From positions 62,001 to 126,000 of IMG/VR virus record IMGVR_UViG_3300023184_000024: a stretch of 64,000 nucleotides of DNA; one strand, given 5' to 3'. The position numbers were made by a program, and so were the translations under genes. This DNA comes from a virus. Under the pieces are notes generated by a model. That model worked only from the letters and a program-made list of their open reading frames with translations, searched no databases and was not told the DNA's origin. This document shows, piece by piece, positions 1-64,000 of this stretch; positions within the stretch are counted from its first letter, which is position 1; every line of letters starts with the position of its first letter.

Positions 1-414
1 TTTGATGCAGTGGCATCAGCACCTGGATTAACTCTAACTGTTACTTTTGATCAAGAAACAGTGTTTGATGGCCCAGTAGATGGCAATGTTGTGCATGTAA
101 AACATCAATTCAATGATGACAGTGACCTCGATCATCTGCTAGAAATTACCATGCAAGGCAAAACCGCCAGAGATACCCAAGTCGACGAGCATGGCAACAT
201 TGTCAGCGATGTTACATTAACTGTTTCAAATATTGCGCTAGACGACATTGTGCTCAGCAGTTCCTTGCTGGCAAACTGCAATTATCATCATAATTTCAAT
301 GGCAGTCAACCTGATATCATTGATGAATTTCATGGTATAATGGGCTGTAATGGCACAGTGAAAATACCATTCAAATCGCCAATCTACATTTGGCTGCTTG
401 AAAACATGGCCTGA
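1..414 (+). CDS. Partial hypothetical protein (5' end outside window)
   Basis: The frame is open from base 1 (FDAVASAPG...) and closes at TGA 412-414, so the true start lies upstream; a GTG at 10 is in frame but has no ribosome site. The visible 137 residues are rich in beta-prone stretches, with a phrase VFDGPV that resembles IVYEGPV in the product at 14347, so the two may share a small beta-sandwich fold (inference). The stop overlaps the start of the radical SAM gene (TGATG), so they are translated together. Function unknown. Confidence 0.6.
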   Translation, partial: FDAVASAPGLTLTVTFDQETVFDGPVDGNVVHVKHQFNDDSDLDHLLEITMQGKTARDTQVDEHGNIVSDVTLTVSNIALDDIVLSSSLLANCNYHHNFNGSQPDIIDEFHGIMGCNGTVKIPFKSPIYIWLLENMA

Positions 415-1394
415 TGACAACAGTTGATCAACTACACGAAATAGTTTTTGAAGCCACAAGTCATTGTAATCTGCATTGTCCACAATGCGAGCGTTATGAT
501 CAAGATGGATACCTTCATCCAAAGTTAACCCCTCAACACATCGATTTTGATCTTGTCAAGCAAAACATCAATGTTGCCCAGCTTGTTGGATTAAAGAATG
601 TAACCTTTGAAGGCAACTACGGCGACATATTGATGCACCCACGTGCTCGAGAGTTGTTTGATTTATTTTCAACAGTGGAACGTGTTGCAGCCACCACCAA
701 CGGAAGTTTACGCAACAAAGCTTGGTGGGCCGACCTAGGGCGCAACAGCAAAGTTGATGTTATGTTCAGCATAGATGGACTTGAAGATACCAACCATGTT
801 TACCGCATCAATTCAAACTGGCAACGCATCATGGAAAATGCAGAAAGTTTTATTTCTGCTGGTGGACAAGCATACTGGAAATTTATAGTATTCAAGCACA
901 ACGAACACCAACTTGATCAAGCAAGAGAACTGAGCAAGACCATGGGCTTCCAAGATTTCCATTGGCAGTACAGTGATCGCAGTTGGTTTCAAGGAAGAGT
1001 TTGGCCTGTCAAAGTTGAAGGGCAGTATCTCTACGACCTAGAACCCGCAAAATCAGTCACTGCCAATACCTCTACTCCAGCTGTGATTACTTTGGACAAG
1101 ATTAAAAAGAAGAATTATACCAATCCTGTGCAGAAGTGTTTTTTGCCACAAGGCAGGCTCTACATCAACAGCAAAGGGCATGTTTTGCCCTGTTGTATGA
1201 CCAGTGGCAAAACCTGGGGGCACGATCTTGAAAGCCGTATGTGGCAACGTTTAATAGGCGACATAAACAGCATTGATCTACATCATCACACACTTGAAGA
1301 TATATTAAACAGTGACTTTTATCAGCATCGTTTGATCAACAGTTTTTCCGGCAGTCCCTACACGCATCCTTCGTGTGTGGCCTATTGCGGATAA
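414..1394 (+). CDS. Radical SAM protein with C-terminal cysteine (SPASM-like) region
   Basis: 326 aa. Cys18-x3-Cys22-x2-Cys25 (CNLHCPQC) is the [4Fe-4S] motif of radical SAM enzymes. A second cysteine group (Cys242, Cys260-Cys261, Cys321, Cys325) in the last 90 residues is arranged like a SPASM/twitch auxiliary cluster domain, which in known families usually acts on peptides or proteins. The ATG overlaps the stop of the preceding gene. It may modify a small phage or host protein; the substrate cannot be read from the sequence. A T4-late-like promoter follows the stop. Fold confidence high, role unknown. Confidence 0.8.
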   Translation: MTTVDQLHEIVFEATSHCNLHCPQCERYDQDGYLHPKLTPQHIDFDLVKQNINVAQLVGLKNVTFEGNYGDILMHPRARELFDLFSTVERVAATTNGSLRNKAWWADLGRNSKVDVMFSIDGLEDTNHVYRINSNWQRIMENAESFISAGGQAYWKFIVFKHNEHQLDQARELSKTMGFQDFHWQYSDRSWFQGRVWPVKVEGQYLYDLEPAKSVTANTSTPAVITLDKIKKKNYTNPVQKCFLPQGRLYINSKGHVLPCCMTSGKTWGHDLESRMWQRLIGDINSIDLHHHTLEDILNSDFYQHRLINSFSGSPYTHPSCVAYCG

Positions 1395-1396
1395 CG

Positions 1397-1404
1397 TATA
1401 AATA
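1397..1404 (+). promoter_or_regulatory. T4-late-like promoter TATAAATA
   Basis: Exact TATAAATA, followed by C, just after the stop of the radical SAM gene. In T4 this octamer is read by the gp55 late sigma factor with the start about 6 bases downstream. The ATG of the next gene is at 1411, so the transcript would have almost no leader. Confidence 0.6.
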
Positions 1405-1410
1405 CCATAT

Positions 1411-2469
1411 ATGAAAAAATTAGTGATTATTCCCGGTGGCTTTCACCCGTTCCATGCAGGACACAAGGCTTTGTATGACAAAGCAGTTGAAGCATTTCCT
1501 TCAGCTGATGTTTATATTGCAGCCACTGATGATCGTAGTGAGCGACCGTTTCCTTTTGCTATCAAGAAAAAACTAGCACAACTGGCCGGTGTGCCACCAC
1601 ATAGATTTATACAAGTCAAGAGTCCGTTTAAACCCGACGAAATTACCAGCCACTATCCTGACAATGATACACAGTTAATATTTGTCAAGAGTCAAAAGAA
1701 TGCCAAAAATGGACCTGATCCTGAAGGACCATTCCCGGCCGAAGTAGATCCCAAAACCGGGCAATTGCCCTTAGTCACTCGCGGTGCTAGAAAAGGGCAA
1801 CCTGTGAGTGATTGGTTGCAGTACTACAAGCGCAATGGCCTTGCCCCAATGAGTCAACACGGTTATTTGAAGTACCTACCTGTGCATGAATTCAATGGCA
1901 TGACATCAGGCAGTGAAATTCGTGCCAAGTGGGCCAACTATGATGATGCTACCAAAGCACAGTTGGTTAACATCATGTACCCAACCACAGTTAATAATCC
2001 GAGACTCACAGACGTCACAGTCAAGCTCATGGACAACGGCATGGGCACCAACAACAAAAAACCAGCAGCCAAGCCAGTTGACGAAGATCAAGGAGCTGGT
2101 CAAGTGTTGGCCAAAAGCATAGCATTGGCTCCAGTGGGTCCAGTAGACACTGAAGTTGACGAAGCCACATTGGTCAACGATCCCGAAGAAGGAATTCAAA
2201 TTCGTCCCAACGGCGGCCTAGGTTCCTGGAATGAAGCCAGTCTTAAAAATAACCTGGTAAAACAATTGGTTGAAATAGTAGAAATGCTCAAGGTTGGTAA
2301 TTACCGTGGCGTTGAGCACTTGTTGTACAAGGGCGGTGCCATGCAGGCCAAAGTGCAGGCTTTGGCACGATTAGAAGACTTTAGTACCAAACAAGGTCGT
2401 CGTCCTATTGCTCAAGGCAAAGAAATAAATATCGGCGAAGATTACGTCGAAGAAGGTAGTTTAAAATGA
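1411..2469 (+). CDS. HxGH nucleotidyltransferase-like protein with C-terminal cargo-type extension
   Basis: 352 aa. Residues 1-20 contain GGFHPFHAGHKAL, the HxGH (His15-His18) nucleotide-binding motif of cytidylyl/adenylyltransferases; TSGSEIR near residue 168 fits the second nucleotide-binding motif. Residues 1 to about 200 are the enzyme domain. The rest is a low-complexity, charged extension with V-D-E251/A252 and a C-terminal YVEE/GSLK, both resembling prohead-protease sites discussed for the neighbouring genes. The gene overlaps the next by 4 bases (ATGA). No Shine-Dalgarno is visible; a late-type promoter sits 7 bases upstream. Substrate (NMN, glycerol phosphate or other) not determinable. 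Confidence 0.75.
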   Translation: MKKLVIIPGGFHPFHAGHKALYDKAVEAFPSADVYIAATDDRSERPFPFAIKKKLAQLAGVPPHRFIQVKSPFKPDEITSHYPDNDTQLIFVKSQKNAKNGPDPEGPFPAEVDPKTGQLPLVTRGARKGQPVSDWLQYYKRNGLAPMSQHGYLKYLPVHEFNGMTSGSEIRAKWANYDDATKAQLVNIMYPTTVNNPRLTDVTVKLMDNGMGTNNKKPAAKPVDEDQGAGQVLAKSIALAPVGPVDTEVDEATLVNDPEEGIQIRPNGGLGSWNEASLKNNLVKQLVEIVEMLKVGNYRGVEHLLYKGGAMQAKVQALARLEDFSTKQGRRPIAQGKEINIGEDYVEEGSLK

Positions 2470-4094
2470 AAGCACGTGAGTTTATTACAGAAGCTGTTGA
2501 GGATAGAACCAGCTATCAAGTTGCCAAAATATTGGCCGACAAAGGCATCAAGTATGACTCTTCTCTTGAGTCCAAGTTAATAAGTGCTATCGGGGCAGTG
2601 ATGGTAAAAGAGTTGGGCATGAATCCAACCACAGTAAGAAACATTATCAGCTACGATGACGATTTCCTTGCTGACACTCTAAGCGAACTACAACACATGA
2701 ATCAAGGTGTGACAGAAGGCTCCAGAAACGCATATTTGAAACACAACAATTTAGTTGACATAGAAAAGCCACTGGCCGGACTAAAAAGTGAGTTTGAGAA
2801 ATTTTTACAAACGCATGACCCTGAAGAAAAACAAAAATATCAACAAGGTATAAAAAAACGAATTAAATCAGAACCAATGTCAGGACCAAAAGGCGTATTA
2901 CCAGAGCAAGGTGAAGGCAACTTTGCAGGTGATGCCCCGGTCAACATCGGCGGAGCAACAGTCAAGCGACTAGGAGTTGGCGACGCAGTAACATACTTTG
3001 GGCAACCGGCAAAGATCCTTGCACAATCAACGGATCGTAAACATTCTCGCATTACAATTACAAAGGGCATGGGCGGCGTTACTCAAAATGTGCTAACAAG
3101 TGATTTAAAACGAGTGGGGCAAGGTGTGGCGGAAGGCTCCTTAAACGAAGGGCAATATGAAATGATGATGCGTAATGGACAAGTGAAGAAGTTCATTGCC
3201 AAAGACGATGCTGATGCCAAGCGTATTGCCGCCGGCCACGGTGCTAAAAGCGTAATCAAGTTAAGAGGTGGTGTTCCTGCTGGTAAAATAGCAGAGCAAG
3301 GTGTGGCGGAAGGCTATGACCCTGTAGAATCAGATTACCAACAGTGGGAAGATATTCTAGTCAAGGACGGCTACAGGATGGCTGACCCTTCCGGTGCTTA
3401 CGCATTAAAACTAGTGGTAGGACATCAGGGTTCAGATTCTGATTGGGTATCTGCCATTAGAAATATTTTGGCCTATGTCAAACAGAATCGTGCTGTGCTT
3501 GGTAAAGCAGTAGCAGACAGAACTACTGTGAAAGATGCTATCATTGATATTAAAAACAAGTTCCCTCAACAGTATCAAGCGGCCCAACAACAGCAAGGTG
3601 TAGCAGAAGGTAAACCAGAAGTTGATTCACTTGTTACCGACACATCAAACATAATGCAAGGTCCAGAATTCAGTGATGCTGAACTAGCAATAAAGACGGT
3701 GCTAGGAGATAGAGCATTTAATGAACGCCGCAGTTATTACAGTTTCTTTATTAACCAACTGGTCGATATGTATGGTAAGCCTGAAGGATCAAAAACAGTA
3801 GATTCACTGGTCACCAACGCACTAGGCGTAATGCGTGGTCCAACAAGAAATGATGCTATAGCCGCATTAAAAACTGCGCTTGGAAATGAAGAATATAAGA
3901 GCCGTAGTACTTTTTATAAGTTATGGGTCAACCAAGCAGTTGACAAGTATAGTAAAAAAGGTGTAACTGAAAGTTCTGTGACCAAGAAGCCGCAGCCTTA
4001 CAACGAGCCAAACTGGGCTAAAAATTTGCCCAAAGATAAGTTGGATGCCATAGCTGGCCCACGCTACAAAAAAGATAAAAAACAAAAAAGCTAG
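2466..4094 (+). CDS. Modular capsid-cargo-like protein with GVAEG junctions
   Basis: 542 aa, function unknown. The N-terminus MKAREFITE/A resembles the capsid-targeting peptide of T4 internal proteins (MKTYQEFIAE/A), cut after Glu by the prohead protease. Further sites of the form (V)xE/(G or S) lie at Glu84 (GVTEG), Glu223, Glu282 and Glu381 (all GVAEG) and Glu502 (GVTES), dividing the chain into modules of about 60 to 140 residues. Residues about 385-440 and 445-500 are a tandem duplication beginning VDSLVT and containing similar (F/W)(I/V)NQ(L/A)VD motifs. I infer an internal protein processed into several peptides within the prohead. No catalytic motif seen. Overlaps the upstream gene by 4 bases. 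Confidence 0.7.
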   Translation: MKAREFITEAVEDRTSYQVAKILADKGIKYDSSLESKLISAIGAVMVKELGMNPTTVRNIISYDDDFLADTLSELQHMNQGVTEGSRNAYLKHNNLVDIEKPLAGLKSEFEKFLQTHDPEEKQKYQQGIKKRIKSEPMSGPKGVLPEQGEGNFAGDAPVNIGGATVKRLGVGDAVTYFGQPAKILAQSTDRKHSRITITKGMGGVTQNVLTSDLKRVGQGVAEGSLNEGQYEMMMRNGQVKKFIAKDDADAKRIAAGHGAKSVIKLRGGVPAGKIAEQGVAEGYDPVESDYQQWEDILVKDGYRMADPSGAYALKLVVGHQGSDSDWVSAIRNILAYVKQNRAVLGKAVADRTTVKDAIIDIKNKFPQQYQAAQQQQGVAEGKPEVDSLVTDTSNIMQGPEFSDAELAIKTVLGDRAFNERRSYYSFFINQLVDMYGKPEGSKTVDSLVTNALGVMRGPTRNDAIAALKTALGNEEYKSRSTFYKLWVNQAVDKYSKKGVTESSVTKKPQPYNEPNWAKNLPKDKLDAIAGPRYKKDKKQKS

Positions 4095-4121
4095 AAATTT
4101 TTTGACGCTGTATTCTTCTAT

Positions 4122-4127
4122 TAAATA
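4122..4127 (+). promoter_or_regulatory. T4-late-like promoter TAAATA
   Basis: TTAAATATAC lies 29-34 bases upstream of the ATG at 4156. A TTGACG at 4102-4107 is too close (13 bases) to act as a standard -35, so the late-type reading is preferred. Confidence 0.4.
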
Positions 4128-4155
4128 TACACACATATTTTATTAAAGAGGTAAT

Positions 4156-5019
4156 ATGGCTGAACAACAAATCCAAGTAAACGTAGACTATCTCCGTACC
4201 ACTCGCGTACATATTTGTATGCCGTGTTATGGCGGTATGTTAACAGAATCAACATTCATGAGTTATATTAAATGGGCCAATACATGCCGACAACTGGGCA
4301 TTGATTGGACCATGGAAACAATGACCAATGAAAGTTTGATTTCCCGAGCTAGAAACACATTAGTTGCTAAATTTTTAAACAACCCAACATCAACACACCT
4401 TATGTTTATTGATGCAGACATTGGCTGGGAACCATGGCACTTGTTAGTGTTATTGAATCGCCAAGTTGATGTGATTGGGGGATTATACCCAATGAAAACC
4501 TTGCCAATTAAATGGGTGGTAAATGGGTTTGACGGGGCCGAAGAAGGTGAAGATGGCTTGCAAGAAGTCAGCAAAACTGGCACTGGATTTATGCTGGTCA
4601 AGCGTGATGTATTTGAAAAACTCAATGCACACCCTGCTGTAAAATCATTTGCCAACGACATTGGTCTGCCCAAAGAGTTGGATCAACACTTGAAAACCTA
4701 TTACGACACTGCTGTGCGTGAAAACCGTTACTACAGCGAAGACTGGACTTTCTGTGAAAACTGGCGTGACATCGGTGGTAAAGTTTGGGTCGACAAACGT
4801 GTGTTACTCAAGCACAGCGGTAGTTATGTGTTTGATTTTGCCGCACAAGAACCTTTATACCGGTCATTGCACGATATAGCAATGCAGACACAGGCAGCAA
4901 ATAATGCGCTTGAGCAATCAGCTGAAACAGTGTTGGTTACTCCCACAGTGTTGGACACTAACGAGCCGGAAGCAGAGCCAGTAACTGATAAAAAACAAAA
5001 GTCTGGTAAAAAAGCATAA
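4156..5019 (+). CDS. GT-A fold glycosyltransferase-like protein
   Basis: 287 aa. The opening (HICMPCYGGM) and the FIDADIG motif near residue 88, a DxD-type metal/nucleotide-sugar site, fit family 2-like glycosyltransferases. GTGFMLVKRDVF and the later EDWTFCENWR resemble acceptor-side motifs of this fold. The last 50 residues are a charged tail ending in lysines. A proper ribosome site (AAAGAGGTAAT) precedes the ATG. Phage glycosyltransferases modify hydroxylated DNA bases, virion proteins or host surface sugars; which one applies here cannot be decided. Confidence 0.7.
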   Translation: MAEQQIQVNVDYLRTTRVHICMPCYGGMLTESTFMSYIKWANTCRQLGIDWTMETMTNESLISRARNTLVAKFLNNPTSTHLMFIDADIGWEPWHLLVLLNRQVDVIGGLYPMKTLPIKWVVNGFDGAEEGEDGLQEVSKTGTGFMLVKRDVFEKLNAHPAVKSFANDIGLPKELDQHLKTYYDTAVRENRYYSEDWTFCENWRDIGGKVWVDKRVLLKHSGSYVFDFAAQEPLYRSLHDIAMQTQAANNALEQSAETVLVTPTVLDTNEPEAEPVTDKKQKSGKKA

Positions 5020-5022
5020 CGG

Positions 5023-5028
5023 TAAATA
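5023..5028 (+). promoter_or_regulatory. T4-late-like promoter TAAATA (short leader)
   Basis: GGTAAATACAG ends 8 bases before the ATG at 5037. If used as a late promoter the transcript would start only a few bases before the start codon. No Shine-Dalgarno is visible. Confidence 0.45.
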
Positions 5029-5036
5029 CAGTTCGT

Positions 5037-8000
5037 ATGGACATCAACGAACTGGAAACGTACCGTTTATCGGACGCAATTAAATTTAACAGCAATCTTA
5101 ACCCCCGTTTGTGGGGTGAAGATGAACAGCTTAGACCTGAGGTGCGAGAGCACCTTTTGTCTATTGCTGATGATTTTCGAGAATCTCTTGGCGTCAACGA
5201 TCTCAACGTCAAAGACATTACCATCAGCGGAAGTAATGCCGCTTATACATATACCCCGCACAGCGACATAGACCTGCATCTTGTAGTAGACTTGGACAAT
5301 GTCTGCAACAACGAAGTCTACCGAGAGTTGTTTGATGCTAAAAAATATCAATACAACAACGAACACAACTACAAAATACATGGCTATGATGTTGAACTGT
5401 ATGTTCAAGACAGCAAACAACCACACCATAGTTCCGGCATTTACTCAATAGTCAACAACGATTGGATCAAAGTACCTAGCCGTAGAAAACCCACCATTGA
5501 TGATATCAGCGTCAAAGGCAAGTATGTGGATCTAGGCAACCGCATCGAAGCTGCCCTGGCCAGTGGGGATATTGAATTAATCAAAACCCTGTGGCAAAAA
5601 TTAAAGACCATGCGGCAAGCTGGATTGGATAAAACTGGAGAGTTTGGTCCTGAGAATCTAGCATTTAAATTGCTACGCAGAGCTGGTATAATTGAAAAAT
5701 TAAAAACTGCCATCACACAGGCCAAAGATCAAGAACTCAGCTTAACTGAACGTAAGAAAAAGAAAAAAAGAGTGCGCTACGGCTACGGTGGTCATTTTTA
5801 TCCTGGGTATTCATTCAATGATAACTCTGCCGACGGTGGCGAAGGCGGCGGTGAAAGTGTAATGGAAAACAAAGACGTCAAAGACATACTACAACCATTT
5901 ATTGACAGTTGCGTAGAATATCTTGGCATCGAAAACCGCCCAAAAATTATATTAAAACGTGATCCGGAGTGGACACGCAGAAACGGCACGTTTGGACGGT
6001 TTGATCATGACACACATTCAGTGACGTTGGCTGTAACCGGTCGGCACACACTGGACATTCTTCGCACGTTGGCACATGAACTCACTCATGCCAAGCAAGA
6101 TGAATTGGCAGCATTGCCTGTGGATGCAGGTCAAACAGGATCTCCCTACGAAGATGAAGCAAATGCCATGGCTGGTCGAATCATGCGACATTGGGTCGAC
6201 CAGCATCCTGAATTCTTCAAAGACGTACCAGTTGAAGAATCTGTTAAAAGTAAATTAGCGGCAGCCGGGGCGGCAGTGTGCATAGCTGGAACACCAGGAT
6301 GTGCTACCACCACTGGCGATGCTATCCGTGGTGTGCAGGCAGCAGGAACAGCGGCGCAGACCATCAAGCACATGGGCCGAGCCGGTGCCGAAGAAGAGGT
6401 AATGCAACGACTTAAAAATGAACTGCGTCGACATCGTGGGCAAAATGTGCCCGAAGAAGTCACTGACGAGGATTACGATCCCAACGGCAAGCCACCTGGT
6501 CCTGAGTTCAAGCCTACTATGCCAGCAGGCACAGTCAAAGTAGATGTTAGTGATGTTTACGATTGGTATAAGCTGGGACAACACATCAGTGATCTAGAAG
6601 GATTGGGCCAGCATGATTTTGGCAGTGGACCCCCTAGTACCATCATGGCATTTGGCAGTGAAAAAGAAGAACACAAATACATTGACGCACTAAAGAAAAC
6701 AGGACTGACAACAACTGATATTGATCCGGTTGATGTGAATCAACCCAAGGGTATGCCGCGCCAGAAAGTTGATCCTACCTATAACGTGGATGAAGATAAA
6801 CAAAGTATAGACGAAGCTCAGATTAGCAAAAACATTCAACCAATTCTTGTAAAAAAAGGCTATGCATTTTTGGGCAAAGGTCAGGACCAAGATGCCTATC
6901 TAGCACCCGACGGAACTGTTCTCAAAATATTTGGTTACGGTCCAGGCGGTAAGTTATCCCAAGGACAACAAAGTTTCAAAGACTTTGCCGATTACTGCAT
7001 GGCAAAGCCAAACAATCCATTTTTGCCACAGTTTGGCGGCTGGGAACCTTTTGACTTTGAAGGTAAACGATATCTGCAGATCAACTGTGAAAGAATGTTT
7101 GATCTTAGCAAGTCTGGGTTGATCCTGGTTGGTTCCAGACTAGGGCAATTGGCAAGTTTGATACAGTCCAATGGTGCAGACCGTGGAGTTAATAAATTCC
7201 TAAGACGCCACGGAGATAAAGAAACAGGAAAACTAATGTCATTGGTTGGTGGGCGGCAACAATTTCTGTTGTTGGCCAACACCATTGAGCAACTGGATAA
7301 GCTTGCTGACCGAAAGGGATACAGACTTGATTTGCATGGCGGTAACTTTATGCTTGGCAGTGATGGCGAGATAGTCATTAATGATCCATTTTTTACTGGT
7401 AATTGGCGATTTGATGAATCTATAAATGAATCATTGGACCAACCCTATAAAATACTTCGATGGGAAAAGGGTGACTACGGTGATGTAGACGCAATAGCAC
7501 GATTAGATGACGGAACTTTTCTAAGCATTATGTTCAACAAGGGATTTAGTCAAGATACAAAAGAGGAAGCATGGAGTGTTGAGTTTTATAGAAACAACAG
7601 TCAAGAAAAGACAGGTGAGGGTGATCAACAGCGTGTGTTTGCCACTGTGTTAAGTGCTGTTCAAACATTTGTTTCTGACAGGGTGCCTGGCGCCAAGGGA
7701 AAATACAAACCCAATAAAGTATACTTTTCGGCCTCAAAAGAAGTTAAACCAGATGAGGATCAAAGGAAAGCAATGACCAGGGCAAGACTGTATGACAGTT
7801 TGGTTCAGCGTTATGCACGAGCATTAGGCTTTAGAGCGTTCCGTGCTGACACCGGCAACAAAGTAATGTACGAATTGAGTAGAATAAAACCAATAGCGGA
7901 AGATATTGCAGATGAAAGTGTACTTGGATTTTTAACAAGTCCTAATACTCCTGGTGAAAAAAAATCTAAGATAAGTTCTGCAGAAATGCGAAAGTATTTT

Positions 8001-8300
8001 GAAAAAGAAAAATCCAAAGAGCCGGCAAAATATAATAACGATAACAAACAAAAGCCTCAATATGTGTATACTAGATCAAATGAAGAGAAACAAGAGGTAG
8101 TCGAGTCCACAGGCTATATTCCTGTTAATGATCAAGAAGCACGTGATCCAAGATACAGCATGGCTATCACACAAGATATCAAACCCGGGGAAGTTCAGCG
8201 TCAGGCAGCTAAAATGGGCTTTAAAACTGATGCTGCCGGTGTGCCACCGTTGTTGATGGCCAAACTACAAAATCAACTAAAAGAGATCAAAGCAAAATGA
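5037..8300 (+). CDS. Giant multidomain protein: nucleotidyltransferase, HELTH metallopeptidase, kinase-like fold
   Basis: 1087 aa. Residues about 40-120: Pol-beta-type nucleotidyltransferase core (GS at 65-66, then SDIDLHL, S76-D77-I78-D79). About 270-400: zinc-peptidase-like domain with H347-E-L-T-H351. About 594-795: protein-kinase-like or aminoglycoside-phosphotransferase-like fold with K630 in VLKIF, catalytic-loop-like D765-L-H-G-G-N770 and metal-binding-like D783. About 799-950: a further module of unknown function. Junctions have (I/V/L)xE followed by small residues: V399-E-E401/S, I591-D-E593/A directly before the kinase-like domain, I796-N-E798/S directly after it. These match the T4 prohead-protease preference, so I infer a polyprotein matured in the capsid and possibly delivered into the host. 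Overlaps the next gene by 4 bases. Confidence 0.7.
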   Translation: MDINELETYRLSDAIKFNSNLNPRLWGEDEQLRPEVREHLLSIADDFRESLGVNDLNVKDITISGSNAAYTYTPHSDIDLHLVVDLDNVCNNEVYRELFDAKKYQYNNEHNYKIHGYDVELYVQDSKQPHHSSGIYSIVNNDWIKVPSRRKPTIDDISVKGKYVDLGNRIEAALASGDIELIKTLWQKLKTMRQAGLDKTGEFGPENLAFKLLRRAGIIEKLKTAITQAKDQELSLTERKKKKKRVRYGYGGHFYPGYSFNDNSADGGEGGGESVMENKDVKDILQPFIDSCVEYLGIENRPKIILKRDPEWTRRNGTFGRFDHDTHSVTLAVTGRHTLDILRTLAHELTHAKQDELAALPVDAGQTGSPYEDEANAMAGRIMRHWVDQHPEFFKDVPVEESVKSKLAAAGAAVCIAGTPGCATTTGDAIRGVQAAGTAAQTIKHMGRAGAEEEVMQRLKNELRRHRGQNVPEEVTDEDYDPNGKPPGPEFKPTMPAGTVKVDVSDVYDWYKLGQHISDLEGLGQHDFGSGPPSTIMAFGSEKEEHKYIDALKKTGLTTTDIDPVDVNQPKGMPRQKVDPTYNVDEDKQSIDEAQISKNIQPILVKKGYAFLGKGQDQDAYLAPDGTVLKIFGYGPGGKLSQGQQSFKDFADYCMAKPNNPFLPQFGGWEPFDFEGKRYLQINCERMFDLSKSGLILVGSRLGQLASLIQSNGADRGVNKFLRRHGDKETGKLMSLVGGRQQFLLLANTIEQLDKLADRKGYRLDLHGGNFMLGSDGEIVINDPFFTGNWRFDESINESLDQPYKILRWEKGDYGDVDAIARLDDGTFLSIMFNKGFSQDTKEEAWSVEFYRNNSQEKTGEGDQQRVFATVLSAVQTFVSDRVPGAKGKYKPNKVYFSASKEVKPDEDQRKAMTRARLYDSLVQRYARALGFRAFRADTGNKVMYELSRIKPIAEDIADESVLGFLTSPNTPGEKKSKISSAEMRKYFEKEKSKEPAKYNNDNKQKPQYVYTRSNEEKQEVVESTGYIPVNDQEARDPRYSMAITQDIKPGEVQRQAAKMGFKTDAAGVPPLLMAKLQNQLKEIKAK

Positions 8301-9790
8301 AAATTAAAGATCTAATATTAAAAGAAACAACTTTGGGTGGATTTCCAGTCAAGGTATTGAACATCCAAGATCAAGGTGTTGAAGAAGCTGGCAATGCCAA
8401 TAGTGGACGTCGTGGGCCAATGTCACCGCCAGACAATGCTCCGGTTACACCCGGACGAGTAGAAAAAACTGCCACAGGTATAAAACATCATGCTGACCCA
8501 AGTCGGTATGGTGGTCACAGTCCCAAACCTGAAGATGATCGTTTATTGGGCACACAACAAAGATGGAGATTGGATCGTGCTGTTCGTGGTGTGGCCGAAG
8601 GCACAGAAAAACGCTGTCTGCAATGTGGTATGAAGAACTGTAAATGCCCCGGAGACAGTTGCAAGTGCAAACCCGTTGCAGGATGGATTCCTGGTAAAGG
8701 TTTCAAGAAAGCCATAGAAGAAGCAATCAAGCTCAATGCACCACAGAAGTCATGGTCCAAGCAAGACATGCAGGATTACCTGACTCGCATTAAAACAGGT
8801 ACAAAAACCAAACAAGATAGATTCAAGCCTATTATTCACGGCAGCAATGTCAAAGCAATCACAAAAGACGATGGTACAGAAGAATGGGACCTGGAAGATC
8901 TAAAGCGTCAAATCACCACACCACCTAGAGCAATCCTTGGATCAAATGCCAAGATGAGCAAGAGTAAAAAAGAAGGTGCCATCACATACGACTTGACACT
9001 ACCAGCACTAAGCGGTATTGTTGTTGATGAAGACACTGGAGAGTTTGTAGAAATCACCACATGCCCAGGTGCCGGCGAATGTCAACTGTTCTGTTATGCT
9101 AGAAAAGGCGGCTATGTCATGTTCCCTGCCGCATCAATGAGTGCCGCACAAGCATTGAACTTCTTGGTCAATCACCCTGATGAATACATGGCAATGTTTG
9201 ACAGCGAAATCAAAAAAACAAAAGCACTGGCAGACAAAAATGGTATCAAGTTGTTGGTGCGTATTCATGATGCTGGCGACTTTTTCTCTAAAGAATACTG
9301 GGACCTAAGCAAGAAAGTGCAACTTAACAATCCAGATGTACGTTTTTACTTTTACAGCAAAATGGGAGAGCCAGTAACTGATCCAAATACGCCGTCTAAT
9401 ACATTGCCCAACTTCAGCGATGGTGGTGCCAAGAGTCGTGAAGTTAAGAAAGTTGAACTTTACAGAAATGCTGGCAAGAACTTAAAAGGTGCACCAACTA
9501 TTCCCAAAGACATGTTCCGCGAGTTGTTTGTTACTGATGCCAAAGGCAAATACGTCAAGGATGAACAAGGTCGCACACAGGTTAAAAGCCCAGAAGCATG
9601 GGAAAACTTTAAACAGAAGTTATCTACAAAATACAACATTGACCCTGGGTCAATTATCACATACGACCAAATGAATCGTATTCCCGAAGGACCCAAACCC
9701 AAATGGAACGTAGTTGTGTTCCCTGCAGGTCATGGTGACTTGGGTGCAACCCGACTTGATGTACAAAATCAATTTTTAATGTTCCACTGA
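8297..9790 (+). CDS. gp88-like protein with cysteine-rich N-terminal segment
   Basis: 497 aa. The region from about residue 195 to the end, with CPGAGECQLFCYARKGGY near residues 255-272 and RIHDAGDFFSKEYW near 320, resembles the phage gp88 family, whose function is not established. Residues 108-127 hold a tight cysteine cluster (CLQCGMKNCKC, then CKC) that looks like a zinc knuckle. Cleavage-like junctions occur at V28-E-E30/A31 and V99-A-E101/G102, placing the cysteine module and the gp88 domain as separate pieces. N-terminus MKIKDLILKE is a looser version of the targeting peptide in neighbouring genes. Starts inside the stop of the preceding gene. Confidence 0.65.
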   Translation: MKIKDLILKETTLGGFPVKVLNIQDQGVEEAGNANSGRRGPMSPPDNAPVTPGRVEKTATGIKHHADPSRYGGHSPKPEDDRLLGTQQRWRLDRAVRGVAEGTEKRCLQCGMKNCKCPGDSCKCKPVAGWIPGKGFKKAIEEAIKLNAPQKSWSKQDMQDYLTRIKTGTKTKQDRFKPIIHGSNVKAITKDDGTEEWDLEDLKRQITTPPRAILGSNAKMSKSKKEGAITYDLTLPALSGIVVDEDTGEFVEITTCPGAGECQLFCYARKGGYVMFPAASMSAAQALNFLVNHPDEYMAMFDSEIKKTKALADKNGIKLLVRIHDAGDFFSKEYWDLSKKVQLNNPDVRFYFYSKMGEPVTDPNTPSNTLPNFSDGGAKSREVKKVELYRNAGKNLKGAPTIPKDMFRELFVTDAKGKYVKDEQGRTQVKSPEAWENFKQKLSTKYNIDPGSIITYDQMNRIPEGPKPKWNVVVFPAGHGDLGATRLDVQNQFLMFH

Positions 9791-9791
9791 A

Positions 9792-10853
9792 ATGCGATCA
9801 CAAGAATTCATACGTGAGTACAAAGAAAAATTCAACCAGGCTGTGATGCAGCCGGGGTTCAAGTTCAGCCAGGAAATCAACGGTGTTGTTTATAAAGTAA
9901 TTAATAAAATAGGCATGCCCGAAATGCTGGCACTAGACAAACAAGGTCAAGTAATCGGCGCCGCAACATTTTGGAAACACCCTACTCAAACCGGATTAGA
10001 AAGCCTGAGCACACACGTAGACCAAGCATGGCAAGGCAAGGGCATTGCCGCAAACATGTATGCTGTGATGCGCATGCTGGGAGTAAACATATCGCCATCG
10101 TCTAATAGAACTAACATGGGCAAGGCCATGTGGGCCAAATGGAGCCGACAAGGTGATGCTAAACATCTAAAGAATTTAAATCCACGAACCAAAGAGCAAG
10201 ATCTAGCAGAAGGCCTGTCACATCCAGTTATCTGTGTTGATGTACAGCCAGAATACAACGGAGGACCATGGCCGCCTGCCAATCCAAAGTTTGTTCAAAT
10301 AATGAATTTTGTACAAAAACAAACTGGCCCTGTGCTGTTCTTTGTCAATGCCGAAGATCAAGGCTTGAGTGGAGATTCCGTTCAACAAATACAACAATTC
10401 TGGGACGAAACCTTGGGCACAGAAGGTGAAGAAGGTGAGGACGAGAATGGTGATTACTATTACAACGAGCCGGAGAGCCCGATTGACTGGCGCCGCTTTG
10501 AAATAGTAGACAAGGGCTACGGATACTTGCGTTCATGGATGGATCACGGAATTGAACCAAGTACCATCGTTGCAACCATACGTGAAATGTACGCACAACA
10601 AGTCTCAGACACTAGAGACCTAGAGTTCCCTGCCTTTAATCGTCGTACTACTACACAAAGTTTAATTCAAGGTGCCATAGAAGAAATGCAAGATGATCCA
10701 ATGACTGTGGGCTGGGCCAGTGTTGGTCAACTAAAGCGTTTTAACGGTGCCTACTTGGTTGGTGGTGGCAGAGAAGAATGCCTGCGTGAAGTAGAATTAT
10801 TAATGAATGCGTTTAATATTAAATATAAACGTATAGATAGCTTGGTGTATTAA
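9792..10853 (+). CDS. GNAT-like acetyltransferase module fused to an unknown module
   Basis: 353 aa. N-terminus MRSQEFIRE is of the capsid-targeting type. Residues about 50-125 look like a GNAT N-acetyltransferase (LSTHVDQAWQGKGIAANMYAVM, with the Q/R-x-x-G-x-A-like acetyl-CoA loop QGKGIA). L138-A-E140/G141 is a good match to the T4 prohead-protease consensus and separates this from a second module (about 141-353, beginning HPVICVDVQPEYNGG) of unknown function. The same GNAT pattern recurs in the gene at 11336. It starts 2 bases after the previous stop and abuts the next gene, so it belongs to the same operon. Confidence 0.65.
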   Translation: MRSQEFIREYKEKFNQAVMQPGFKFSQEINGVVYKVINKIGMPEMLALDKQGQVIGAATFWKHPTQTGLESLSTHVDQAWQGKGIAANMYAVMRMLGVNISPSSNRTNMGKAMWAKWSRQGDAKHLKNLNPRTKEQDLAEGLSHPVICVDVQPEYNGGPWPPANPKFVQIMNFVQKQTGPVLFFVNAEDQGLSGDSVQQIQQFWDETLGTEGEEGEDENGDYYYNEPESPIDWRRFEIVDKGYGYLRSWMDHGIEPSTIVATIREMYAQQVSDTRDLEFPAFNRRTTTQSLIQGAIEEMQDDPMTVGWASVGQLKRFNGAYLVGGGREECLREVELLMNAFNIKYKRIDSLVY

Positions 10854-11339
10854 ATGAGAGCACAAGAGTTTATCACCGAAGGCAAGTTAAGTGTAGATGT
10901 GCCCAACGAAGCGTGGTTACAAGACAAGATTGACTATGCCAAAAGCAAAGGTCGTAACAGTTACGGTGTTCCATATATGGGTAGTACTACTGCTTCTGTT
11001 CAAGGAACTCCACCTAGAGTGCGTGTAATGAGATTAGCATCATTGCCGGGTATGCGCCATGAACAAACCAATGTGCGTCAAGATGACCTAAAGTGGTTGA
11101 TGGACTACATGGAACGCACAGGCAAGTTGCCACCCATGGGCAGTAACCCCGACCAAGAATACTTGCCCTACATCATGGTGGCATACAACGGTGAAGCATG
11201 GGTCAACGAAGGCAATCATCGTATCATGGCCGCTTATAGATTAAACTGGCAGGACATGCCCATTGAAATACGCTACTTTGATGGCGGCGAAAGAATTGCA
11301 ACAGGGCCAATGGCACCAGGCAAGATTGGACTAGCATGA
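10854..11339 (+). CDS. Capsid-cargo-like protein with ParB-like motif
   Basis: 161 aa. N-terminus MRAQEFITE/G fits the I-x-E/G protease site. The C-terminal half contains NEGNHRIMAAYRL, resembling the GxxR/NHRxxAA substrate loop of ParB/sulfiredoxin-like domains. Such domains can bind or cut DNA or use nucleotide triphosphates; activity here is not predictable. No ribosome site beyond coupling: the ATG follows the previous stop directly (TAA ATG). I infer an injected protein. Confidence 0.55.
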   Translation: MRAQEFITEGKLSVDVPNEAWLQDKIDYAKSKGRNSYGVPYMGSTTASVQGTPPRVRVMRLASLPGMRHEQTNVRQDDLKWLMDYMERTGKLPPMGSNPDQEYLPYIMVAYNGEAWVNEGNHRIMAAYRLNWQDMPIEIRYFDGGERIATGPMAPGKIGLA

Positions 11340-11914
11340 GAGCCCAAGAGTTTGTTACTGAAACAATAAATCCAGATATTCTCAACAAGAGATTCCGGCA
11401 CAAACAAGTAATTGGTGATTACACTTACACAGCGTCAGTTGAGATGTTTATAGGTGAGCCGTTGTTGAACATCAAGGTTTATAATGGTGACACCGAAATA
11501 GGGCATGCCATGTTTGAAGTATTTCACTGGGAAGACCAACCATCTAAAAGCCACATAGAAAGCGGTGGCACCGAAGTTGATCCAAAATACAGAAACAAAG
11601 GTGTTGCTTCTACAATGTATGCCTATGCAAAAATGTTGGGCAATGATATTAGAGCCAGTTCTAATAGAACACCTCAAGGTAAGGCAATGTGGGCAGCCTG
11701 GGAAAAGTCGGGCGATGCGCAACACATAACTAGACCAGTTGAAGAAAACTTTGCAGATGGCAAAAAGCCTGGACGCAAAGGACTAGCCAAACGCTCAGGT
11801 GTTGACTGTAAACAAAGCGTGACCAAACTGCGTAACATTGCTGCCAACAGTTCTGGCGAACGACAAAGAATGGCACACTGGTGCGCCAACATGAAATCAG
11901 GCAAGAAAAAATGA
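11336..11914 (+). CDS. GNAT-like acetyltransferase with basic C-terminal module
   Basis: 192 aa. MRAQEFVTE start of the capsid-targeting type. Residues about 80-120 (EVDPKYRNKGVASTMYAYA) carry the RNKGVA acetyl-CoA loop of GNAT enzymes and are followed by IRASSNRTPQGKAMWAAW, closely matching ISPSSNRTNMGKAMWAKW in the 9792 product, so the two are paralogs. The last 50 residues are very basic and Cys-containing (KKPGRKGLAKR ... MKSGKKK), a separate small domain that could bind nucleic acid. Overlaps both neighbours by 4 bases. Confidence 0.65.
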   Translation: MRAQEFVTETINPDILNKRFRHKQVIGDYTYTASVEMFIGEPLLNIKVYNGDTEIGHAMFEVFHWEDQPSKSHIESGGTEVDPKYRNKGVASTMYAYAKMLGNDIRASSNRTPQGKAMWAAWEKSGDAQHITRPVEENFADGKKPGRKGLAKRSGVDCKQSVTKLRNIAANSSGERQRMAHWCANMKSGKKK

Positions 11915-12108
11915 AAGCACAAGAGTTTATAACCAGGCCCAAACTCAAAGTTTATGCGGTAAAGATAAAACTACCACAGGGCGGATATAATAACATTGTT
12001 GACACAACTGTGATGGCAAAAAACCCTGAAATGGCTCGTCGTATTTTGCGTACCCAATATAATAATGCCAACATAATTGTGGGCCAGCCCAAAGAAATCA
12101 AACAATAA
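11911..12108 (+). CDS. Small protein with degenerate capsid-targeting N-terminus
   Basis: 65 aa. Start chosen at ATG 11911, overlapping the previous stop (ATGA), because MKAQEFITR matches the N-termini of its neighbours. Here Arg replaces the Glu after which the protease would cut, so it may stay uncleaved. The rest (VYAVKIKLPQGG..., AKNPEMARRILRTQY) resembles small phage proteins of unknown function. Confidence 0.6.
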   Translation: MKAQEFITRPKLKVYAVKIKLPQGGYNNIVDTTVMAKNPEMARRILRTQYNNANIIVGQPKEIKQ

Positions 12109-12116
12109 ATTCACGC

Positions 12117-12122
12117 TAAATA
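12117..12122 (+). promoter_or_regulatory. T4-late-like promoter TAAATA (leaderless context)
   Basis: GCTAAATACTGC ends 4 bases before the GTG start at 12127, so a transcript begun in the usual late position would start at or within the start codon. Confidence 0.45.
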
Positions 12123-12126
12123 CTGC

Positions 12127-12432
12127 GTGGATAATATATTTGTACAAGCTTGTTTTGACCTGCACTGTGAGTGGAAGGAAACTCCCCCATCGTATCGTGT
12201 TTTTGTAAACAACGAATTGTTTACAGAGCGAACGTATGTATGGACTGACTACTACTTAACAGAAATGTTGCAAATTGAAGCTCCTGCAGGACATTATCAA
12301 ATAACAATAGTTCCAATGGGGCCCGAAGCCGATACATTGATTGTCAACAATTGGGACATAGAATACGGAACTGCTCGATGGCTTACAAAAGAGTCTGAGT
12401 CATTTAAAAACACCTTGGAAATACACCCATGA
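12127..12432 (+). CDS. Hypothetical beta-rich protein, GTG start
   Basis: 101 aa (GTG start). Begins DNIFVQACFDLHCEWKETPP and continues with a regular alternation of hydrophobic and polar residues, suggesting a small beta-sandwich. Aromatic-rich (YVWTDYYLTEML). Similar short beta proteins occur near structural genes of T4-like phages, but no function is assigned. The gene overlaps the next by 4 bases. No ribosome site is visible. Confidence 0.55.
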   Translation: MDNIFVQACFDLHCEWKETPPSYRVFVNNELFTERTYVWTDYYLTEMLQIEAPAGHYQITIVPMGPEADTLIVNNWDIEYGTARWLTKESESFKNTLEIHP

Positions 12433-12599
12433 GATGGCGAGAAATAATGGAAAATATCAGCTCAGGGACCACTGGGGCCGGGTCAATTTCTGTGGTCAGC
12501 AATCCCATTGGGAAAGTAATTACCAGAACAGAGAATAAAAAAATAGGTAAATATTCTAATAGTCCAAACCCAACACCGTACAGTAAGAAAAAGGAATAA
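12429..12599 (+). CDS. Small basic protein MRWREIMENIS...
   Basis: 56 aa: ATG 12429, stop TAA 12597-12599. Overlaps the stop of the preceding gene. N-terminus MRWREIMEN is shaped like the capsid-targeting peptides upstream (x-R/K-x-x-E-I/F-x-E), followed by a Ser/Thr/Gly stretch (ISSGTTGAGSIS) and a basic tail. I infer another small internal protein; no domain recognised. Confidence 0.5.
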   Translation: MRWREIMENISSGTTGAGSISVVSNPIGKVITRTENKKIGKYSNSPNPTPYSKKKE

Positions 12600-12601
12600 G
12601 A

Positions 12602-13042
12602 ATGCTTGCCGAAGATTTAAAAACGTTATTAGCTACCCAATATGCATTGAGCATCAAAGCTCAGAATTTTCACTGGAATGTTGAAGGTCCGGACTTTGCT
12701 GAATACCATGACTTCTTTGCCAACTTCTACGAAGAAGTGTACGGCGCTGTTGATCGCATTGCCGAATATATTCGCACATTGGACGAGTACAGCCCCGGCA
12801 GTTTTGAACGTTTTCAAGAATTGTCAGCTATCCAGGGACAAATAAAAATTCCACGTGCCAGATTAATGATAGAAGAATTACTAAGTGATAACCAGACCAT
12901 GACTGATTTGTTAAACCAATGCTTTTCATCGGCCACGCAAGAAAACAATCAAGGTATTGCCAATTTCATAGCTGAACGGCTAGATGCACACGGCAAACAT
13001 GGCTGGATGTTGAGAAGTTTCCTCAAGGATAACCGGGCATGA
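12602..13042 (+). CDS. Dps-like mini-ferritin
   Basis: 146 aa. The four ferroxidase ligands of Dps are present at the right spacing: H24 (HW motif), H36, D51 and E55 (12, 15 and 19 residues apart as in bacterial Dps). Dps proteins oxidise and store iron as a 12-mer cage, protect DNA from peroxide and may bind DNA. Length is a little below the usual 155-165, without a lysine-rich DNA-binding tail. AAGGA precedes the ATG. It sits at the end of the cargo block. A role in limiting Fenton damage in infected cells is inferred. Confidence 0.85.
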   Translation: MLAEDLKTLLATQYALSIKAQNFHWNVEGPDFAEYHDFFANFYEEVYGAVDRIAEYIRTLDEYSPGSFERFQELSAIQGQIKIPRARLMIEELLSDNQTMTDLLNQCFSSATQENNQGIANFIAERLDAHGKHGWMLRSFLKDNRA

Positions 13043-13524
13043 GCAACGACATTTATAAAATTCTACAAAAGTTTGACGAGGCAGAAACTCCCAAACAACT
13101 TCCAGCTTTGTTTAAACCCAAAAATATTAGTCCTGTGTTAGGCGCCAACAAGGATAAAAAAGATCCCATGGACGGATATCTAGTTGGTGAAGATATTATT
13201 AGCACAGTTAAGAAAAAACTGGGAGATTATCTCAGCAACATCGAAGATGAAATTAAAAAAGATCCAGGACTGATAAAGCAGGAACTTAGTTCGCAGATTG
13301 ATCAGCCGGGACCAGCAGTAAAAACTATAACCACAGATGACGGGAATGAAATTAAAATTCACGGCAACGAAGACGATGGGTTTAGAATAACAATTAAAAA
13401 CAAACCATCTACTGCACACTTTGAAAACTTAGACCATGCTGTCATGGCCTGCGAGATGTTCTGCAATCGTAGAAGAACTCAGAATTTAAATGCAGACTAT
13501 GTGGAAGAAAAAAGCAACATTTAA
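13039..13524 (+). CDS. Hypothetical protein
   Basis: 161 aa, not recognised. Begins MSNDIYKILQKFDEAETPK; the middle is rich in Lys/Asp (DIISTVKKKLGDYLSNIEDEIKKD), and the C-terminus DYVEEKSNI recalls the YVEEGSLK end of the 1411 product. It overlaps the Dps gene by 4 bases, so it is co-translated with it. Confidence 0.6.
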   Translation: MSNDIYKILQKFDEAETPKQLPALFKPKNISPVLGANKDKKDPMDGYLVGEDIISTVKKKLGDYLSNIEDEIKKDPGLIKQELSSQIDQPGPAVKTITTDDGNEIKIHGNEDDGFRITIKNKPSTAHFENLDHAVMACEMFCNRRRTQNLNADYVEEKSNI

Positions 13525-13535
13525 TTCCACAGCGG

Positions 13536-13562
13536 TTGACATTTTCTTGTTACGTTGATAAT
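13536..13562 (+). promoter_or_regulatory. Possible promoter TTGACA / GATAAT
   Basis: TTGACA at 13536-13541 lies upstream of GATAAT (13557-13562, 15-base spacer). The proposed TTG start of the next gene overlaps the -10, so either a leaderless message or a different -10 would be needed. Weak. Confidence 0.3.
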
Positions 13563-14319
13563 AATAAACTTTTTGCCTGGTGCTCTTGGGTTTTTAACTC
13601 TCAAGACTATTCATGCGCATTGGCCTACCCACTTTTTCTACGACAAGATTCACGACAATAGTACGTCAAACAATCACTCTGTACAGCCTAATTTATTTCT
13701 ATCAAACCAATCAGAAATAACCACTGGTCAATTGTCATTGTTGGATCAATTGTCCAAAACTCCGTCAATTGTGTTGGTACACAATCTAAAACTAATTCCC
13801 AGCAACATCATTGACAAATCTAATGTCTTTACAATTTCCTGCGATGTAGGCGCAGTTCGACAAGCTAATTTTTTATATTGGTTTAAAAATACAAAGTCTA
13901 CTTTTGAGTGGGTGCAACGTCAGAAACAATTTGATTTTTACCAGGCCGCATACCAAGAATTAGTGCGAATGTATCAACAACCGGACACTGTAGATCTAGG
14001 AACCTGCGTTGATTTTTGGAAGTTAAATCAGGTTGATTCGTTGATTCCTTTGCTGGATGCTGTTAAAAATGAGTACCAAATAGACCCGTATATTTTAAAG
14101 CATAAATGGTATGTTGATAATTACAATAGATCAGTTTCGCCAATGCATGAGAACTTGAAGATTTACAATTATTTCATAGAACTATTGCATGAATTAGATG
14201 AAAACCCAACTGAACTTCTAGGGCATCCTTACCAGGAAATATTAACTGCTGAATCCAGAGAAAAGTTAAAAACATGTATTGACTTTTTTCATCAGCTGTA
14301 TAAAAATCAAACTACATAA
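13555..14319 (+). CDS. Hypothetical protein, paralog of the 27370 product
   Basis: 254 aa with TTG start. The start is set by likeness of IIINFLPGALGF to INIIFVPGTFGT at the N-terminus of the 27370 product; the upstream frame is closed at 13537. The small Gly-rich loop after a first beta strand and the later EILT/EILSNPxxS-like segments recall sulfotransferase-like P-loop proteins, but the match is weak. Function unknown. Confidence 0.5.
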   Translation: MIIINFLPGALGFLTLKTIHAHWPTHFFYDKIHDNSTSNNHSVQPNLFLSNQSEITTGQLSLLDQLSKTPSIVLVHNLKLIPSNIIDKSNVFTISCDVGAVRQANFLYWFKNTKSTFEWVQRQKQFDFYQAAYQELVRMYQQPDTVDLGTCVDFWKLNQVDSLIPLLDAVKNEYQIDPYILKHKWYVDNYNRSVSPMHENLKIYNYFIELLHELDENPTELLGHPYQEILTAESREKLKTCIDFFHQLYKNQTT

Positions 14320-14322
14320 ATA
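14317..14322 (+). promoter_or_regulatory. T4-late-like promoter TAAATA
   Basis: CATAAATACAAC overlaps the stop of the preceding gene, 25 bases before ATG 14347. Unlike the leaderless cases it leaves room for a ribosome site (ACTGGAGATAAC). Confidence 0.5.
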
Positions 14323-14346
14323 CAACGTTACTGGAGATAACAAAAA

Positions 14347-14946
14347 ATGACTAATCGAACTCTTGCAATTAAAGGTGTAGGCTTTCACGCTACACAAGCC
14401 TCTGTACGTGTAAAAATAGATGGAAATATAGTGTATGAAGGGCCTGTGCTCACTGATACCACAAACCCTTACAATCTACAAGGATCCCCGTTGATGACTG
14501 CCTTGGAAAACGGCGTACCAGTGCTTACACCAGTTTACTCCTGGGAAGAATCCATGGAATTTGCTGGTACGCACCAGTTGGAAATCATGGCCACAGCTGG
14601 AGACTTTTTGTACACTCATGCGCAATCAAATTTCATGCCAGTTGCTTTGAAAACTAACCCCACTGAGATGTTTTCCACTAGAAAAGCTATATGGATCAGT
14701 TGTTTTGCACAAGAGCAATCACCGGGCAACATTTATAGAGACCCAAACAGCAATGTTGTCATTGATGGCATTGAACAAGGAAGAACTGTGATTAGCTCCA
14801 ATCAGCACTACGGTCAATTTTATCGTGGTATCCAAGAAGGCAAGACTTTGACCTGCACTCTCAATATTTCTGCGGGTCTTGAAGAGCCATTATTTGCCCC
14901 ACCATGGGATTATACTATGGGTAGTTACTACGGATTTGAAGTTTAA
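14347..14946 (+). CDS. Hypothetical beta-rich protein
   Basis: 199 aa. The N-terminal 40 residues (VRVKIDGNIVYEGPVLTDT) look like a small beta-sandwich similar to the partial protein at the left edge. It has a late-type promoter and a good ribosome site (TGGAGATAAC), pointing to late expression and possibly a virion role. No known domain recognised. Confidence 0.6.
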   Translation: MTNRTLAIKGVGFHATQASVRVKIDGNIVYEGPVLTDTTNPYNLQGSPLMTALENGVPVLTPVYSWEESMEFAGTHQLEIMATAGDFLYTHAQSNFMPVALKTNPTEMFSTRKAIWISCFAQEQSPGNIYRDPNSNVVIDGIEQGRTVISSNQHYGQFYRGIQEGKTLTCTLNISAGLEEPLFAPPWDYTMGSYYGFEV

Positions 14947-15028
14947 TCAACCTTAAACTACAATGGCGGCTGCTGCCAGGAGTCATAGGTCGCTACCTTG
15001 TGACGCCAAGTGAGCACAAACAACATCA

Positions 15029-15493
15029 ATGAATATCTGCCAGGTTCCATATCGAGCTCTCACCATAGACTTCGACGGTAATTGTTTTATTTGTCATCAT
15101 GCCAAATGGCTGCCCATGCCGGTTGGAAGAATCGAAAATATCACCGATTTACGCAATGTTTGGTCAAGCCCAATTGCACGTATGCTCCAACAAGACATCG
15201 AATTAAACCGATTCACTTGGTGTGCTACCAAACATTGTGGCATATTAAAACAACATCAGCAACTCGACCACTATCAAATCACAGTGATGTTAGATGGTTT
15301 AGCAGAGGATTCAGAATTAAATTGCACCATTGATCGGTTAAACAAACTGTTCTATCTACTTGACCAATTTACAGAATCGTGTATAATTAAAATCATAGGA
15401 ACAACATCAACTTTGGATTCTACAATTGTATCGTTGATCAACACTTATACTCCAACCAACCCCAAGCAAATTTTAAATATTCAATTAACCTAA
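15029..15493 (+). CDS. Stand-alone SPASM-like cysteine protein
   Basis: 154 aa. The first 65 residues (ALTIDFDGNCFICHHAKW ... VGRIENITDLRNVWSSP ... CATKHCGILK) match the layout of the SPASM auxiliary iron-sulfur region of peptide-modifying radical SAM enzymes (DGxxxxC, GNI-x-D-like, cysteines spaced later), but no radical SAM core precedes it. It could partner another radical SAM protein such as the one at 414, or be a decayed remnant. No clear ribosome site upstream. Confidence 0.5.
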   Translation: MNICQVPYRALTIDFDGNCFICHHAKWLPMPVGRIENITDLRNVWSSPIARMLQQDIELNRFTWCATKHCGILKQHQQLDHYQITVMLDGLAEDSELNCTIDRLNKLFYLLDQFTESCIIKIIGTTSTLDSTIVSLINTYTPTNPKQILNIQLT

Positions 15494-15497
15494 ATAA

Positions 15498-15526
15498 TTG
15501 ACTTTTGTTTGGCCACACTGTATACT
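15498..15526 (+). promoter_or_regulatory. Sigma70-type promoter TTGACT-17-TATACT
   Basis: -35 TTGACT 15498-15503, -10 TATACT 15521-15526, spacer 17. Drives the DsbA-like gene. Confidence 0.7.
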
Positions 15527-15544
15527 AGAACACAAGGAGAAATT

Positions 15545-15805
15545 ATGTTAGAAAAAACTTTTAATGGTGAACAAAAAATCAAGCTCACTCAACTGATCAA
15601 TGAAGGTATGCAGGTCATGCACGAAGTGGAAACACTCAATGCTGGTCTCAGTGATACCATCAAAGCAATAGCCGAAGAACTTGAAGTCAAACCCAGTGTG
15701 CTTAAAAAAGCCATCAGGGTAGCACACAAAGCAGAGTTTGGCAAGACGCAACAGGAACAGGTTCTTCTTGAAACAATTTTGACCACAGTCGGCAAAACTT
15801 TGTAA
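15545..15805 (+). CDS. dsbA: DsbA-like small double-stranded DNA-binding protein
   Basis: 86 aa. Start chosen at ATG 15545 behind AAGGAGAAATT. Length and sequence style (LTQLINEGMQVMHEVETLNAGL, AIAEELEVKPSVLKKAIRVAHK) fit the T4 DsbA family of double-stranded DNA-binding proteins linked to late transcription. The helix-turn-helix-like EELEVKPSVLKKAI supports DNA binding. It has its own strong promoter and precedes DNA polymerase. Identification by eye; moderately sure. Confidence 0.7.
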   Translation: MLEKTFNGEQKIKLTQLINEGMQVMHEVETLNAGLSDTIKAIAEELEVKPSVLKKAIRVAHKAEFGKTQQEQVLLETILTTVGKTL

Positions 15806-15880
15806 ATAATTTATCAATGTATCGCCTACAGTACAGGCATGTAGAATGGTATGTGTGGGCCATAAGCCACCAGGAGCACA

Positions 15881-18538
15881 ATGAGTTACGTCGACGCACT
15901 TTTTGATCGTGAACACGATCGCATTCATGTTGTAGAAAGAAAAAATGGCATACGGGAATATCGAGAATATCCTGCCAGCTATATTTTTTACTATGACGAC
16001 CCACGTGGTAAATTTCGTAGTATTTTTGGCGGGTCTGTTTCAAGATTCAGCACACGCAACAACAAAGAGTTTCGCAAAGAAATACGTATTCAGAGCAGCC
16101 GCCAAATCTATGAAAGTGATATTAATCCTGTTTTTAGATGCTTTGAAGAAAACTACAAAGGCCAAGATGCTCCAAAATTGCACACAGCATTTTTTGACAT
16201 TGAAGTAGACTTTGATCCAGAGCGAGGCTTTAGTCCACCCAGTGACCCGTTCAACCCAATTACTGCAATTTCAGTTTACCTAGACTGGCTAGACCAACTG
16301 GTCACACTAGTGGTGCCACCTCGACACATGAGTCAAGAGACTGCTCAAGAAATTGCCAAAGAATTTGAAAATACCATTATCTTTGCCAACGAAGGTGAAC
16401 TGTTAAACACTTTTTTGGATCTCATTGATGATGCCGACGTACTAAGTGGATGGAACAGTGAAGGTTTTGATATTCCGTACACTGTGCAACGTATAACTCG
16501 AGTTCTTAGCAAAGACGATACTCGTAGATTTTGTTTATGGGGGCAATTACCTAAACAACGCACATTTGAAAGATTCGGTGCAGAAAATATCACATTTGAC
16601 TTGATTGGTCGTGTTCACATGGATTACATGCAGTTATATCGCAAATACACCTATGAAGAACGTCACAGTTATTCATTGGATGCAATCGGCGAGCACGAAC
16701 TAAACGAACGTAAGACTGCGTTCGAAGGCACATTGGATCAGTTGTACAATCAAAACTTTAAAACATTTATCGAGTACAACAGACAAGATACAATGTTACT
16801 GGCCAGATTAGATAAGAAATTACGTTTCTTAGATCTGGCCAACGAATTGGCACATGCCAACACTGTATTGCTACAAACCACCATGGGTGCAGTAGCAGTA
16901 ACCGAGCAAGCGATTATAAATGAAGCGCACGAAAGAGGCGTCGTAGTTCCTAACCGTAAAGAAAGATTCACAGATGAAGATACACAAGCCGCAGGTGCCT
17001 ATGTTGCTTATCCCAAAAAAGGCATCCACGAATGGGTCGGTGCAATTGACATTAACTCGCTCTACCCCTCAGCGATCCGCGCTCTTAACATGGCGCCCGA
17101 AACAATTATTGGACAACTCCGTCCGATAATGACCAATCGGATTATCAAAGAAAAAATTGATAAAGGTGCCAGTTTTGCGGCAGCCTGGGAAGGCCTGTTT
17201 GCCAGCTTGGAATATACCGCTGTGATGGAACAACAACGTGGCACAGAAATTACCATAGATTGGCAAAATGGTGAAGAGAGTGTTCACAGTGCCGCTGAAA
17301 TTTGGCAAATAGTTTTTAACAGTAATAACCCTTGGATTCTCAGTGCAAATGGCACCATCTTCAACTATGACCAGGAAGGCATCATTCCGGGCCTGCTTGC
17401 ACGATGGTACAGAGAACGTAAAGAACTACAAGTCAAGTTAAAAGAGTCAACAACCAAACAAGATCAAGAATTTTGGGACAAGAGACAGCTGGTCAAGAAG
17501 ATTAACTTGAACAGTTTGTATGGTGCTATTCTTAATCCCGGTTGTAGGTTCTTTGACAAACGCATTGGACAGAGTACTACGCTAACTGGTCGTAGTATTG
17601 CCAAGCACATGGACAGTTTTGTCAACGAGTGCATCACTGGCAAGTACGATCACACTGGTGACTCTATTATCTACGGGGACACTGACTCTGTTTATTTTAG
17701 TGCATGGCCGGTCCTTAAACAAGAAGTTGCCGAAGGACGAATGGAATGGAGCAAAGAAACTTGCATTGCTTTGTACGATTCCATTGCTGATCAAGTCAAT
17801 CAAAGTTTTCCTGGATTTATGGAACAAGCATTTCATTGTCCGAGAGATATGGGATCCATCATCAAAGGCGGTCGAGAGTTGATTGCTGATCGTAGCCTGT
17901 TTATTACTAAAAAACGATATGCTGTCAACATCTTTGACAAAGAGGGCAAACGAAAAGACGTTGACGGAAAAACTGGCTCTATCAAAGCAATGGGGCTTGA
18001 TTTAAAACGTTCCGACACTCCTAAAATTATTCAAGACTTCTTGTGGGAAATTCTAAATAATGTACTTGCTGGTTCTACTCGAGTAGACATCATTGAACGT
18101 ATACGAAAATTCAAGTACGAGTTCATGGAACGTCCTGGTTGGGAAAAAGGTAGTCCCAAGCGTGTTAACAATTTGACCAAGTACGGCAAAGAAGAAGAAC
18201 GACTTGGAAGAGCAAACATGCCAGGGCATGTGAGAGCGGCAATTAACTGGAATAATATGCGCAGGATGAATGGAGATAATTATTCAATGCAGATAGTAGA
18301 TGGTATGAAAACTATTGTGTGTAAACTTAAATCAAATGCGCTTGGTTGGACCAGCATTGGTTATCCCACAGATGAGATACATCTTCCACAATGGTTCAAA
18401 GAATTGCCATTTGACGATGCAGAAATGGAAGCCACTGTGGTTGATCAAAAGATCAGCAACCTACTTGGTGTTCTTGACTGGGACCTGAGCAGTGCAACTA
18501 ATACAGAAAACACTTTCCAAAATTTATTTGAATTCTAA
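15881..18538 (+). CDS. 43: Family B DNA polymerase, T4 gp43 type
   Basis: 885 aa (T4 gp43 is 898). Exonuclease motif I is FFDIEVDF with D106 and E108; polymerase motif A is D390-INSLYPS; motif B is KKINLNSLYGA near 545; motif C is Y598-GDTDS with D600 and D602; KKRY follows near 677. Both the 3'-5' exonuclease and polymerase active sites look complete, so this is the replicative enzyme. AGGAGCACA precedes ATG. The stop overlaps the next ATG. It is expected to work with the sliding clamp encoded two genes downstream. Confidence 0.97.
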   Translation: MSYVDALFDREHDRIHVVERKNGIREYREYPASYIFYYDDPRGKFRSIFGGSVSRFSTRNNKEFRKEIRIQSSRQIYESDINPVFRCFEENYKGQDAPKLHTAFFDIEVDFDPERGFSPPSDPFNPITAISVYLDWLDQLVTLVVPPRHMSQETAQEIAKEFENTIIFANEGELLNTFLDLIDDADVLSGWNSEGFDIPYTVQRITRVLSKDDTRRFCLWGQLPKQRTFERFGAENITFDLIGRVHMDYMQLYRKYTYEERHSYSLDAIGEHELNERKTAFEGTLDQLYNQNFKTFIEYNRQDTMLLARLDKKLRFLDLANELAHANTVLLQTTMGAVAVTEQAIINEAHERGVVVPNRKERFTDEDTQAAGAYVAYPKKGIHEWVGAIDINSLYPSAIRALNMAPETIIGQLRPIMTNRIIKEKIDKGASFAAAWEGLFASLEYTAVMEQQRGTEITIDWQNGEESVHSAAEIWQIVFNSNNPWILSANGTIFNYDQEGIIPGLLARWYRERKELQVKLKESTTKQDQEFWDKRQLVKKINLNSLYGAILNPGCRFFDKRIGQSTTLTGRSIAKHMDSFVNECITGKYDHTGDSIIYGDTDSVYFSAWPVLKQEVAEGRMEWSKETCIALYDSIADQVNQSFPGFMEQAFHCPRDMGSIIKGGRELIADRSLFITKKRYAVNIFDKEGKRKDVDGKTGSIKAMGLDLKRSDTPKIIQDFLWEILNNVLAGSTRVDIIERIRKFKYEFMERPGWEKGSPKRVNNLTKYGKEEERLGRANMPGHVRAAINWNNMRRMNGDNYSMQIVDGMKTIVCKLKSNALGWTSIGYPTDEIHLPQWFKELPFDDAEMEATVVDQKISNLLGVLDWDLSSATNTENTFQNLFEF

Positions 18539-19479
18539 TGAAACTCAGTGACATTGTCGGATATAAGAACTTGCTAAACAGTCTTACTTGTTTAGAGAGC
18601 AAAGCTATGATCAATAAAGAGCTTGGACCATCGTTGCATGCAGTGTTAACTGGCTTGTTGACCAGCCCTGAAAAAGGCCAACTTTTGTGCAAGAACCTAG
18701 CAGACATTCATTCACAGATTGATGTTTATATACAAACCCTTGACAGTATCAAGGATGATGTTCAACAGTTAATCAACAACGCAGAACCAGACTATCTAAA
18801 TGAAAGCTTTAGATTATACTCTGAAGAAATGGTCAATGATTCGACCGTACATATTTTAAATCGCAGGTTGGCTATAACGCCTGAAACTGATGAGTTTATT
18901 AAAAATCGAATCTCAATTTACAGTGACTGGCAGCACCCAGGTATCATTCTACGTCCCGGCATCGAAAGCTGGATTACTAATCTAGTCGGGCTAGATCCTC
19001 TGTATCTAGTAGATGAACGAGAAGAGTTGGTTAGTCCTGCTCTGCGAAGATTCAATGCTGAATATCAACGACGACTACGGACTTACGAAGTCAACGAACA
19101 AGACAAGGCCCCAATTTTCAAAGATTTGCCCGATGGTCAGTTTAGCTTTTGTTTTGCGTATAACTTTTTTCATTACAAACCAATAAGCATATTTTCCCGG
19201 TATATTGAAGAAGCGTTTACTAAACTTAAACCAGGTGGCGTATTTGCATTGACCTTCAATGACGGTGATCGCGCTGGCGGAGTGGAATTGGCTGAACGCA
19301 ATTTTATGGTTTACACGCCATGGCATATGATTAAAAGCATTGCCGAAAAAACTGGCTATGAAATTTTACGCTATGATCAATTAGATCACGCTACCACATG
19401 GGTTGAAATCAAAAAACCCGGAGAACTAACCAGCCTTAGAGGGGGCCAATCTTTAGCCAGACTGGTTGCAAAACCCTAA
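18538..19479 (+). CDS. SAM-methyltransferase-like protein between polymerase and clamp
   Basis: 313 aa. The C-terminal half has the late motifs of a class I methyltransferase: LPDGQFSFCFAYNFFHY (post-II/motif IV region), LKPGGVFALTFND (motif V-like), then a strand pattern DHATTWVEIKKPG. A glycine-rich motif I is not clear; LVGLDPLYLVDER may stand in for it. Residues 1-120 are helical. Starts on the stop of the polymerase gene. Could methylate a base, protein or small molecule, or be a non-catalytic version. Confidence 0.55.
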   Translation: MKLSDIVGYKNLLNSLTCLESKAMINKELGPSLHAVLTGLLTSPEKGQLLCKNLADIHSQIDVYIQTLDSIKDDVQQLINNAEPDYLNESFRLYSEEMVNDSTVHILNRRLAITPETDEFIKNRISIYSDWQHPGIILRPGIESWITNLVGLDPLYLVDEREELVSPALRRFNAEYQRRLRTYEVNEQDKAPIFKDLPDGQFSFCFAYNFFHYKPISIFSRYIEEAFTKLKPGGVFALTFNDGDRAGGVELAERNFMVYTPWHMIKSIAEKTGYEILRYDQLDHATTWVEIKKPGELTSLRGGQSLARLVAKP

Positions 19480-19494
19480 CAGACATGCTATAAT
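19466..19494 (+). promoter_or_regulatory. Sigma70-type promoter TTGCAA-17-TATAAT
   Basis: -35 TTGCAA 19466-19471 lies within the end of the preceding gene, -10 TATAAT 19489-19494, spacer 17, followed by ACAGGAGAATATTT and ATG 19519. Gives the clamp its own transcript. Confidence 0.65.
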
Positions 19495-19518
19495 TTTTAA
19501 CACAGGAGAATATTTAAT

Positions 19519-20250
19519 ATGAGAGACCACCTTCTAGATCTAGTAGAACACACATTTGACTTGGGTTGTATTGACCTAGTCAAAATTACTGGCAATGACC
19601 AGGAAACACTGATTGACGGCATTGCCGAGGATCGTAGTGTTGTAGTACAGGGACGTTTTTTAGCACCAGTATCTGAGTTTGTTGGCGTTTTTGGTATGCC
19701 AAACTTAAGCAAACTCAAGATTCTTTTAAACTTAGAAGCATACCGAGAAAATGCAAAAATCACAGTGTCGCGACAAACTCGCAACGGAGTTGATGCACCA
19801 GTGGGGTTGCACTTTGTGAATGAACACAACGATTTCAAGAACGACTATCGTTTTATGACTTCGGAAATTGTTGCTGAAAAACTTAAAACTGTAAAATTCA
19901 AAGGAGCAACCTGGCACATTGAATTTGAACCAACTGTGGCAGGAATTCAGCGTCTACGAATGCAGGCACAGGCCAATGCCGAGGAAGCCACATTCCAGGC
20001 ACGCACAGACAACGGAGATTTGAAGTTTATGTTTGGTGATCACAGCACACACGCCGGCGAGTTTGTGTTCCAACCCAGCATAAACGGTGAACTCAAACGT
20101 GCGTGGAGTTGGCCCAAGGTACAAATTATGTCAATTATGAGTTTGACCGGTGACAAGCTAATGAAAATCAGCGATGACGGCGCCGCACAAATTACTGTTA
20201 ACTCAGGCATTGCTGAATACAACTATATCTTGCCTGCACAAAGCAAATAA
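19519..20250 (+). CDS. 45: Sliding clamp, T4 gp45-like
   Basis: 243 aa (T4 gp45 228). The chain alternates strands and helices in two similar halves and contains PNLSKLKILLNLEAYRENA and ADKL-like LTGDKLMKISDDGAAQITV, typical of the gp45 trimeric clamp. It would tether the family B polymerase and, in T4, also late RNA polymerase. Own promoter and ribosome site. Start ATG directly behind AGGAGAATATTTAAT. Context (two genes after polymerase) supports the call. Confidence 0.88.
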   Translation: MRDHLLDLVEHTFDLGCIDLVKITGNDQETLIDGIAEDRSVVVQGRFLAPVSEFVGVFGMPNLSKLKILLNLEAYRENAKITVSRQTRNGVDAPVGLHFVNEHNDFKNDYRFMTSEIVAEKLKTVKFKGATWHIEFEPTVAGIQRLRMQAQANAEEATFQARTDNGDLKFMFGDHSTHAGEFVFQPSINGELKRAWSWPKVQIMSIMSLTGDKLMKISDDGAAQITVNSGIAEYNYILPAQSK

Positions 20251-21101
20251 TGAAAACTGCCCACGATCCCATTGTTGATCCCAAAGTACAGGCCAGTATT
20301 CAACACATTGTCAACAACATTGACTGTGCTGACTTGTCGTTGGAGCAATGGGACTTGCAGGCATATCTAGATCAATTTGATCATTGGATAAAGTCCAGTT
20401 CTTATAATGCAATACAAGGACTAGATAGTTTTCCGGTAAGAGCATACAGTTGCGGCTCGTTAGAATCTATTGTGTCATTTGTTCATCGGCATGCTACAAA
20501 ACGTAGAATTAGATTTAGTCGTGCCGAATTCGTTGCCAGCAAGATTGCCGCAAACCATTGTCAATGTAATTGGTGTTTTCTTGAAGATGATGTTATCATG
20601 CCCAATGATGCTGTCATTATCAGTGCACCATTTTCTGGCAATGGGGGATACTATCCCGGCTTTAATAATCTGATTGACTTGTGTAACATCAACAATGTTC
20701 CGGTGTTGCTGGATATTTCTTATTATGGCATCAGTCATGGCATTGCTATAGATGTTGACCAACCATGCATCACCGATGTTGTGTGTAGTTTGAGCAAACC
20801 AATGAATGTGCAATTTAGACTTGGTATAAGGTTTTGTAAAACTGACCATGACGATCTTGTGCAAGTAAATTCAGATTTGAAATTGTTCAATCGATTCAGT
20901 GCCACAGTTGGCATTGAACTTATGAAGAATTACACGCACAATTGGTTTGTTGAAAAATATTTGCCCAAGCATAAAAATATTTGTAAACAACATAATTTAG
21001 AATCCACCAACACATTTACGTTGGCCATTGGTTCATCGCCCGAGTTTATGCGTAACGGGTTTTGTAGGGTTTGCATCACAGAAGAACTATTAAATGATTG
21101 A
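20250..21101 (+). CDS. Compact PLP-dependent aminotransferase-fold protein (copy 1)
   Basis: 283 aa, shorter than usual fold-type I aminotransferases (about 390). Signatures of that fold are in order: SCGSLESI (phosphate-loop position), D155-x-x-Y158 in VLLDISYYG, SLSK with K183 as the Schiff-base lysine, then R190-x-G. It seems to keep the cofactor domain and lack a full C-terminal domain. It overlaps the following 2-oxoglutarate oxygenase gene by 8 bases; a second copy of this pair is at 33463-35101. Substrate unknown; an amino acid or amino sugar is inferred. Confidence 0.65.
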   Translation: MKTAHDPIVDPKVQASIQHIVNNIDCADLSLEQWDLQAYLDQFDHWIKSSSYNAIQGLDSFPVRAYSCGSLESIVSFVHRHATKRRIRFSRAEFVASKIAANHCQCNWCFLEDDVIMPNDAVIISAPFSGNGGYYPGFNNLIDLCNINNVPVLLDISYYGISHGIAIDVDQPCITDVVCSLSKPMNVQFRLGIRFCKTDHDDLVQVNSDLKLFNRFSATVGIELMKNYTHNWFVEKYLPKHKNICKQHNLESTNTFTLAIGSSPEFMRNGFCRVCITEELLND

Positions 21102-21675
21102 ATTTACAAAAAACTATCCCGGTGACTATCTGCATTGCGGGCAAATGGATTTGCCGTGGGAACAAATACACCGGGACTTGCAAACGGTTGCAGACGAACA
21201 AACTAAAAATTGGTCAATCATTGACAACGGTGCTTACCAGGATAATGCCAGTGTTCTACAAAATGAATACAAAAAATACGGTTACAATCAACACAACACA
21301 CAAAGTTGGAAAACCACAAACTTTGACCCTAAAATTAACTTCGAATGGGAAAATTTAATTGCTGAAGTATTGCCCTTGGACAATGCTGTTGTTACAATAC
21401 ACAGACAAGATCCAGGACAGGTGTTGCCTTGGCACATTGATCGATTTTTCATGCACAAGCGTTTGTATCCCAACGACGAAAGACCAATTTGGAGATTTCT
21501 GGTATTCTTGGAAGAATGGCAGAATGGACATGTATTGCAGGTAGGCAACTCCGTGTTGCATCACTGGCAACAAGGTGACACTGTAGTATGGACACCAGGA
21601 ACATGGCACTTGGCTGCCAACGTAGGTCTAAATAAAAAGTGGACTGCTAACATCACAGGATTTTTAAAAGTTTAA
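21094..21675 (+). CDS. 2-oxoglutarate/Fe(II) oxygenase-like, beta-hydroxylase type
   Basis: 193 aa. LPWHIDRF gives the HxD half of the iron triad near residue 112; H-x-W-QGD ... TPGTWHLAANVG gives a distal His. The WRFLVFLEEWQNGHVLQV stretch is like aspartyl/asparaginyl beta-hydroxylases. It would hydroxylate an amino acid, peptide or base using 2-oxoglutarate and oxygen. Overlaps both neighbours, so tightly coupled to the PLP-fold protein and to the DpdA-like gene that starts on its stop codon. Confidence 0.75.
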   Translation: MIEFTKNYPGDYLHCGQMDLPWEQIHRDLQTVADEQTKNWSIIDNGAYQDNASVLQNEYKKYGYNQHNTQSWKTTNFDPKINFEWENLIAEVLPLDNAVVTIHRQDPGQVLPWHIDRFFMHKRLYPNDERPIWRFLVFLEEWQNGHVLQVGNSVLHHWQQGDTVVWTPGTWHLAANVGLNKKWTANITGFLKV

Positions 21676-23240
21676 TGACGCAAGATAATTTAACCTCTAA
21701 GCAAAACGATTACGCTGTGTTTCTACCAGCAATATCGGGCTTCTATGCCACGTTCATAGGTAAACAGCGTGATCCTATGAACGGACCATATGTGGAGCCT
21801 GCACGTATGCCACAGGGCATGCCTGACATGGAACAGATGAATTGGCTCAACAGTCAACAGGCATTGTTTCCATACAAGTGGTCATTGTACTCAGGTGGTC
21901 ACGCCAACCTAGACTTGAACAAACAAGACTGGTCAGAAGACATGGTTCGTAATCGTGAACCTGGCACTGTAATCTTAGGCGACTCGGGTGGTTTCCAAAT
22001 TGCCAAAGGCCTATGGGAAGGTGACTGGAAAGCCAACTCGGGTTGCGGCAAGGCACAAAAGAAGCGCGATGCTGTGCTCAAGTGGTTAGACGGGGTTTCT
22101 GACTATGGCATGATCTTGGATATTCCCACATGGGTTATCCATGACAAGAAAGCATCAGCGGCTTGTCAAATTACCACACTGCAAGAAGCTGTGGATGCTA
22201 CCAAGTTCAACAATGAATACTTCATGGCTCATCGCAAGGGTGTTAAAAATGGTGGTGCCAAGTTCTTGAACGTGTTGCAGGGCGCCAATCATGCTGACGC
22301 AGATCGCTGGTACGACATGATGAAACACTACTGCGATCCTGCACAATACCCTGACACACATTTCAATGGGTGGTCAATGGGCGGACAAAACATGTGCGAT
22401 GTGCATTTGGTGCTACGACGACTAGTAGCACTGCGTCACGACAACCTGCTACAGCAAGGTGTTCATGATTGGATGCACTTCTTGGGCACATCAAAGTTGG
22501 AATGGGCTGTGTTACTCACCGTGATTCAAAGAGCAGTTAGAAAATACGTTAATCCGTCTTTTACTATCTCCTTTGATTGTGCCAGCCCATTCCTTGCCAC
22601 AGCCAATGGACAGGTCTACCATGAAATTGTGTTGCCGCACGATGGCAAGTGGTCATATAGAATGAATCCCATTGTAGATGACAAAAAGTATGCCGCAGAC
22701 ACAAGGCCCTTTGGGCAAGCAGTGGTAGCAGACGGTTTGGTTGATAAGTTTGATGAAAGCCCAATCAGTCTCAATTTGCAAATGAAAGACATTTGTTATT
22801 ACAAGCCTGGTGATTTGAACAAGATCGGTAAAGAAGGCAAGACTTCGTGGGATAGTTTTAGCTATGCCTTGCTGATGGGTCACAATGTTTGGTTGCATTT
22901 GGAATCTGTGCAACGTGCCAATCGTGAGTTTGATGCAGGCTCTAGACCCAGAATGATGTGGGATGTCAACGGCAGTCATGAAAAGTTTGAGGACATTGTT
23001 GAGGCCATATTTGCCACTCCAGATCGAGCCACAGCTGAGGCTATTATTGAGAACTATGATCGTTATTGGATGGATATTGTAGGTACACGTGGATTCAAAG
23101 GTAAAAAGGCAAAGAACGCACATACTCAATTCAATGCACTGTTTGAAATTGGAAAAGTTGAAGTTGACGGGGGATCCGATGATAGTGTACAATTAGATAC
23201 ACTGGCACTAGATCAACTTGAGCAGGAACAAAAAATATGA
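21675..23240 (+). CDS. dpdA: DpdA-like DNA transglycosylase (tRNA-guanine transglycosylase fold)
   Basis: 521 aa. D103-SGGFQ matches the catalytic DSGGFQ of tRNA-guanine transglycosylases; NVLQGANHADADRWYDMM, HFNGWSMGGQ and ISFDCASPF occupy the positions of the later substrate and nucleophile motifs (GxVQGG, GxAVGG, D-x-F-D). Phage and island-encoded DpdA proteins of this fold insert 7-deazaguanine bases into DNA. FolE, QueD-like and QueE-like genes in the same window supply the pathway, favouring DNA over tRNA as target (inference). Starts on the stop of the oxygenase gene. Confidence 0.8.
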   Translation: MTQDNLTSKQNDYAVFLPAISGFYATFIGKQRDPMNGPYVEPARMPQGMPDMEQMNWLNSQQALFPYKWSLYSGGHANLDLNKQDWSEDMVRNREPGTVILGDSGGFQIAKGLWEGDWKANSGCGKAQKKRDAVLKWLDGVSDYGMILDIPTWVIHDKKASAACQITTLQEAVDATKFNNEYFMAHRKGVKNGGAKFLNVLQGANHADADRWYDMMKHYCDPAQYPDTHFNGWSMGGQNMCDVHLVLRRLVALRHDNLLQQGVHDWMHFLGTSKLEWAVLLTVIQRAVRKYVNPSFTISFDCASPFLATANGQVYHEIVLPHDGKWSYRMNPIVDDKKYAADTRPFGQAVVADGLVDKFDESPISLNLQMKDICYYKPGDLNKIGKEGKTSWDSFSYALLMGHNVWLHLESVQRANREFDAGSRPRMMWDVNGSHEKFEDIVEAIFATPDRATAEAIIENYDRYWMDIVGTRGFKGKKAKNAHTQFNALFEIGKVEVDGGSDDSVQLDTLALDQLEQEQKI

Positions 23241-23746
23241 ATAGAGAAGGACACAACAATACCAAATTCTTTACCGGGGTAGAAGTAGAACATACTCCTG
23301 CGTTCGGTAAAAAAACATTGTTTGTAGTGGGGATACAACCAGTTGCTGACATTGCGTTAAATCTAAATGGGTGTGAGCACATTTATTTTGGTGCCAATAT
23401 GAGTTTCCCGTCAAGCATACGCACCAACGATGCTGTGTTCTGGAATCCATGGGAACATATGATTGAGCACTTTTTATCCAGAGGATATACGTGTACCTTA
23501 GACATCAATGTTTCTCAAGTAGAAGGCTTGCTAGAAACTGGATTATGCGAATACAACAATTTTATTCCCATGATATCTGTTAAGTTGCCGTATGCAAGAC
23601 AACTTGGATATAATGCCACAATCAAAATTGACGACAAAGATTTTGCCGCAACCAATCCAGGAGTTTGGTGTCATAGCGTACACGATTTGATGGCAAGAGA
23701 TAAATTCACAGACTGGAATCAATATAAAAAAGATGAGGTGTTATAA
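23237..23746 (+). CDS. Hypothetical protein next to DpdA
   Basis: 169 aa. Not recognised. A central stretch AFGKKTLFVVGIQPVADIAL and HIYFGANMSFP suggests an alpha/beta fold; the later EHFLSRGYTCTLDINVSQVEG could be a radical SAM-like or Rossmann half-fold but lacks cysteines for a cluster. Overlaps the dpdA stop by 4 bases and the next gene by 1, so probably co-expressed and perhaps part of DNA modification. Confidence 0.6.
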   Translation: MNREGHNNTKFFTGVEVEHTPAFGKKTLFVVGIQPVADIALNLNGCEHIYFGANMSFPSSIRTNDAVFWNPWEHMIEHFLSRGYTCTLDINVSQVEGLLETGLCEYNNFIPMISVKLPYARQLGYNATIKIDDKDFAATNPGVWCHSVHDLMARDKFTDWNQYKKDEVL

Positions 23747-23967
23747 TGAAAACGTTTGACACATTTGAAGAAGTACAAGGAATGATGCCTTGTGTTAAGA
23801 GACCTATTATTGTACATGCTAAGAAATTTGAATTTGACTTTCGTGTAAACACACTAGAAGGCAATTACAAACAGGGCAAAGCAGGCGATTATCTAATGCG
23901 TGGCATTGATGGCGAACTGTATATTTGCGATGGTCCTATCTTTGAACGAAGCTACGATTTTGTATGA
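23746..23967 (+). CDS. Small PGDYG-like protein
   Basis: 73 aa. The C-terminal AGDYLMRGIDGELYICDGPIF matches the PGDYG-type phage domain (A/PGDYLxxGxxGExYxxxxxIF), a small beta fold of unknown role. Starts on the stop of the previous gene. Confidence 0.65.
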   Translation: MKTFDTFEEVQGMMPCVKRPIIVHAKKFEFDFRVNTLEGNYKQGKAGDYLMRGIDGELYICDGPIFERSYDFV

Positions 23968-24152
23968 ACGAACGAATTAAAGAACTTGCCGAACAGGCCG
24001 GCTGGGACAATCATCACTCAAAATTTGATACTAGGATTGAAAAGTTCGCCGAGTTGATTGTGAAAGAAACTTTACAAATTGCTAGAGTGGGTATGGAGTT
24101 TGGACCCAGTATGGAAGAAGCAGTTTACACTTATTTCGGAGTTGAAGAATGA
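23964..24152 (+). CDS. Small FAELIV-family protein, copy 1
   Basis: 62 aa: NERIKELAEQAG, then KFAELIVKE, ending YFGVEE. This pattern recurs at 24149 and 24740. Small phage proteins of this type are widespread and uncharacterised. Overlaps both neighbours by 4 bases. Its 5' coding sequence is nearly identical to that of the next gene, indicating recent tandem duplication. Confidence 0.65.
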   Translation: MNERIKELAEQAGWDNHHSKFDTRIEKFAELIVKETLQIARVGMEFGPSMEEAVYTYFGVEE

Positions 24153-24439
24153 ACGAACGAATTAAAGAACTTGCTAGGCAAACTGGCATTATTGATGTAG
24201 AACTATTGAATGATTCACAGGCTAAGATGCTTGAAAAGTTCGCCGAGTTGATTGTTCGGGAATGTATCGGATGTTGTGAACAAGTTATTAGTGATCCTGT
24301 CCCTAAATCAGTTGACACTTGGCTTAACGGTGGTTCTCAATGTATTGACCAGATTAAACAACATTTCGGAGTTGATGGTATGTCAACGGAAGATAAAAAG
24401 ACCCTAATCAAAGAATTACTAGGAGTGAAGAATGATTGA
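24149..24439 (+). CDS. Small FAELIV-family protein, copy 2
   Basis: 96 aa. Same NERIKELA start and KFAELIVRECIGCCEQV core as its neighbour, with KQHFGVDG and an extra tail MSTEDKKTLIKELLGVKND. Three cysteines in the core. Overlaps the next gene by 8 bases. Confidence 0.65.
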   Translation: MNERIKELARQTGIIDVELLNDSQAKMLEKFAELIVRECIGCCEQVISDPVPKSVDTWLNGGSQCIDQIKQHFGVDGMSTEDKKTLIKELLGVKND

Positions 24440-24743
24440 CTACTACGAAGCACTTAAAGAAATGCACCAGGGTAATGTGGTCAAATATGTTGGCACAGTG
24501 AATGGCAATGTGATGAGCGATAATGGTGCCAGTTTCTGTATGTGCCGTGGTTGTATCTTTCTTTTTGATGCGGGCGTAATCAAGTGGAACAAGTTGGGAT
24601 ATATGGTCTACGATCCAGACTTTCGTTATGAACTCACAGGTGAAACTGTGGATCCAAGAGCATGGAAACCAGAAAAGAAAACGGACCGTAAAGAGATTAA
24701 ATCAAAGTTAGGCTACAGCCGCATAGGAAGGAATAATGTATGA
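24432..24743 (+). CDS. Hypothetical DUF2829-like small protein
   Basis: 103 aa. DYYEALKEMHQGNVVKYVGT and a later KWNKLGYMVYDPDFRYEL follow the rough plan of small phage proteins in which a helix EALxxxxxGxxV is followed by short strands. The match to the Tad2/DUF2829 group is only in layout. GAAGAATG ribosome context; overlaps both neighbours. Confidence 0.5.
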   Translation: MIDYYEALKEMHQGNVVKYVGTVNGNVMSDNGASFCMCRGCIFLFDAGVIKWNKLGYMVYDPDFRYELTGETVDPRAWKPEKKTDRKEIKSKLGYSRIGRNNV

Positions 24744-24943
24744 AAAAGATACCAATGTTAGAAAAGTTTGCCGCACAAAGTCTTGTTGAACACGACGGTG
24801 AGTTGATTTTTAGTAAAGAAAAGTTCGCCGAGTTGATTGTGGAAGAATGTGCCATGGTGATTGAGAAAAATTTATATAAAAATATTGGCTGGAACACTAG
24901 CAGGAAAGTTAAACAACATTTTGGAATTGAGGAAGAAGAATGA
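24740..24943 (+). CDS. Small FAELIV-family protein, copy 3
   Basis: 67 aa. Contains KFAELIVEECAMVIEKN and ends KQHFGIEEEE; the N-terminal part diverges from copies 1 and 2. A 23-base stretch coding EKFAELIV is identical at DNA level in all three copies (24039-24061, 24233-24255, 24818-24840). Function unknown. Confidence 0.65.
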   Translation: MKKIPMLEKFAAQSLVEHDGELIFSKEKFAELIVEECAMVIEKNLYKNIGWNTSRKVKQHFGIEEEE

Positions 24944-25422
24944 GTCAAGTATACCTAATCAAACCGCTGAAAAAGAAAAGCATTGTCTACCACGTTGAGA
25001 TGTTCCGTGACAATCCTGACGGTAGCACTAGCTGGTTTAACATCGATGAAACATATCGTTGGGGCCAGGGCTTTATTGAAGCGGATATGGACTGCAATCT
25101 TCCTTGGCAAGGCGATACAGTTGCTTACGCTAAAATCGATGCAGGCTGGGGCTGTGAGTTTGACGACAGCATCAGCATTGAGTGGGAATTCAGCGATGAC
25201 ATCACCGAACTTGATCAACAAGAACTCAAAGAACTTTACTACGAAGGTGGTGCAGGTTGGCTTTATGATGGTGAACATGATTGGCAAGAAGAAGATGCCG
25301 CAGTACATATCATTGCACCATACCAAGTTGATTTATGCGAAGAAGATGGCACAGTCATTGAAGAAAACGTAAAATTAAAACCACGTCCTACTCCTAGTAA
25401 TGACTGGCCTTTCCCAAATTAA
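24940..25422 (+). CDS. Acidic hypothetical protein
   Basis: 160 aa, strongly acidic (e.g. YDGEHDWQEEDAAVHI). Many aromatic residues in a regular strand pattern. A similar acidic layout, with a GAW/GGAGW stretch followed by DGxxDW, appears in the next gene, so the two may be distant paralogs. Negative, beta-rich small phage proteins can be DNA mimics; that is only a suggestion here. Overlaps the previous gene by 4 bases. Confidence 0.6.
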   Translation: MSQVYLIKPLKKKSIVYHVEMFRDNPDGSTSWFNIDETYRWGQGFIEADMDCNLPWQGDTVAYAKIDAGWGCEFDDSISIEWEFSDDITELDQQELKELYYEGGAGWLYDGEHDWQEEDAAVHIIAPYQVDLCEEDGTVIEENVKLKPRPTPSNDWPFPN

Positions 25423-25432
25423 AGGAATAATT

Positions 25433-25939
25433 ATGGCAACATGGACTATTAGAACACACTACAAAAAATCTTGTGAACAGATTGAGTATTTCTACAATCG
25501 CAAAAACGATGACAAAATTGTTGTGCATGACGGATTTCGACGTGCAGAGTTTACCATCGAAACCACTGATGATGAATTTCCGCAGATTGAGTTTACAGAA
25601 GTGCCAGGTGGCGATGGTAAAACAGACAGCATAGACTTATTCAGTTTGTCTGGTGACAATATTGAATCAACTGAAATGGTTGAAATGTACGATGGTGGTT
25701 GCTGGGGCGATGTCGAAATCGAAGTTGAGGATGAAGAAGAAGCAGAACGACTGCGTGAACTTATTCAAGAAGAAGGTGCGTGGGCACTAGAAGAAGACGG
25801 CGACGGCGATTGGTATCTAAGTGATACTGAATGTTGGGTCTGGGGACCACTAGAAATTGAAGACGAAGCAGGCAATGTGCGTATCATTTGCGCAGATGAG
25901 GATGGCAATGTCATCGACTTTGTAGAGGACAACGAATGA
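25433..25939 (+). CDS. Highly acidic hypothetical protein
   Basis: 168 aa. Start set at ATG 25433 behind AAAGGAATAATT; an upstream ATG at 25400 in frame lacks a ribosome site and overlaps the prior gene. Very acidic (EVEDEEEAERLREL, LEEDGDGDWYLSD, DEDGNVIDFVEDNE). Relationship to the 24940 product is likely from the shared layout. No catalytic motif. Confidence 0.65.
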   Translation: MATWTIRTHYKKSCEQIEYFYNRKNDDKIVVHDGFRRAEFTIETTDDEFPQIEFTEVPGGDGKTDSIDLFSLSGDNIESTEMVEMYDGGCWGDVEIEVEDEEEAERLRELIQEEGAWALEEDGDGDWYLSDTECWVWGPLEIEDEAGNVRIICADEDGNVIDFVEDNE

Positions 25940-26262
25940 AATGGTTTGATCGATGGTTTACCAACAAATGCAAACAAGCATTGGGCATTGAGGATGATAC
26001 TCGTGAAGAAGATGCGTATCAACCTATGACAAGTTCCAAGCAAAGACGTAACACTGTTATTAGTCGTCGGGATGATATGGACCTTCCCGACGGCGGCCTA
26101 AATATCCAAGTAAAGTCTGCACTTGGTGGCAAGATTGTCATCTTCCGTAACTACGATGAGCGCAATGATCGTAACTTGTACACCACCTATCTAATTCACG
26201 ACAGTGAAAACTTTGAGTCTAGCTTGGGCAAAATCATCACCATGGAAAGTATGAAGCTATGA
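25936..26262 (+). CDS. Hypothetical protein
   Basis: 108 aa. Begins KWFDRWFTNKCKQAL; the second half SALGGKIVIFRNYDERNDRN looks like a beta-hairpin. Overlaps neighbours by 4 bases. Not recognised. Confidence 0.6.
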   Translation: MKWFDRWFTNKCKQALGIEDDTREEDAYQPMTSSKQRRNTVISRRDDMDLPDGGLNIQVKSALGGKIVIFRNYDERNDRNLYTTYLIHDSENFESSLGKIITMESMKL

Positions 26263-26606
26263 TTAAAAATATTTCTTCGTCGGGCAAGTATCTTCAGGTG
26301 CAAGGTGGAAATAATGTATATCCTTACATCAGCCCCGGTGCTGCCAATGCCGGCCAATTAAGATTTAATACTAACACAAGCAATCTTGAAATATGGGACG
26401 GGGTTGCATGGAAAGACATCAATAACACCTACACCAGCATTGGCTTAACTGGCGAAGCCGAATTGTTGTTGGATTGGGCTCGTACCAAACGTGATGAAGA
26501 TATCAAGTTCCAAGCATTGGTAGAGTCACACCCTGGCGTCCAAGACCTAAAAGAAAAATTAGATATAATGGTTGCTTTGGTCAAGCAAGAAAAGTTCATT
26601 AAATGA
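26259..26606 (+). CDS. Tail-fibre-like small protein
   Basis: 115 aa. PGAANAGQLRFNTNTSNLEIWDGVAWKDI is the repeat style found in phage tail fibre and neck proteins (GxLRYNTxTxxxExYDGxxW). The C-terminal part is helical (AELLLDWARTKRDEDIKFQAL). It may be a small virion accessory, yet it lies in an early-type region, so the role is open. Overlaps the previous gene. Confidence 0.55.
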   Translation: MIKNISSSGKYLQVQGGNNVYPYISPGAANAGQLRFNTNTSNLEIWDGVAWKDINNTYTSIGLTGEAELLLDWARTKRDEDIKFQALVESHPGVQDLKEKLDIMVALVKQEKFIK

Positions 26607-26623
26607 AACATGTGCGGCTCTGG

Positions 26624-26652
26624 TTGACTTTTATACAACAAAGCACTATAAT
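26624..26652 (+). promoter_or_regulatory. Sigma70-type promoter TTGACT-17-TATAAT
   Basis: -35 TTGACT 26624-26629, -10 TATAAT 26647-26652, spacer 17; next gene starts at 26679. Confidence 0.7.
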
Positions 26653-26678
26653 AACTTATACATTAACTGGAAAGAACT

Positions 26679-27122
26679 ATGAATCAAGAGCAACGAGATC
26701 GAATTGAAAGATGTAAACAATATGCAGATAGAAAAATCTGGGTTACCTTCCGCAAAGAAGGAATCCACAAATACCCCGCTGCCGCTAGTGATCCAATGCT
26801 GGCGACCGGTGATGAATATGATGTGTCTTTTCTTGGGGTGCCTCATCGACACATCTTTCATTTCCGAGTTTGGATCGATGTTTTTCATAATGATCGCGAT
26901 ATTGAATTCATCCAGTTCAAACGCTGGTTGGAAAAGCTCTATGCCGGCGGAACACTTGAACTCAACTTCAAAAGTTGCGAAATGATCTCAGATGATCTGT
27001 ACCTGCAGATTGCTCAAGGGTATCCTGACCGTTCGGTCTGGATTGAAGTGGCTGAAGATGGCGAGAACGGCGCTTTGATCAAATATGAAATTTCTCGCCC
27101 AAGTTTATCAATTGTAAATTAA
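26679..27122 (+). CDS. Hypothetical protein
   Basis: 147 aa. Alternating strands; RKEGIHKYPAAASDP and FLGVPHRHIFHFRVWIDVFH include a histidine group but no recognised metal motif. The N-terminal EQRDRIERCKQY is helical. Own promoter. Function unknown. Confidence 0.6.
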   Translation: MNQEQRDRIERCKQYADRKIWVTFRKEGIHKYPAAASDPMLATGDEYDVSFLGVPHRHIFHFRVWIDVFHNDRDIEFIQFKRWLEKLYAGGTLELNFKSCEMISDDLYLQIAQGYPDRSVWIEVAEDGENGALIKYEISRPSLSIVN

Positions 27123-27133
27123 AAAGGAATAGT

Positions 27134-27373
27134 ATGGCCAAGCCTACAATCAAATCCAACCCACGTGTGGCCGAAATCCTCGAAGAGCTGGAAGGCTTTT
27201 TAGAATTCTGTCAAGACTATGGTTATCGGTATAACGAAGCCGACATGTATAACTTCAAGAGTTATGCATTCCAACAATACAGCAAATTCATGCAGGGCAA
27301 GAACGCTAAGAATATGTGGGACGAGGACACTCGAAGATTTGCTGGTTACACTAGTAGACCAACATATAGATGA
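27134..27373 (+). CDS. Small hypothetical protein
   Basis: 79 aa, mostly helical: RVAEILEELEGFLEFCQDYG, then NMWDEDTRRFA. AAAAAGGAATAGT precedes the ATG. Overlaps the next gene by 4 bases. Resembles the start of the protein at 52778 (IVNPKVKEILELSDKLRECL) in its first helix; relationship uncertain. Confidence 0.6.
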   Translation: MAKPTIKSNPRVAEILEELEGFLEFCQDYGYRYNEADMYNFKSYAFQQYSKFMQGKNAKNMWDEDTRRFAGYTSRPTYR

Positions 27374-28251
27374 TCAACATTATCTTTGTGCCTGGGACAT
27401 TTGGTACTACCGTTGAGTACGTACTAAGATCCCAGACTGTGCAAGGAACACCAATTGATACAAAAATTGCCAGTGATGGGTCAATGCACACAATAAACAA
27501 ATTGGCGCACTTTACCCATCCTGCAACAATTAAACAATTTTTCCAATCAGAGTACGATCCAACCACAATCACTACTCCTATATATGGATTTGCAGAAGTT
27601 ACCTTAGATCAAGTCTTGACAGTGTTCGAGGGGAAATCAACCCCGTTGGACAAGAATGTATTAATATATTGCTCGGACTTCAGCTGGGCAGAAATTAACA
27701 TTTTATTCAACTATCATAAAGTTGCAGTAGGAACTGAGTTTTGCAAAGGTTTACAAATCTTTGATGATCGAAGCTCGCCAGTTTTCAAGAACTATGACAC
27801 GTTTAGAGCTTGGCAATCTCAGCCCTTGTGGCAATGGAGGAACTGGTTCAGTGAGTACTATCCAAATTGGGTGTCTTCATGGATTTCCAGTGTCAATGAA
27901 GTGCCCGATTCGTTTTTAACAATTTCAAACCAAGAAATTTTATCAAACCCACACCAATCGTTGGAAAAAATTATTAGGCATTGCAATCTTGATTCTAAAT
28001 ATAGTCTCAATGAGTTTGCAACAGAATGGCAAGACAAACAACAATATGTCTTGCAAAATTATCAAACAATATGTACAATTAGAGATTGTATAGTTGACAA
28101 CCAGTATTTTGAATACAAACCGTTAAACATTGTAAGTGAAGCAATATTAAAACACAAGTTAAAAGATTCCGGATTTGTATTAAACGCAGATGGACTTGAT
28201 GTATTGCCACTTGACACTGTTGAATTGCGTAAATTACTATCATTGATATAA
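27370..28251 (+). CDS. Hypothetical protein, possibly sulfotransferase-like
   Basis: 293 aa. N-terminus INIIFVPGTFGTTVEYVL and the later SFLTISNQEILSNPHQSLEKIIRHCNL have the shape of a sulfotransferase P-loop and of its xxxxEDLxxxPxxxLxxIxxF region, but key residues are not conserved. Paralog of the 13555 product. Immediately precedes the glycan genes, so a role in modifying a sugar chain is possible. Confidence 0.45.
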   Translation: MINIIFVPGTFGTTVEYVLRSQTVQGTPIDTKIASDGSMHTINKLAHFTHPATIKQFFQSEYDPTTITTPIYGFAEVTLDQVLTVFEGKSTPLDKNVLIYCSDFSWAEINILFNYHKVAVGTEFCKGLQIFDDRSSPVFKNYDTFRAWQSQPLWQWRNWFSEYYPNWVSSWISSVNEVPDSFLTISNQEILSNPHQSLEKIIRHCNLDSKYSLNEFATEWQDKQQYVLQNYQTICTIRDCIVDNQYFEYKPLNIVSEAILKHKLKDSGFVLNADGLDVLPLDTVELRKLLSLI

Positions 28252-28262
28252 AGGATGCTACA

Positions 28263-29462
28263 ATGAGAAAACTATTTTACATGGGCTTGGAAAGTTACGA
28301 AGCCCGTTACACACTACAGCTCACGGAATGGAACCGACGTGTGTTTGACCGTAGAGGTCTTGATGTCGTTTATGTTCCTGGAACCACTATTGACAATAGC
28401 CAAGCTATTTCAGTGGGGCAAGTGCTAGACGCACACGGACGCAGTTATTTCGGCATGAGCCAAATGATGAACTTAGTTCAACTAATGAAGAATGGAGAAG
28501 TTACCAATGCGGATGTTATCTACTTTGAAGACATGTTTCAACCCGGCATCGAGAGTCTTCCTTACATCCTTAATCAAGTTCCTGCTGATCAACGTCCTCG
28601 TGTGTATGTTCGTTGTCTTGCTCAGTCCATTGATCCTGATGACTTCGTACATGTATGGGGTATGGCGAAATGGATGGGCCTCTACGAACAAATGGTTAAC
28701 GAGTTCGTGGACGGGGTTCTTGCCACCAACGAGGAGATGGTTGCTCATATGCGCATTGCTGGATGGCGTGCTCCTATATATAATATTAGTGGCCTAGCAT
28801 TTGGCAAATCGGAAGTGCTAGAGCGCATTGGTGGTGTAGAGAATATCCGGCCTTTCCAGGATCGCAAGAGACGAGTTGGGTTTGCCGCAAGGTTTGATCA
28901 GGAAAAACAACCAGACTTTTACATGGACTTGATTGAGATGTATCACAATCAAGGACACCATAAGGACATCGAGTTTGCTATTTTCTCAGGCGGGCCGTTG
29001 CGTAGCAATAATCCAAAGTACTTGGAACGTGCTTACAAACTGGCAGGAGAGGGCAAACTCAACATTTATGAGGATCTAAAGAAGAACGATTACTATGATC
29101 TCCTCAACGATACTCGTGTGCTGTTTAATTGTGCTCTCCAAGATTGGGTCTCAAACACTGTCAGTGAAGCAGATACCCTCGGAGCCAACGTTCTATATCC
29201 TGCTTATCGCAGTTTCCCTGAAACTTTTGCAAATGACCCTAACAGGCTCTACATTCCCTGGAGTATAGATGATGCTTTCCATAAATTAGAAAATCTCCTT
29301 GACTCTCCACATCACAACATGGGCCTGATCAGTGACTGGAACGATGGCACAATTGATCGTGTTGTTGATATCATTGACGGTAATGGCGAGCAATGGAATC
29401 GTGCTGGTAATCGTTACCGGGACCATGTGGCTGGTGCTAAGTATCCTGTAAGGAAAATTTAA
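28263..29462 (+). CDS. GT4-like glycosyltransferase
   Basis: 399 aa. Two Rossmann-like halves: an N-terminal one ending near GVLATNEEMVAHMRIAGWRAP, and a C-terminal one starting RRVGFAARFDQEKQPDFYMDLIEMY, with NDTRVLFNCALQDWVSNTVSEADTLGANVLYPA where GT-B enzymes bind the nucleotide sugar (E-x-x-x-x-G/A). AAGGATGCTACA precedes ATG. Opens the sugar gene cluster. Confidence 0.75.
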   Translation: MRKLFYMGLESYEARYTLQLTEWNRRVFDRRGLDVVYVPGTTIDNSQAISVGQVLDAHGRSYFGMSQMMNLVQLMKNGEVTNADVIYFEDMFQPGIESLPYILNQVPADQRPRVYVRCLAQSIDPDDFVHVWGMAKWMGLYEQMVNEFVDGVLATNEEMVAHMRIAGWRAPIYNISGLAFGKSEVLERIGGVENIRPFQDRKRRVGFAARFDQEKQPDFYMDLIEMYHNQGHHKDIEFAIFSGGPLRSNNPKYLERAYKLAGEGKLNIYEDLKKNDYYDLLNDTRVLFNCALQDWVSNTVSEADTLGANVLYPAYRSFPETFANDPNRLYIPWSIDDAFHKLENLLDSPHHNMGLISDWNDGTIDRVVDIIDGNGEQWNRAGNRYRDHVAGAKYPVRKI

Positions 29463-29465
29463 CCT

Positions 29466-30509
29466 ATGAATAAACAAACAGTTTTAGTCACTGGCGGCGC
29501 TGGATTTATCGGGCATCACATGATTCGGCGTTTGCTCAAGCATCCCGAGTACAATATTATTTCCCTGGATCGATTGGATTTTTCAGGTAACTTAAATCGC
29601 CTAGCTGAACTTGCACAAGAATTTGGCACAGACGAAATGCGTAGATTGCGTGTAATTCATCATGACCTTAAAGCAGAAATCAACCCACAACTAGCTGGAC
29701 AAATTGGCGACGTAGATTACATTGTTCACATGGCCGCTGGCAGTCATGTCACACGCAGTATTGAAAACCCTATGTTGTTTGTGCAAGACAATGTTGTAGG
29801 CACTTGTAACTTGTTGGACTATGCACGATTTTATTTGCCCAATCTAAAGAAGTTTATTAACTTTGGCACAGATGAAGTATTTGGATCAGCCCCCGAAGGT
29901 GTTGAGTATCAAGAGTATGATCGATACAACAGTCGCAGTCCATACTCAGCTACCAAAGCCGGCGCAGAAGAATTATGTGTGGCCTATGAAAACACATTTG
30001 GCATGCCCATCTACTGTACACATACCATGAATGTTTTTGGCGAGCGCCAGTCACCAGAAAAGTTTCTTGGGTTGGTCATGCGCAAGGTACTAGAAGATCA
30101 AGAAGTCACCATCCATTGTGACGAAAAGACCGGCACTGAAAGTGGGCTACGTCATTGGGTGCATGCCGCAGACGTTGCCGATGCTACTATGTTTATCATG
30201 AACTTGCCGCACAAAGAATTCCCCTTGCCCAATGACTTTGGTGGGGCCACTTGCCCCAAGTTTAACATTGTGGGACAGCGAGAAATCAGCAACCTCGAGG
30301 TGGCTCAACGTGTTGCTGACATAATGAAACGCAAGCTCAATTACACAATGGTAGGGTATGACACACAACGTCCCGGACATGACTTCCGGTACGCACTTAG
30401 TGGAGAATACATGAAGAGTCTAGGTTGGGAACCCAAATACGACTTTGACACTCGTCTTGAGCAAATGATAAACTGGACTCTTAAAAACTCTCGTTGGTTA
30501 AAGCTATGA
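29466..30509 (+). CDS. NAD-dependent sugar epimerase/dehydratase (SDR extended)
   Basis: 347 aa. GGAGFIGHHM near residue 10 is the NAD-binding GxxGxxG motif. The catalytic pair is YSATKAGAEE (YxxxK), with TDEVFGSA upstream as in dTDP-glucose 4,6-dehydratases (TDEVYG); GERQSPEKFLGLVM and the substrate-binding region follow. It would convert an NDP-hexose to a 4-keto-6-deoxy sugar or a related product. The stop overlaps the next ATG. Confidence 0.85.
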   Translation: MNKQTVLVTGGAGFIGHHMIRRLLKHPEYNIISLDRLDFSGNLNRLAELAQEFGTDEMRRLRVIHHDLKAEINPQLAGQIGDVDYIVHMAAGSHVTRSIENPMLFVQDNVVGTCNLLDYARFYLPNLKKFINFGTDEVFGSAPEGVEYQEYDRYNSRSPYSATKAGAEELCVAYENTFGMPIYCTHTMNVFGERQSPEKFLGLVMRKVLEDQEVTIHCDEKTGTESGLRHWVHAADVADATMFIMNLPHKEFPLPNDFGGATCPKFNIVGQREISNLEVAQRVADIMKRKLNYTMVGYDTQRPGHDFRYALSGEYMKSLGWEPKYDFDTRLEQMINWTLKNSRWLKL

Positions 30510-31714
30510 ATCACATACACGAAAATACAGAATGCCTTGCATGCGGCAGCACTAATATTCAAACGGCATTGGACCTTGGAGTTCAGCCGCTGGCAAACAG
30601 TTATAAGAAGTCTGTTGCTGATGCCGAAGAACGTTACCCATTAGCAGTGCGACTTTGCCAGGACTGCTATCATTTACAACTAAGCCACACAGTTGATCCT
30701 GAAATCATCTACAAAAACTATTTGTATGCCACAGGCACAAACAAAACCATTCGAGAATACTCCCAGTGGTTTGCTAATTTTTGTTTAGAATATCTTCCAG
30801 GGTCATCTAGTGTTCTTGACATTGGTTGCAACGATGGTACACAGCTAGATTACTTCAAGGAATTGGGGTTTAATACCTATGGTATTGATCCAGCTGAAAA
30901 CTTACACGAACGCAGTAGTGCAAATCACTTTGTGATATGTGACTTTTTTGGTCCCGATGCTGTGAGTCGTTTAGCCACAGCTGATTACAATATAATCACA
31001 GCACAAAATGTTTGTGCACACAATCCTGATCCTTTGAGATTTTTAAAATCATGCCGTGAGTTAATGCGTGAAGATACTTTGTTGTTTGTACAAACCAGCC
31101 AGGCCGATATGGTGTTGCACAATGAGTTTGACACCATTTATCATGAGCATGTCAACTTTTTTAATGCCAACAGTATGTTCAAATTGGCACAACGTGCTGG
31201 ACTACACCTAGTTGATGTTGTCAAGGCACCAATACATGGTAACAGTTATATCTTTGTACTGAGTTTAAAAAATAGTCGTCAGCATCACGTGCAAAATATC
31301 ATTGCCATGGAAGCACCATTGCTTGAAAAACGCACATATCAGCAATGGCGAGACATTGTAGAATTAAATGTAGATGCATTAAAATTCCATGTTGACCAAT
31401 ATCGCAGTCAAGGATACCGGTTAGTTGGATATGGTGCCGCAGCCAAAGGTAATACCTTGTTGAACTATGCCGAACTTGATTTAGATTTTATTGTTGACGA
31501 CAATCCGCTTAAACAAGGATTGTACACACCCGGACGTGCCATCCCAATTGTGGGCATTGAACGAGTAAAAAATTTAACTCAACAAGATCGTGTATTGTTT
31601 ATTCCGTTGGCTTGGAATTTCTTTGATGAGATTCGAGAACGCATTCTAGCTGTTCGTAAAAATGATCAAGATGAATTTCTTAGATATTTCCCCACAGTAG
31701 AATTGGTCAAATGA
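30506..31714 (+). CDS. NDP-sugar C-methyltransferase-like protein
   Basis: 402 aa. Start at ATG 30506, overlapping the previous stop (ATGA). N-terminal zinc-binding region CLACGSTNIQTALDLGVQPLAN then CQDCYHLQL gives two CxxC pairs; SAM-binding motif SSVLDIGCNDGTQLDYF near 110; HEHVNFF near 217; C-terminal Rossmann-like part LVGYGAAAKGNTLLNYA. This is the plan of NDP-hexose 3-C-methyltransferases such as TylC3/NovU-type enzymes. Confidence 0.8.
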   Translation: MNHIHENTECLACGSTNIQTALDLGVQPLANSYKKSVADAEERYPLAVRLCQDCYHLQLSHTVDPEIIYKNYLYATGTNKTIREYSQWFANFCLEYLPGSSSVLDIGCNDGTQLDYFKELGFNTYGIDPAENLHERSSANHFVICDFFGPDAVSRLATADYNIITAQNVCAHNPDPLRFLKSCRELMREDTLLFVQTSQADMVLHNEFDTIYHEHVNFFNANSMFKLAQRAGLHLVDVVKAPIHGNSYIFVLSLKNSRQHHVQNIIAMEAPLLEKRTYQQWRDIVELNVDALKFHVDQYRSQGYRLVGYGAAAKGNTLLNYAELDLDFIVDDNPLKQGLYTPGRAIPIVGIERVKNLTQQDRVLFIPLAWNFFDEIRERILAVRKNDQDEFLRYFPTVELVK

Positions 31715-32478
31715 AAAATTACCTAATCAAGGGTTTGCACAGAATTGGCAGTACCAAGTGGTGGCCCGGCAGCGATCGTAGCTGGGAAGGTGACTTATAT
31801 CCCATGTATGAAAAGATGAATGAATTAAGTAAACAAAGCTTTTTTCATTTTTTAGAAGGTGAATGGGAACTGATTAATCTTGTCAGCGAAGCAACGGATG
31901 TTAATCATGTGTTTAGACAACAGTTTCAAGCTATATGGGAAATTTGGCAACAGGAACCTTGTAACATTTTTTACTGCGGGTCTGACACACAAATGATCAA
32001 GCCCACCAAGGTGTTTGATCAATATCAGCATTTTCTACTGTTTAACTACACCGATCCAAAAAGTTTTGGTCCATGCACACACTTTCTCAATGCCGACGTT
32101 AGATATTACCCCAACACCATGAGTCGCGAAATGTGGAGTTGGGCATTGGCTCAAACCAAAGCACTTGACTGGTGGAACAGCGATCAGTTGTTATACAATC
32201 AGATGGTATGGAGCCAAGGGCTTGGAGCAGAAAAAGTAATTGATCCTCGTATGGCTTATCAAGGATTTATGTTGCCCGGTGATGAAGAAGTTCGAGCTAG
32301 ATCTGATCGCTGGAATGGATGTAAAATTGAAGACGCTCATCTCATACACTGGCATGGTAGTCGGGGAGCTCAAGCAAAACTACAACTAATGCAAGATATA
32401 AACAATCAATTGGGGGTACCAGTGGCGCCAGTGAGACCCATTACGCAACAGGTAATTGATATTTCACATATTAAATAA
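31711..32478 (+). CDS. Hypothetical protein, glycosyltransferase-like
   Basis: 255 aa. CNIFYCGSDTQMIKP and THFLNADVRYYP are candidate DxD-type positions, and EDAHLIHWHGSRGAQAK near the end resembles the His/Arg acceptor region of GT-A folds. Trp-rich. Sits between the methyltransferase and the epimerase, overlapping the first by 4 bases. Called by context and weak motifs. Confidence 0.5.
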   Translation: MKNYLIKGLHRIGSTKWWPGSDRSWEGDLYPMYEKMNELSKQSFFHFLEGEWELINLVSEATDVNHVFRQQFQAIWEIWQQEPCNIFYCGSDTQMIKPTKVFDQYQHFLLFNYTDPKSFGPCTHFLNADVRYYPNTMSREMWSWALAQTKALDWWNSDQLLYNQMVWSQGLGAEKVIDPRMAYQGFMLPGDEEVRARSDRWNGCKIEDAHLIHWHGSRGAQAKLQLMQDINNQLGVPVAPVRPITQQVIDISHIK

Positions 32479-32494
32479 TAAACAGGTAATAAAA

Positions 32495-33466
32495 TTGACC
32501 AATAAAAAAACTATAGTAGTAACTGGATCTTCGGGATACATCGGTGGTGAGATTGCACTTAAACTTCATGACCTAGGTCACAAAGTTATCGGCATCGACC
32601 GAGTTGTTGCACCCGACAGACTCAAGCCAGCGTTTCCCAACTTTGTTAATTTAAATTTTGGAGATCGGCAAACATTAGAGTATATTGCTAGCTGGAAACC
32701 AGATGCAATTATACACTGTGCAGGAAGTAGTCTAGTTGGATCTAGTGTGCGTGACCCATCTGAGTACTACAGTAACAATGTAGCACAAAGCATCAAACTT
32801 ATAGATATGATCAAAGAGCAGTTGCCAAACACCAGGATCATTTTTAGTTCTAGCGCATCTGTTTACGGAGTCCCATATTTAAATCCGTGCCACGAAGTTG
32901 ATCCCTGTGATCCGATCAGTCCCTACGGAGAAAGCAAACGTATGTTTGAGCAAATGCTTGGCAGTTATCACAAAGCATACGGGTTGGATTATGTATCATT
33001 TAGATTTTTTAATGCTTGTGGTGCCGACAGTCAAGGGAGACATGGTCAAAATCCTGGAGCAACACATATTATTAGTCGAGTGTTAGAAAGTATCTACCAC
33101 GATCAAGAGTTTACTCTCAACGGCGACCAATTCCCCACCGATGATGGCACATGCATCCGAGATTATGTGCATGTCGAAGATATTGCAAATGCTCACATAT
33201 CTGCACTAAATTTAGATATTCCGCCAGGAGTTTATAATTTAGGATCTGGAGTTGGCACAAGTAATAAACAAATTATCACTGCGGCAGAGAGAATCACAGG
33301 AAAAAAATTAAAACTAATCATAGGCCCAACTCGTGATGGTGATCCGGCAATGTTAACCGCAGACTCGGCCAAATTTGAAAGACTAGTTGGACCTTGGAGA
33401 ACATTTGACCTTGATGATATGATTACTCACGCATGGAATTGGCAACACACTAGGGAAAATGTATGA
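32495..33466 (+). CDS. galE: UDP-glucose 4-epimerase-like (GalE) protein
   Basis: 323 aa with TTG start at 32495, chosen over an upstream TTG at 32456 because AACAGGTAATAAAA gives it a ribosome site and the NAD-binding strand KKTIVVTGSSGYIGGE then sits at the usual distance. SSSASVYG and YGESKRMFEQ (YxxxK) are the catalytic Ser/Tyr/Lys; RFFNACGAD, DGTCIRDYVHVEDIA are GalE hallmark motifs. Interconverts UDP-glucose and UDP-galactose or N-acetyl analogues. Confidence 0.88.
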   Translation: MTNKKTIVVTGSSGYIGGEIALKLHDLGHKVIGIDRVVAPDRLKPAFPNFVNLNFGDRQTLEYIASWKPDAIIHCAGSSLVGSSVRDPSEYYSNNVAQSIKLIDMIKEQLPNTRIIFSSSASVYGVPYLNPCHEVDPCDPISPYGESKRMFEQMLGSYHKAYGLDYVSFRFFNACGADSQGRHGQNPGATHIISRVLESIYHDQEFTLNGDQFPTDDGTCIRDYVHVEDIANAHISALNLDIPPGVYNLGSGVGTSNKQIITAAERITGKKLKLIIGPTRDGDPAMLTADSAKFERLVGPWRTFDLDDMITHAWNWQHTRENV

Positions 33467-34383
33467 CCGCAGTACCTACAATGAAAAATTTAAAAAAATT
33501 ACCTTACGGTGGTGCAAGTTATGTCAACGACCCCGAAATGCTTAAGTATGTCAATGATTTGCTGGCGCAAGGAGATGCCACTGAGTACTTGCAAGATTTA
33601 AACATACATCAAAAATTTGTAGAAAATTATCGTGCATGGATCAATTTATCTCGCCACAATAAATTTAAAAATCTAAATCAGTTTCCAATTAGTACTATTA
33701 GCCTTGGTACTTCAGAAAGTTTTGATAAGTTTTATCTAAAAAATTCTACTCGACGATTCAGATGCTTCAAAGGCGAATACATGTACCATGCTGCCAGCTG
33801 GAGAAACTATTTTCCAGGATGGTGCTATCTCGAAGAAGATTCTATTCAGGCAAATGATGCCTTGGTGATCAGCATGCCGTTTAGTGACACCGGTGATATA
33901 CATCCGGACATGGAAGGTGTATTAAGTATTTGCGATCGTCTAGGCGTTCCGGTACTAATTGACTGTGCATTTTTTGGTATTTGTAGAGACATAGAATTTG
34001 ACTTTGATCGTCCATGTATCACTGACATTGTGTTTAGTCTGAGTAAAACCTTTCCAGTCAGTCATGTTAGAATTGGTATGAGACTATCACGCAATGACGA
34101 TGATGACAGCCTGTTAGTACATCATAAAACCAATTACGTTAATCGTTTAGGCGCTTGGCTGGGAATCAAATTAATAGATCAGTATGGTCCAGATTGGAAT
34201 GTCAACAAATGGAGACCGGCACAAGAATTGTTTTGTCAACACTTGTCGGTTACCCCAAGCAAAACGGTGATATTTGGACTAGGAAAAAGTCATTGGTCGC
34301 AGTATAATAGAGGAACAAGTACAAATCGTTTGTGCTTTGCCAACTACTTAAGCAACGGATTATTGCCCAATGATAGATATTGA
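33463..34383 (+). CDS. Compact PLP-fold protein (copy 2)
   Basis: 306 aa. Aligns with the 20250 product: SLGTSESF, VLIDCAFFG, CITDIVFSLSK and RIG in the same order. D167 and lysine K195 are kept at the same 28-residue spacing, but the residue three after D167 is Phe170 where copy 1 has Tyr. It overlaps the next oxygenase gene by 14 bases, repeating the copy-1 arrangement. In the sugar cluster it could act on an amino sugar or an amino acid side group (inference). Confidence 0.6.
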   Translation: MTAVPTMKNLKKLPYGGASYVNDPEMLKYVNDLLAQGDATEYLQDLNIHQKFVENYRAWINLSRHNKFKNLNQFPISTISLGTSESFDKFYLKNSTRRFRCFKGEYMYHAASWRNYFPGWCYLEEDSIQANDALVISMPFSDTGDIHPDMEGVLSICDRLGVPVLIDCAFFGICRDIEFDFDRPCITDIVFSLSKTFPVSHVRIGMRLSRNDDDDSLLVHHKTNYVNRLGAWLGIKLIDQYGPDWNVNKWRPAQELFCQHLSVTPSKTVIFGLGKSHWSQYNRGTSTNRLCFANYLSNGLLPNDRY

Positions 34384-35101
34384 GTTACTGACCAGTAAGT
34401 ATGATCCCAAAGATTATTCTATAGACTATGCTCACGGTCAACCAGTTCCTTGGATTGTATTTGATGACTTTTTACCCGAAGACATTTTACTTGCAGTCCA
34501 AGAAGAAATAGAATTAATCCCGAAACACATGTGGAGCAAATTTACACGCAACGGCAGTTTTATGTTAGAGTGTAATAATCTTAAGTATGCACCCAGGATA
34601 CGAGACTTGGTATTAAATTTTAACAGTGGAGAATTCATTCATTGGTTAGAAGCAATCACTGGGACTACAAAAGTGATACCAGACCCGCACTTGATTGGTG
34701 CTGGGTTAATGAGGTGTGGTGCAGGACACAATTTAAAACTTCACACCGACTTTAACTGGAATGAACAACTCCATCTCAATAGAAAACTCAGCATGATTTT
34801 ATACGTCAGCAAAGAATGGGAAACTGAATGGGGTGGGTCTTTGGAATTTTGGGATTTTGAAAAAACTCAGTGTCTACATCGAGTTGACCCCAAACCCAAT
34901 CGGCTGTTGATCTGGGATTATGATGAGCGTCTTATACACGGTCATCCTTTGCCCATCGACTGTCCAGATGATGCCAGCAGAGATGGGCTTAGATTATTCT
35001 ACTTCGGTAGTAACGCAACGCCGTTGAATGCGCCGCATCGTAGTCTTTATTGGTTCGATGATCAAAACAATAAATCGTATGATCGTAGAGAAAATCAATA
35101 A
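34370..35101 (+). CDS. 2-oxoglutarate/Fe(II) oxygenase, prolyl-hydroxylase type
   Basis: 243 aa. LKLHTDFNW gives HxD near residue 125, LIHGHP gives the distal His near 190, and RDGLRLFYF supplies the Arg that binds 2-oxoglutarate. MILYVSKEWETEWGGSLEFWD is the usual strand between them. A hydroxylase of the P4H class; target unknown. Paired with the PLP-fold gene that overlaps it. Confidence 0.8.
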   Translation: MIDIELLTSKYDPKDYSIDYAHGQPVPWIVFDDFLPEDILLAVQEEIELIPKHMWSKFTRNGSFMLECNNLKYAPRIRDLVLNFNSGEFIHWLEAITGTTKVIPDPHLIGAGLMRCGAGHNLKLHTDFNWNEQLHLNRKLSMILYVSKEWETEWGGSLEFWDFEKTQCLHRVDPKPNRLLIWDYDERLIHGHPLPIDCPDDASRDGLRLFYFGSNATPLNAPHRSLYWFDDQNNKSYDRRENQ

Positions 35102-35104
35102 ATA
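35099..35104 (+). promoter_or_regulatory. T4-late-like TAAATA overlapping previous stop
   Basis: AATAAATATC lies at the end of the oxygenase gene, 63 bases before folE. A weak candidate, since it is followed by T and not the C seen at the stronger sites. Confidence 0.3.
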
Positions 35105-35106
35105 TC

Positions 35107-35128
35107 TTTGTCACACAAAGGTGACAAA
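35107..35128 (+). promoter_or_regulatory. Stem-loop in the folE leader
   Basis: TTTGTCAC (35107-35114) and GTGACAAA (35121-35128) form a perfect 8-bp stem with a 6-base loop, followed by CTTTT. May be a weak terminator for the oxygenase transcript or an RNA-stability/regulatory hairpin for folE. Confidence 0.5.
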
Positions 35129-35166
35129 CTTTTCAATTATTAATCCGTGTAAGGAAGGAAAACAAA

Positions 35167-35847
35167 ATGAGTTATAACAAAACTAAATGCGACCCCGAGT
35201 TGGGTCAACGTGTACATCAACATTTACTCAAATGTGGAGTCGAGACTCCAACATTTCAACACAGTGTTGATCGCAAAGACAAAATTGATCTAATAGAGCG
35301 TGACTTCAAACACATCATGGAAGTGTTGGGGTTAGATCTCAGTGACGATAGCCTCATGGACACTCCCAAACGTGTGGCCAAGATGTATGTCAATGAAATC
35401 TTTTGGGGGCTAGACTACGAAGCATTTCCCAAATGTACCACAGTAGACAACAAAATGAAGTACGATGAAATGGTGGTCGAGCGCAATGTCAACGTGCAAA
35501 GTAACTGCGAGCACCACTTTGTTGTCATCGATGGGGTGGCCACTGTGGGTTACATTCCCAAACAAAAAGTACTTGGCTTGTCCAAGATTAATCGTGTTGT
35601 TGAATACTTTAGCAAACGCCCTCAAATTCAAGAACGCTTGACCGAGCAAGTGTACTATGCTCTACAATATATTTTGGAAACAGACGACATTGCAGTTGTT
35701 GTAGATGCGCAACACTACTGTGTCAAGAGTCGTGGTGTTGAGGATGTGGGTAGCTCAACGGTTACCAGCAAGCTTGGTGGAGTATTTAAAAATGATCCAT
35801 CGGTGCGTGTAGAGTTTATGAACATTGTCAACAATTGTAATCGATAA
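35167..35847 (+). CDS. folE: GTP cyclohydrolase I
   Basis: 226 aa. NCEHHFVVIDG holds the zinc Cys and catalytic His of type I enzymes; GLSKINRVVEYFSKRPQIQERLTEQ and DAQHYCVKSRGVEDVGSST carry the other zinc Cys and the substrate loop. Converts GTP to 7,8-dihydroneopterin triphosphate, the first step to 7-deazaguanines as well as folates. With QueD-like, QueE-like and DpdA-like genes in the window, a role in DNA base modification is likely. AAGGAAGGAAAACAAA precedes ATG. Confidence 0.93.
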   Translation: MSYNKTKCDPELGQRVHQHLLKCGVETPTFQHSVDRKDKIDLIERDFKHIMEVLGLDLSDDSLMDTPKRVAKMYVNEIFWGLDYEAFPKCTTVDNKMKYDEMVVERNVNVQSNCEHHFVVIDGVATVGYIPKQKVLGLSKINRVVEYFSKRPQIQERLTEQVYYALQYILETDDIAVVVDAQHYCVKSRGVEDVGSSTVTSKLGGVFKNDPSVRVEFMNIVNNCNR

Positions 35848-36479
35848 TGAATTATCAGGTATTACACGACCAAGGCAAGATTATGTGTTACATTGGCAAT
35901 ACTTTGCCAAACCAGATGTACCACAATCATTACTCTAAGCACCGTCCTAGTGAATTACTGAGATTTGAGGAAGTCTTAGAAAAAGACTCTCAGTGGTTCC
36001 GGGCACGGCAGTTTATGGTAGCCAACACAGATGTGTCATTCAGAAAGCAAGTGGTTGAAGGTCTTGCTAAATTTTCACCTCACTATTTTTCTTTGGTATC
36101 TAACAATACCACTGTTGGTGTTGACACAAAAATCGGGCATAACGTAGTAATCAATGACTTTAATTTTTTATGGGACAACGTGGTCATTGGTGACCATTGC
36201 ACAATCACAACCCACTGTACTATTAGCCATGGCACAGTGATTGGAAACTTTTGTTTTATTGCTCCTTACTCTTATATTTGTTTCACTACACTAGGGCAAG
36301 GGGTGATTGTTGGACTGCGTAGCTCGTTTATTGCCAAGCCTGAAGCTCTAGTACATGTAGCAGACTGGACAAACTTTGTCATGGATAGTCGAGTAAATAT
36401 GCCAATTGTAAAATCCGGCACTTATCGAGGCCACAAGTTGATTGCACAAGAAACTAGTTTAGATAAAAAAATACTATGA
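35847..36479 (+). CDS. Hexapeptide-repeat acyltransferase
   Basis: 210 aa. From about residue 85 a left-handed beta-helix pattern (TTVGVDTKIGHNVVINDF, NVVIGDHCTITTHCTISHG, TVIGNFCFIAP) typical of NeuD/serine-type acetyltransferases. Residues 1-80 form a separate N-terminal domain. Likely O- or N-acetylates a sugar. Starts on the folE stop. Confidence 0.75.
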   Translation: MNYQVLHDQGKIMCYIGNTLPNQMYHNHYSKHRPSELLRFEEVLEKDSQWFRARQFMVANTDVSFRKQVVEGLAKFSPHYFSLVSNNTTVGVDTKIGHNVVINDFNFLWDNVVIGDHCTITTHCTISHGTVIGNFCFIAPYSYICFTTLGQGVIVGLRSSFIAKPEALVHVADWTNFVMDSRVNMPIVKSGTYRGHKLIAQETSLDKKIL

Positions 36480-37714
36480 ACACATCTCAAAAACACATAT
36501 ATGCATCATGCGTACTAGGAAGTCTAATTGCCTGGTATGATTTTATCATTTTTGGAACTGCCACCGCATTGGTATTTTCGCAGTTGTTCTTTCCTGGCAT
36601 GGGGTATATCATTCCCATGTTGGTGTTTGCTGTAGGTTTTCTTAGCAGGCCTTTGGGAAGTTTTATCATAGGACATATCGGTGACAAGATTGGCCGCCGC
36701 AAAACATTGTTGGCAACGTTGTTGTTAACTGGTGCATCAAGTGTGTTAATTGGATTACTGCCAACTTATGCCGACATAGGTGTTACCGCCACAGTGCTTC
36801 TTGTTCTTTGCCGAATTCTGCAAACATTTGCGTTGGGCGGTGAATGGTCGGCTGCTAGTACAATGATGCTAGAGCACAATGTTGAAAAACCCAACAAGGG
36901 ATTTTTAGGTAGTACACTATCAAGCGGTCTGGCATTGGCATCGGCACTGTCAGCAGGGGCATGGGCATTGGCATCAGCTTGGGGCACTGAATTTTTAATG
37001 TCCTGGGGTTGGCGCATTCCGTTCTTGTTTAGCTTTGTGTTGGTTGGGCTTGGTGTGTACATGAGATACCGGGTTTTAGAAACTCCAGTTTTTGAATCAA
37101 CTCAGAAAGTAAAGAACCCAACCGCTAGCTTGCTAATCAATCATTGGCCAAAAGTATTACTGGGTGCGGCATCCACCCAAGTTGGTGCTGTATGGTGGTA
37201 TGGCATCACTGTGTTTGGATTTGCCTACATGGCTAACACACTCAAAATTGATCGGGCAGTAATTAATCAAACATGGTTTTATTTTACTCCGTTGTTGTTC
37301 TCAGCCCTGCTGTTCTTTGGATGGGTGGGTGATAAATTTTCAAGATTGTTGCTGTATAGAACCTGTGCAATACTTTCTATACTACTGGTCTATCCTATAT
37401 TTTTATTACTGGGCCAAGGAAATATTGTACTCCCGATATTTTTAGCAATTATTGTTATACAATCAATGTCGTTTGCATCTGACCCAACGTTTTTTACTGA
37501 ACTATTTCCAGCAGAACTCAGACAGGTTGGCAGCGGTGTTACAAAGAGCCTGTCAACTTTGCTGGCTGGAGGCATTGTACCATTGGTTGCACAACAATTA
37601 ATGGTTACCTACAATGACATCATGTATGTGGCTCACCTGTTTATTGCACTAAGCGTTGTACAAGTGCTGGCCACAGTGATGATAAAAAAGCATTATGAAC
37701 AACGTATCCAATAG
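36476..37714 (+). CDS. MFS transporter, metabolite:H+ symporter type
   Basis: 412 aa, about 12 hydrophobic segments. GHIGDKIGRRKTLLATL is the MFS loop 2-3 motif; FALGGEWSAASTMMLEH resembles the GGEWGGA motif of the proline/betaine, citrate and alpha-ketoglutarate symporter group. It would sit in the host inner membrane and move a small organic acid or similar solute. Transporters are uncommon in phage genomes. Overlaps the previous gene by 4 bases and the next by 20. Confidence 0.85.
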   Translation: MNTSQKHIYASCVLGSLIAWYDFIIFGTATALVFSQLFFPGMGYIIPMLVFAVGFLSRPLGSFIIGHIGDKIGRRKTLLATLLLTGASSVLIGLLPTYADIGVTATVLLVLCRILQTFALGGEWSAASTMMLEHNVEKPNKGFLGSTLSSGLALASALSAGAWALASAWGTEFLMSWGWRIPFLFSFVLVGLGVYMRYRVLETPVFESTQKVKNPTASLLINHWPKVLLGAASTQVGAVWWYGITVFGFAYMANTLKIDRAVINQTWFYFTPLLFSALLFFGWVGDKFSRLLLYRTCAILSILLVYPIFLLLGQGNIVLPIFLAIIVIQSMSFASDPTFFTELFPAELRQVGSGVTKSLSTLLAGGIVPLVAQQLMVTYNDIMYVAHLFIALSVVQVLATVMIKKHYEQRIQ

Positions 37715-39161
37715 TCTCACAGAAAAAAACAGATACAATGAAAAAACTGCTTACATTTGCGGCAACACTGAATTAACGTTTGCTGACGTTTACATTCGCA
37801 GTCGGGCTGCCGCAACTTACCTAGCTGAGCTGGGTGTAGTTTCCAGAGAAAAAGTTTTATTTGTAATGGAAGACTGCCTTGAATGGCCGTTGTTTTTCCA
37901 CGGGTGTGTTATGATAGGAGCAATACCAGTTGTGCTGAGTCCCAAGACTGACATTGACATGCTACAAAGAATTTGCGATGTCACTGGTGCAAAAAATATC
38001 ATAACAAACCACAACTTATCAACTTTGCTCGATAACCCAAACTTGGTCATCATTGAACCCAATGACAACTACAAATCATCCGATCCCTACACAAATTTCT
38101 ATGACTTCAGACCCACCGACGATGTTGTTTATTTCTCAACGTCAGGTACTACCGGATATCCAAAACTGGTAATGCATTGTCACCAGGTGGTCGAAAACTT
38201 TACCACTTCTGCATTTCCCTGGCACATAACTGACCATAGCATTGTTTGTTGTGGTGCAAAAATGTCATTTGGCTTTGGGTGGATTGTACAAGTTCTCGGT
38301 TGTCTTGTTTTTCAATCGACTCATATAATATTACCTTCTGATTTTGATTTAAGAAAAATTCCCAACAACATCAACGAACATTCTGCAACTCATTTGTTTA
38401 CAAACCCAACTGTGTTGCAAATGATGCTTAAGTTTGACCATGTGGTTTTAGGAAACCATTTAGAATATATATGGTGCGGTGGCGAGCCGTTGCCTCAGTC
38501 TGTGATACGAGCCTGCATAGAAAAGTTCAACAGGTACCCTGGCGACACCTACGGTCTCAGCGAGTCACCATGTAGCACTATTTTAAACGATCCAAACAAC
38601 TATCGCATAGGTTCAATTGGAAAACCAGCACTGGGAGTAGAATGTCGCATAGTAGATGATGAGTACAACGACTGCGAAATTAACACGCCCGGTAGACTAT
38701 TGATCAAGTCAAATTTATTGTCAACTGGCTACTACAATGACCAATTCAATACCGAAAAAACATTCCAGGACAACTGGTTACACACCAACGATGTTGTGTA
38801 CAAAGATCAAGATGAATATTTTTACTTTGTAGGAAGATTGGACCAATATGTTAAAATTCGTGGACGTTTTGTAAGTGCTCTAGAAATTGAAAACATACTG
38901 TTGGGATACTCAGACATACTTGAGGCCAGTGTCACTTTTGCCAAAAAAGGTGCCGATGACTTCATGGAAGCATTTGCTTTTGTGGTAATAGAAAACCCCA
39001 AGATAAGCATCACTGATATACGAGCAAGATTAACGTCTGAACGATACCCTAGTCATTTGATTCCTAGGAACATTTTTATAACAAATACCTTGCCAAAAAC
39101 GGTTACTAATAAAAAAATACGGGTGTTTTCAACACTGATGGATTGGAAAAATACCGGTTGA
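37695..39161 (+). CDS. AMP-binding acyl-CoA synthetase-like ligase
   Basis: 488 aa. STSGTTGYPKLVMH near residue 150 is the AMP-binding P-loop-like motif; YGLSESP near 292 is the A5 motif; GRLDQYVKIRGRFVSALEIENILL near 380 is the hinge (A8) motif; a lysine in KTVTNKKIRV near the end fits A10. Benzoate- or acetyl-CoA-ligase-like length. It adenylates a carboxylate and passes it to CoA or a carrier. Overlap with the transporter gene suggests uptake and activation of the same acid (inference). Confidence 0.85.
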   Translation: MNNVSNSLTEKNRYNEKTAYICGNTELTFADVYIRSRAAATYLAELGVVSREKVLFVMEDCLEWPLFFHGCVMIGAIPVVLSPKTDIDMLQRICDVTGAKNIITNHNLSTLLDNPNLVIIEPNDNYKSSDPYTNFYDFRPTDDVVYFSTSGTTGYPKLVMHCHQVVENFTTSAFPWHITDHSIVCCGAKMSFGFGWIVQVLGCLVFQSTHIILPSDFDLRKIPNNINEHSATHLFTNPTVLQMMLKFDHVVLGNHLEYIWCGGEPLPQSVIRACIEKFNRYPGDTYGLSESPCSTILNDPNNYRIGSIGKPALGVECRIVDDEYNDCEINTPGRLLIKSNLLSTGYYNDQFNTEKTFQDNWLHTNDVVYKDQDEYFYFVGRLDQYVKIRGRFVSALEIENILLGYSDILEASVTFAKKGADDFMEAFAFVVIENPKISITDIRARLTSERYPSHLIPRNIFITNTLPKTVTNKKIRVFSTLMDWKNTG

Positions 39162-39186
39162 CACCAAATTCTATTACTGCTATACT
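39158..39186 (+). promoter_or_regulatory. Sigma70-type promoter TTGACA-17-TATACT
   Basis: -35 TTGACA 39158-39163 overlaps the ligase stop; -10 TATACT 39181-39186; spacer 17. A leader with TTAGGAGTCTAC precedes the protease ATG at 39212. Confidence 0.75.
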
Positions 39187-39211
39187 AACAGTTCTTTAAT
39201 TAGGAGTCTAC

Positions 39212-41173
39212 ATGAAAGTAAAACCTTTAGCACTAGCCATTACACAGCTATTGTCCTATCCAGTATTTGCACAATCGTTTATGGGCACACCCACTCCGGT
39301 GTTTAGTACCAACCCAAATCAATGGTTAAACAGCACAACAATTAATAAAGCCAACGAAACAATCAAGGCAAACTATGCTTGGAGTCGCGGATGGACCGGC
39401 AAAGGCAGTACCATTCTAATCATGGACACCGGTATCGATGTCAACAATGTTGACTTTGCCGGCAAAATCAAATATCAACTTGATATCAGCAAAACTGGTA
39501 TCCAGGACACTGTCGGGCACGGTACTCACACTGCTGGAATTGCTGCCGCGGCCTTCAACAATGTTGGTATCACCGGCGTGGCCTTTGATGCCAATCTTGC
39601 CATTGCTAAATTAAGCAATACTTCCAATGTCACCAGCGGCCAAGCACTACAGGCCCTGAATTGGGCACGTCAATATTCGGATATAACTGTGGCCAACTTT
39701 AGTGCCAACACTGCATATTCGTCTGCATACACCAAAAGTGTGACACAGTTTGCACCAGGTGTTTATTCCAGTAGCGACAAAAACTACGGTGGCGTCAACT
39801 ATTATAATTTAGAGAAACCTGAATCTTGGGCGTCAGCACTGAGCCCAAACATGGTTCTCACCGTCAGTGCTGGTAACTCTGCAAATCCATATCCACAGAA
39901 TCCAGCTACATTTGCCGCGGCCACTGACCGGTCGGGAAAATTAGTGTTGAACGGCCAAATGATAATTGTGGGCAATTGGAATACACTAGCAGGACGGGTA
40001 GAAGGTGCACAGGCAGGACACGTCTGCAAAAACATTGTCGGTACAACTTGCAAAGACACATTCCGAACTTCCGACTTTTATATTTTAGCACCAGGCATGT
40101 CTGTAGTCAGCGATGCCATTGGCGGCGGAGTTAAAGCAATGAGCGGAACCAGTCAGGCCGCACCACAGGTTGCAGGAGCAGTGGCAGTTATTGGCCAAAT
40201 GTGGCCATACATGACTCCTGCCAATCAAGTTCAGTTGTTGCTAAAAACAGCCAACAAGAACTTGCCTAACTACAATGTCAATGTCATGGGACAAGGTTTA
40301 CTAGATCTCGAAGCCGCAACAAGGCCGGTTGGTCCATTGGGGATTTCAATGACTGGGCGTACTGGCGTTGTTGTTCCTATTTCCGGGGCAATTGCACTCA
40401 GCAATACCGGCACACAAACAGTGTCTAAATTAAGTTCAATTTCAGCAGTTGATTCGTTTCAAAGAGATTTCACTGTGAATTTATCACCAATGGTGGTAAA
40501 GAATTCGCTGATGGCTGATTCCATTACCATGGATGCAGACCCAGGATTCAGCTGGAGTGGACGGTGGACTGGATTGGTAGCTGGACAAAATCAGTCTGCG
40601 CCACTATCGGGCGTTCAATCTTCCAATGGCGACAGCACTGTCACCATCGACTCGAAAGCCTTTGACCCCAAAGCTGAAAGGTCGCATCAACTCACATTGA
40701 CCAACAGCAAATTCAATCCTTTTGTAAACTTTTCTGGAGCATGGGGACAAACAACTGGATCTACCACTTTAGAATACAGCATGTCACAACAGTTTGATTC
40801 TGGGTGGTGGGCACAAGTTGGTGCAATGCAAACATCAGTAAATCACACCGCAGGCTTGGTTAGTAGTGTAACTCCTGTTAGTGCGCTACATGCTGTGGGT
40901 GGCCGACAAATTGGAGATTTAAATGTGTTTGCTGGCATTAAGCCTACAGTGGTGCACGGCTATGTAAATATGCTGGCACCAACCAGTGTAGATGCCGATG
41001 GTGTTATGTCTTATACTCAAATTAAAAATAATCTAGCAGGCTCTGCAACTGTGGGCTATGCTGGATTTAAATGGACGCATAGTGTCAGTCGAGAAGGTAA
41101 GTTGACTTTCCGAGGACAGGTAGCACAAGACGGTAGTGCCAATGCCAAACTATATTACATACATCAACTATGA
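39212..41173 (+). CDS. Exported subtilisin-like (S8) serine protease
   Basis: 653 aa. Signal peptide MKVKPLALAITQLLSYPVFAQ. Catalytic triad: Asp in ILIMDTGIDVNN (near 72), His in GHGTHTAGIAA (near 107), Ser in MSGTSQAAPQVAGA (near 315). Residues about 380-653 form a beta-rich C-terminal region that could anchor or shape the enzyme but is not a clear autotransporter barrel. Own promoter. Exported proteases are unusual cargo for a phage; gene likely acquired from a bacterium. Confidence 0.88.
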   Translation: MKVKPLALAITQLLSYPVFAQSFMGTPTPVFSTNPNQWLNSTTINKANETIKANYAWSRGWTGKGSTILIMDTGIDVNNVDFAGKIKYQLDISKTGIQDTVGHGTHTAGIAAAAFNNVGITGVAFDANLAIAKLSNTSNVTSGQALQALNWARQYSDITVANFSANTAYSSAYTKSVTQFAPGVYSSSDKNYGGVNYYNLEKPESWASALSPNMVLTVSAGNSANPYPQNPATFAAATDRSGKLVLNGQMIIVGNWNTLAGRVEGAQAGHVCKNIVGTTCKDTFRTSDFYILAPGMSVVSDAIGGGVKAMSGTSQAAPQVAGAVAVIGQMWPYMTPANQVQLLLKTANKNLPNYNVNVMGQGLLDLEAATRPVGPLGISMTGRTGVVVPISGAIALSNTGTQTVSKLSSISAVDSFQRDFTVNLSPMVVKNSLMADSITMDADPGFSWSGRWTGLVAGQNQSAPLSGVQSSNGDSTVTIDSKAFDPKAERSHQLTLTNSKFNPFVNFSGAWGQTTGSTTLEYSMSQQFDSGWWAQVGAMQTSVNHTAGLVSSVTPVSALHAVGGRQIGDLNVFAGIKPTVVHGYVNMLAPTSVDADGVMSYTQIKNNLAGSATVGYAGFKWTHSVSREGKLTFRGQVAQDGSANAKLYYIHQL

Positions 41174-41580
41174 CCTACAACATAATCACAGATCTCGAAC
41201 AAGCACAAGAAAACAAAATTGCGCCATGGGATGATCTCAACGAGGATCTCACAGATTATCACGTAGCTGTATTCCGAGACCGATTTCCGGTTACCAATGG
41301 ACACTTGTTGTTCGTGCCTAAATACAATGTTCATGCCGTGATCATGGATTGTTTTGAAATGGCTCTTAAAAAAGGGCAGGACATGGTAGCACAAGGTGAA
41401 TGTGATGCGTTCAATGTTGGTATCAACATGGGCCAGGCTGCTGGTCAGACTGTGATGTATCCACATGTGCATTTAATTCCTAGACGGGTAGGCGATTGTG
41501 CAGATCCTGTAGGCGGTGTGCGTGGCGTAGTTTCTGGTCAAGCGAACTACAAAACCCACAGTTACCAGGAACCAAAATGA
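41170..41580 (+). CDS. HIT-family hydrolase
   Basis: 136 aa. HVHLIPRR near residue 99 is the HxHxxxR-type histidine triad end motif; NGHLLFVPKYNVHAVIMD is the preceding strand pair. HIT proteins hydrolyse nucleotide phosphoramidates or dinucleoside polyphosphates. Starts on the protease stop. Confidence 0.85.
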   Translation: MTYNIITDLEQAQENKIAPWDDLNEDLTDYHVAVFRDRFPVTNGHLLFVPKYNVHAVIMDCFEMALKKGQDMVAQGECDAFNVGINMGQAAGQTVMYPHVHLIPRRVGDCADPVGGVRGVVSGQANYKTHSYQEPK

Positions 41581-41693
41581 TTATAATAACAAACTATACC
41601 AGAGATATTCAACTGCCATATGAAGAAGGATTACTGGAATGGCTACAGCAACAGTATCCTGCTTCTAAATATCAGTTAGTCGAATTAGAATAA
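41577..41693 (+). CDS. Very small protein MIIITNYTRDIQ...
   Basis: 38 aa, start ATG 41577 overlapping the HIT stop (ATGA), stop TAA 41691-41693. IIITNYTRDIQLPYEEGLLEWLQQQYP has a strand-helix pattern. Translational coupling supports it; otherwise unknown. Confidence 0.5.
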   Translation: MIIITNYTRDIQLPYEEGLLEWLQQQYPASKYQLVELE

Positions 41694-41727
41694 ATATTCT
41701 TTTAAGCGGTCTTTGGCTTCATCCCGC

Positions 41728-41757
41728 TTTACAAACTCTGCCAGCCTATGCTACAAT
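41728..41757 (+). promoter_or_regulatory. Sigma70-type promoter TTTACA-18-TACAAT
   Basis: -35 TTTACA 41728-41733, -10 TACAAT 41752-41757, spacer 18, followed by ATAGGAGAAACAGC and the QueD-like ATG at 41776. Confidence 0.6.
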
Positions 41758-41775
41758 TAACATAGGAGAAACAGC

Positions 41776-42327
41776 ATGCAATCATCAACACAAGAATTAA
41801 TCAACCACATGGAAGATAACTTCTCAAACACTAGACCGGTAGTTTACAAATATACTAGTACCAAAGAGTATCACGACGCATTTCCATGTGCGTACAGACA
41901 ATGGAGGGCCGACAGTCATTGTAACTTGATACACGGTTATTCGTTTAGTATGAAATTTTACTTTGGCACCAACGACCTAGATGTTCGCAACTGGGCGGCC
42001 GACTATGGTGGTTTAAAAGAACTAAAAAAGACACTAGAAGATCAATTTGACCACACTCTAATTGTGGCACAAGATGATCCAGAGATGGCAACATACAACT
42101 TGTTGGTAGAGAAAAAAATGGCCAAGGTAGTTGTACTGCCTAAATTGGGATGTGAAGGCTTGAGTGACATGCTGTACAAGTATGTGAATGGTGTTTACAT
42201 TCCAGAGATGTGGGGACCAGGAGAGGCTGCTAGACTTTGGTGTTATCGTGTGGAAGTGCGCGAAACGCAAGCAAACATGGCTTTCCGTGAAGGTCACCGC
42301 GAGTGGAATGAAGACCTATTTGCATAA
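41776..42327 (+). CDS. queD: QueD-like (6-carboxytetrahydropterin synthase / PTPS family) protein
   Basis: 183 aa. C49-NLI-H53-G-Y55 aligns with the CxxxHGH motif of QueD/PTPS; FPCA-Y40-R aligns with FxAAH-R; DQFDHTLIV matches the DHxxL motif and VEVRET carries the glutamate near the end. Two of three zinc His positions are Tyr (Y40, Y55), so metal binding may be altered. QueD converts dihydroneopterin triphosphate to carboxytetrahydropterin in 7-deazaguanine synthesis. Own promoter; good ribosome site. Confidence 0.75.
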   Translation: MQSSTQELINHMEDNFSNTRPVVYKYTSTKEYHDAFPCAYRQWRADSHCNLIHGYSFSMKFYFGTNDLDVRNWAADYGGLKELKKTLEDQFDHTLIVAQDDPEMATYNLLVEKKMAKVVVLPKLGCEGLSDMLYKYVNGVYIPEMWGPGEAARLWCYRVEVRETQANMAFREGHREWNEDLFA

Positions 42328-42354
42328 TACTTAATTTAATAAAGGAAACATAAC

Positions 42355-42873
42355 ATGAAAAATATACCCAACGTAACATTTGCCTTCCGCGAAGGCGACG
42401 AAACTCCCAAAGATGGCGGCTGCCCAATCGGAGGAGAATTTGTTTTTAAAACCACAGCAGATTTGTTTGCCAACAAACGTGTGGTAGTGTTCAGCTTGCC
42501 AGGTGCATTCACACCAACTTGCAGTACCTACCAATTGCCAGGATTTGAGCAACAGTATGCTGAGTTCAAAGCCAAAGGCATTGATGAAATTTACTGCATC
42601 AGTGTCAACGACGCATTTGTCATGAATGCTTGGGCACAAGCATTAAACATCAAAAATGTCAAAGTCATTCCTGACGGTGCGGCTGGATTTACATCAGGCA
42701 TGAACATGCTGGTTGATCTGAGTGCTATTGGATTTGCCTGGCGCAGTCGACGTTATGCGGCCATTATCAACAACGGTGTGGTGGAACACATGTTCGAGGA
42801 ACCAGCATCAAGTGACAACGACCCTGATCCATACGGCGTTTCCAGTCCTGAGAATGTGATGAAGCATCTGTAA
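42355..42873 (+). CDS. Peroxiredoxin, Prx5-like
   Basis: 172 aa. FSLPGAFTPTCSTYQLPGF is the PxxxTxxC peroxidatic cysteine motif of atypical 2-Cys/Prx5 enzymes. ISVNDAFVMNAWAQ and the tail (DPYGVSSPENVMKHL) fit the same family. Removes peroxides; with the Dps-like protein it may protect the infected cell from oxidative stress. AAAGGAAACATAAC precedes ATG. Confidence 0.9.
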   Translation: MKNIPNVTFAFREGDETPKDGGCPIGGEFVFKTTADLFANKRVVVFSLPGAFTPTCSTYQLPGFEQQYAEFKAKGIDEIYCISVNDAFVMNAWAQALNIKNVKVIPDGAAGFTSGMNMLVDLSAIGFAWRSRRYAAIINNGVVEHMFEEPASSDNDPDPYGVSSPENVMKHL

Positions 42874-42881
42874 GAAAAATT

Positions 42882-43247
42882 ATGTTTAGTGTTTTAAAGT
42901 TTATATACATACTGTTTAAGGCTTTTAGAGACGGAATCAATCCCAATCTTAACAGTCTACGTTATGCGCCAACTTATGTAAAATATCTAACTAGCATTTT
43001 GTTGGCCTGTTTCTGGTGTTTGGCTTTTGGAATTTACATTGGTGAATTACTGACCATTGGTTATAACATGATTGGACACATTGCTCTCATCAGCATGGCC
43101 TTTGCCACAGGTATTGTCATGCAGGTGTTTAAACGCACATACGGCCCTAGACAGGGCTCAGTGGATTATTTACGTATGCCTGACAGAAGCAGCCGGTGCG
43201 ATGAACTTACAGATGAACAGCGCAGAGAATTGGCCACAAGAATATGA
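42882..43247 (+). CDS. Small membrane protein
   Basis: 121 aa. Two to three hydrophobic stretches (FSVLKFIYILFKAF; YLTSILLACFWCLAFGIYIG; IGHIALISMAFATGIVMQVF), then a charged C-terminal tail. No domain recognised. Overlaps the next gene by 4 bases. Confidence 0.6.
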   Translation: MFSVLKFIYILFKAFRDGINPNLNSLRYAPTYVKYLTSILLACFWCLAFGIYIGELLTIGYNMIGHIALISMAFATGIVMQVFKRTYGPRQGSVDYLRMPDRSSRCDELTDEQRRELATRI

Positions 43248-43408
43248 ACGATTTAAAATTTACCACAGCCGGCGAATACATGACAGATGACAAGTGTGAC
43301 GGTACTTGCATCATAAATGCAGAAGATGAATGCTGGTGTGGTCGCAAGTGGGACGGAGAGAAAATGTGTGCATCAATGGCAGATGACAATGTGTACTACG
43401 GAGCATAA
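43244..43408 (+). CDS. Small cysteine-rich acidic protein
   Basis: 54 aa: ATG 43244 overlaps the previous stop (ATGA), TAA 43406-43408. Five cysteines (C18, C22, C30, C32, C42) in an acidic chain (KCDGTC, ECWCGRKW) could bind one metal ion. Coupled position supports translation. Not recognised. Confidence 0.6.
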   Translation: MNDLKFTTAGEYMTDDKCDGTCIINAEDECWCGRKWDGEKMCASMADDNVYYGA

Positions 43409-43410
43409 TC

Positions 43411-44061
43411 ATGTTAGAAACAATTTGCGATACATTAGTTGAAGCATATAGACGCAACTGGATTACCAGTCGTGATGGCAATGTCTCAATTCGTCATCAC
43501 GACCGTGATCACTTTTACATCACGCCCAGTGGTGTGCGTAAACAGACAATGCAACCGGATCAGTTTAAGAAGATTGGGATTGAACAAGGCTACTATGACC
43601 AACCTCCTAGACCATACTATTCTTGGAAAGAATTGGCATATACAGACATTAGTGAGAAGCTAAAACCTAGTGGAGAAATACCACTACACTTTGGATTACA
43701 ACGAGAAATGGGTCAACATAGAGACGATGTTAGAGTTGTAGTTCATTTACACCCCACTTACTGCATTGCCGCAATGCATGCCGGTATTGATTTAAGCACT
43801 ATCAGCAAAGCGTTTCCAGAACTTAATCGTTATACCAAGGTAGCACCCAATGTGGGAGATGTGCCACCTATCAGCCAAGAGCTTGCGGATCAATGCCATA
43901 AAAATCTTGGATTAGATAATGCAGGTAACATTGAGTATGATATAGTAGGTATCAAAGGTCACGGTGTTGTTGCCATTGACACAAGCCCATGGCGTGCATT
44001 TGAACACATTGAACGATTAGAACATATTTGTCAAATCGTATTAGCATCAGGTAAATTTTAA
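43411..44061 (+). CDS. Class II aldolase/adducin-like protein
   Basis: 216 aa. SRDGNVSIRHHD near residue 22, EIPLHFGLQR near 85, VVVHLHPTYCIAAMHAG (HxH zinc pair) near 108, and IKGHGVVAIDTS (third His) near 180 follow the FucA/AraD family layout. It cleaves or epimerises sugar phosphates such as fuculose- or ribulose-phosphate, or acts as methylthioribulose-phosphate dehydratase. Fits a sugar theme. Confidence 0.85.
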   Translation: MLETICDTLVEAYRRNWITSRDGNVSIRHHDRDHFYITPSGVRKQTMQPDQFKKIGIEQGYYDQPPRPYYSWKELAYTDISEKLKPSGEIPLHFGLQREMGQHRDDVRVVVHLHPTYCIAAMHAGIDLSTISKAFPELNRYTKVAPNVGDVPPISQELADQCHKNLGLDNAGNIEYDIVGIKGHGVVAIDTSPWRAFEHIERLEHICQIVLASGKF

Positions 44062-44071
44062 GGAGAAAATT

Positions 44072-44761
44072 ATGTTTGGAACAACTTATACCGGTGGAAT
44101 TGCATATCGTTCTGCCAGCGAAATCAACTCAGCAATGGGCCGTGTCTATGGACATATGAGTCTTGCTGTTATTGTATCAATGATTGTTAGTTACTTTGTA
44201 GGCACTAGCCCAGAGTTATTAGCATTCTTTTTTACTGGCATGCTAAAGTGGATTGTGATCTTTGCACCATTGGTAGCAATCTTTGGTATCACTATTTTGC
44301 TAAACGCAAGTCCAACTAAACAGATGGCACAGTTATGCTTACACGGCTTCGCGGCGCTGATGGGACTGAGTTTTGCCACAATATTTGCTGTGTTCACTAT
44401 GGGCAGTATTGTGTCAGCATTTATGGGTGCGGCAATACTGTTTAGTGTTATGAGTGGCTATGGGTACTTTACCAAACAGAGCCTAGATAGTGTTGGTAAG
44501 TTTATGTTTGTGGGATTGATTGCTATCATCATTGCCAGCATTGTCAATATCTTTATTGGTAGCACAGTTATGCAAATGGTAATCAGTGCGTTGGCAATCA
44601 TCATCTTTCTTGGATTGACTGCATATGATACTCAAAAGATTCGAGAAGAAGTCAGCTTAGATACCAGCGATGTTGTGGAGATTCGCGGAGCACTAACACT
44701 TTACATGGATTTTATCAACCTGTTTATCAATCTCTTAAATCTGTTTGGTGATAGAAAATAA
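44072..44761 (+). CDS. Bax inhibitor-1 / YccA-family membrane protein
   Basis: 229 aa with seven hydrophobic segments. RVYGHMSLAVIVSMIVSYFVG start, and LTAYDTQKIREEV near the C-terminus is the family signature (YDTQ). Known members bind FtsH (YccA) or act as pH-gated calcium leak channels. In a phage it could protect phage or host proteins from FtsH proteolysis or delay lysis (inference). TAAGGAGAAAATT precedes ATG. Confidence 0.88.
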   Translation: MFGTTYTGGIAYRSASEINSAMGRVYGHMSLAVIVSMIVSYFVGTSPELLAFFFTGMLKWIVIFAPLVAIFGITILLNASPTKQMAQLCLHGFAALMGLSFATIFAVFTMGSIVSAFMGAAILFSVMSGYGYFTKQSLDSVGKFMFVGLIAIIIASIVNIFIGSTVMQMVISALAIIIFLGLTAYDTQKIREEVSLDTSDVVEIRGALTLYMDFINLFINLLNLFGDRK

Positions 44762-44778
44762 TATATCACTGACAAAAT

Positions 44779-44970
44779 ATGAATAGTTTAGAAAAAATTT
44801 GGGCAAGAGCAACTGGTCATTTGATGGGGTCTTCGGATTCTGATAGACCAGACGTTCCTATTCTCACATTGAGAGAAGCCAGGATTGCACTGTTTTTAAA
44901 AACTTTCTGGGTCATACTACATGTAATAACATGTGGTTTTATCATAGCAAATGTGATACATAATTGGTAG
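44779..44970 (+). CDS. Small membrane protein
   Basis: 63 aa. One clear transmembrane segment at the C-terminus (WVILHVITCGFIIANVI), charged N-terminal part. Follows the BI-1 gene by 17 bases and precedes the glycosyltransferase by 3. Function unknown. Confidence 0.55.
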   Translation: MNSLEKIWARATGHLMGSSDSDRPDVPILTLREARIALFLKTFWVILHVITCGFIIANVIHNW

Positions 44971-44973
44971 AAG

Positions 44974-45783
44974 ATGACAAATACTAACATAACTTTATTA
45001 TTACCGACAAGAGGTCGGCCCGACGCACTGGATCGAAGCATTACTAGTTTACTTGACAATGCCGAGCACCCTGAGTCTATTCAATGGTTGTTGGCATTTG
45101 ACAACGATGACCGTGAGTCTTATCAACATTTCAAAGACAATGTTTTGAAAAAAATCAAAGATTCCGGCGGTACATACAGTTGCATGGAGTTTCCTCCACT
45201 GGGGTATGGTCGCTTGCACGAATATCTAAATGCACTTGCCAAACACGGCACCGGAGATTGGTTTGTGTTTTGGAATGATGATGCAGTCATGATAGACAAA
45301 GGTTGGGACACTGTTATTACCAGCCATACTGGGACATTTTGTGTGCAAGCATTTAATACACACAACATGCATCCTTACAGTATATTTCCTATTATTCCAA
45401 AAGAATGGTATGCGTTGTTGGGGCATCTTAGCCAACACTCGCTCAACGATGCTTGGATCAGTCAGATTGCTTGGATGTTAGATATCATGGTAAGAATTCC
45501 TGTCAAAGTAGAACATGACAGATTTGATCTCACAGGAAAGAACGAAGACGCTACTTATAAAAATAGAGAAGTGTTTGAAGGCAACCCCCGTGATCCTAGA
45601 GATTTTAATCATGTGTTGAATCGAAAAAAACGATATGATGAAGGTCAAATCATTGCAACCTATCTTGAATCCAAAGGGTTAGACATGACCCACTGGCACC
45701 AAATAAAGTCAGGAAAAAAAGATCCTTGGAGTAAAATGTTGGCCAGTGATGTCAACCATCAGATGGTAAGAGTTGAGCCTTAG
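44974..45783 (+). CDS. GT2-like glycosyltransferase
   Basis: 269 aa. ITLLLPTRGRPDALDRSITSLL opens like family 2 enzymes; DWFVFWNDDAVMID near residue 93 is a DxD-type NDD motif. LNDAWISQIAWMLD is the acceptor-side region. Next to a methyltransferase-like and an oxygenase fusion gene, so part of glycan assembly. Confidence 0.75.
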   Translation: MTNTNITLLLPTRGRPDALDRSITSLLDNAEHPESIQWLLAFDNDDRESYQHFKDNVLKKIKDSGGTYSCMEFPPLGYGRLHEYLNALAKHGTGDWFVFWNDDAVMIDKGWDTVITSHTGTFCVQAFNTHNMHPYSIFPIIPKEWYALLGHLSQHSLNDAWISQIAWMLDIMVRIPVKVEHDRFDLTGKNEDATYKNREVFEGNPRDPRDFNHVLNRKKRYDEGQIIATYLESKGLDMTHWHQIKSGKKDPWSKMLASDVNHQMVRVEP

Positions 45784-45794
45784 AAACACACGCA

Positions 45795-46541
45795 ATGATT
45801 GCAACAAACGAAGCGCAAGAGATACAGTTTCCGCAAAACGATAAAATATTAGATCAAGTAATTGATTCAATTCGGCATGAGAGAAAAGAGCACTTACAAG
45901 ATCCATATTATCTTGAATATAAACTACTTCCTAAACTAGGGTTAAGTGATCGATTGATACAACATTATCCAGATCATCTACATCAATATTGTGGGACAGG
46001 AGTTGATAGTTTGCAGTATCCCAATCAATTTTCAAAATATCTTGCACACTTGGCAACTAAAAAAATCAAGTCCTACGCAGAAATAGGTTGTTATAAAGGT
46101 GGTGCATTTATCATTGCTTGCGAATATCTAAGTAGATTTCACGAATTAGAAATGTGCATTGCCTGTGATCCGTGGCCCAGATACATCATGATGCAGTACG
46201 CCGAACGCAGGCCCAACGTGGTCTACATCACAGACAGCAGTCATAACCCAAAATTTAAAGATCTATACCTGTCTAGAAAATGGGATATGACGTTTATAGA
46301 TGGTAACCAATCCTATCAAAGTGTTGTGCAGGACTACAACATGGTGAGTTCTAATACAAAAATGTTTGCTGTAAATAATATAAAAAATGTATTTTATCCC
46401 GGACCTCAACAATGTTGGGATGAGATTAAAACCTTGCATAAAAAAGATCAACTCATTGAATGGACTGATCAATACGACGATGTGCTGTTGCGCATGCGTG
46501 GGTCAGTCATGGGAATTGGATTTGTAGAGCATTCTGGTTAA
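45795..46541 (+). CDS. Class I SAM-methyltransferase-like protein
   Basis: 248 aa. YAEIGCYKGGAFIIACEYL near residue 95 is motif I (ExGxxxGG); MCIACDPWP gives the acidic end of strand 2; WDMTFIDGNQSYQSVVQDY is the post-motif DGxHxYxxxxxD pattern of the Methyltransf_24/cephalosporin hydroxylase-like group, with Gln for His. O-methylation of a sugar is plausible. Confidence 0.7.
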   Translation: MIATNEAQEIQFPQNDKILDQVIDSIRHERKEHLQDPYYLEYKLLPKLGLSDRLIQHYPDHLHQYCGTGVDSLQYPNQFSKYLAHLATKKIKSYAEIGCYKGGAFIIACEYLSRFHELEMCIACDPWPRYIMMQYAERRPNVVYITDSSHNPKFKDLYLSRKWDMTFIDGNQSYQSVVQDYNMVSSNTKMFAVNNIKNVFYPGPQQCWDEIKTLHKKDQLIEWTDQYDDVLLRMRGSVMGIGFVEHSG

Positions 46542-46559
46542 ACATGTTAATTTAATCTA

Positions 46560-46588
46560 TTGCTTTTTCTTTGTAAACCTGTTATAAT
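46560..46588 (+). promoter_or_regulatory. Sigma70-type promoter TTGCTT-17-TATAAT, ATG 5 bases downstream
   Basis: -35 TTGCTT 46560-46565, -10 TATAAT 46583-46588, spacer 17. The ATG at 46594 is at or before the expected start site, so the message would be leaderless. Confidence 0.6.
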
Positions 46589-46593
46589 TGTTA

Positions 46594-47715
46594 ATGACTA
46601 GCCTGTTAGACACCGAGCAACATTGGGATAATAAAAATTGCGAATACGATTTGCAGACTTATAACTGGCCTGCGTGGACTCTGAAAGTCATACAAGAAAT
46701 TGTACCCGAAGTCACAGAGTTAGAAAAATTACACACATTCCTTGACCCTGCTGGCGTTGTCAAGGTCACACAACATGTGCAAAATGCATGTAGTCGACAA
46801 GAATTTATGACAATGTTTGATCAATTTGCCAATGACATTGTACCTCAAAGGATTGACAACAAGCAATACCTAGTGCAAAGACAAGGCACACTTAGAGTTG
46901 TTGTCCCAAATCAATCTTCTTACCATCGACGCTTGCCATTTCACAATGATTTTTTTGCTGGTAACGGTCGTGGATTAAGAACCGTTTGGATCCCGTTGAC
47001 CAAATCATATTATTCTAATACCATGTGGATGGTTGATCTGCCCACATCTAGGCGACTGGCACGACAGTTGGTTCAAGAAAAATGGAAACTGGAACGGTTT
47101 GAAAAAGAATGCATGAAGTATGCCTTTCCAGTTAACCTAAGCCCTGGACAATGCCATTTGTTTTTACAAGAGCACTTACATGGCAATGTCAACAATGAAG
47201 AAAACTATACCAGGGTGAGTTTAGATATGCGAATAATGGTCAGAGGCGAAGAGTACGGCCGCAAGACACCCGGGGGCTATCTACGGTTACCCGGTGATTA
47301 CGGCACCCCCAACAAAGATTATTCAGGCAAAACTTTTTTAACCTACGCTAGTTGGAATTCAGAATACTCAAGGCACATTCCGTTGCCCATGCAAAGATCT
47401 ATAATAGAACGATACTGTTCATCAAACAACATTAGATACAACGAGTATGCAGCCGATTTTGATCATTTGGATTATCAACCAGCATTGGAACAATGCATAC
47501 AACACAAGCCAGACGGTATAGTACTAACTAGTATGTTTTCATTGACAGATGATAAAACACGCAGAGACGAACTACTTGACTTGGCACTAGACTTGGGTGT
47601 ACAATTACATTTTGCCAACGAATGTTGTGCATTATGCAATCGGGTAGATCTCGAGAAAGTACAAACTTATTTAAACTTTGGGTTGGTCAAAAGCCGACCA
47701 TATGAATGGGAATAA
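46594..47715 (+). CDS. Fusion: 2-oxoglutarate oxygenase-like domain plus sporadic-carbohydrate-cluster-like domain
   Basis: 373 aa from ATG 46594 (a TTG lies 6 bases upstream in frame). Residues about 60-225 are phytanoyl-CoA/StrG-type oxygenase-like: LPFHNDFF gives HxD, HLHGNVNNEENYTRVSLDMRI gives the distal His and Arg. From about 240 the chain (LTYASWNSEYSRHIPLPMQRSIIERYC ... DGIVLTSMFSLT ... VQLHFANE) resembles the small LIC12192-type protein of sporadic carbohydrate clusters, which normally lies beside such an oxygenase as a separate gene. The fusion supports a carbohydrate role. Confidence 0.6.
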   Translation: MTSLLDTEQHWDNKNCEYDLQTYNWPAWTLKVIQEIVPEVTELEKLHTFLDPAGVVKVTQHVQNACSRQEFMTMFDQFANDIVPQRIDNKQYLVQRQGTLRVVVPNQSSYHRRLPFHNDFFAGNGRGLRTVWIPLTKSYYSNTMWMVDLPTSRRLARQLVQEKWKLERFEKECMKYAFPVNLSPGQCHLFLQEHLHGNVNNEENYTRVSLDMRIMVRGEEYGRKTPGGYLRLPGDYGTPNKDYSGKTFLTYASWNSEYSRHIPLPMQRSIIERYCSSNNIRYNEYAADFDHLDYQPALEQCIQHKPDGIVLTSMFSLTDDKTRRDELLDLALDLGVQLHFANECCALCNRVDLEKVQTYLNFGLVKSRPYEWE

Positions 47716-47729
47716 CACAGGAAGCGCAC

Positions 47730-48614
47730 ATGGAAAAAATTACATACACAGAAATCTTTTACAGTTTGCAAGGCGAGGGACGTTGGGCAGGAGTGCCCAG
47801 TGTTTTCTTCCGCACATTTGGCTGTAATCTTCGTTGCAAGAAATTCGGCAGGGATCGCAATGAAGTCATCGACGGGCCTAACCCCGAAGTTGTTGAGATC
47901 ATTCGCAACATTGACAAGTACAACAAGTTTGAAGAATTGCCATTGGTGACTTCGGGCTGTGACACTTATGCCAGTATCTATCCAGAATTTAAAAAGTTCA
48001 ACGAGCAGGGCACAGTTGAAGAAATTGTGGGCAAGATGCATGACATGATCCCGGGACAGCAATGGAGTGGAGTCAACGGGCTAGATGACGTACACTTGGT
48101 GATCACAGGTGGTGAACCGTTTTTGGCATATCAACAACTGTACCCAGAAATGATTCAACAGTGTCGGGATCGTGGACTGAGGAATCTAACATTCGAAACC
48201 AACGGTACTCAACCATTGTACGACAATGTTCGTGAATACTTGTTTGAAGAGTTTACTCGCCATGGCAGGGATTATGACCGGTTGACATTCAGTGTCAGTC
48301 CCAAGCTTCCGTGTTCAGGTGAGTCTTGGGACAAGGCCATCAATCCCAAGATCATCAAAGAGTATGAAAGTGTGGGCATGACTTACTTGAAGTTTGTTGT
48401 GGGCACTGAGCAGGACTTGCGTGATGTAGACCGTGCTGTGGAAGAGTTCCGTAGTGCAGGGTTTGGTGGGCCTGTGTATTTGATGCCCATTGGTGGTGTG
48501 CCGGGTGTATACAATCTAAATACACAACAAGTTGCCACCTTGGCCATGCGCCGTGGCTATCGCTACAGTCCAAGACTGCAAGTTGATATCTGGCGCAATG
48601 CCTGGGGTACATAA
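47730..48614 (+). CDS. queE: QueE-like 7-carboxy-7-deazaguanine synthase
   Basis: 294 aa; ATG 47730 follows ACAGGAAGCGCAC. EIFYSLQGEGRWAGVPSVFFRTFGCNLRC is the QueE N-terminus; VITGGEPFL and FETNGTQPL are SAM-binding motifs. The cluster is C32-x3-C36-x40-C77 (followed by DT), with an insertion of about 38 residues compared with the usual CxxxCxxC. Converts carboxytetrahydropterin to carboxydeazaguanine. The region with the extra loop also holds TSGCDTYAS; all three cysteines are present. Confidence 0.85.
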   Translation: MEKITYTEIFYSLQGEGRWAGVPSVFFRTFGCNLRCKKFGRDRNEVIDGPNPEVVEIIRNIDKYNKFEELPLVTSGCDTYASIYPEFKKFNEQGTVEEIVGKMHDMIPGQQWSGVNGLDDVHLVITGGEPFLAYQQLYPEMIQQCRDRGLRNLTFETNGTQPLYDNVREYLFEEFTRHGRDYDRLTFSVSPKLPCSGESWDKAINPKIIKEYESVGMTYLKFVVGTEQDLRDVDRAVEEFRSAGFGGPVYLMPIGGVPGVYNLNTQQVATLAMRRGYRYSPRLQVDIWRNAWGT

Positions 48615-48615
48615 T

Positions 48616-49011
48616 ATGAAATTTTTAGATAACATAAAAAAGAAGTTTAAAAAACCTGCGCCAGCGCCGGTAGAAAAACCACATCCAGAAAAAAAGAAAA
48701 GCGAAAAAGATCGTGCCAGTGAAAAGGGAGAACCATATGTGGCTATCTTAAGCCTCGAAGTGGACCCAGATAATTTACATGCCGGAGCCTTTGAGCTAGA
48801 TTGGAATGACAAGTTTGTAGCAAACTTGGTAAGGGCAGGCTACCGGATGGGCCCAAAAGATGCTGATTCAGACATAGTCGATCGGTGGTTTCAAAATGTA
48901 TGCAGACACGTTGTAATGGAAACATGGGAACAAGAACAAGCAATGAATCCTCCAATACAACGATATACCAAGAGTAAAGACCTTGGCGATGGACGTCGGG
49001 AGGTTTCATGA
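48616..49011 (+). CDS. Hypothetical protein, lysine-rich N-terminus
   Basis: 131 aa. Start set at ATG 48616, one base after the QueE stop. MKFLDNIKKKFKKPAPAPVEKPHPEKKK is a basic, proline-rich start like a flexible linker or targeting tail; the rest (VAILSLEVDPDNLHAGAFELDWND) is a small alpha/beta domain common in T4-like phages but uncharacterised. Overlaps the next gene by 4. Confidence 0.65.
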   Translation: MKFLDNIKKKFKKPAPAPVEKPHPEKKKSEKDRASEKGEPYVAILSLEVDPDNLHAGAFELDWNDKFVANLVRAGYRMGPKDADSDIVDRWFQNVCRHVVMETWEQEQAMNPPIQRYTKSKDLGDGRREVS

Positions 49012-49196
49012 ATAAACAAAGTATTAATGAACGCATGACAGAACTGGCAATGCCAATTGAGCAACAAATTTTAATGTGTGACAGCAGAGAAGAGTTGCTG
49101 ATGATGGCCTGTGTTATGTTGCAACGCACACGAGAAATATTTGATCTAGAACTTGGCGAGCCAGGTAGAAAAGAAATGTTCAAGGAGTATGTATGA
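49008..49196 (+). CDS. Small hypothetical protein
   Basis: 62 aa, all helical: NERMTELAMPIEQQILMCDSREELLMMACVML. Begins with a NER-helix like the FAELIV family at 24 kb, though otherwise different. Overlaps neighbours by 4 bases. Confidence 0.6.
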   Translation: MNKQSINERMTELAMPIEQQILMCDSREELLMMACVMLQRTREIFDLELGEPGRKEMFKEYV

Positions 49197-49669
49197 TTTT
49201 TAACCACATCAAAGACCTCAAAGCCGAAGGCAAACGAATCGGCATCACATTCAGTCAATTTGATTTATTGCATGCTGGACACATAGCAATGTTGGCCGAA
49301 GCAAAGAATCACTGCGATTATTTGATTGCGGGATTACAAACAGATGCCAGCGTTGATCGTCCAGATTCAAAAAATCCCCCTGTGCAAAGCATTGTGGAAC
49401 GACAAATACAACTGAGTGCTTGTCGCTTTGTAGATGAAATTGTTGTTTACACCACAGAACGAGATTTAGTAGACTTGATACTCACACTGCCAATTGATGT
49501 GCGCATCCTGGGAAAAGAGTACGAAGACACCAACTTCACAGGTCGTAACGAAGGTGCGGCGTTGCAAATTGAACATGTGTTTAACAGCAGAGACCATTCG
49601 TTCTCTTCAAGTAGCTTGAGAAAACGTGTATACAATGCAGAAGCAGAAAAACTACTGCCAAAGATATGA
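49193..49669 (+). CDS. Cytidylyltransferase-like (RfaE/TagD type) nucleotidyltransferase
   Basis: 158 aa. FSQFDLLHAGHIAMLAEAK holds the HxGH motif; ERQIQLSACRFVDEIVVYT and FSSSSLRKRV (the SSSxLRxR nucleotide-binding end) follow. Makes a CDP- or ADP-activated sugar or alcohol such as CDP-glycerol or ADP-heptose. Starts on the previous stop. Confidence 0.85.
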   Translation: MIFNHIKDLKAEGKRIGITFSQFDLLHAGHIAMLAEAKNHCDYLIAGLQTDASVDRPDSKNPPVQSIVERQIQLSACRFVDEIVVYTTERDLVDLILTLPIDVRILGKEYEDTNFTGRNEGAALQIEHVFNSRDHSFSSSSLRKRVYNAEAEKLLPKI

Positions 49670-50373
49670 TTTTATATGTAAACGGTGATAGTCATGCTGC
49701 CGCGGCCGAAGCAGTTAACCAACATGCATTTGCCGAGGACGACGGCCAGTATTTTTACATGGGCAGGTCTCCGCACCCTGATAACATAGCAGTTAGTTGG
49801 GGCAAACGTCTGTCAGAAATTGTCAAAGCAGTTTTTCATTGCCAAGCGGAATCTGCCAGCAGTAATCAACGTATTATTCGCACTGCCCGCGAGTGGGTTG
49901 CCAATCATCAATTAGATCATCCTCGTACAGTGATGATCATTCAATGGAGCACCTGGGAACGACAAGAATGGTTGATTGATGGTACATACTATCAAATTAA
50001 CGCATCGGGCATAGACACAGTACCCGACAGTCACAAAGAAAAATACAAACAGTTTGTAGCTGACATTGATTGGGAACAGGTAACAATACAAGCCCACAAC
50101 GAAATTTGGGAATTCCACAAAGAACTGGAATCTCAAAACATCAAACATGTATTTTTCAACGGGAATAATTGTTTTGACAAGTATGTCACAGATCGTCGAG
50201 ACTGGAAAGAATCATATATTGGACCATATGATCCTGCCCAGACCTTTGATGGGTGGTTAAAAAACAACGGGTTTGACACAGTTTCGCCCAATTCCTGGCA
50301 TTACGACAAAGAAGCTCATACAGCCTGGAGTCGTTTTATGTTACAATACTGTATAGCCAACAAACTAATATAA
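49666..50373 (+). CDS. SGNH-hydrolase-like protein
   Basis: 235 aa. ILYVNGDSHAAAAEAVNQH resembles the GDS(L/H) block I, VMIIQWSTWER lies at the block III position, and NSWHYDKEAHTAWSRFM supplies a DxxH-like end motif. Such enzymes remove or add acyl groups on glycans. Overlaps neighbours by 4 bases upstream. Confidence 0.6.
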   Translation: MILYVNGDSHAAAAEAVNQHAFAEDDGQYFYMGRSPHPDNIAVSWGKRLSEIVKAVFHCQAESASSNQRIIRTAREWVANHQLDHPRTVMIIQWSTWERQEWLIDGTYYQINASGIDTVPDSHKEKYKQFVADIDWEQVTIQAHNEIWEFHKELESQNIKHVFFNGNNCFDKYVTDRRDWKESYIGPYDPAQTFDGWLKNNGFDTVSPNSWHYDKEAHTAWSRFMLQYCIANKLI

Positions 50374-50378
50374 CCTCA

Positions 50379-51401
50379 ATGAACTACCTACTGATAGACA
50401 CTGCTAACATGTTTTTCCGGGCACGGCACGTGGCCTTTCGAGCCGCTGATCCCTGGGAAAAAGTAGGCTCAGCATTGCATATCACATTGAGTGCAATTAA
50501 CAAAGTCTACAAAAAATTCAATGTAGACCATGTAATTTTTGCACTGGAAGGTCGAAGCTGGCGCAAAGACTTTTACACTCCGTACAAGCGCAATCGCAGT
50601 GATGCTAGAGCCGCACACACCGAATCTGAACAAGAAGAAGATAAACTGTTTTGGGAAACGTTCGACAGCTTCACTAAATACTTGAGTGAACAAACAAATT
50701 GTTCTGTTATTAGACATGAGCAAGCAGAAGCCGATGATATCATAGCCCGGTGGATCGCACTACATCCTGAAGATCAACACACAATTGTGTCAAGCGACAC
50801 AGATTTTGTTCAGCTTTTGGCAAACAATGTACAACAGTACAATGGCATTTCGGATGAGCTATTGACCATTGATGGTATATTTGATGCCAAGGGCAAGCCG
50901 GTGATTGATAAGAAAACCAAAGCACCCAAGACGATTCCTGATCCTTCTTGGCTGTTGTTTGAAAAAATCATGCGTGGCGACACCAGTGACAATGTGTTTT
51001 CGGCTTTTCCGGGTGTGCGTGAAAAAGGTACCAAGAACAAAGTGGGTCTAAGAGAAGCATTTGCTGACAAAGATAAAAAAGGCTATTCTTGGAATAATAT
51101 GATGCTTCAGCGTTGGGTTGACCACAATGGTGACGAACATAGGGTATTAGACGATTATGAACGCAATCAAATTCTCATTGACTTGACTGCGCAACCCGAA
51201 CACATCAAAGAAAAAGTCGATGTTGCCATCAAAGAACAAGTTAGTCACAAAGACACCGGACAGGTTGGTGTGAGATTTATGAAATTCTGCGGTCGTTACG
51301 AACTTAACCGTGCCAGTGAGTCAGCTGAACAATACAGTCAATGGCTCAATCAAACTTATAAAGGAGTATTAAATGATTATAGCGAAACCAGTGATACCTA
51401 A
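50379..51401 (+). CDS. rnh: T4 RNase H-like 5'-3' exonuclease (FEN family)
   Basis: 340 aa (T4 Rnh 305). YLLIDTANMFF gives the first acidic pair, QAEADDIIARW, VSSDTDFVQLL and RGDTSDNVFSAFPGVREKGTKNKVGLREAF give the remaining metal ligands and the helix-hairpin-helix region. It removes RNA primers and processes flaps during lagging-strand synthesis. The C-terminal part extends beyond the nuclease core. The next gene starts within its last 29 bases. Confidence 0.88.
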   Translation: MNYLLIDTANMFFRARHVAFRAADPWEKVGSALHITLSAINKVYKKFNVDHVIFALEGRSWRKDFYTPYKRNRSDARAAHTESEQEEDKLFWETFDSFTKYLSEQTNCSVIRHEQAEADDIIARWIALHPEDQHTIVSSDTDFVQLLANNVQQYNGISDELLTIDGIFDAKGKPVIDKKTKAPKTIPDPSWLLFEKIMRGDTSDNVFSAFPGVREKGTKNKVGLREAFADKDKKGYSWNNMMLQRWVDHNGDEHRVLDDYERNQILIDLTAQPEHIKEKVDVAIKEQVSHKDTGQVGVRFMKFCGRYELNRASESAEQYSQWLNQTYKGVLNDYSETSDT

Positions 51402-51816
51402 TCAGTATTGGATACTCAAAAAAGACAACCAAAAAGTTGGAAATATTGAAGCAGTGGATGATGGGTTTTCTGTTAAAATCAACAACAACATCACAAGATT
51501 TAAAACCATTAACATGGTTGAGCAACGGGTGGGAGTCAATTTTGAAACATTGAACCGCTGTCCATTAAATGAAAATCCAAATCAAGTGCATGATTATCCC
51601 ACTAATGGAAAACCTCATAATTCGTTGTTTGATGTACAACATCAATTGCCATTATGGACCAAAGATGGAAAATCCAAGTCTTGGTATGCGGCAGGATGGT
51701 ACCGTGTGCGAATAGAACGCCATTGGAAAACTGTGCAATGCCCAAAGCTGATTACTCTTAAAAGATACGAGTACAAAGGTCCTTTCTACACACAAGACGA
51801 AGCGGCCAGATCATGA
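51373..51816 (+). CDS. Hypothetical protein overlapping the exonuclease end
   Basis: 147 aa. The ATG at 51373 follows AAAGGAGTATTAA, a strong ribosome site lying inside the exonuclease coding sequence; overlap 29 bases in another frame. PNQYWILKKDNQKVGNIEAVDDGFSVKINN looks like a small phage beta domain; the second half RRCPLNE... YEYKGPFYTQDEA is also regular. Unknown role, common in T4-like phages of this kind. Confidence 0.7.
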   Translation: MIIAKPVIPNQYWILKKDNQKVGNIEAVDDGFSVKINNNITRFKTINMVEQRVGVNFETLNRCPLNENPNQVHDYPTNGKPHNSLFDVQHQLPLWTKDGKSKSWYAAGWYRVRIERHWKTVQCPKLITLKRYEYKGPFYTQDEAARS

Positions 51817-52034
51817 GTTTACACATCAATAGATTCATTGACAAACTCAAGGCCTCGGACAGTCGCGGCCAAAGAGACTTCATCATGACCATGTCAGAAG
51901 CCAAAGACCTTCATGCTGACATCACCAAGTTGCTGTTGGGACTTCATGTGCTACATGAACAAACACAGGCAAAAGCCGCATCAATGGCTCAAACAGACGA
52001 CATCGAAGTTGAAATACAAGGATCTTCATTTTAA
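51813..52034 (+). CDS. Small hypothetical protein
   Basis: 73 aa, helical (FIDKLKASDSRGQRDFIMTMSEAKDLHADITKLLLGLH). Overlaps the preceding stop by 4 bases. Confidence 0.65.
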   Translation: MSLHINRFIDKLKASDSRGQRDFIMTMSEAKDLHADITKLLLGLHVLHEQTQAKAASMAQTDDIEVEIQGSSF

Positions 52035-52052
52035 AACTACCCACATTAAGCA

Positions 52053-52058
52053 TAAATA
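52053..52058 (+). promoter_or_regulatory. T4-late-like TAAATA
   Basis: GCATAAATAAAATG is 19-24 bases upstream of ATG 52077, with TAGGGAGTTTTCA as ribosome site. Confidence 0.35.
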
Positions 52059-52076
52059 AAATGTAGGGAGTTTTCA

Positions 52077-52382
52077 ATGAGTAGACCAAAACCCAAAGTC
52101 CTATTAGACTTAACTAATAAGACCAGTTATAAAACCGAACAAGTTCTGGCAGCCGAAGGCATTTGGGCAGTATTCTTTGACGGCCAGCCAATCAACCTTA
52201 AAACCAGTAACCTGTTGGTGCAGTATCCTGGACCAAAGTATAAAAAGGTAAGTTTTTCAAACCAAGGTCACGCCATTAATTTGGCCAAAAAATTAAACAC
52301 ACAATTTCGGTCAGATAAATTTTCAGTGGTGTTGTTGACATCTGGTCAACAAATCTTTCCCAATGAAAACAGTAAAGCGTGA
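52077..52382 (+). CDS. Hypothetical protein
   Basis: 101 aa. SRPKPKVLLDLTNKTSYKTEQVLAAEGIWAVFFDGQPINLKT reads as alpha/beta with a basic surface (KYKKVSFSNQGHAINLAKKL). TAGGGAGTTTTCA precedes ATG. Unknown; may bind DNA. Confidence 0.65.
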   Translation: MSRPKPKVLLDLTNKTSYKTEQVLAAEGIWAVFFDGQPINLKTSNLLVQYPGPKYKKVSFSNQGHAINLAKKLNTQFRSDKFSVVLLTSGQQIFPNENSKA

Positions 52383-52725
52383 TCTCACTGAGCACATCTT
52401 AAATTTGTTGCCCGAGGGTAACCAAATTACAATAGACCAAGCACTTAAAACATGGTATCAAAATATTAGACCCAATGGCGGTCTGCGATTAACCAGTGCT
52501 GGTTATCAGGTCCTGCAGTTATTGAATATCGAATCTTGGACGATAGAATTTGATAATATTAAAAAACATATTTCTCAACGAGAATTGCTGAGCTTAGACC
52601 ATAAAATCAAATACCCTTATTACATTGATTTTAAAGGCAAACGTCTTATTCTATTTTCCAGTAAAGAAGCAATGTTGGCTACACTCTACGGGGACCTAAA
52701 AAAATTCCTTGAAAATTACAGTTGA
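52363..52725 (+). CDS. Hypothetical protein
   Basis: 120 aa. ATG 52363 lies inside the end of the previous gene (20-base overlap). KRDLTEHILNLLPEGNQITIDQALKTWYQNIRPNGGLRLT suggests a DNA-binding helical domain; YYIDFKGKRLILFSSKEAMLATLYGDLKKFL follows. Conserved phage-type layout but not recognised. Confidence 0.6.
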   Translation: MKTVKRDLTEHILNLLPEGNQITIDQALKTWYQNIRPNGGLRLTSAGYQVLQLLNIESWTIEFDNIKKHISQRELLSLDHKIKYPYYIDFKGKRLILFSSKEAMLATLYGDLKKFLENYS

Positions 52726-52762
52726 CCAGAAATTCAACTTCGGTTATACTGTAAGTACAGTA
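52722..52762 (+). promoter_or_regulatory. Promoter TTGACC-17-TATACT with start-site palindrome
   Basis: -35 TTGACC 52722-52727, -10 TATACT 52745-52750, spacer 17. TACTGTA-AG-TACAGTA (52747-52762) is a perfect inverted repeat overlapping the -10 and start site, a likely operator. First of five closely similar promoters. Confidence 0.75.
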
Positions 52763-52777
52763 AAAGAAAGGGAATAT

Positions 52778-52945
52778 ATGTCAAAATATACATTTATTGT
52801 TAACCCTAAAGTTAAAGAGATATTGGAATTATCCGATAAACTCCGTGAATGTTTAGAGTATCCCAACAGCGAAAACTCAAGGGATGAGCGACACTACTCA
52901 GAGCATTTTGAAGCTGAGATTATCAAGGTTATCAAGAGAAAATAA
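52778..52945 (+). CDS. Small hypothetical protein
   Basis: 55 aa from ATG 52778 behind AAAGGGAATAT. TFIVNPKVKEILELSDKLRECLEYP then an acidic/basic helix ending KVIKRK. Own palindrome-type promoter. Unknown. Confidence 0.6.
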   Translation: MSKYTFIVNPKVKEILELSDKLRECLEYPNSENSRDERHYSEHFEAEIIKVIKRK

Positions 52946-53041
52946 CCAATAATATTATCGATAATCCCGATAATATTATCGATAATCCAGCTTAATCCAG
53001 CTTATATTCCAGCTTGTTGTTAAAAAACAACACAGATTTTG
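52946..53041 (+). repeat. Intergenic repeats: two 19-bp copies, three TCCAGCTT, one hairpin
   Basis: A 19-base unit ending CGATAATCC occurs at 52949-52967 and 52970-52988, each containing the palindrome ATTATCGATAAT. TCCAGCTT recurs at 52986-52993, 52996-53003 and 53008-53015. GTTGTT-AAAA-AACAAC (53016-53031) is a hairpin just before the next promoter. No gene. Could be protein-binding sites (iterons) for regulation or replication. Confidence 0.75.
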
Positions 53042-53042
53042 G

Positions 53043-53080
53043 TTGACCAGAATTGCAAGATCGGTTATAATACTAGTATG
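53043..53080 (+). promoter_or_regulatory. Promoter TTGACC-17-TATAAT with palindrome, leaderless
   Basis: -35 TTGACC 53043-53048, -10 TATAAT 53066-53071, spacer 17; ATACTAGTAT (53070-53079) is a perfect palindrome that runs into the ATG at 53078. Confidence 0.75.
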
Positions 53081-53416
53081 GAAATTAAAAAAGCAACCCG
53101 CAAAAAACGTGCAGATCGCACTCACATCATTTACCGCATTGAGAGCGGTGCAGACTTCTACATTGGTGTCACAGCCAAAACAGAAAGCACTGTTTTGAAG
53201 AGTGTAAAAACACGCATCAACAAGCACATCTATCGCTCACGTAGCGAAGACAAAAGCTGGGCCTTGTACGAAGCAATTCGTGCTCGCGGCACTGGTGCTT
53301 TCCAGTTCCGTATCGTTGCAGTTGTGCGTGGCAAAACAGAAGCTCACACCGCAGAACGTGCTCTGATCCGTGAACTCAAGCCCAACTTGAACACCGATGT
53401 ACGTGGTGTTGTTTAA
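53078..53416 (+). CDS. GIY-YIG-like endonuclease
   Basis: 112 aa from ATG 53078. [21 protein letters not shown] contains the Y...(F)YIG pair; KTRINKH gives the Arg, and [14 protein letters not shown] the Glu and the P-N-L-N end of the family. Such small nucleases nick or cleave DNA; stand-alone phage members (e.g. T4 SegA) are mobile, others restrict rivals. Start sits on the promoter palindrome, so translation would be leaderless. Confidence 0.75.
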
Positions 53417-53425
53417 ACGCAACAC
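53406..53425 (+). terminator. Hairpin GTGTTG/CAACAC after the GIY-YIG gene
   Basis: Stem 53406-53411 with 53420-53425, loop of 8; 10 bases before the next promoter. Possibly a weak terminator or an insulator; no T-tract. Confidence 0.35.
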
Positions 53426-53435
53426 TACATTTTGG

Positions 53436-53472
53436 TTGACCAGAATTCGCCAATTTCGTATAATACGAGTAT
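53436..53472 (+). promoter_or_regulatory. Promoter TTGACC-17-TATAAT with ATACGAGTAT
   Basis: -35 TTGACC 53436-53441, -10 TATAAT 53459-53464, spacer 17; near-palindrome ATACGAGTAT at 53463-53472. Followed by AAAAGGAGTCAAAT and ATG 53495. Confidence 0.8.
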
Positions 53473-53494
53473 AGTAAACAAAAAGGAGTCAAAT

Positions 53495-53779
53495 ATGTCA
53501 TACGTAATCGTTGCAAAAGGTACCGGTTTAATTGTCACAGACGGTCCCAACAAAACCCGTGCCTACAAAACATTTGGTGCCGCTAAAGCAACTCGTACCC
53601 GTCTCTGCACCAAAGCAGGGTGGACAGAAGACCAACTCAACATTGTGGATCGCATCACTTACACCGCTCCCCAGAGACGGATGACTGTACTCAACTTGAT
53701 GACAGGCAAGCCTGTTGAGATTGATGCTGACACACCTTGGGCTTGCCGTGTAGACAGCGAAACATACTGGAGCAATTAA
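53495..53779 (+). CDS. Hypothetical protein
   Basis: 94 aa from ATG 53495 with AAAGGAGTC ribosome site. Begins MSYVIVAKGTGLIVTDGPNKT, a compact beta start, then KTFGAAKATRTRLCTKAGW as a DNA/RNA-binding style helix. Own promoter of the repeated type. Unknown function. Confidence 0.7.
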   Translation: MSYVIVAKGTGLIVTDGPNKTRAYKTFGAAKATRTRLCTKAGWTEDQLNIVDRITYTAPQRRMTVLNLMTGKPVEIDADTPWACRVDSETYWSN

Positions 53780-53780
53780 T

Positions 53781-54011
53781 ATGACAAATATCGCACCACG
53801 TTCTTTTACATTTGATGTCGTAGTAAGAGAAACTGCCGATGGTCGTGTCACCCGGTCCTCCACAGGCGGACCATGGCTACGATTGGCCAGAAAAATGGCC
53901 AAAGCTGGCACAGCCCGACTTGCAGTACAAGGCGGCGGCGTTATGGGGTACGGACGCTCATATGATGTTGGTTATTCTAAGTTGATTTATACAGTAACGG
54001 AGATTGTATAA
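53781..54011 (+). CDS. Small basic hypothetical protein
   Basis: 76 aa. Basic: RLARKMAKAGTARLAVQ. Starts 2 bases after the previous stop; its own stop overlaps the next ATG. Unknown. Confidence 0.65.
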   Translation: MTNIAPRSFTFDVVVRETADGRVTRSSTGGPWLRLARKMAKAGTARLAVQGGGVMGYGRSYDVGYSKLIYTVTEIV

Positions 54012-54154
54012 TGAAAGTCATTTACAACGGTTTGCTGGCAGGTTGGTACATTGTGCGTGGCGCACATCAAACACCCATTTCGGGCAGATTTGACAGTAAA
54101 GAATTGGCACTGGCCCATTTGCGTAGACGCAATCCTTTTCACACAGGAATTTAA
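54011..54154 (+). CDS. Very small basic protein
   Basis: 47 aa. ATG 54011 overlaps the preceding stop (TAATG). KVIYNGLLAGWYIVRGAHQTPISGRFDSKELALAHLRRRN. Starts like a small beta hairpin, ends basic. Coupling supports it. Confidence 0.55.
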   Translation: MKVIYNGLLAGWYIVRGAHQTPISGRFDSKELALAHLRRRNPFHTGI

Positions 54155-54155
54155 A

Positions 54156-54557
54156 ATGGAAGTCTATATTGAAGGTCGTACAAAGGCCTGTAAATTTGTA
54201 GAGTCATTGATTCCCTCCATGCTGGAACAATTGAAGCTGACCAAAAGCCGAAAACTCTTGCACATCATTCTTGACCCCGATATCGACGAGCTTGGCAGTA
54301 CCATTCCATTGGATGGCATAGACACTTACTTGGTGGTTCTCAAGCCCACCCGAGACTTGTTTGCCTTGGGTGCTACCTTGGCGCACGAGCTCACCCATGT
54401 GTCACAATTTGCCAAAGGCACTCTACAGGTCACACCCAAAGGAAAGAAATGGCGTGGCAAGTTCTACGGCCGCAACGTCCCGTATCTAAATCAACCTTGG
54501 GAAATACAAGCATTTTCCAAGCAAGAAATTGTAATGCGCAGGGCCATAGAGCTTTGA
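54156..54557 (+). CDS. SprT-like zinc metallopeptidase domain
   Basis: 133 aa, ATG 54156 directly after the previous gene with ACAGGAATTTAAA. ALGATLAHELTHVSQFA holds HELTH (HExxH). WEIQAFSKQEI gives a plausible third ligand/glutamate (E). Short, like minimal gluzincin or SprT-type proteins. Second HELTH protein in the window (the other within 5037-8300). Confidence 0.75.
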   Translation: MEVYIEGRTKACKFVESLIPSMLEQLKLTKSRKLLHIILDPDIDELGSTIPLDGIDTYLVVLKPTRDLFALGATLAHELTHVSQFAKGTLQVTPKGKKWRGKFYGRNVPYLNQPWEIQAFSKQEIVMRRAIEL

Positions 54558-54725
54558 TGTTGTGCAAAACCAGCCCCAAATCAGTGGCTAAAAGTAGTAC
54601 TTGAGTTTGCAGTTTTAACCCCTAAAACTAGTACTAAAGTACACATTTTTCTCTGTCAGGGTGTTTAATTTCCCTAGATGTTGTGCAAACGCATCTTAGC
54701 ACACAAAAACAGCGTAAAACCGCGG
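54558..54725 (+). other. Intergenic stretch without a gene
   Basis: About 170 bases. A 13-base direct repeat GATGTTGTGCAAA lies at 54557-54569 and 54677-54689, and AGTACT-type short inverted repeats lie between. May carry a small RNA or binding sites; no reading frame supported. Confidence 0.5.
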
Positions 54726-54762
54726 TTGACCAGAAATACCCATTTTGCTATAATACGAGTAT
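54726..54762 (+). promoter_or_regulatory. Promoter TTGACC-17-TATAAT with ATACGAGTAT
   Basis: -35 TTGACC 54726-54731, -10 TATAAT 54749-54754, spacer 17; ATACGAGTAT follows. Spacer sequence matches the promoter at 55031 base for base. Confidence 0.8.
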
Positions 54763-54783
54763 AGTAAGAAAAAGGAGCTAAAA

Positions 54784-55011
54784 ATGATTCATCAAAACAT
54801 ACAAAAACTCATCAATGATTACCAGGAAATTCTGGACCGAGATCCCATGGATCAGAAGGAAGACACTCAAAGCATTCTCACTCGCTTTGCCCAAGTATTG
54901 GCCACAGAGCTAGGCGAAATCGTAGTAGCAAGTCCTTACATGGAAGGCGTTCACATGTACTTTGACGAGAAGATTGCTCGCTATGAAATTAAGCAAGCAG
55001 TAGGGTTGTAA
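54784..55011 (+). CDS. Small hypothetical protein
   Basis: 75 aa. Helical N-terminal half (NIQKLINDYQEILDRDPMDQKED). AAAAAGGAGCTAAAA precedes ATG; own promoter. Confidence 0.65.
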   Translation: MIHQNIQKLINDYQEILDRDPMDQKEDTQSILTRFAQVLATELGEIVVASPYMEGVHMYFDEKIARYEIKQAVGL

Positions 55012-55020
55012 AAAAACAAC
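55005..55020 (+). terminator. Hairpin GTTGT-A6-ACAAC at gene end
   Basis: GTTGT 55005-55009 and ACAAC 55016-55020 pair across an A-only loop containing the stop codon. Immediately precedes the next promoter, as at 53016 and 53406. Weak stem without T-tract. Confidence 0.35.
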
Positions 55021-55030
55021 GGTATTTTGG

Positions 55031-55067
55031 TTGACCAGAAATACCCATTTTGCTATAATAGAAGTAT
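55031..55067 (+). promoter_or_regulatory. Promoter TTGACC-17-TATAAT, fourth of TTGACC class
   Basis: -35 TTGACC 55031-55036, -10 TATAAT 55054-55059, spacer 17; downstream AGAAGTAT is an imperfect form of the palindrome. Confidence 0.8.
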
Positions 55068-55089
55068 AGTAAGAAACAAGGAGCACTAA

Positions 55090-55467
55090 ATGACTACAGA
55101 CTTCAAAAGTTGGGACGAGTTAAGCGATTTGGAACAAGCCCAAGCCACTTTTTGGGACATGTATAAGGACGCCTACGGTGTTCGTCCCCGTGGTGTTGAT
55201 ACCTCTGCTTGGACTCTTGATGATTTTACATCTGAGTTTGTGATCCTTGGTCAAGCCATTGACCGTGAAGAGACAGCTCGCAAGGCGTCAGAAGCTCAGG
55301 CTGTCACAGCCTTTGAGCGCCGTATTGCTGAATTGATCAGCACAGGCGCCCGGGACTATGAAATGGCTCTGCGCTGGATTCACGAAGCCGAAGAGACTCG
55401 TGGCGACGATGACTATCTTGCCTGGACTCTGGGCTTGCCCTATCAATACTTCCGCAAAGCGGCTTAA
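55090..55467 (+). CDS. Hypothetical protein
   Basis: 125 aa. Helical and acidic (FKSWDELSDLEQAQATFWDMYKDAYGVRPRGVDTS), ends with WIHEAEETRGDDDYLAWTLGLPYQYFRKAA. AACAAGGAGCACTAA precedes ATG. Unknown. Confidence 0.7.
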   Translation: MTTDFKSWDELSDLEQAQATFWDMYKDAYGVRPRGVDTSAWTLDDFTSEFVILGQAIDREETARKASEAQAVTAFERRIAELISTGARDYEMALRWIHEAEETRGDDDYLAWTLGLPYQYFRKAA

Positions 55468-55476
55468 GGAGCAACA

Positions 55477-55899
55477 ATGAAACACACTATTCTACTAGAA
55501 AATGGTACATATCTGCAGGTCAATGACCTGGGCTGGACTGAGCGTAAGACGCCCCGGCAGTACAAAAACCTGGCAGAAGCCCAACATCATTTACAATGGG
55601 GCATTGCCATGTGCCACACCAATGTCAAACTCAGAACAGACTACATTGCGGCCTATCATCGAGACAAAACTAGATTTGAAAAGGCTGTTGCCAAAGAACA
55701 GTCTCTAATCAAAAAGCTAGAGACACAACCTTATAACAAGGTAGCAGATCAGATTAAGAAAGCACTATTCAACATTGATCAACTCACTGTTAAGTTTTAT
55801 CCCAAAAGCCGTCTTGAGGACTTCAAGCGTGACACCAAGTTTTTGGCGAGTGCCAAAAGAGTACTGGCCAACAACCCCAGAGTTGTTGCTTTAGGTTGA
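55477..55899 (+). CDS. Hypothetical protein
   Basis: 140 aa. Basic, helical (KNLAEAQHHLQWGIAMCHTNVKLRTDYIAAYHRDK). TAAGGAGCAACA precedes ATG. Shares the transcript of the preceding gene. Unknown. Confidence 0.7.
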   Translation: MKHTILLENGTYLQVNDLGWTERKTPRQYKNLAEAQHHLQWGIAMCHTNVKLRTDYIAAYHRDKTRFEKAVAKEQSLIKKLETQPYNKVADQIKKALFNIDQLTVKFYPKSRLEDFKRDTKFLASAKRVLANNPRVVALG

Positions 55900-55932
55900 C
55901 CAAAAAGGTCCAATTTAGTATAATACAAGCAT
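55896..55932 (+). promoter_or_regulatory. Promoter TTGACC-17-TATAAT, fifth of TTGACC class
   Basis: -35 TTGACC 55896-55901 overlaps the preceding stop, -10 TATAAT 55919-55924, spacer 17; followed by ACAAGCATAGTAAG. Confidence 0.8.
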
Positions 55933-55953
55933 AGTAAGAAAAAGGAGAACACA

Positions 55954-56265
55954 ATGATTGCAGAACTAAATCGATTAAAAGCATTAAAAGAAAGCCCCAG
56001 CCGTGGCGTCAGGGATGAGATTGAGATTTCTCAACTGGAAACTATGCTGGGCCAGAGTGCCTATTATGATCAACGACATGGCGGTCCTTACGATCGCGGT
56101 CAGGCAGACAGCTACTACGGTCGCGACTATATGCCGCATTACTTTGTGAGAGACACTCACCGTAGTCCTAGAATTGACATGGCGCAGATGACTGAGCATG
56201 AGATTGTGGCCTATACCGCAGGCTATCGCGACAACGAAGCCAATGGCGATAAGAAGGAGTGGTAA
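55954..56265 (+). CDS. Hypothetical protein
   Basis: 103 aa. N-terminal helix (IAELNRLKALKESPSRGVRDEIEISQLETML), then Tyr/Arg-rich region (YYDQRHGGPYDRGQADSYYGRDY). AAAGGAGAACACA precedes ATG. Unknown. Confidence 0.65.
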   Translation: MIAELNRLKALKESPSRGVRDEIEISQLETMLGQSAYYDQRHGGPYDRGQADSYYGRDYMPHYFVRDTHRSPRIDMAQMTEHEIVAYTAGYRDNEANGDKKEW

Positions 56266-56266
56266 G

Positions 56267-56452
56267 ATGAGTAAGATGAGCGATTTATCAATTGAAATTG
56301 ACAGCATGCTAGAAGCAGGTTACTTGCCTGTGACCATTGCTAGAAATCTAGAAATCCCAGTGACCTGGGTCTACGAAACCGCCGACGTAGATACCGATGC
56401 GGACGAGGACATCACCGATGAACTCAGCCCATTTGAAACCATCAACAGTTAA
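56267..56452 (+). CDS. Small helix-turn-helix-like protein
   Basis: 61 aa from ATG 56267 (56276 is an alternative). LSIEIDSMLEAGYLPVTIARNLEIPVTWVYETA has the shape of a helix-turn-helix (AGYLPVTIARNLEIPVTWVY) then an acidic tail. A regulator of the nearby promoters is possible but untested. Confidence 0.55.
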   Translation: MSKMSDLSIEIDSMLEAGYLPVTIARNLEIPVTWVYETADVDTDADEDITDELSPFETINS

Positions 56453-56461
56453 GGAACTGCC

Positions 56462-56863
56462 ATGACCATGCCTGCTGGAAAGTATTACATTGGTGACTTG
56501 TGCTATGTCATGCATGACGAATGGGACGAGTGTTGTAGCCTTTTCTTTCCCACTAACCAAAGTGGCCGTGGCGTAGAAGGTGAGTTCCAACTACGTGACG
56601 GGCGACAATTTGCCAGCTTTGGTACTGCCTACGGCGATGGCGAATACTACGACAACATGGGCGACAGTCATTGCGTGGACTCGGGGTCAATTGGTTGTAT
56701 CCGTGTGGCGGACATTCGCGATGAAACCTACGGCAACATTGAATCTTTGGGTTCCGTTGTGGAATTTAAAGAACCCTTTGAAGTTGAAAAAGTAGGCAGA
56801 GGCCTGCTGAAATTTGGACACGTGGAAATTGATACAGATCCTGTCTATGACGAAACCTATTAA
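56462..56863 (+). CDS. Hypothetical protein
   Basis: 133 aa. Strand-rich: PAGKYYIGDLCYVMHDEWDECCSLF; GSIGCIRVADIRDETYGNI. TAAGGAACTGCC precedes ATG. PAGKYYIGDLCYVM is a phrase often seen in small uncharacterised phage proteins. Its end overlaps the next gene. Confidence 0.65.
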   Translation: MTMPAGKYYIGDLCYVMHDEWDECCSLFFPTNQSGRGVEGEFQLRDGRQFASFGTAYGDGEYYDNMGDSHCVDSGSIGCIRVADIRDETYGNIESLGSVVEFKEPFEVEKVGRGLLKFGHVEIDTDPVYDETY

Positions 56864-57167
56864 CAAGTTAGTTGACAATGGCCGGGTGGCGGTGTTATAC
56901 TCGCCGGGCTTTGGCGCAGGTTGGTCAACTTGGAATCAAGGAGTGCCAGATCTCATGTTTGATCCTGCTATTGTAAAATTTGTAGAGGATGACCAATGGG
57001 CAGAGTTAAACACCTATGTCACACTCAAGTACCCGGGTATCTACACAGGCGGCATGAGAGACTTGGCTGTAGCCTGGCTACCTGTGGGTACTGAGTTTCG
57101 AATCGGCGAACACGACGGTGCAGAAAACATTGAGGTAAAAGACAACCAACTTTGGTTTGTTGCCTAA
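56847..57167 (+). CDS. Hypothetical protein
   Basis: 106 aa from ATG 56847 inside the end of the previous gene (an earlier in-frame ATG at 56814 is also possible). GRVAVLYSPGFGAGWSTWN is a conserved-looking Gly/Trp loop; rest alpha/beta. Unknown. Confidence 0.6.
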   Translation: MTKPINKLVDNGRVAVLYSPGFGAGWSTWNQGVPDLMFDPAIVKFVEDDQWAELNTYVTLKYPGIYTGGMRDLAVAWLPVGTEFRIGEHDGAENIEVKDNQLWFVA

Positions 57168-57172
57168 TTGCA

Positions 57173-57201
57173 TTGACTTGTAATTGGATTTGCTGTAAAA
57201 T
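57173..57201 (+). promoter_or_regulatory. Sigma70-type promoter TTGACT-17-TAAAAT
   Basis: -35 TTGACT 57173-57178, -10 TAAAAT 57196-57201, spacer 17; next ATG at 57228 with AAAGGGTATTAACT. Confidence 0.55.
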
Positions 57202-57227
57202 TTGACTTTAAACAAAGGGTATTAACT

Positions 57228-57749
57228 ATGATCACTCTCAAAGAATGGATGGAAACCGTTGACTATCGTATCACAGAAGGCAGTGAATACACTTGGAATT
57301 GTTTTGGCAACAATTCCTACAGTCTAGATTCATGGAATGGTGAACAAGATGGTCACGCATTCCATATTATTTTTGATACTCGCACACAGGAAGTTTATCA
57401 AGTTGATGCTCACGACTACAAGAACCGTCGTAGTTATCGAATGACCAATCCCGACTATCTTGACGCCTACAACAAGTCAGTTAAACATCATAGCATCAAT
57501 GATGTTGCCTATGATGATGTTAAATTTATTGACTTGGAAGTTGAGGAAGATTGGCTTGAAAAAGCTCGTTGTATCTTCCTTGGCAACGATTACGACACGC
57601 GAGTACAATTGCCCATAGATTTTTCAGATGAGGAACTGTTGACTCACATGAAGGCCGCACATGACATGGATATTACATTTAATCAATACGTTGTGCAGGC
57701 CCTGACAGCGGCCATAGACAATCATCGTACAACGCAGGAGTCAAAATGA
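57228..57749 (+). CDS. Hypothetical protein
   Basis: 173 aa. LKEWMETVDYRITEGSEYTWNCFG then acidic alpha/beta. No motif. Overlaps the next gene by 4 bases. Confidence 0.7.
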   Translation: MITLKEWMETVDYRITEGSEYTWNCFGNNSYSLDSWNGEQDGHAFHIIFDTRTQEVYQVDAHDYKNRRSYRMTNPDYLDAYNKSVKHHSINDVAYDDVKFIDLEVEEDWLEKARCIFLGNDYDTRVQLPIDFSDEELLTHMKAAHDMDITFNQYVVQALTAAIDNHRTTQESK

Positions 57750-58054
57750 ATATTGTAAAACCACACCCAAATGTTTATATACGCACCACAGTGAACATTG
57801 ACTTGAGTGCCGAACAATGGGGACTGCACACAAGTTCGTTTTCTCGAACAATGGTTGAGAAGGTTGCTACATTCCTTAACAAAAAAGTCACACATACCTT
57901 TAACATTGGGTGTGATAGAAAAACTGTGGAAGAACACTTTAATTGTCTAGCAGATCATTTTAAATTATACGGTGCCACTAACAAGAATACTCAAGCTATT
58001 CTTAAAGGCTTGCTGGATGAACTGTTTAGTAGCCGTGCTATTAACAAAAAATGA
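57746..58054 (+). CDS. Hypothetical protein
   Basis: 102 aa. Mixed alpha/beta; RTTVNIDLSAEQWGLHTSSFSRTMVEKVATFLN. Overlaps both neighbours by 4 bases. Confidence 0.65.
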   Translation: MNIVKPHPNVYIRTTVNIDLSAEQWGLHTSSFSRTMVEKVATFLNKKVTHTFNIGCDRKTVEEHFNCLADHFKLYGATNKNTQAILKGLLDELFSSRAINKK

Positions 58055-58377
58055 CCGATGACCAGCAATTGTTTTGGGACATTATTTCCTGCAATTATTC
58101 TCGCATCAGCCATGTCTGGGGGCGAGAAATGCAGGACTTGGTCATGAGAAACAAGATGAAAAAGTTTCACCGTATGGCTGACAACTGTGTTTCTGCTGTG
58201 TTGTTGTGGCCCGCTGATGCCAGAGCTCGGGCAGTAAAAACTTGGTTGAGCAGTTATCGGTTACCATTTGATCCCAGGCGAATGGACTCATTTGATGATT
58301 TTCATAAAACAACTGCTTCGTACATTTTTAACAATGCTAAACATATCCACAGCTACGATGAGAATTTGACTACATAA
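58051..58377 (+). CDS. Hypothetical protein
   Basis: 108 aa, helical and basic (REMQDLVMRNKMKKFHRMADNCVSAVLLWPADARARAVKTWLSSY). Ends 8 bases before a tRNA gene. Unknown. Confidence 0.6.
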   Translation: MTDDQQLFWDIISCNYSRISHVWGREMQDLVMRNKMKKFHRMADNCVSAVLLWPADARARAVKTWLSSYRLPFDPRRMDSFDDFHKTTASYIFNNAKHIHSYDENLTT

Positions 58378-58385
58378 AAGATCAC

Positions 58386-58462
58386 GGGCCGTTAGCTCAT
58401 TAGGTTAGAGCAGTGGACTCATAATCCATTGGTGGAGTGTTCGAATCACTCACGGCCCACCA
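58386..58462 (+). tRNA. tRNA with CAT anticodon (elongator Met or Ile2)
   Basis: 77 bases, encoded CCA. Acceptor GGGCCGT/ACGGCCC is fully paired, so not an initiator. Anticodon CAT at 58420-58422 in loop CTCATAA. If position 34 is modified to lysidine it would read ATA (Ile). Confidence 0.93.
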
Positions 58463-58481
58463 AATATATTGAAAGACTAAA

Positions 58482-58730
58482 ATGAAAACAACAGATAAAA
58501 AAATCAAAGTTGAATTTGCACCAGGTGCGTTTGATGATTTCGAAGGCACACAAGAAGAGCTGGATCAACTGCAAGAAGAACTGTTGACATTGTTTTCTGA
58601 GTTGACTCCTGAAGAATTGTCGTTGAGAAGTATGCCAGTTGATCTTGATGCGTTGAGTGCCGAAGATCCTGATGTTGCTGAAAAGATTGCAAACTTTTTA
58701 GGCGATGATGCTACACGAGTACTGCAATAA
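58482..58730 (+). CDS. Small acidic hypothetical protein
   Basis: 82 aa, acidic (FDDFEGTQEELDQLQEELLTLFSELTPEEL). Ends on the start of the next gene. Downstream of the tRNA. Unknown. Confidence 0.65.
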   Translation: MKTTDKKIKVEFAPGAFDDFEGTQEELDQLQEELLTLFSELTPEELSLRSMPVDLDALSAEDPDVAEKIANFLGDDATRVLQ

Positions 58731-59290
58731 TGGCCAAGATTGCTAAAAGTCCTGACCGACATACCTTTCAAAAAGAAGGTTATATTAAACGCATGAAAGA
58801 ACAGGGCAAAGAGCCAAATCCCGACTACGTTGAAATGTATAAAACTTGGCGTGTGCAGGATGAGGCTAACGTAGTAGATCCTGCTTGGCAAAAAGACAAC
58901 ATGGAGTACGACTTGCGTGTTGCAACTTGGATCTGCGACAAAGCCAAGGCCAGCGAGGCATACGCTCAAAACTTGTATGCGGCCATGTGCAACAGAGACT
59001 TCATGAAAAACGACGTTATGCCAATACTCAAAGATCAGCGTTGGAGTGCCAGTTGGCGTCATGCAGGAGGCATTGTTGCTGACATGCGGGAAGAAGGTGA
59101 CTATATTGATTGGTACTGCTCGGGCATTGGCGGTACGATGGCTGGCGGCAATGAGTCTGATCCTGCAATAGAAGAGGCCATACTGGCTAGAAAAAATTAC
59201 GTGCCAGAGGGCACCATCACTGACGAGATACGAGAAGATTTATTCCGACTGGGTTGGATTGTGTTGGAAGAAGACGACAACGACCAGTGA
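58730..59290 (+). CDS. Hypothetical protein
   Basis: 186 aa. Helical with Trp and Cys (ATWICDKAKASEAYAQNLYAAMCNRDFMKNDVMP), then SASWRHAGGIVADMREEGDYIDWYCSG, a phrase repeated in many small T4-like phage proteins of unknown role. Starts on the previous stop. Confidence 0.7.
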   Translation: MAKIAKSPDRHTFQKEGYIKRMKEQGKEPNPDYVEMYKTWRVQDEANVVDPAWQKDNMEYDLRVATWICDKAKASEAYAQNLYAAMCNRDFMKNDVMPILKDQRWSASWRHAGGIVADMREEGDYIDWYCSGIGGTMAGGNESDPAIEEAILARKNYVPEGTITDEIREDLFRLGWIVLEEDDNDQ

Positions 59291-59499
59291 CGCAGGTAAC
59301 ACTTTTACATATCAATGTTGACAAGGTATTTCAAATAGTTGGCACCTTGAAATCACAGGGCTATCAACTTGGCATTGATTTTGATTTTGCTTACTATCAA
59401 AGCCGATGGGACGAAATGATCGGGGAAATCCCTAGATCAACAATCTTTACTTTTTATTCTGACAGCGTGGCGCTATGGTTTAGTTTAAAGTACCGTTGA
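59287..59499 (+). CDS. Small hypothetical protein, GTG start
   Basis: 70 aa, GTG 59287 overlapping the preceding stop (GTGA). VTLLHINVDKVFQIVGTLKSQGYQLGIDFDFAYYQ is alpha/beta. An upstream in-frame ATG at 59254 would lie inside the prior gene. Unknown. Confidence 0.5.
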   Translation: MTQVTLLHINVDKVFQIVGTLKSQGYQLGIDFDFAYYQSRWDEMIGEIPRSTIFTFYSDSVALWFSLKYR

Positions 59500-59507
59500 T
59501 TGACGTG

Positions 59508-59513
59508 TAAATA
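59508..59513 (+). promoter_or_regulatory. T4-late-like promoter TAAATA, short leader
   Basis: GTGTAAATACTTTG is followed by ATG 6 bases later at 59520, again leaving almost no leader. Confidence 0.5.
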
Positions 59514-59519
59514 CTTTGA

Positions 59520-61274
59520 ATGACACACTCGATTGCACTAGTACAAGCCAATGATATAATAGGTAACAATGTTAGGTTACCATTGGCCATCGGTGTACTT
59601 TGGCAGCAGGCAATGACTAGTACACTTAATTCTAACAAGTGGGAATTAGAAAAAATAGTTCACGCTAAATTACCCGTAAACGAAACAGCACAACAATTGT
59701 CGCACTGCGATGTTGTTGCATTTAGTTGCTATGTGTGGAACTTTGAATACCACATGCAACTGGCACAAGCTATTAAAAAAATAAACCCAACTTGCTTTGT
59801 AGTAGTTGGTGGTCCTCAAATACACACAGGGTTTGTGGACTTTTGGCCAGCATGGGGACACTGCATAGACTTTGCATTACTGGGCGAAGGTGACAACAGT
59901 TTTTGCCAATTGTTGGAACAGTGGCCCGCCCAACAAAGCAGTGCCATTCCGGGTGCCTGGACCAAAGACTGGTGTCAAGGCGAAGCACCAAGAACTGAAA
60001 ACCTAACTACATTACCCAGTCCGTACTTGAACGGATTCTACGATTCAATCATCCAAGAAGAAACAGCCAAGGGCCATTATATTGAAGCTGTGCTCCAGAC
60101 CAATCGAGGATGCCCATACCATTGTACTTTTTGTGAAGAAGGCAAAGAGTACAAAAATAAAATGTTCTTCTACGACGAAAAACAAATACGCCAAGAAATA
60201 GAATGGTTTGGTATCAACAAAATTGAAATGGTGGACATTGCCGATGACAATTGGGGAATTGCTGACAGAGATGTTGACCTCATGCAGTATATCTGTGAAA
60301 CAAAACTCAAATACGGATACCCCAACGTGCTCGATGCCACGTATGCCAAGAATGCTCCTGATCGATTATGGGCAATTGCCAAGATAGATCATCGATTCGG
60401 AACCAAGTTGATCAGAGGTATAACATTTGCATATCAAAGCAACAACACAGAAACACTGTCTGCAATTAAAAGATTCAATCTTGTGCCAGACAAGCAGTAC
60501 CAACTGATCAAAAAGCTAAAAAGTATCGGAACTCCTACCTACGTAGAAATGATCTGGCCACTGCCGTATGAAACATATCAAACATTTTGTCAGGGCATTG
60601 ACGACACAATCGACCTAGGACTTGATACTTGGTTACAAGTGTACACCTTGGGTATGAGTCCTTCCACTGATTTATATGATGATTTCGTCAACAGCTACGA
60701 CTTGGCTGCTAGTAAAAGTAATCAAAGTTTTATACCTGCGTTTGCAACCCCTGTCAGTAATAAGTGGGTGACCAACGAAACAATGATACAAGGGCAGGTA
60801 TTTTATACGTGGCTAGCGGTGCTGTATTATTTTGGGTTTGCAAGGCCTGTACTTGAATGGTTTAAATTATCAAAGGGACAAACAATCACTCAAACTGTTG
60901 ATAAATTCATTGAGTTTGCCGGCTCAGACACAACGTTGTGTGCATACAAAGAAAAAATCAACAACTACTGGCAACAAAGTATTTTAAAACAACCATTGCC
61001 TGACATTGGTATGTTTAAAAATTCCACAGACTTTTGGCAACCATACACGCATCTGGCCAGCTGGTTACAACACGATCATGACAATTTTATAGTCAGCGTC
61101 GGCGAATTTTTAGAATCACAACAGTTAGATACATCGGACATATCAAGGTTGACAGAGAAACTCAAACACTGTATAGTTAAGTTTTCCCACAGTGATGCTG
61201 ACAAGTTTTTTAATTTTTGCCAGCAATACTATTTCTACAAACGAAAATCTGGTGCATCTTATGTGTCGCCATAA
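59520..61274 (+). CDS. B12-binding-type radical SAM protein
   Basis: 584 aa. Residues about 55-150 (CDVVAFSCYVWNFEYHMQLAQAIKKINP..., VVVGGPQIH, LLGEGDNSFCQLLE) are a cobalamin-binding fold; GCPYHCTFCEEG near residue 200 holds CxxxCxxC. KIEMVDIADDNWGI follows in the TIM barrel. The last ~170 residues are a helical extra domain. Such enzymes methylate unreactive carbons or rearrange substrates; the gene is far from the sugar genes and the substrate is unknown. Likely late expressed. Confidence 0.85.
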   Translation: MTHSIALVQANDIIGNNVRLPLAIGVLWQQAMTSTLNSNKWELEKIVHAKLPVNETAQQLSHCDVVAFSCYVWNFEYHMQLAQAIKKINPTCFVVVGGPQIHTGFVDFWPAWGHCIDFALLGEGDNSFCQLLEQWPAQQSSAIPGAWTKDWCQGEAPRTENLTTLPSPYLNGFYDSIIQEETAKGHYIEAVLQTNRGCPYHCTFCEEGKEYKNKMFFYDEKQIRQEIEWFGINKIEMVDIADDNWGIADRDVDLMQYICETKLKYGYPNVLDATYAKNAPDRLWAIAKIDHRFGTKLIRGITFAYQSNNTETLSAIKRFNLVPDKQYQLIKKLKSIGTPTYVEMIWPLPYETYQTFCQGIDDTIDLGLDTWLQVYTLGMSPSTDLYDDFVNSYDLAASKSNQSFIPAFATPVSNKWVTNETMIQGQVFYTWLAVLYYFGFARPVLEWFKLSKGQTITQTVDKFIEFAGSDTTLCAYKEKINNYWQQSILKQPLPDIGMFKNSTDFWQPYTHLASWLQHDHDNFIVSVGEFLESQQLDTSDISRLTEKLKHCIVKFSHSDADKFFNFCQQYYFYKRKSGASYVSP

Positions 61275-61298
61275 TGTTGTTTTTTGACAACATACTGG

Positions 61299-61327
61299 TT
61301 GACAAGGTATAAATAAACACATATAAT
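61299..61327 (+). promoter_or_regulatory. Consensus promoter TTGACA-17-TATAAT for the leader peptide
   Basis: Perfect -35 TTGACA 61299-61304 and -10 TATAAT 61322-61327, spacer 17. Predicted start about 61334, 4 bases before ATG 61338. Confidence 0.8.
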
Positions 61328-61337
61328 AGAGACTATA

Positions 61338-61448
61338 ATGAACTCCGCTCATTTAAACGCACTGTCAGGACAGCAGAAAACTACAAGTTATTTGTGGTCA
61401 CCTGTCTGCCCACGTACAATTGATAATGAGATACCGGGTTCTGAGTAG
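61338..61448 (+). CDS. Putative 36-aa leader peptide
   Basis: ATG 61338, TAG 61446-61448: starts MNSAHLNALSGQQ, contains YLWSPVCPRT, ends PGSE. It is translated nearly leaderless. Its last 4 codons are the 5' arm of a hairpin that competes with the terminator downstream, so its translation could control that terminator. No known peptide family recognised. Confidence 0.5.
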   Translation: MNSAHLNALSGQQKTTSYLWSPVCPRTIDNEIPGSE

Positions 61449-61481
61449 AATCAAATTTAACACATTTTTTACTCAGAACCC
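61436..61481 (+). promoter_or_regulatory. Antiterminator-like hairpin
   Basis: GGGTTCTGAGTA (61436-61447) is exactly complementary to TACTCAGAACCC (61470-61481). The 3' arm overlaps the first bases (CCC) of the terminator stem, so both structures cannot form together. Confidence 0.65.
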
Positions 61482-61513
61482 CGGGAATTAAAACTTCCGG
61501 GGTTTTGTTTTTT
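61479..61513 (+). terminator. Rho-independent terminator (attenuator)
   Basis: CCCCGG-G-AA / TTCCGGGG stem with a bulged G, 61479-61502, then TTTTGTTTTTT (61503-61513). Strongest terminator in the window, placed before the 55-aa gene at 61522. Confidence 0.85.
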
Positions 61514-61521
61514 AGGACAAC

Positions 61522-61689
61522 ATGAAAACAGAAAACGATTTATATAAAAGAATTGAAGAGAAGAACAACATCTTGTGCAAAGATCTGTACAAACAGCTCA
61601 TTGACGGTAAAATGCAACGAGCTTCTATTCAGCATCGAGCACATCAGAAATTAAAAGATACTACAAAATCTTCTCAGAAATCAATGTAG
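61522..61689 (+). CDS. Small helical basic protein behind the attenuator
   Basis: 55 aa: ATG 61522, TAG 61687-61689. KTENDLYKRIEEKNNILCKDLYKQLIDGK then RASIQHRAHQKLK. TTAGGACAAC precedes ATG. Helical, possibly coiled coil. Would be the gene controlled by the attenuator. Confidence 0.55.
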   Translation: MKTENDLYKRIEEKNNILCKDLYKQLIDGKMQRASIQHRAHQKLKDTTKSSQKSM

Positions 61690-61699
61690 TATCAAAGTG

Positions 61700-61729
61700 T
61701 TGACAGGAAACGAGGTCCTGTGCTACACT
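61700..61729 (+). promoter_or_regulatory. Promoter TTGACA-18-TACACT
   Basis: -35 TTGACA 61700-61705, -10 TACACT 61724-61729, spacer 18; ahead of the tRNA-Arg region. Confidence 0.6.
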
Positions 61730-61759
61730 CAAAACAAGCACAAACGGGCGGTAACGAGG

Positions 61760-61837
61760 ATGGCTTATCTTTTTGTAGATAAAAAAATTCGTTATATTGA
61801 AGCATTCTTGTCCATGGAGTTGGGAACGGGAAGATAA
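61760..61837 (+). CDS. Possible 25-aa peptide
   Basis: ATG 61760 after GGTAACGAGG, stop TAA 61835-61837: AYLFVDKKIRYIEAFLSMEL. Could be a tiny gene or chance; lies between a promoter and a tRNA. Confidence 0.25.
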   Translation: MAYLFVDKKIRYIEAFLSMELGTGR

Positions 61838-61888
61838 ACCGTGAGAGTGTTTCAATATGCACATTCCTCAGAGTGTGTTATTGAATTT

Positions 61889-61963
61889 ATCGCTGTCGTT
61901 CAACGAACAGGACACCATGCTACGAACGTGGGAATGGAGGTTTGATTCCTTCCAGCGATACCA
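61889..61963 (+). tRNA. tRNA-Arg (ACG)
   Basis: 75 bases. Acceptor ATCGCTG/CAGCGAT, discriminator A, encoded CCA. Anticodon ACG 61922-61924 in loop CTACGAA. T loop TTTGATT. Confidence 0.88.
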
Positions 61964-61965
61964 GG

Positions 61966-61994
61966 TTGACCAATAATTGGTTTGGTAGTATAAT
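61966..61994 (+). promoter_or_regulatory. Promoter TTGACC-17-TATAAT after tRNA-Arg
   Basis: -35 TTGACC 61966-61971, -10 TATAAT 61989-61994, spacer 17, starting 3 bases after the tRNA. TTGACCA matches the class at 52.7-56 kb but the start-site palindrome is missing. Confidence 0.7.
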
Positions 61995-62015
61995 TTGTTT
62001 TTTAAGGAGAAGTGT

Positions 62016-62210
62016 ATGAAGCACAAGATGATCGTGCCACAACGTAACCCCTTCGTTGTGTTGGCACTAAAACGCAAAGCGGGTAGTCATCGCAAGAGCA
62101 ACAAAGCTCTGCGTCGATGCGAAAAATCTAGGGATCGTGGTGAAGCGGTATCACAGCAGACTTTTAATCTGCCAATCCCGAGTTCGAATCTCGGCGGTCC
62201 CACCATATAA
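62016..62210 (+). CDS. Small basic protein whose end overlaps tRNA-Lys
   Basis: 64 aa from ATG 62016 behind TTAAGGAGAAGTGT. KHKMIVPQRNPFVVLALKRKAGSHRKSNKALRR is strongly basic, RNA- or DNA-binding in style. The frame continues through the whole tRNA-Lys gene and stops at TAA 62208-62210, so the last 25 or so residues are coded by tRNA sequence. A mature or shorter form would need processing. Known from similar phages only as a small conserved-looking protein; function unknown. Confidence 0.6.
   Translation: MKHKMIVPQRNPFVVLALKRKAGSHRKSNKALRRCEKSRDRGEAVSQQTFNLPIPSSNLGGPTI
62131..62205 (+). tRNA. tRNA-Lys (TTT)
   Basis: 75 bases, acceptor GGGATCG/CGGTCCC, CCA encoded; anticodon TTT 62163-62165 in CTTTTAA. 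Lies within the frame of the 62016 gene. Confidence 0.93.
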
Positions 62211-62277
62211 AAACACATTGGTGTTGGTTTAACAAATAAGTAAACCTAGTTATAGTGTGTTTCTATATGGTAGAGTT

Positions 62278-62367
62278 GGAACGGTCCCATAATGGTATTG
62301 GAGCGGATTGCTAATCCGTCGAGTGGTGAAAGCCGCTTTCTGGGTTCAAGTCCCAGTCGTTCCGCCA
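62278..62367 (+). tRNA. tRNA-Ser (GCT)
   Basis: 90 bases, type II with long variable arm; acceptor GGAACGG/TCGTTCC, discriminator G, CCA. Anticodon GCT 62310-62312. Confidence 0.92.
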
Positions 62368-62374
62368 ACATTTT

Positions 62375-62450
<76 letters not shown>

Positions 62451-62457
62451 AACATAT

Positions 62458-62533
<76 letters not shown>

Positions 62534-62541
62534 ATTTCTTA

Positions 62542-62633
62542 ACCTCGGTAGTTTAACGGTAAAACAGCGGATTTATATCCCGTGCGCAACAGATAATTGG
62601 CCAATGTGGGTTCAACTCCCGCCCGAGGTACCA
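62542..62633 (+). tRNA. Atypical tRNA, anticodon TAT by position, long variable arm
   Basis: 92 bases. Acceptor ACCTCGG/CCGAGGT, D-stem GTTT/AAAC and T-stem GTGGG/CCCGC are good, CCA encoded. Anticodon stem GCGGA/CCCGT has an A-C mismatch at the loop and a G-T at the base; loop TTTATAT would give TAT (Ile). The variable region is about 22 bases with ATTGGCCAAT, which is normal for Leu/Ser but not Ile. Confidence 0.7.
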
Positions 62634-62641
62634 TCAAGTTT

Positions 62642-62715
62642 GTATCCATAGTGTAATGGCAGCATCGCGGTCTCCAAAACCGTCAGTCTAGGTTCGAGTC
62701 CTAGTGGGTACGCCA
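62642..62715 (+). tRNA. tRNA-Trp (CCA)
   Basis: 74 bases, anticodon CCA 62674-62676 in CTCCAAA, discriminator G, CCA encoded. Confidence 0.92.
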
Positions 62716-62731
62716 AATAAAGGAGCATAGT

Positions 62732-63337
62732 ATGCCAGCAGTATTTTTAGTCAGTGATACACACTTCGGACACGCTGGTGTGTGTCGCTTCATGCACCCC
62801 GATGATCCTGAAGTAAAATTACGGCCGTGGACTGATCCCGATGAGATGGATGAGGAAATGGTGCGACGATGGAACGACCGTGTGCGACCCAACGACAAGG
62901 TCTACCATTTGGGCGATGTTGTCATCAACCGTAAGGCCATGAAAACCTTGCATCGCTTGAATGGTGACAAGGTGTTGATACGCGGCAACCATGACATCTT
63001 CCGTGACGAGGAGTACAGAGAACACTTTCGTGAGTTGCGAGCATACCATGTCATGAACGGAATGATCTTGAGTCATATTCCTGTGCACGAAGCCAGCTTG
63101 GGCAGGTTTGGTACAAACATTCACGGACACTTGCACGCCAGTCGTGTAAAGAAAGTGCGTGGCTACGATGTCGAAACAGGTACCATGTTGTACAGCAACG
63201 AGATTGATCCACGCTACCATTGTGTCTGCGTAGAACAAACCGACTACACGCCCATCTTGTTTGAAGATGTGATCAAACGCATTGAAGCAGAAGGCGGTAG
63301 TGTGGGATTTAAAAACGGCAACGGACCAACTATGTAA
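62732..63337 (+). CDS. Metallophosphoesterase
   Basis: 201 aa. LVSDTHFGHAGV (D-x-H), HLGDVVIN (GD), LIRGNHDIF (GNHD), then LSHIPVH and HGHLHAS form the complete calcineurin-like metal site. Small stand-alone enzymes of this type hydrolyse cyclic nucleotides, nucleotides or phosphoproteins. AAAGGAGCATAGT precedes ATG. Lies among tRNA genes; could act on host signalling nucleotides or on RNA ends (inference). Confidence 0.92.
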   Translation: MPAVFLVSDTHFGHAGVCRFMHPDDPEVKLRPWTDPDEMDEEMVRRWNDRVRPNDKVYHLGDVVINRKAMKTLHRLNGDKVLIRGNHDIFRDEEYREHFRELRAYHVMNGMILSHIPVHEASLGRFGTNIHGHLHASRVKKVRGYDVETGTMLYSNEIDPRYHCVCVEQTDYTPILFEDVIKRIEAEGGSVGFKNGNGPTM

Positions 63338-63342
63338 TACAT

Positions 63343-63417
63343 CGCGGGGTGGAGAAGTGGTAACTCATCGGGCTCATAACCCGAAGATCGACGGTTCGAA
63401 TCCGTCCCCCGCAACCA
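63343..63417 (+). tRNA. Initiator-type tRNA-fMet (CAT)
   Basis: 75 bases. C1 (63343) faces A72 (63413) unpaired, and the anticodon stem has three G-C pairs (GGG 63370-63372, CCC 63380-63382): the two hallmarks of bacterial initiator tRNA. Anticodon CAT 63375-63377, CCA encoded. Confidence 0.92.
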
Positions 63418-63418
63418 A

Positions 63419-63883
63419 TTACTGAGTAATTTGCCCTGTTACAGCATCCACATGCACAGGTTGGCGATCAGCAAATGTAAAATCATAAAAAGGATTGCCT
63501 CGATAATCAACAGTTTGGCGTAATCTACAGAACAACCAAACATTTGTGATACCTGCTTTGGTCATAGCCTGTTGTGCTTGAGCACAACTCAGTGTAGGTG
63601 GATATACAAATGCCTGACACTCAGCCACACGAGAGTCATCAAAAGTGGGACCAGTGGCATTGCCCGTAATGTCAACAGTTATAGCATAAGGCTTGGTATC
63701 TTCGGATCCTTGCCAGCAGGTATACATAGTGCCATTATGGTCAGCCTCAGCAAGATAAAATTTAGATCCGTTTTGATGTAGATCCATAAGGCTTTTGGCT
63801 CCCCAGATCTGTTGATCAAAACTCAAGGGAGACAACAACCTTAGTCGTCGTAAATACTGTTTTATACGTGTTATTATTGACAT
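63419..63883 (-). CDS. Hypothetical protein, only minus-strand gene seen
   Basis: 154 aa. ATG at 63881-63883 with AAAAGGAAATGTAATT upstream on the minus strand. IITRIKQYLRRLRLL start is basic/amphipathic; QAQQAMTKAGITNVW ... NPFYDFTFADRQPVHVDAVTGQIT at the end resembles PepSY-type strands. Its stop lies 2 bases after the initiator tRNA, with opposite direction. Unknown function. Confidence 0.6.
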   Translation of the reverse strand: MSIITRIKQYLRRLRLLSPLSFDQQIWGAKSLMDLHQNGSKFYLAEADHNGTMYTCWQGSEDTKPYAITVDITGNATGPTFDDSRVAECQAFVYPPTLSCAQAQQAMTKAGITNVWLFCRLRQTVDYRGNPFYDFTFADRQPVHVDAVTGQITQ

Positions 63884-63936
63884 AATTACATTTCCTTTTG
63901 TTGATAATACTTATTTAATTAATGTTAAACATCAAT

Positions 63937-64000
63937 GCCTGGTTAGTTCAGCGGTAGAACTCCGTCTTTACACGGCGGCTGTCGGCGGTTCGATCCCGTC
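63937..64000 (+). tRNA. tRNA-Val (TAC), cut by window end
   Basis: First 64 bases: GCCTGGT acceptor arm, anticodon TAC 63969-63971 in TTTACAC, T arm begun. The 3' acceptor lies beyond the window. Confidence 0.85.

Follow-up and report, generated by a model that had tools for sequence, protein, structure and literature searches.

Our analysis points to a block of genes that likely forms a cargo island in this T4-like jumbo phage: its products would be packaged in the prohead, where an S77 protease would cleave them behind Glu, and would reach the host together with the DNA. We show the motifs in the sequence, genes for the protease and the capsid, and the equivalence of N-terminal and internal junctions, and published work shows the homologs in virions; we consider the reading as a whole probable, with packaging, cleavage, delivery, and module activities being inferred. 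More striking than the N-terminal tag itself is the existence of polyproteins with internal linkers resembling cut sites, whose cleavage is also inferred. The block lies in a window of 64,000 nt, positions 62,001 to 126,000 of IMG/VR record IMGVR_UViG_3300023184_000024, which is 352,754 bp long (Table 1). Both profile matches of the gene at the island head are below curated cut-offs, and its product had no BLAST homology at E 1e-3 to gp154 of cyanophage S-CREM2, a cytidylyltransferase found in virions that starts with MKNFSSFLTEA. The Dps-like gene closes the island in relatives too, and the content of the island changes fast between related phages.

TABLE 1 Features of the likely cargo island and the protease gene (window positions unless marked as record; a slash marks a junction or putative cut site; CTS, capsid-targeting sequence)
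Feature	Position	Strand	Description	Match
Cytidylyltransferase/NMNAT-like	1411..2469	+	island head, no CTS	TIGR00125 E 4.8e-4; PHROG 395 E 0.0027
CTS polyprotein	2466..4094	+	542 aa; MKAREFITE/A, then modules parted by five GVxE linkers	
Linker 1	2706..2720	+	GVTE/G	
Linker 2	3123..3137	+	QGVAE/G (GGTGTGGCGGAAGG)	
Linker 3	3300..3314	+	QGVAE/G	
Linker 4	3597..3611	+	QGVAE/G	
Linker 5	3960..3974	+	GVTE/S	
Multidomain protein	5037..8300	+	no CTS	Pfam/PHROG
Junction in 5037	7422..7433	+	INE/SLDQPYK	
gp88-domain protein	8297..9790	+	CTS-like MKIKDLILKE/T, internal GVAE/G	PF17338 E 1.4e-25
Linker in 8297	8588..8602	+	GVAE/G	
CTS protein	9792..10853	+	353 aa; MRSQEFIRE/Y, GNAT-like module, LAE/G, second module of unknown function	
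Junction in 9792	10203..10214	+	LAE/GLSHPVI	
CTS protein	10854..11339	+	161 aa; MRAQEFITE/G, ParB-like module	PHROG E 0.0026 (weak)
CTS protein	11336..11914	+	192 aa; MRAQEFVTE/T, GNAT-like module, VEE/N, basic module NFADGKKPGRK	Acetyltransf_1 E 8.7e-4
Junction in 11336	11738..11749	+	VEE/N	
CTS-like protein	11911..12108	+	65 aa; MKAQEFITR/P, Arg at P1; weakest member	
Degenerate tag	12429..12599	+	56 aa; MRWREIME/N (MRWREIME/NISSGTTGAGS)	
Dps-like	12602..13042	+	boundary marker, no CTS	PHROG 3636 E 3.9e-29; PDB Dps E 1.9e-24
S77 protease	record 224562-225188			PF03420 E 4.5e-27

The initial annotation had listed six products with T4-like capsid-targeting peptides, at 2466, 9792, 10854, 11336, 11911, and 12429. 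All six starts and positions were confirmed, those at 9792, 11911, and 12429 having weak points. Starts of the form M[KR]xxEF[IV] occur in 4 of the 93 window genes (non-overlapping, at least 50 aa), while 20,000 shuffles of residues 2-20 averaged 0.005 such starts and never gave more than 2; 11911 is outside this set, since the longest ORF there begins further upstream, at 11881. These four genes and 11911 match the T4 CTS. Across the whole record, the pattern ATG-9N-GAR-TTY-RTN has nine forward matches, eight of which encode M[KR][AS]xEF[IV], and the reversed control pattern has a single match in total. The definition of a T4-type CTS, a peptide of 10-20 residues that resembles MKTYQEFIAE and ends in [IL]xE, holds except for 11911, and the motif search recovered two MKTYQEFIAEA products in the T4 positive control. 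The Glu at P1 is specific to the motif: M[KR]AxEF[IV]xE[AG] was found in at least 120 IMG/VR stretches, versus 5 when the final Glu is replaced by Lys. In the CTS set, assembled without selection on P1', Glu occupies P1 in 50/58 cases and P1' accommodates many residues (N, A, S, G, T, and others, with A/G/S/N/T in 30/50). The same CTS is found on unrelated downstream sequences, giving 78 distinct CTS proteins, and its codons vary freely, synonymous positions not being conserved. Related phages conserve these N-termini on proteins that are otherwise unrelated. Enrichment, P1 specificity, and this conservation support the claim of T4-like peptides.

Among the points against the cargo model are the lack of the P1 Glu, the cleavage residue, in 11911, the Tyr at P1' in 9792, and the absence of a CTS from ORF 5037. 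The degenerate tag of 12429 is canonical in its orthologs at the same position (MRAREFVRE/N, MRAHEFLKE/N, MRAREFIRE/D, and MRANEFIRE/D). The tails of these relatives and of T4 61.1 resemble the mature N-arm of the major capsid protein, and the alignment of T4 61.1 past its CTS to T4 gp23 begins at the known cleavage Glu of gp23. The initial annotation had missed the CTS-like start of 8297, MKIKDLILKE, whose ortholog in relative L212 starts with MRAHDFILKE, and three further CTS genes outside the window, at record positions 54208, 263121, and 263489. It had also missed the linkers of the 2466-4094 polyprotein, the swapping of modules between CTS and internal sites, and the fact that linker DNA is conserved at synonymous positions.

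ORF 2466-4094 encodes a polyprotein, as do its relatives, with modules joined by GV[AT]E/[GS] linkers, the cleavage of which is inferred. The module flanked by linkers 2 and 3 keeps 84-98% identity across otherwise different polyproteins. ORF 2466 had no match in annotated phage records, and in the literature searched the string GVAEG was not found together with "phage" and "virion"; a search combining polyprotein, prohead protease, and ejection proteins returned only papers on SPN3US, from which the word "polyprotein" is absent. CTS junctions and internal junctions are equivalent: a module that lies behind a CTS in one phage lies behind an internal xxE linker of a different phage, with the joint falling precisely after the Glu. 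The SLDQPYK module of 5037 follows a CTS in L216 (MRSQEFITE/SLDHPYK), the GLSHPVI module of 9792 follows one in L020 (MRASELLSE/GLNHPVI), the ParB-like module of 10854 follows an internal GVAE/G in L028 and L103, and the basic module of 11336 follows a CTS (FVNE/N) in L028 and SVAE/N in L018. Of 60 internal sites with homology to a CTS junction, 39 keep [ILVM]xE, versus 5.4 expected (maximum 13 in 3000 trials), as do 31 of the 46 without GVxE, versus 4.2 expected. Both the CTS set and the GV[AT]E/[GS] linkers fit an S77 substrate, with Glu at P1, a hydrophobic P3, and a small P1'. The peptides MRAQEFITEGKLS and KQGVAEGSLNE are putative targets of the S77 protease, their cleavage being inferred.

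The linkers are also conserved as DNA. Linker DNA (CAAGGTGTGGCGGAAGGC) shows strong conservation at synonymous sites, with GCG used for Ala in 77% of cases (6% background) and GTG for Val in 81% (22%), and an identical 18-mer occurs in 50 of 109 distinct QGVAEG-type contexts. Homology breaks at linkers in 121/598 (null 29, maximum 48) and 121/500 (null 30, maximum 49). Since linker DNA is synonymously conserved and CTS DNA is not, the linkers probably also serve as recombination seams, an inference from sequence alone, and they could be kept for reasons other than cleavage. Module insertions or deletions amounted to five raw events, four distinct ones being shown, too few for statistics.

The initial annotation had proposed looking elsewhere in the genome for a gp21-like protease and capsid genes, and both were found in the same record. 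The gp21-type S77 prohead protease could be aligned with T4 gp21, its gene adjoins those for portal, scaffold, and gp23-type capsid proteins, and the capsid proteins conserve LxE at the T4 gp23 cleavage position. An S77 protease is present in 7 of 8 CTS contigs of at least 110 kb, a figure that lacks a baseline S77 frequency for large viral contigs. The isolates whose capsid proteins come closest (MIJ3, CBB, Phosso, and Vibrio 2.275.O) lacked the CTS motif in a pattern search, and the published virion proteomes of that group therefore cannot be used as a test.

The further claim, that the proteins are packaged and delivered with the DNA, is supported by homologs of two proteins of this phage detected by mass spectrometry in purified S-CREM2 virions (PMC10665884); delivery to the host is inferred. 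One, gp156, is homologous to the nucleotidyltransferase domain of 5037 (36.7% identity, E 3e-40), and the other is the counterpart of the CTS protein at record position 54208. All four strict-CTS proteins of S-CREM2 appear among its listed virion proteins (Fisher P 0.0029, or 2e-4 when set against non-structural virion proteins), and a looser CTS pattern in S-CREM2 was not significant overall (P 0.22; 0.046 for non-structural virion proteins). Also against the cargo model, the S-CREM2 authors note that co-purification is possible, and there is no virion proteome for this phage or a close relative. CTS cleavage is not reported in the S-CREM2 data (PMC10665884).

Which functions would be delivered? 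GNAT and gp88-like domains, proposed initially, held up, and the ParB-like one is weak. The 5037 product comprises a nucleotidyltransferase (aa 1-236), an HExxH metallopeptidase-like part (AHELTH), and a part resembling the T7 0.7 kinase (aa 580-790), for which comparison with PDB sequences gave nothing meaningful; after the INE/S junction comes a possible acetyltransferase-like module. For this SLDQPYK module, of which the L216 and L028 copies were compared, AlphaFold gave a pLDDT of 82 and acetyltransferases account for several of the top Foldseek matches; with E of at least 3.5e-3 and TM of at most 0.4, a GNAT-like fold is no more than a possibility predicted by the model. The string VDVQ...GGGREECL suggested an isochorismatase/nicotinamidase for the second module of 9792, a candidate we rejected: Foldseek returned no such match, and the AlphaFold model is weak (pLDDT 65, three sequences).

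The island resembles known systems without coinciding with any. Like T4 IPI-III and Alt, it has a short N-terminal MK/MR..EF[IV]xE peptide, an S77 protease in the genome, and variable, otherwise unrelated cargo, including small proteins with enzyme or inhibitor domains; unlike in T4, the CTS is one residue shorter (MRAxEFI versus MKTYQEFI), some of the cargo consists of polyproteins in which linkers resembling cut sites recur internally, and packaging is inferred. The mosaic of nucleotidyltransferase, kinase, GNAT, ParB-like, and metallopeptidase domains recalls the polyvalent proteins (Iyer et al. 2017, PMC5512222), defined by at least two disparate catalytic or binding domains and mosaicism between relatives, as found in ORF 5037-8300 and its relatives. 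Polyvalent proteins are thought to be injected, with self-processing by the metallopeptidase in the published model (PMC5512222), whereas the modules here have S77-type sites between them and are freely exchanged with CTS genes that encode a single module. Besides sharing the virion homologs, S-CREM2 has several virion enzymes with CTS-like MKxFxxFLxE starts; it differs in this CTS variant (FLxE) and in having fewer polyproteins, and the bearing sections of its paper do not mention a CTS (PMC10665884). In SPN3US and phiKZ, head proteins are likewise cut after Glu by an S77-related protease at several sites per protein, but the propeptides are mostly long (many above 100 residues), the motif is AxE/SxE, and the ejection proteins are not made of swappable beads.

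The rival that survives best, which we nevertheless find unlikely, accepts the CTS and holds that the GVAEG linkers are uncut, being only DNA-level recombination seams in multidomain proteins that work whole, like polyvalent proteins. The synonymous conservation, the common 18-mer, and the free CTS codons favor it, and some polyvalent proteins of phage N4 and plasmids travel unprocessed (PMC5512222). However, DNA seams alone would not retain [ILVM]xE at the exact position where GVxE is missing, nor place the same modules directly after the Glu of a CTS. Much less plausible is that the shared N-terminus is another signal (membrane or nucleoid targeting, translation regulation, or a chaperone handle) on ordinary early proteins. 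Direct packaging data are lacking for this phage, but the near match to the T4 internal-protein CTS, the P1 specificity, the synonymous variation, which speaks for a peptide signal, the relatives in virion proteomes, and the co-occurrence with S77 all oppose it. Also improbable, though a little less so, is that these are prohead core or scaffold parts cut and lost at maturation, like T4 gp22, gp67, and gp68: core proteins typically have multiple cut sites each (PMC5694885) and some modules are short and basic, but most are folded enzyme-like domains, relatives persist in mature virions, and the content varies rapidly between related phages, unlike core genes.

Under the cargo model, the M[KR]xxEF[IV]xE peptide would be a T4-type CTS bringing the precursor into the prohead core, where the gp21-like S77 protease would cut after its Glu. 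Several precursors would be chains of small modules (short basic beads and units resembling acetyltransferases, ParB, gp88, nucleotidyltransferases, metallopeptidases, and kinases) linked through GV[AT]E/[GS] or other [ILV]xE/[GASN] sites, which the protease would also cut, freeing each module inside the head. Mature modules would then stay with the DNA and, by analogy with T4, may pass into the host during infection to act in early takeover or against host defences. A bolder reading, toward which we lean slightly less than against, is a cassette system for virion-delivered effectors with a dual-use GVAEG linker: its DNA would be an 18-bp seam moving modules between phages, and its protein a prohead-protease site releasing every module within the head. 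Any module placed behind a CTS or linker would then become deliverable cargo.

If the cargo model is true, head cargo in jumbo T4-like phages is marked by an address code that can be read, and the CTS and cut-site linkers would list predicted injected proteins by sequence alone in hundreds of uncultured phages. The island would offer a specific way to test how polyproteins packaged in heads are split up, and the conservation of the linkers at synonymous sites raises the testable question of how modules get shuffled. The island would also represent a design, evolved in nature, for bringing several proteins into bacteria simultaneously.

The initial annotation had proposed that six proteins begin with T4-like capsid-targeting sequences (CTS), and all six N-termini were found at their positions (see the table); the packaging and delivery that it also proposed remain inferences. 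The window spans bases 62001-126000 of a virus record of 352,754 bp. Of its genes encoding 50 aa or more (93 in all), 4 have an M[KR]xxEF[IV] start, with 0.005 expected from shuffling, and the gene at 11911, left out of this set because its longest ORF begins at 11881, is a fifth. Across the whole record M[KR][AS]xEF[IV] occurs eight times, always on the plus strand, and the reversed pattern matches once. In IMG/VR, M[KR]AxEF[IV]xE[AG] was found in at least 120 stretches and in 5 when the last Glu was replaced by Lys. The readable loci yielded 78 different proteins whose sequences behind the motif are unrelated, and many matches resemble the pair at record 263121 and 263489, for which a Pfam search found no match. 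A T4-form pattern, used as positive control, picked up T4 61.1 and a pair of T4 products that start MKTYQEFIAEA. Two further CTS proteins, starting HYTS or HYTN, could be ADP-ribosyltransferase-like, as is T4 Alt; neither matched in a Pfam search.

Features discussed in the text, in window positions unless stated otherwise
Feature	Location	Strand	Remark
CTS gene, polyprotein	2466-4094		five internal linkers
CTS genes	9792; 10854; 11336; 11911
Small CTS gene	12429-12599		capsid-arm family
Family members in other contigs	L212:15007; L213:17556; L214:14124
Family member in T4	61.1 (L245)
Polyprotein	8297-9790		one internal linker
CTS gene outside window	record 54208	+	motif search
CTS gene outside window	record 263121 (L014:8121-8492)	+	motif search; ~125 aa, upstream of large terminase gene
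CTS gene outside window	record 263489 (L014:8489-8878)	+	motif search; ~125 aa, pairs with 263121
HYTS/HYTN proteins	L091:10035; L080:909
Cyanophage bead-on-string proteins	L154 3117-5114; L155 2758-4857; L156 3428-5425		adjoin terminase genes
S-CREM2 gp12	L249:7704-10313		annotated Cas9-like
CxxxCxxC-like motifs	414-1394; 15029-15493; L003:63-1049; L003:1458-2951
Nine tRNA genes	58386-63417

The record encodes a Peptidase_S77 protein, of the T4 gp21 prohead protease family (E 4.5e-27), in the order portal, acidic protein, protease, scaffold and gp23-type capsid protein, which is also that of T4. Its capsid protein shares 62-66% identity with those of the jumbo phages PA5oct/MIJ3, CBB, BF and Phosso. 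The T4 gp23 propeptide has 65 residues (PMC5694885), and at the aligned cleavage position the window phage and its relatives have LxE (YLKE↓N, FLVE↓N, MLRE↓S, PLME↓T; arrows mark presumed cuts), so the expected site is hydrophobic-x-Glu with a small or polar residue behind it. S77 is present in 7 of 8 CTS contigs of at least 110 kb, without a baseline for other viral contigs, and was not found in the smaller CTS fragments.

The same module is found behind a CTS in one phage and behind an internal site in another, in both cases starting right after the Glu. MKAREFITE↓AVEDRTSYQVAK and MRAQEFITE↓GKLSVDVPN in the window correspond to internal NQGVAE↓AVEDRTSYQVAK and KKGVAE↓GKLSVDVPN in two other contigs (L194 and L028), and internal QDLAE↓GLSHPVI (ORF 9792) and SINE↓SLDQPYK (ORF 5037) correspond to the CTS junctions MRASELLSE↓GLNHPVI (L020) and MRSQEFITE↓SLDHPYK (L216). 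Of 60 internal sites that correspond to a CTS junction, 39 have [ILVM]xE at most 2 residues away (5.4 expected, with a maximum of 13 over 3000 draws), and so do 31 of the 46 without GVxE (4.2 expected). Sites from the same module family are partly dependent on one another. Mainly on this enrichment and this equivalence, the internal GV(A/T)E↓(G/S) linkers are probably protease sites and not seams alone; cleavage itself is inferred. In ORF 2466, the module delimited by linkers 2 and 3 is 84-98% identical in polyproteins of other contigs that differ on both flanks. In a set of 261 non-redundant proteins with a CTS or linker, breaks in homology fall at linkers for 121 of 598 left ends (null mean 29, maximum 48) and 121 of 500 right ends (null 30, maximum 49). 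In 1,400 proteins from loci picked by CTS alone, GVAE and VAEG each occur 35 times, the next same-letter permutation being EGVA with 11 (it overlaps EGVAEG). The beads of the cyanophage bead-on-string proteins are short, basic modules that contain Cys (GFSQRAHCxGRKK, VWPSAYASGALVKCRK, DUF6321), and these modules recur in the polyproteins of the window phage group.

Virion evidence comes only from homologs in the T4-like cyanophage S-CREM2, whose published proteome (PMC10665884, Table 3) lists gp156, homologous to the NTase domain of ORF 5037 (36.7%, E 3e-40), as well as gp137, a homolog of the record 54208 CTS protein (73% over 96 aa). CTS-like starts are borne by its virion SAM hydrolase (MKDFDSFLEE), kinase (VKRFDAFLTE) and cytidylyltransferase (MKNFSSFLTEA), and by gp136 (MQTFSMFFSED). 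A strict CTS pattern matched 4 of 219 S-CREM2 proteins, all 4 listed among the virion proteins (Fisher P 0.0029; P 2e-4 against the non-structural virion set), and a looser one was not significant overall (P 0.22). The patterns were composed after other cyanophage N-termini had been seen, and the S-CREM2 authors themselves warn that enzymes might have co-purified with virions (PMC10665884). Also on the list, gp12 has an internal CTS-like RFASFMAEA near its N terminus; its annotated start may be too early.

The small proteins of the 12429 family combine a CTS with a tail resembling the mature capsid N-arm of their own phage, as in L213 (E↓NANAGTTSAGSMAT, versus E↓NASAGSTVSGNIAT in the window-phage capsid). 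T4 61.1 aligns with T4 gp23 over 29 residues from the known cleavage Glu onward, with a score of 70 (2000 shuffles reached 49 at best); the window copy alone shows a weaker likeness (P 0.02). This match from the cleavage Glu supports the CTS Glu as a cleavage Glu, and the family members may act as capsid-arm mimics or decoys.

In relatives L212-L215 the same block is flanked by a ClpB-like ATPase region on one side and a Dps-like gene on the other; L216 and L222 have the block without the Dps end. The block holds a cytidylyltransferase-like gene, an NTase/metallopeptidase protein, a gp88-domain protein and varying CTS genes. Among the domains named by the initial annotation, gp88 is well supported (E 1.4e-25), ParB-like is weak, and GNAT is weak in the window (E 8.7e-4) and above cut-off in a relative, L103 (E 3.3e-6); a kinase assignment rests on similarity to T7 0.7 (E 3e-6). 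The window also has a tRNA gene cluster, and several proteins with CxxxCxxC-like motifs hint at possible radical-SAM enzymes in a phage genome.

CTS cargo is established for T4 (PMC3012670, PMC9391042), and the idea of polyvalent injected proteins has been published (PMC5512222). The papers searched contained no family of CTS-tagged polyproteins whose S77-type linkers swap with the CTS and show conservation at the DNA level. In 214 linker contexts, searched with third codon positions left free, GGT accounts for 91% of the Gly codons (background 44%), GTG for 81% of the Val codons (22%) and GCG for 77% of the Ala codons (6%), and an identical 18-mer, CAAGGTGTGGCGGAAGGC, occurs in 50 of 109 distinct QGVAEG-type contexts. 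CTS DNA lacks comparable conservation (Ala GCA/GCT/GCC/GCG 115/38/28/12; Ile ATA/ATT/ATC 57/52/44), and codon use already differs among the window phage's six linkers. The conservation of linker DNA likely reflects a double role of this sequence, or its recent spread by recombination at the linker.
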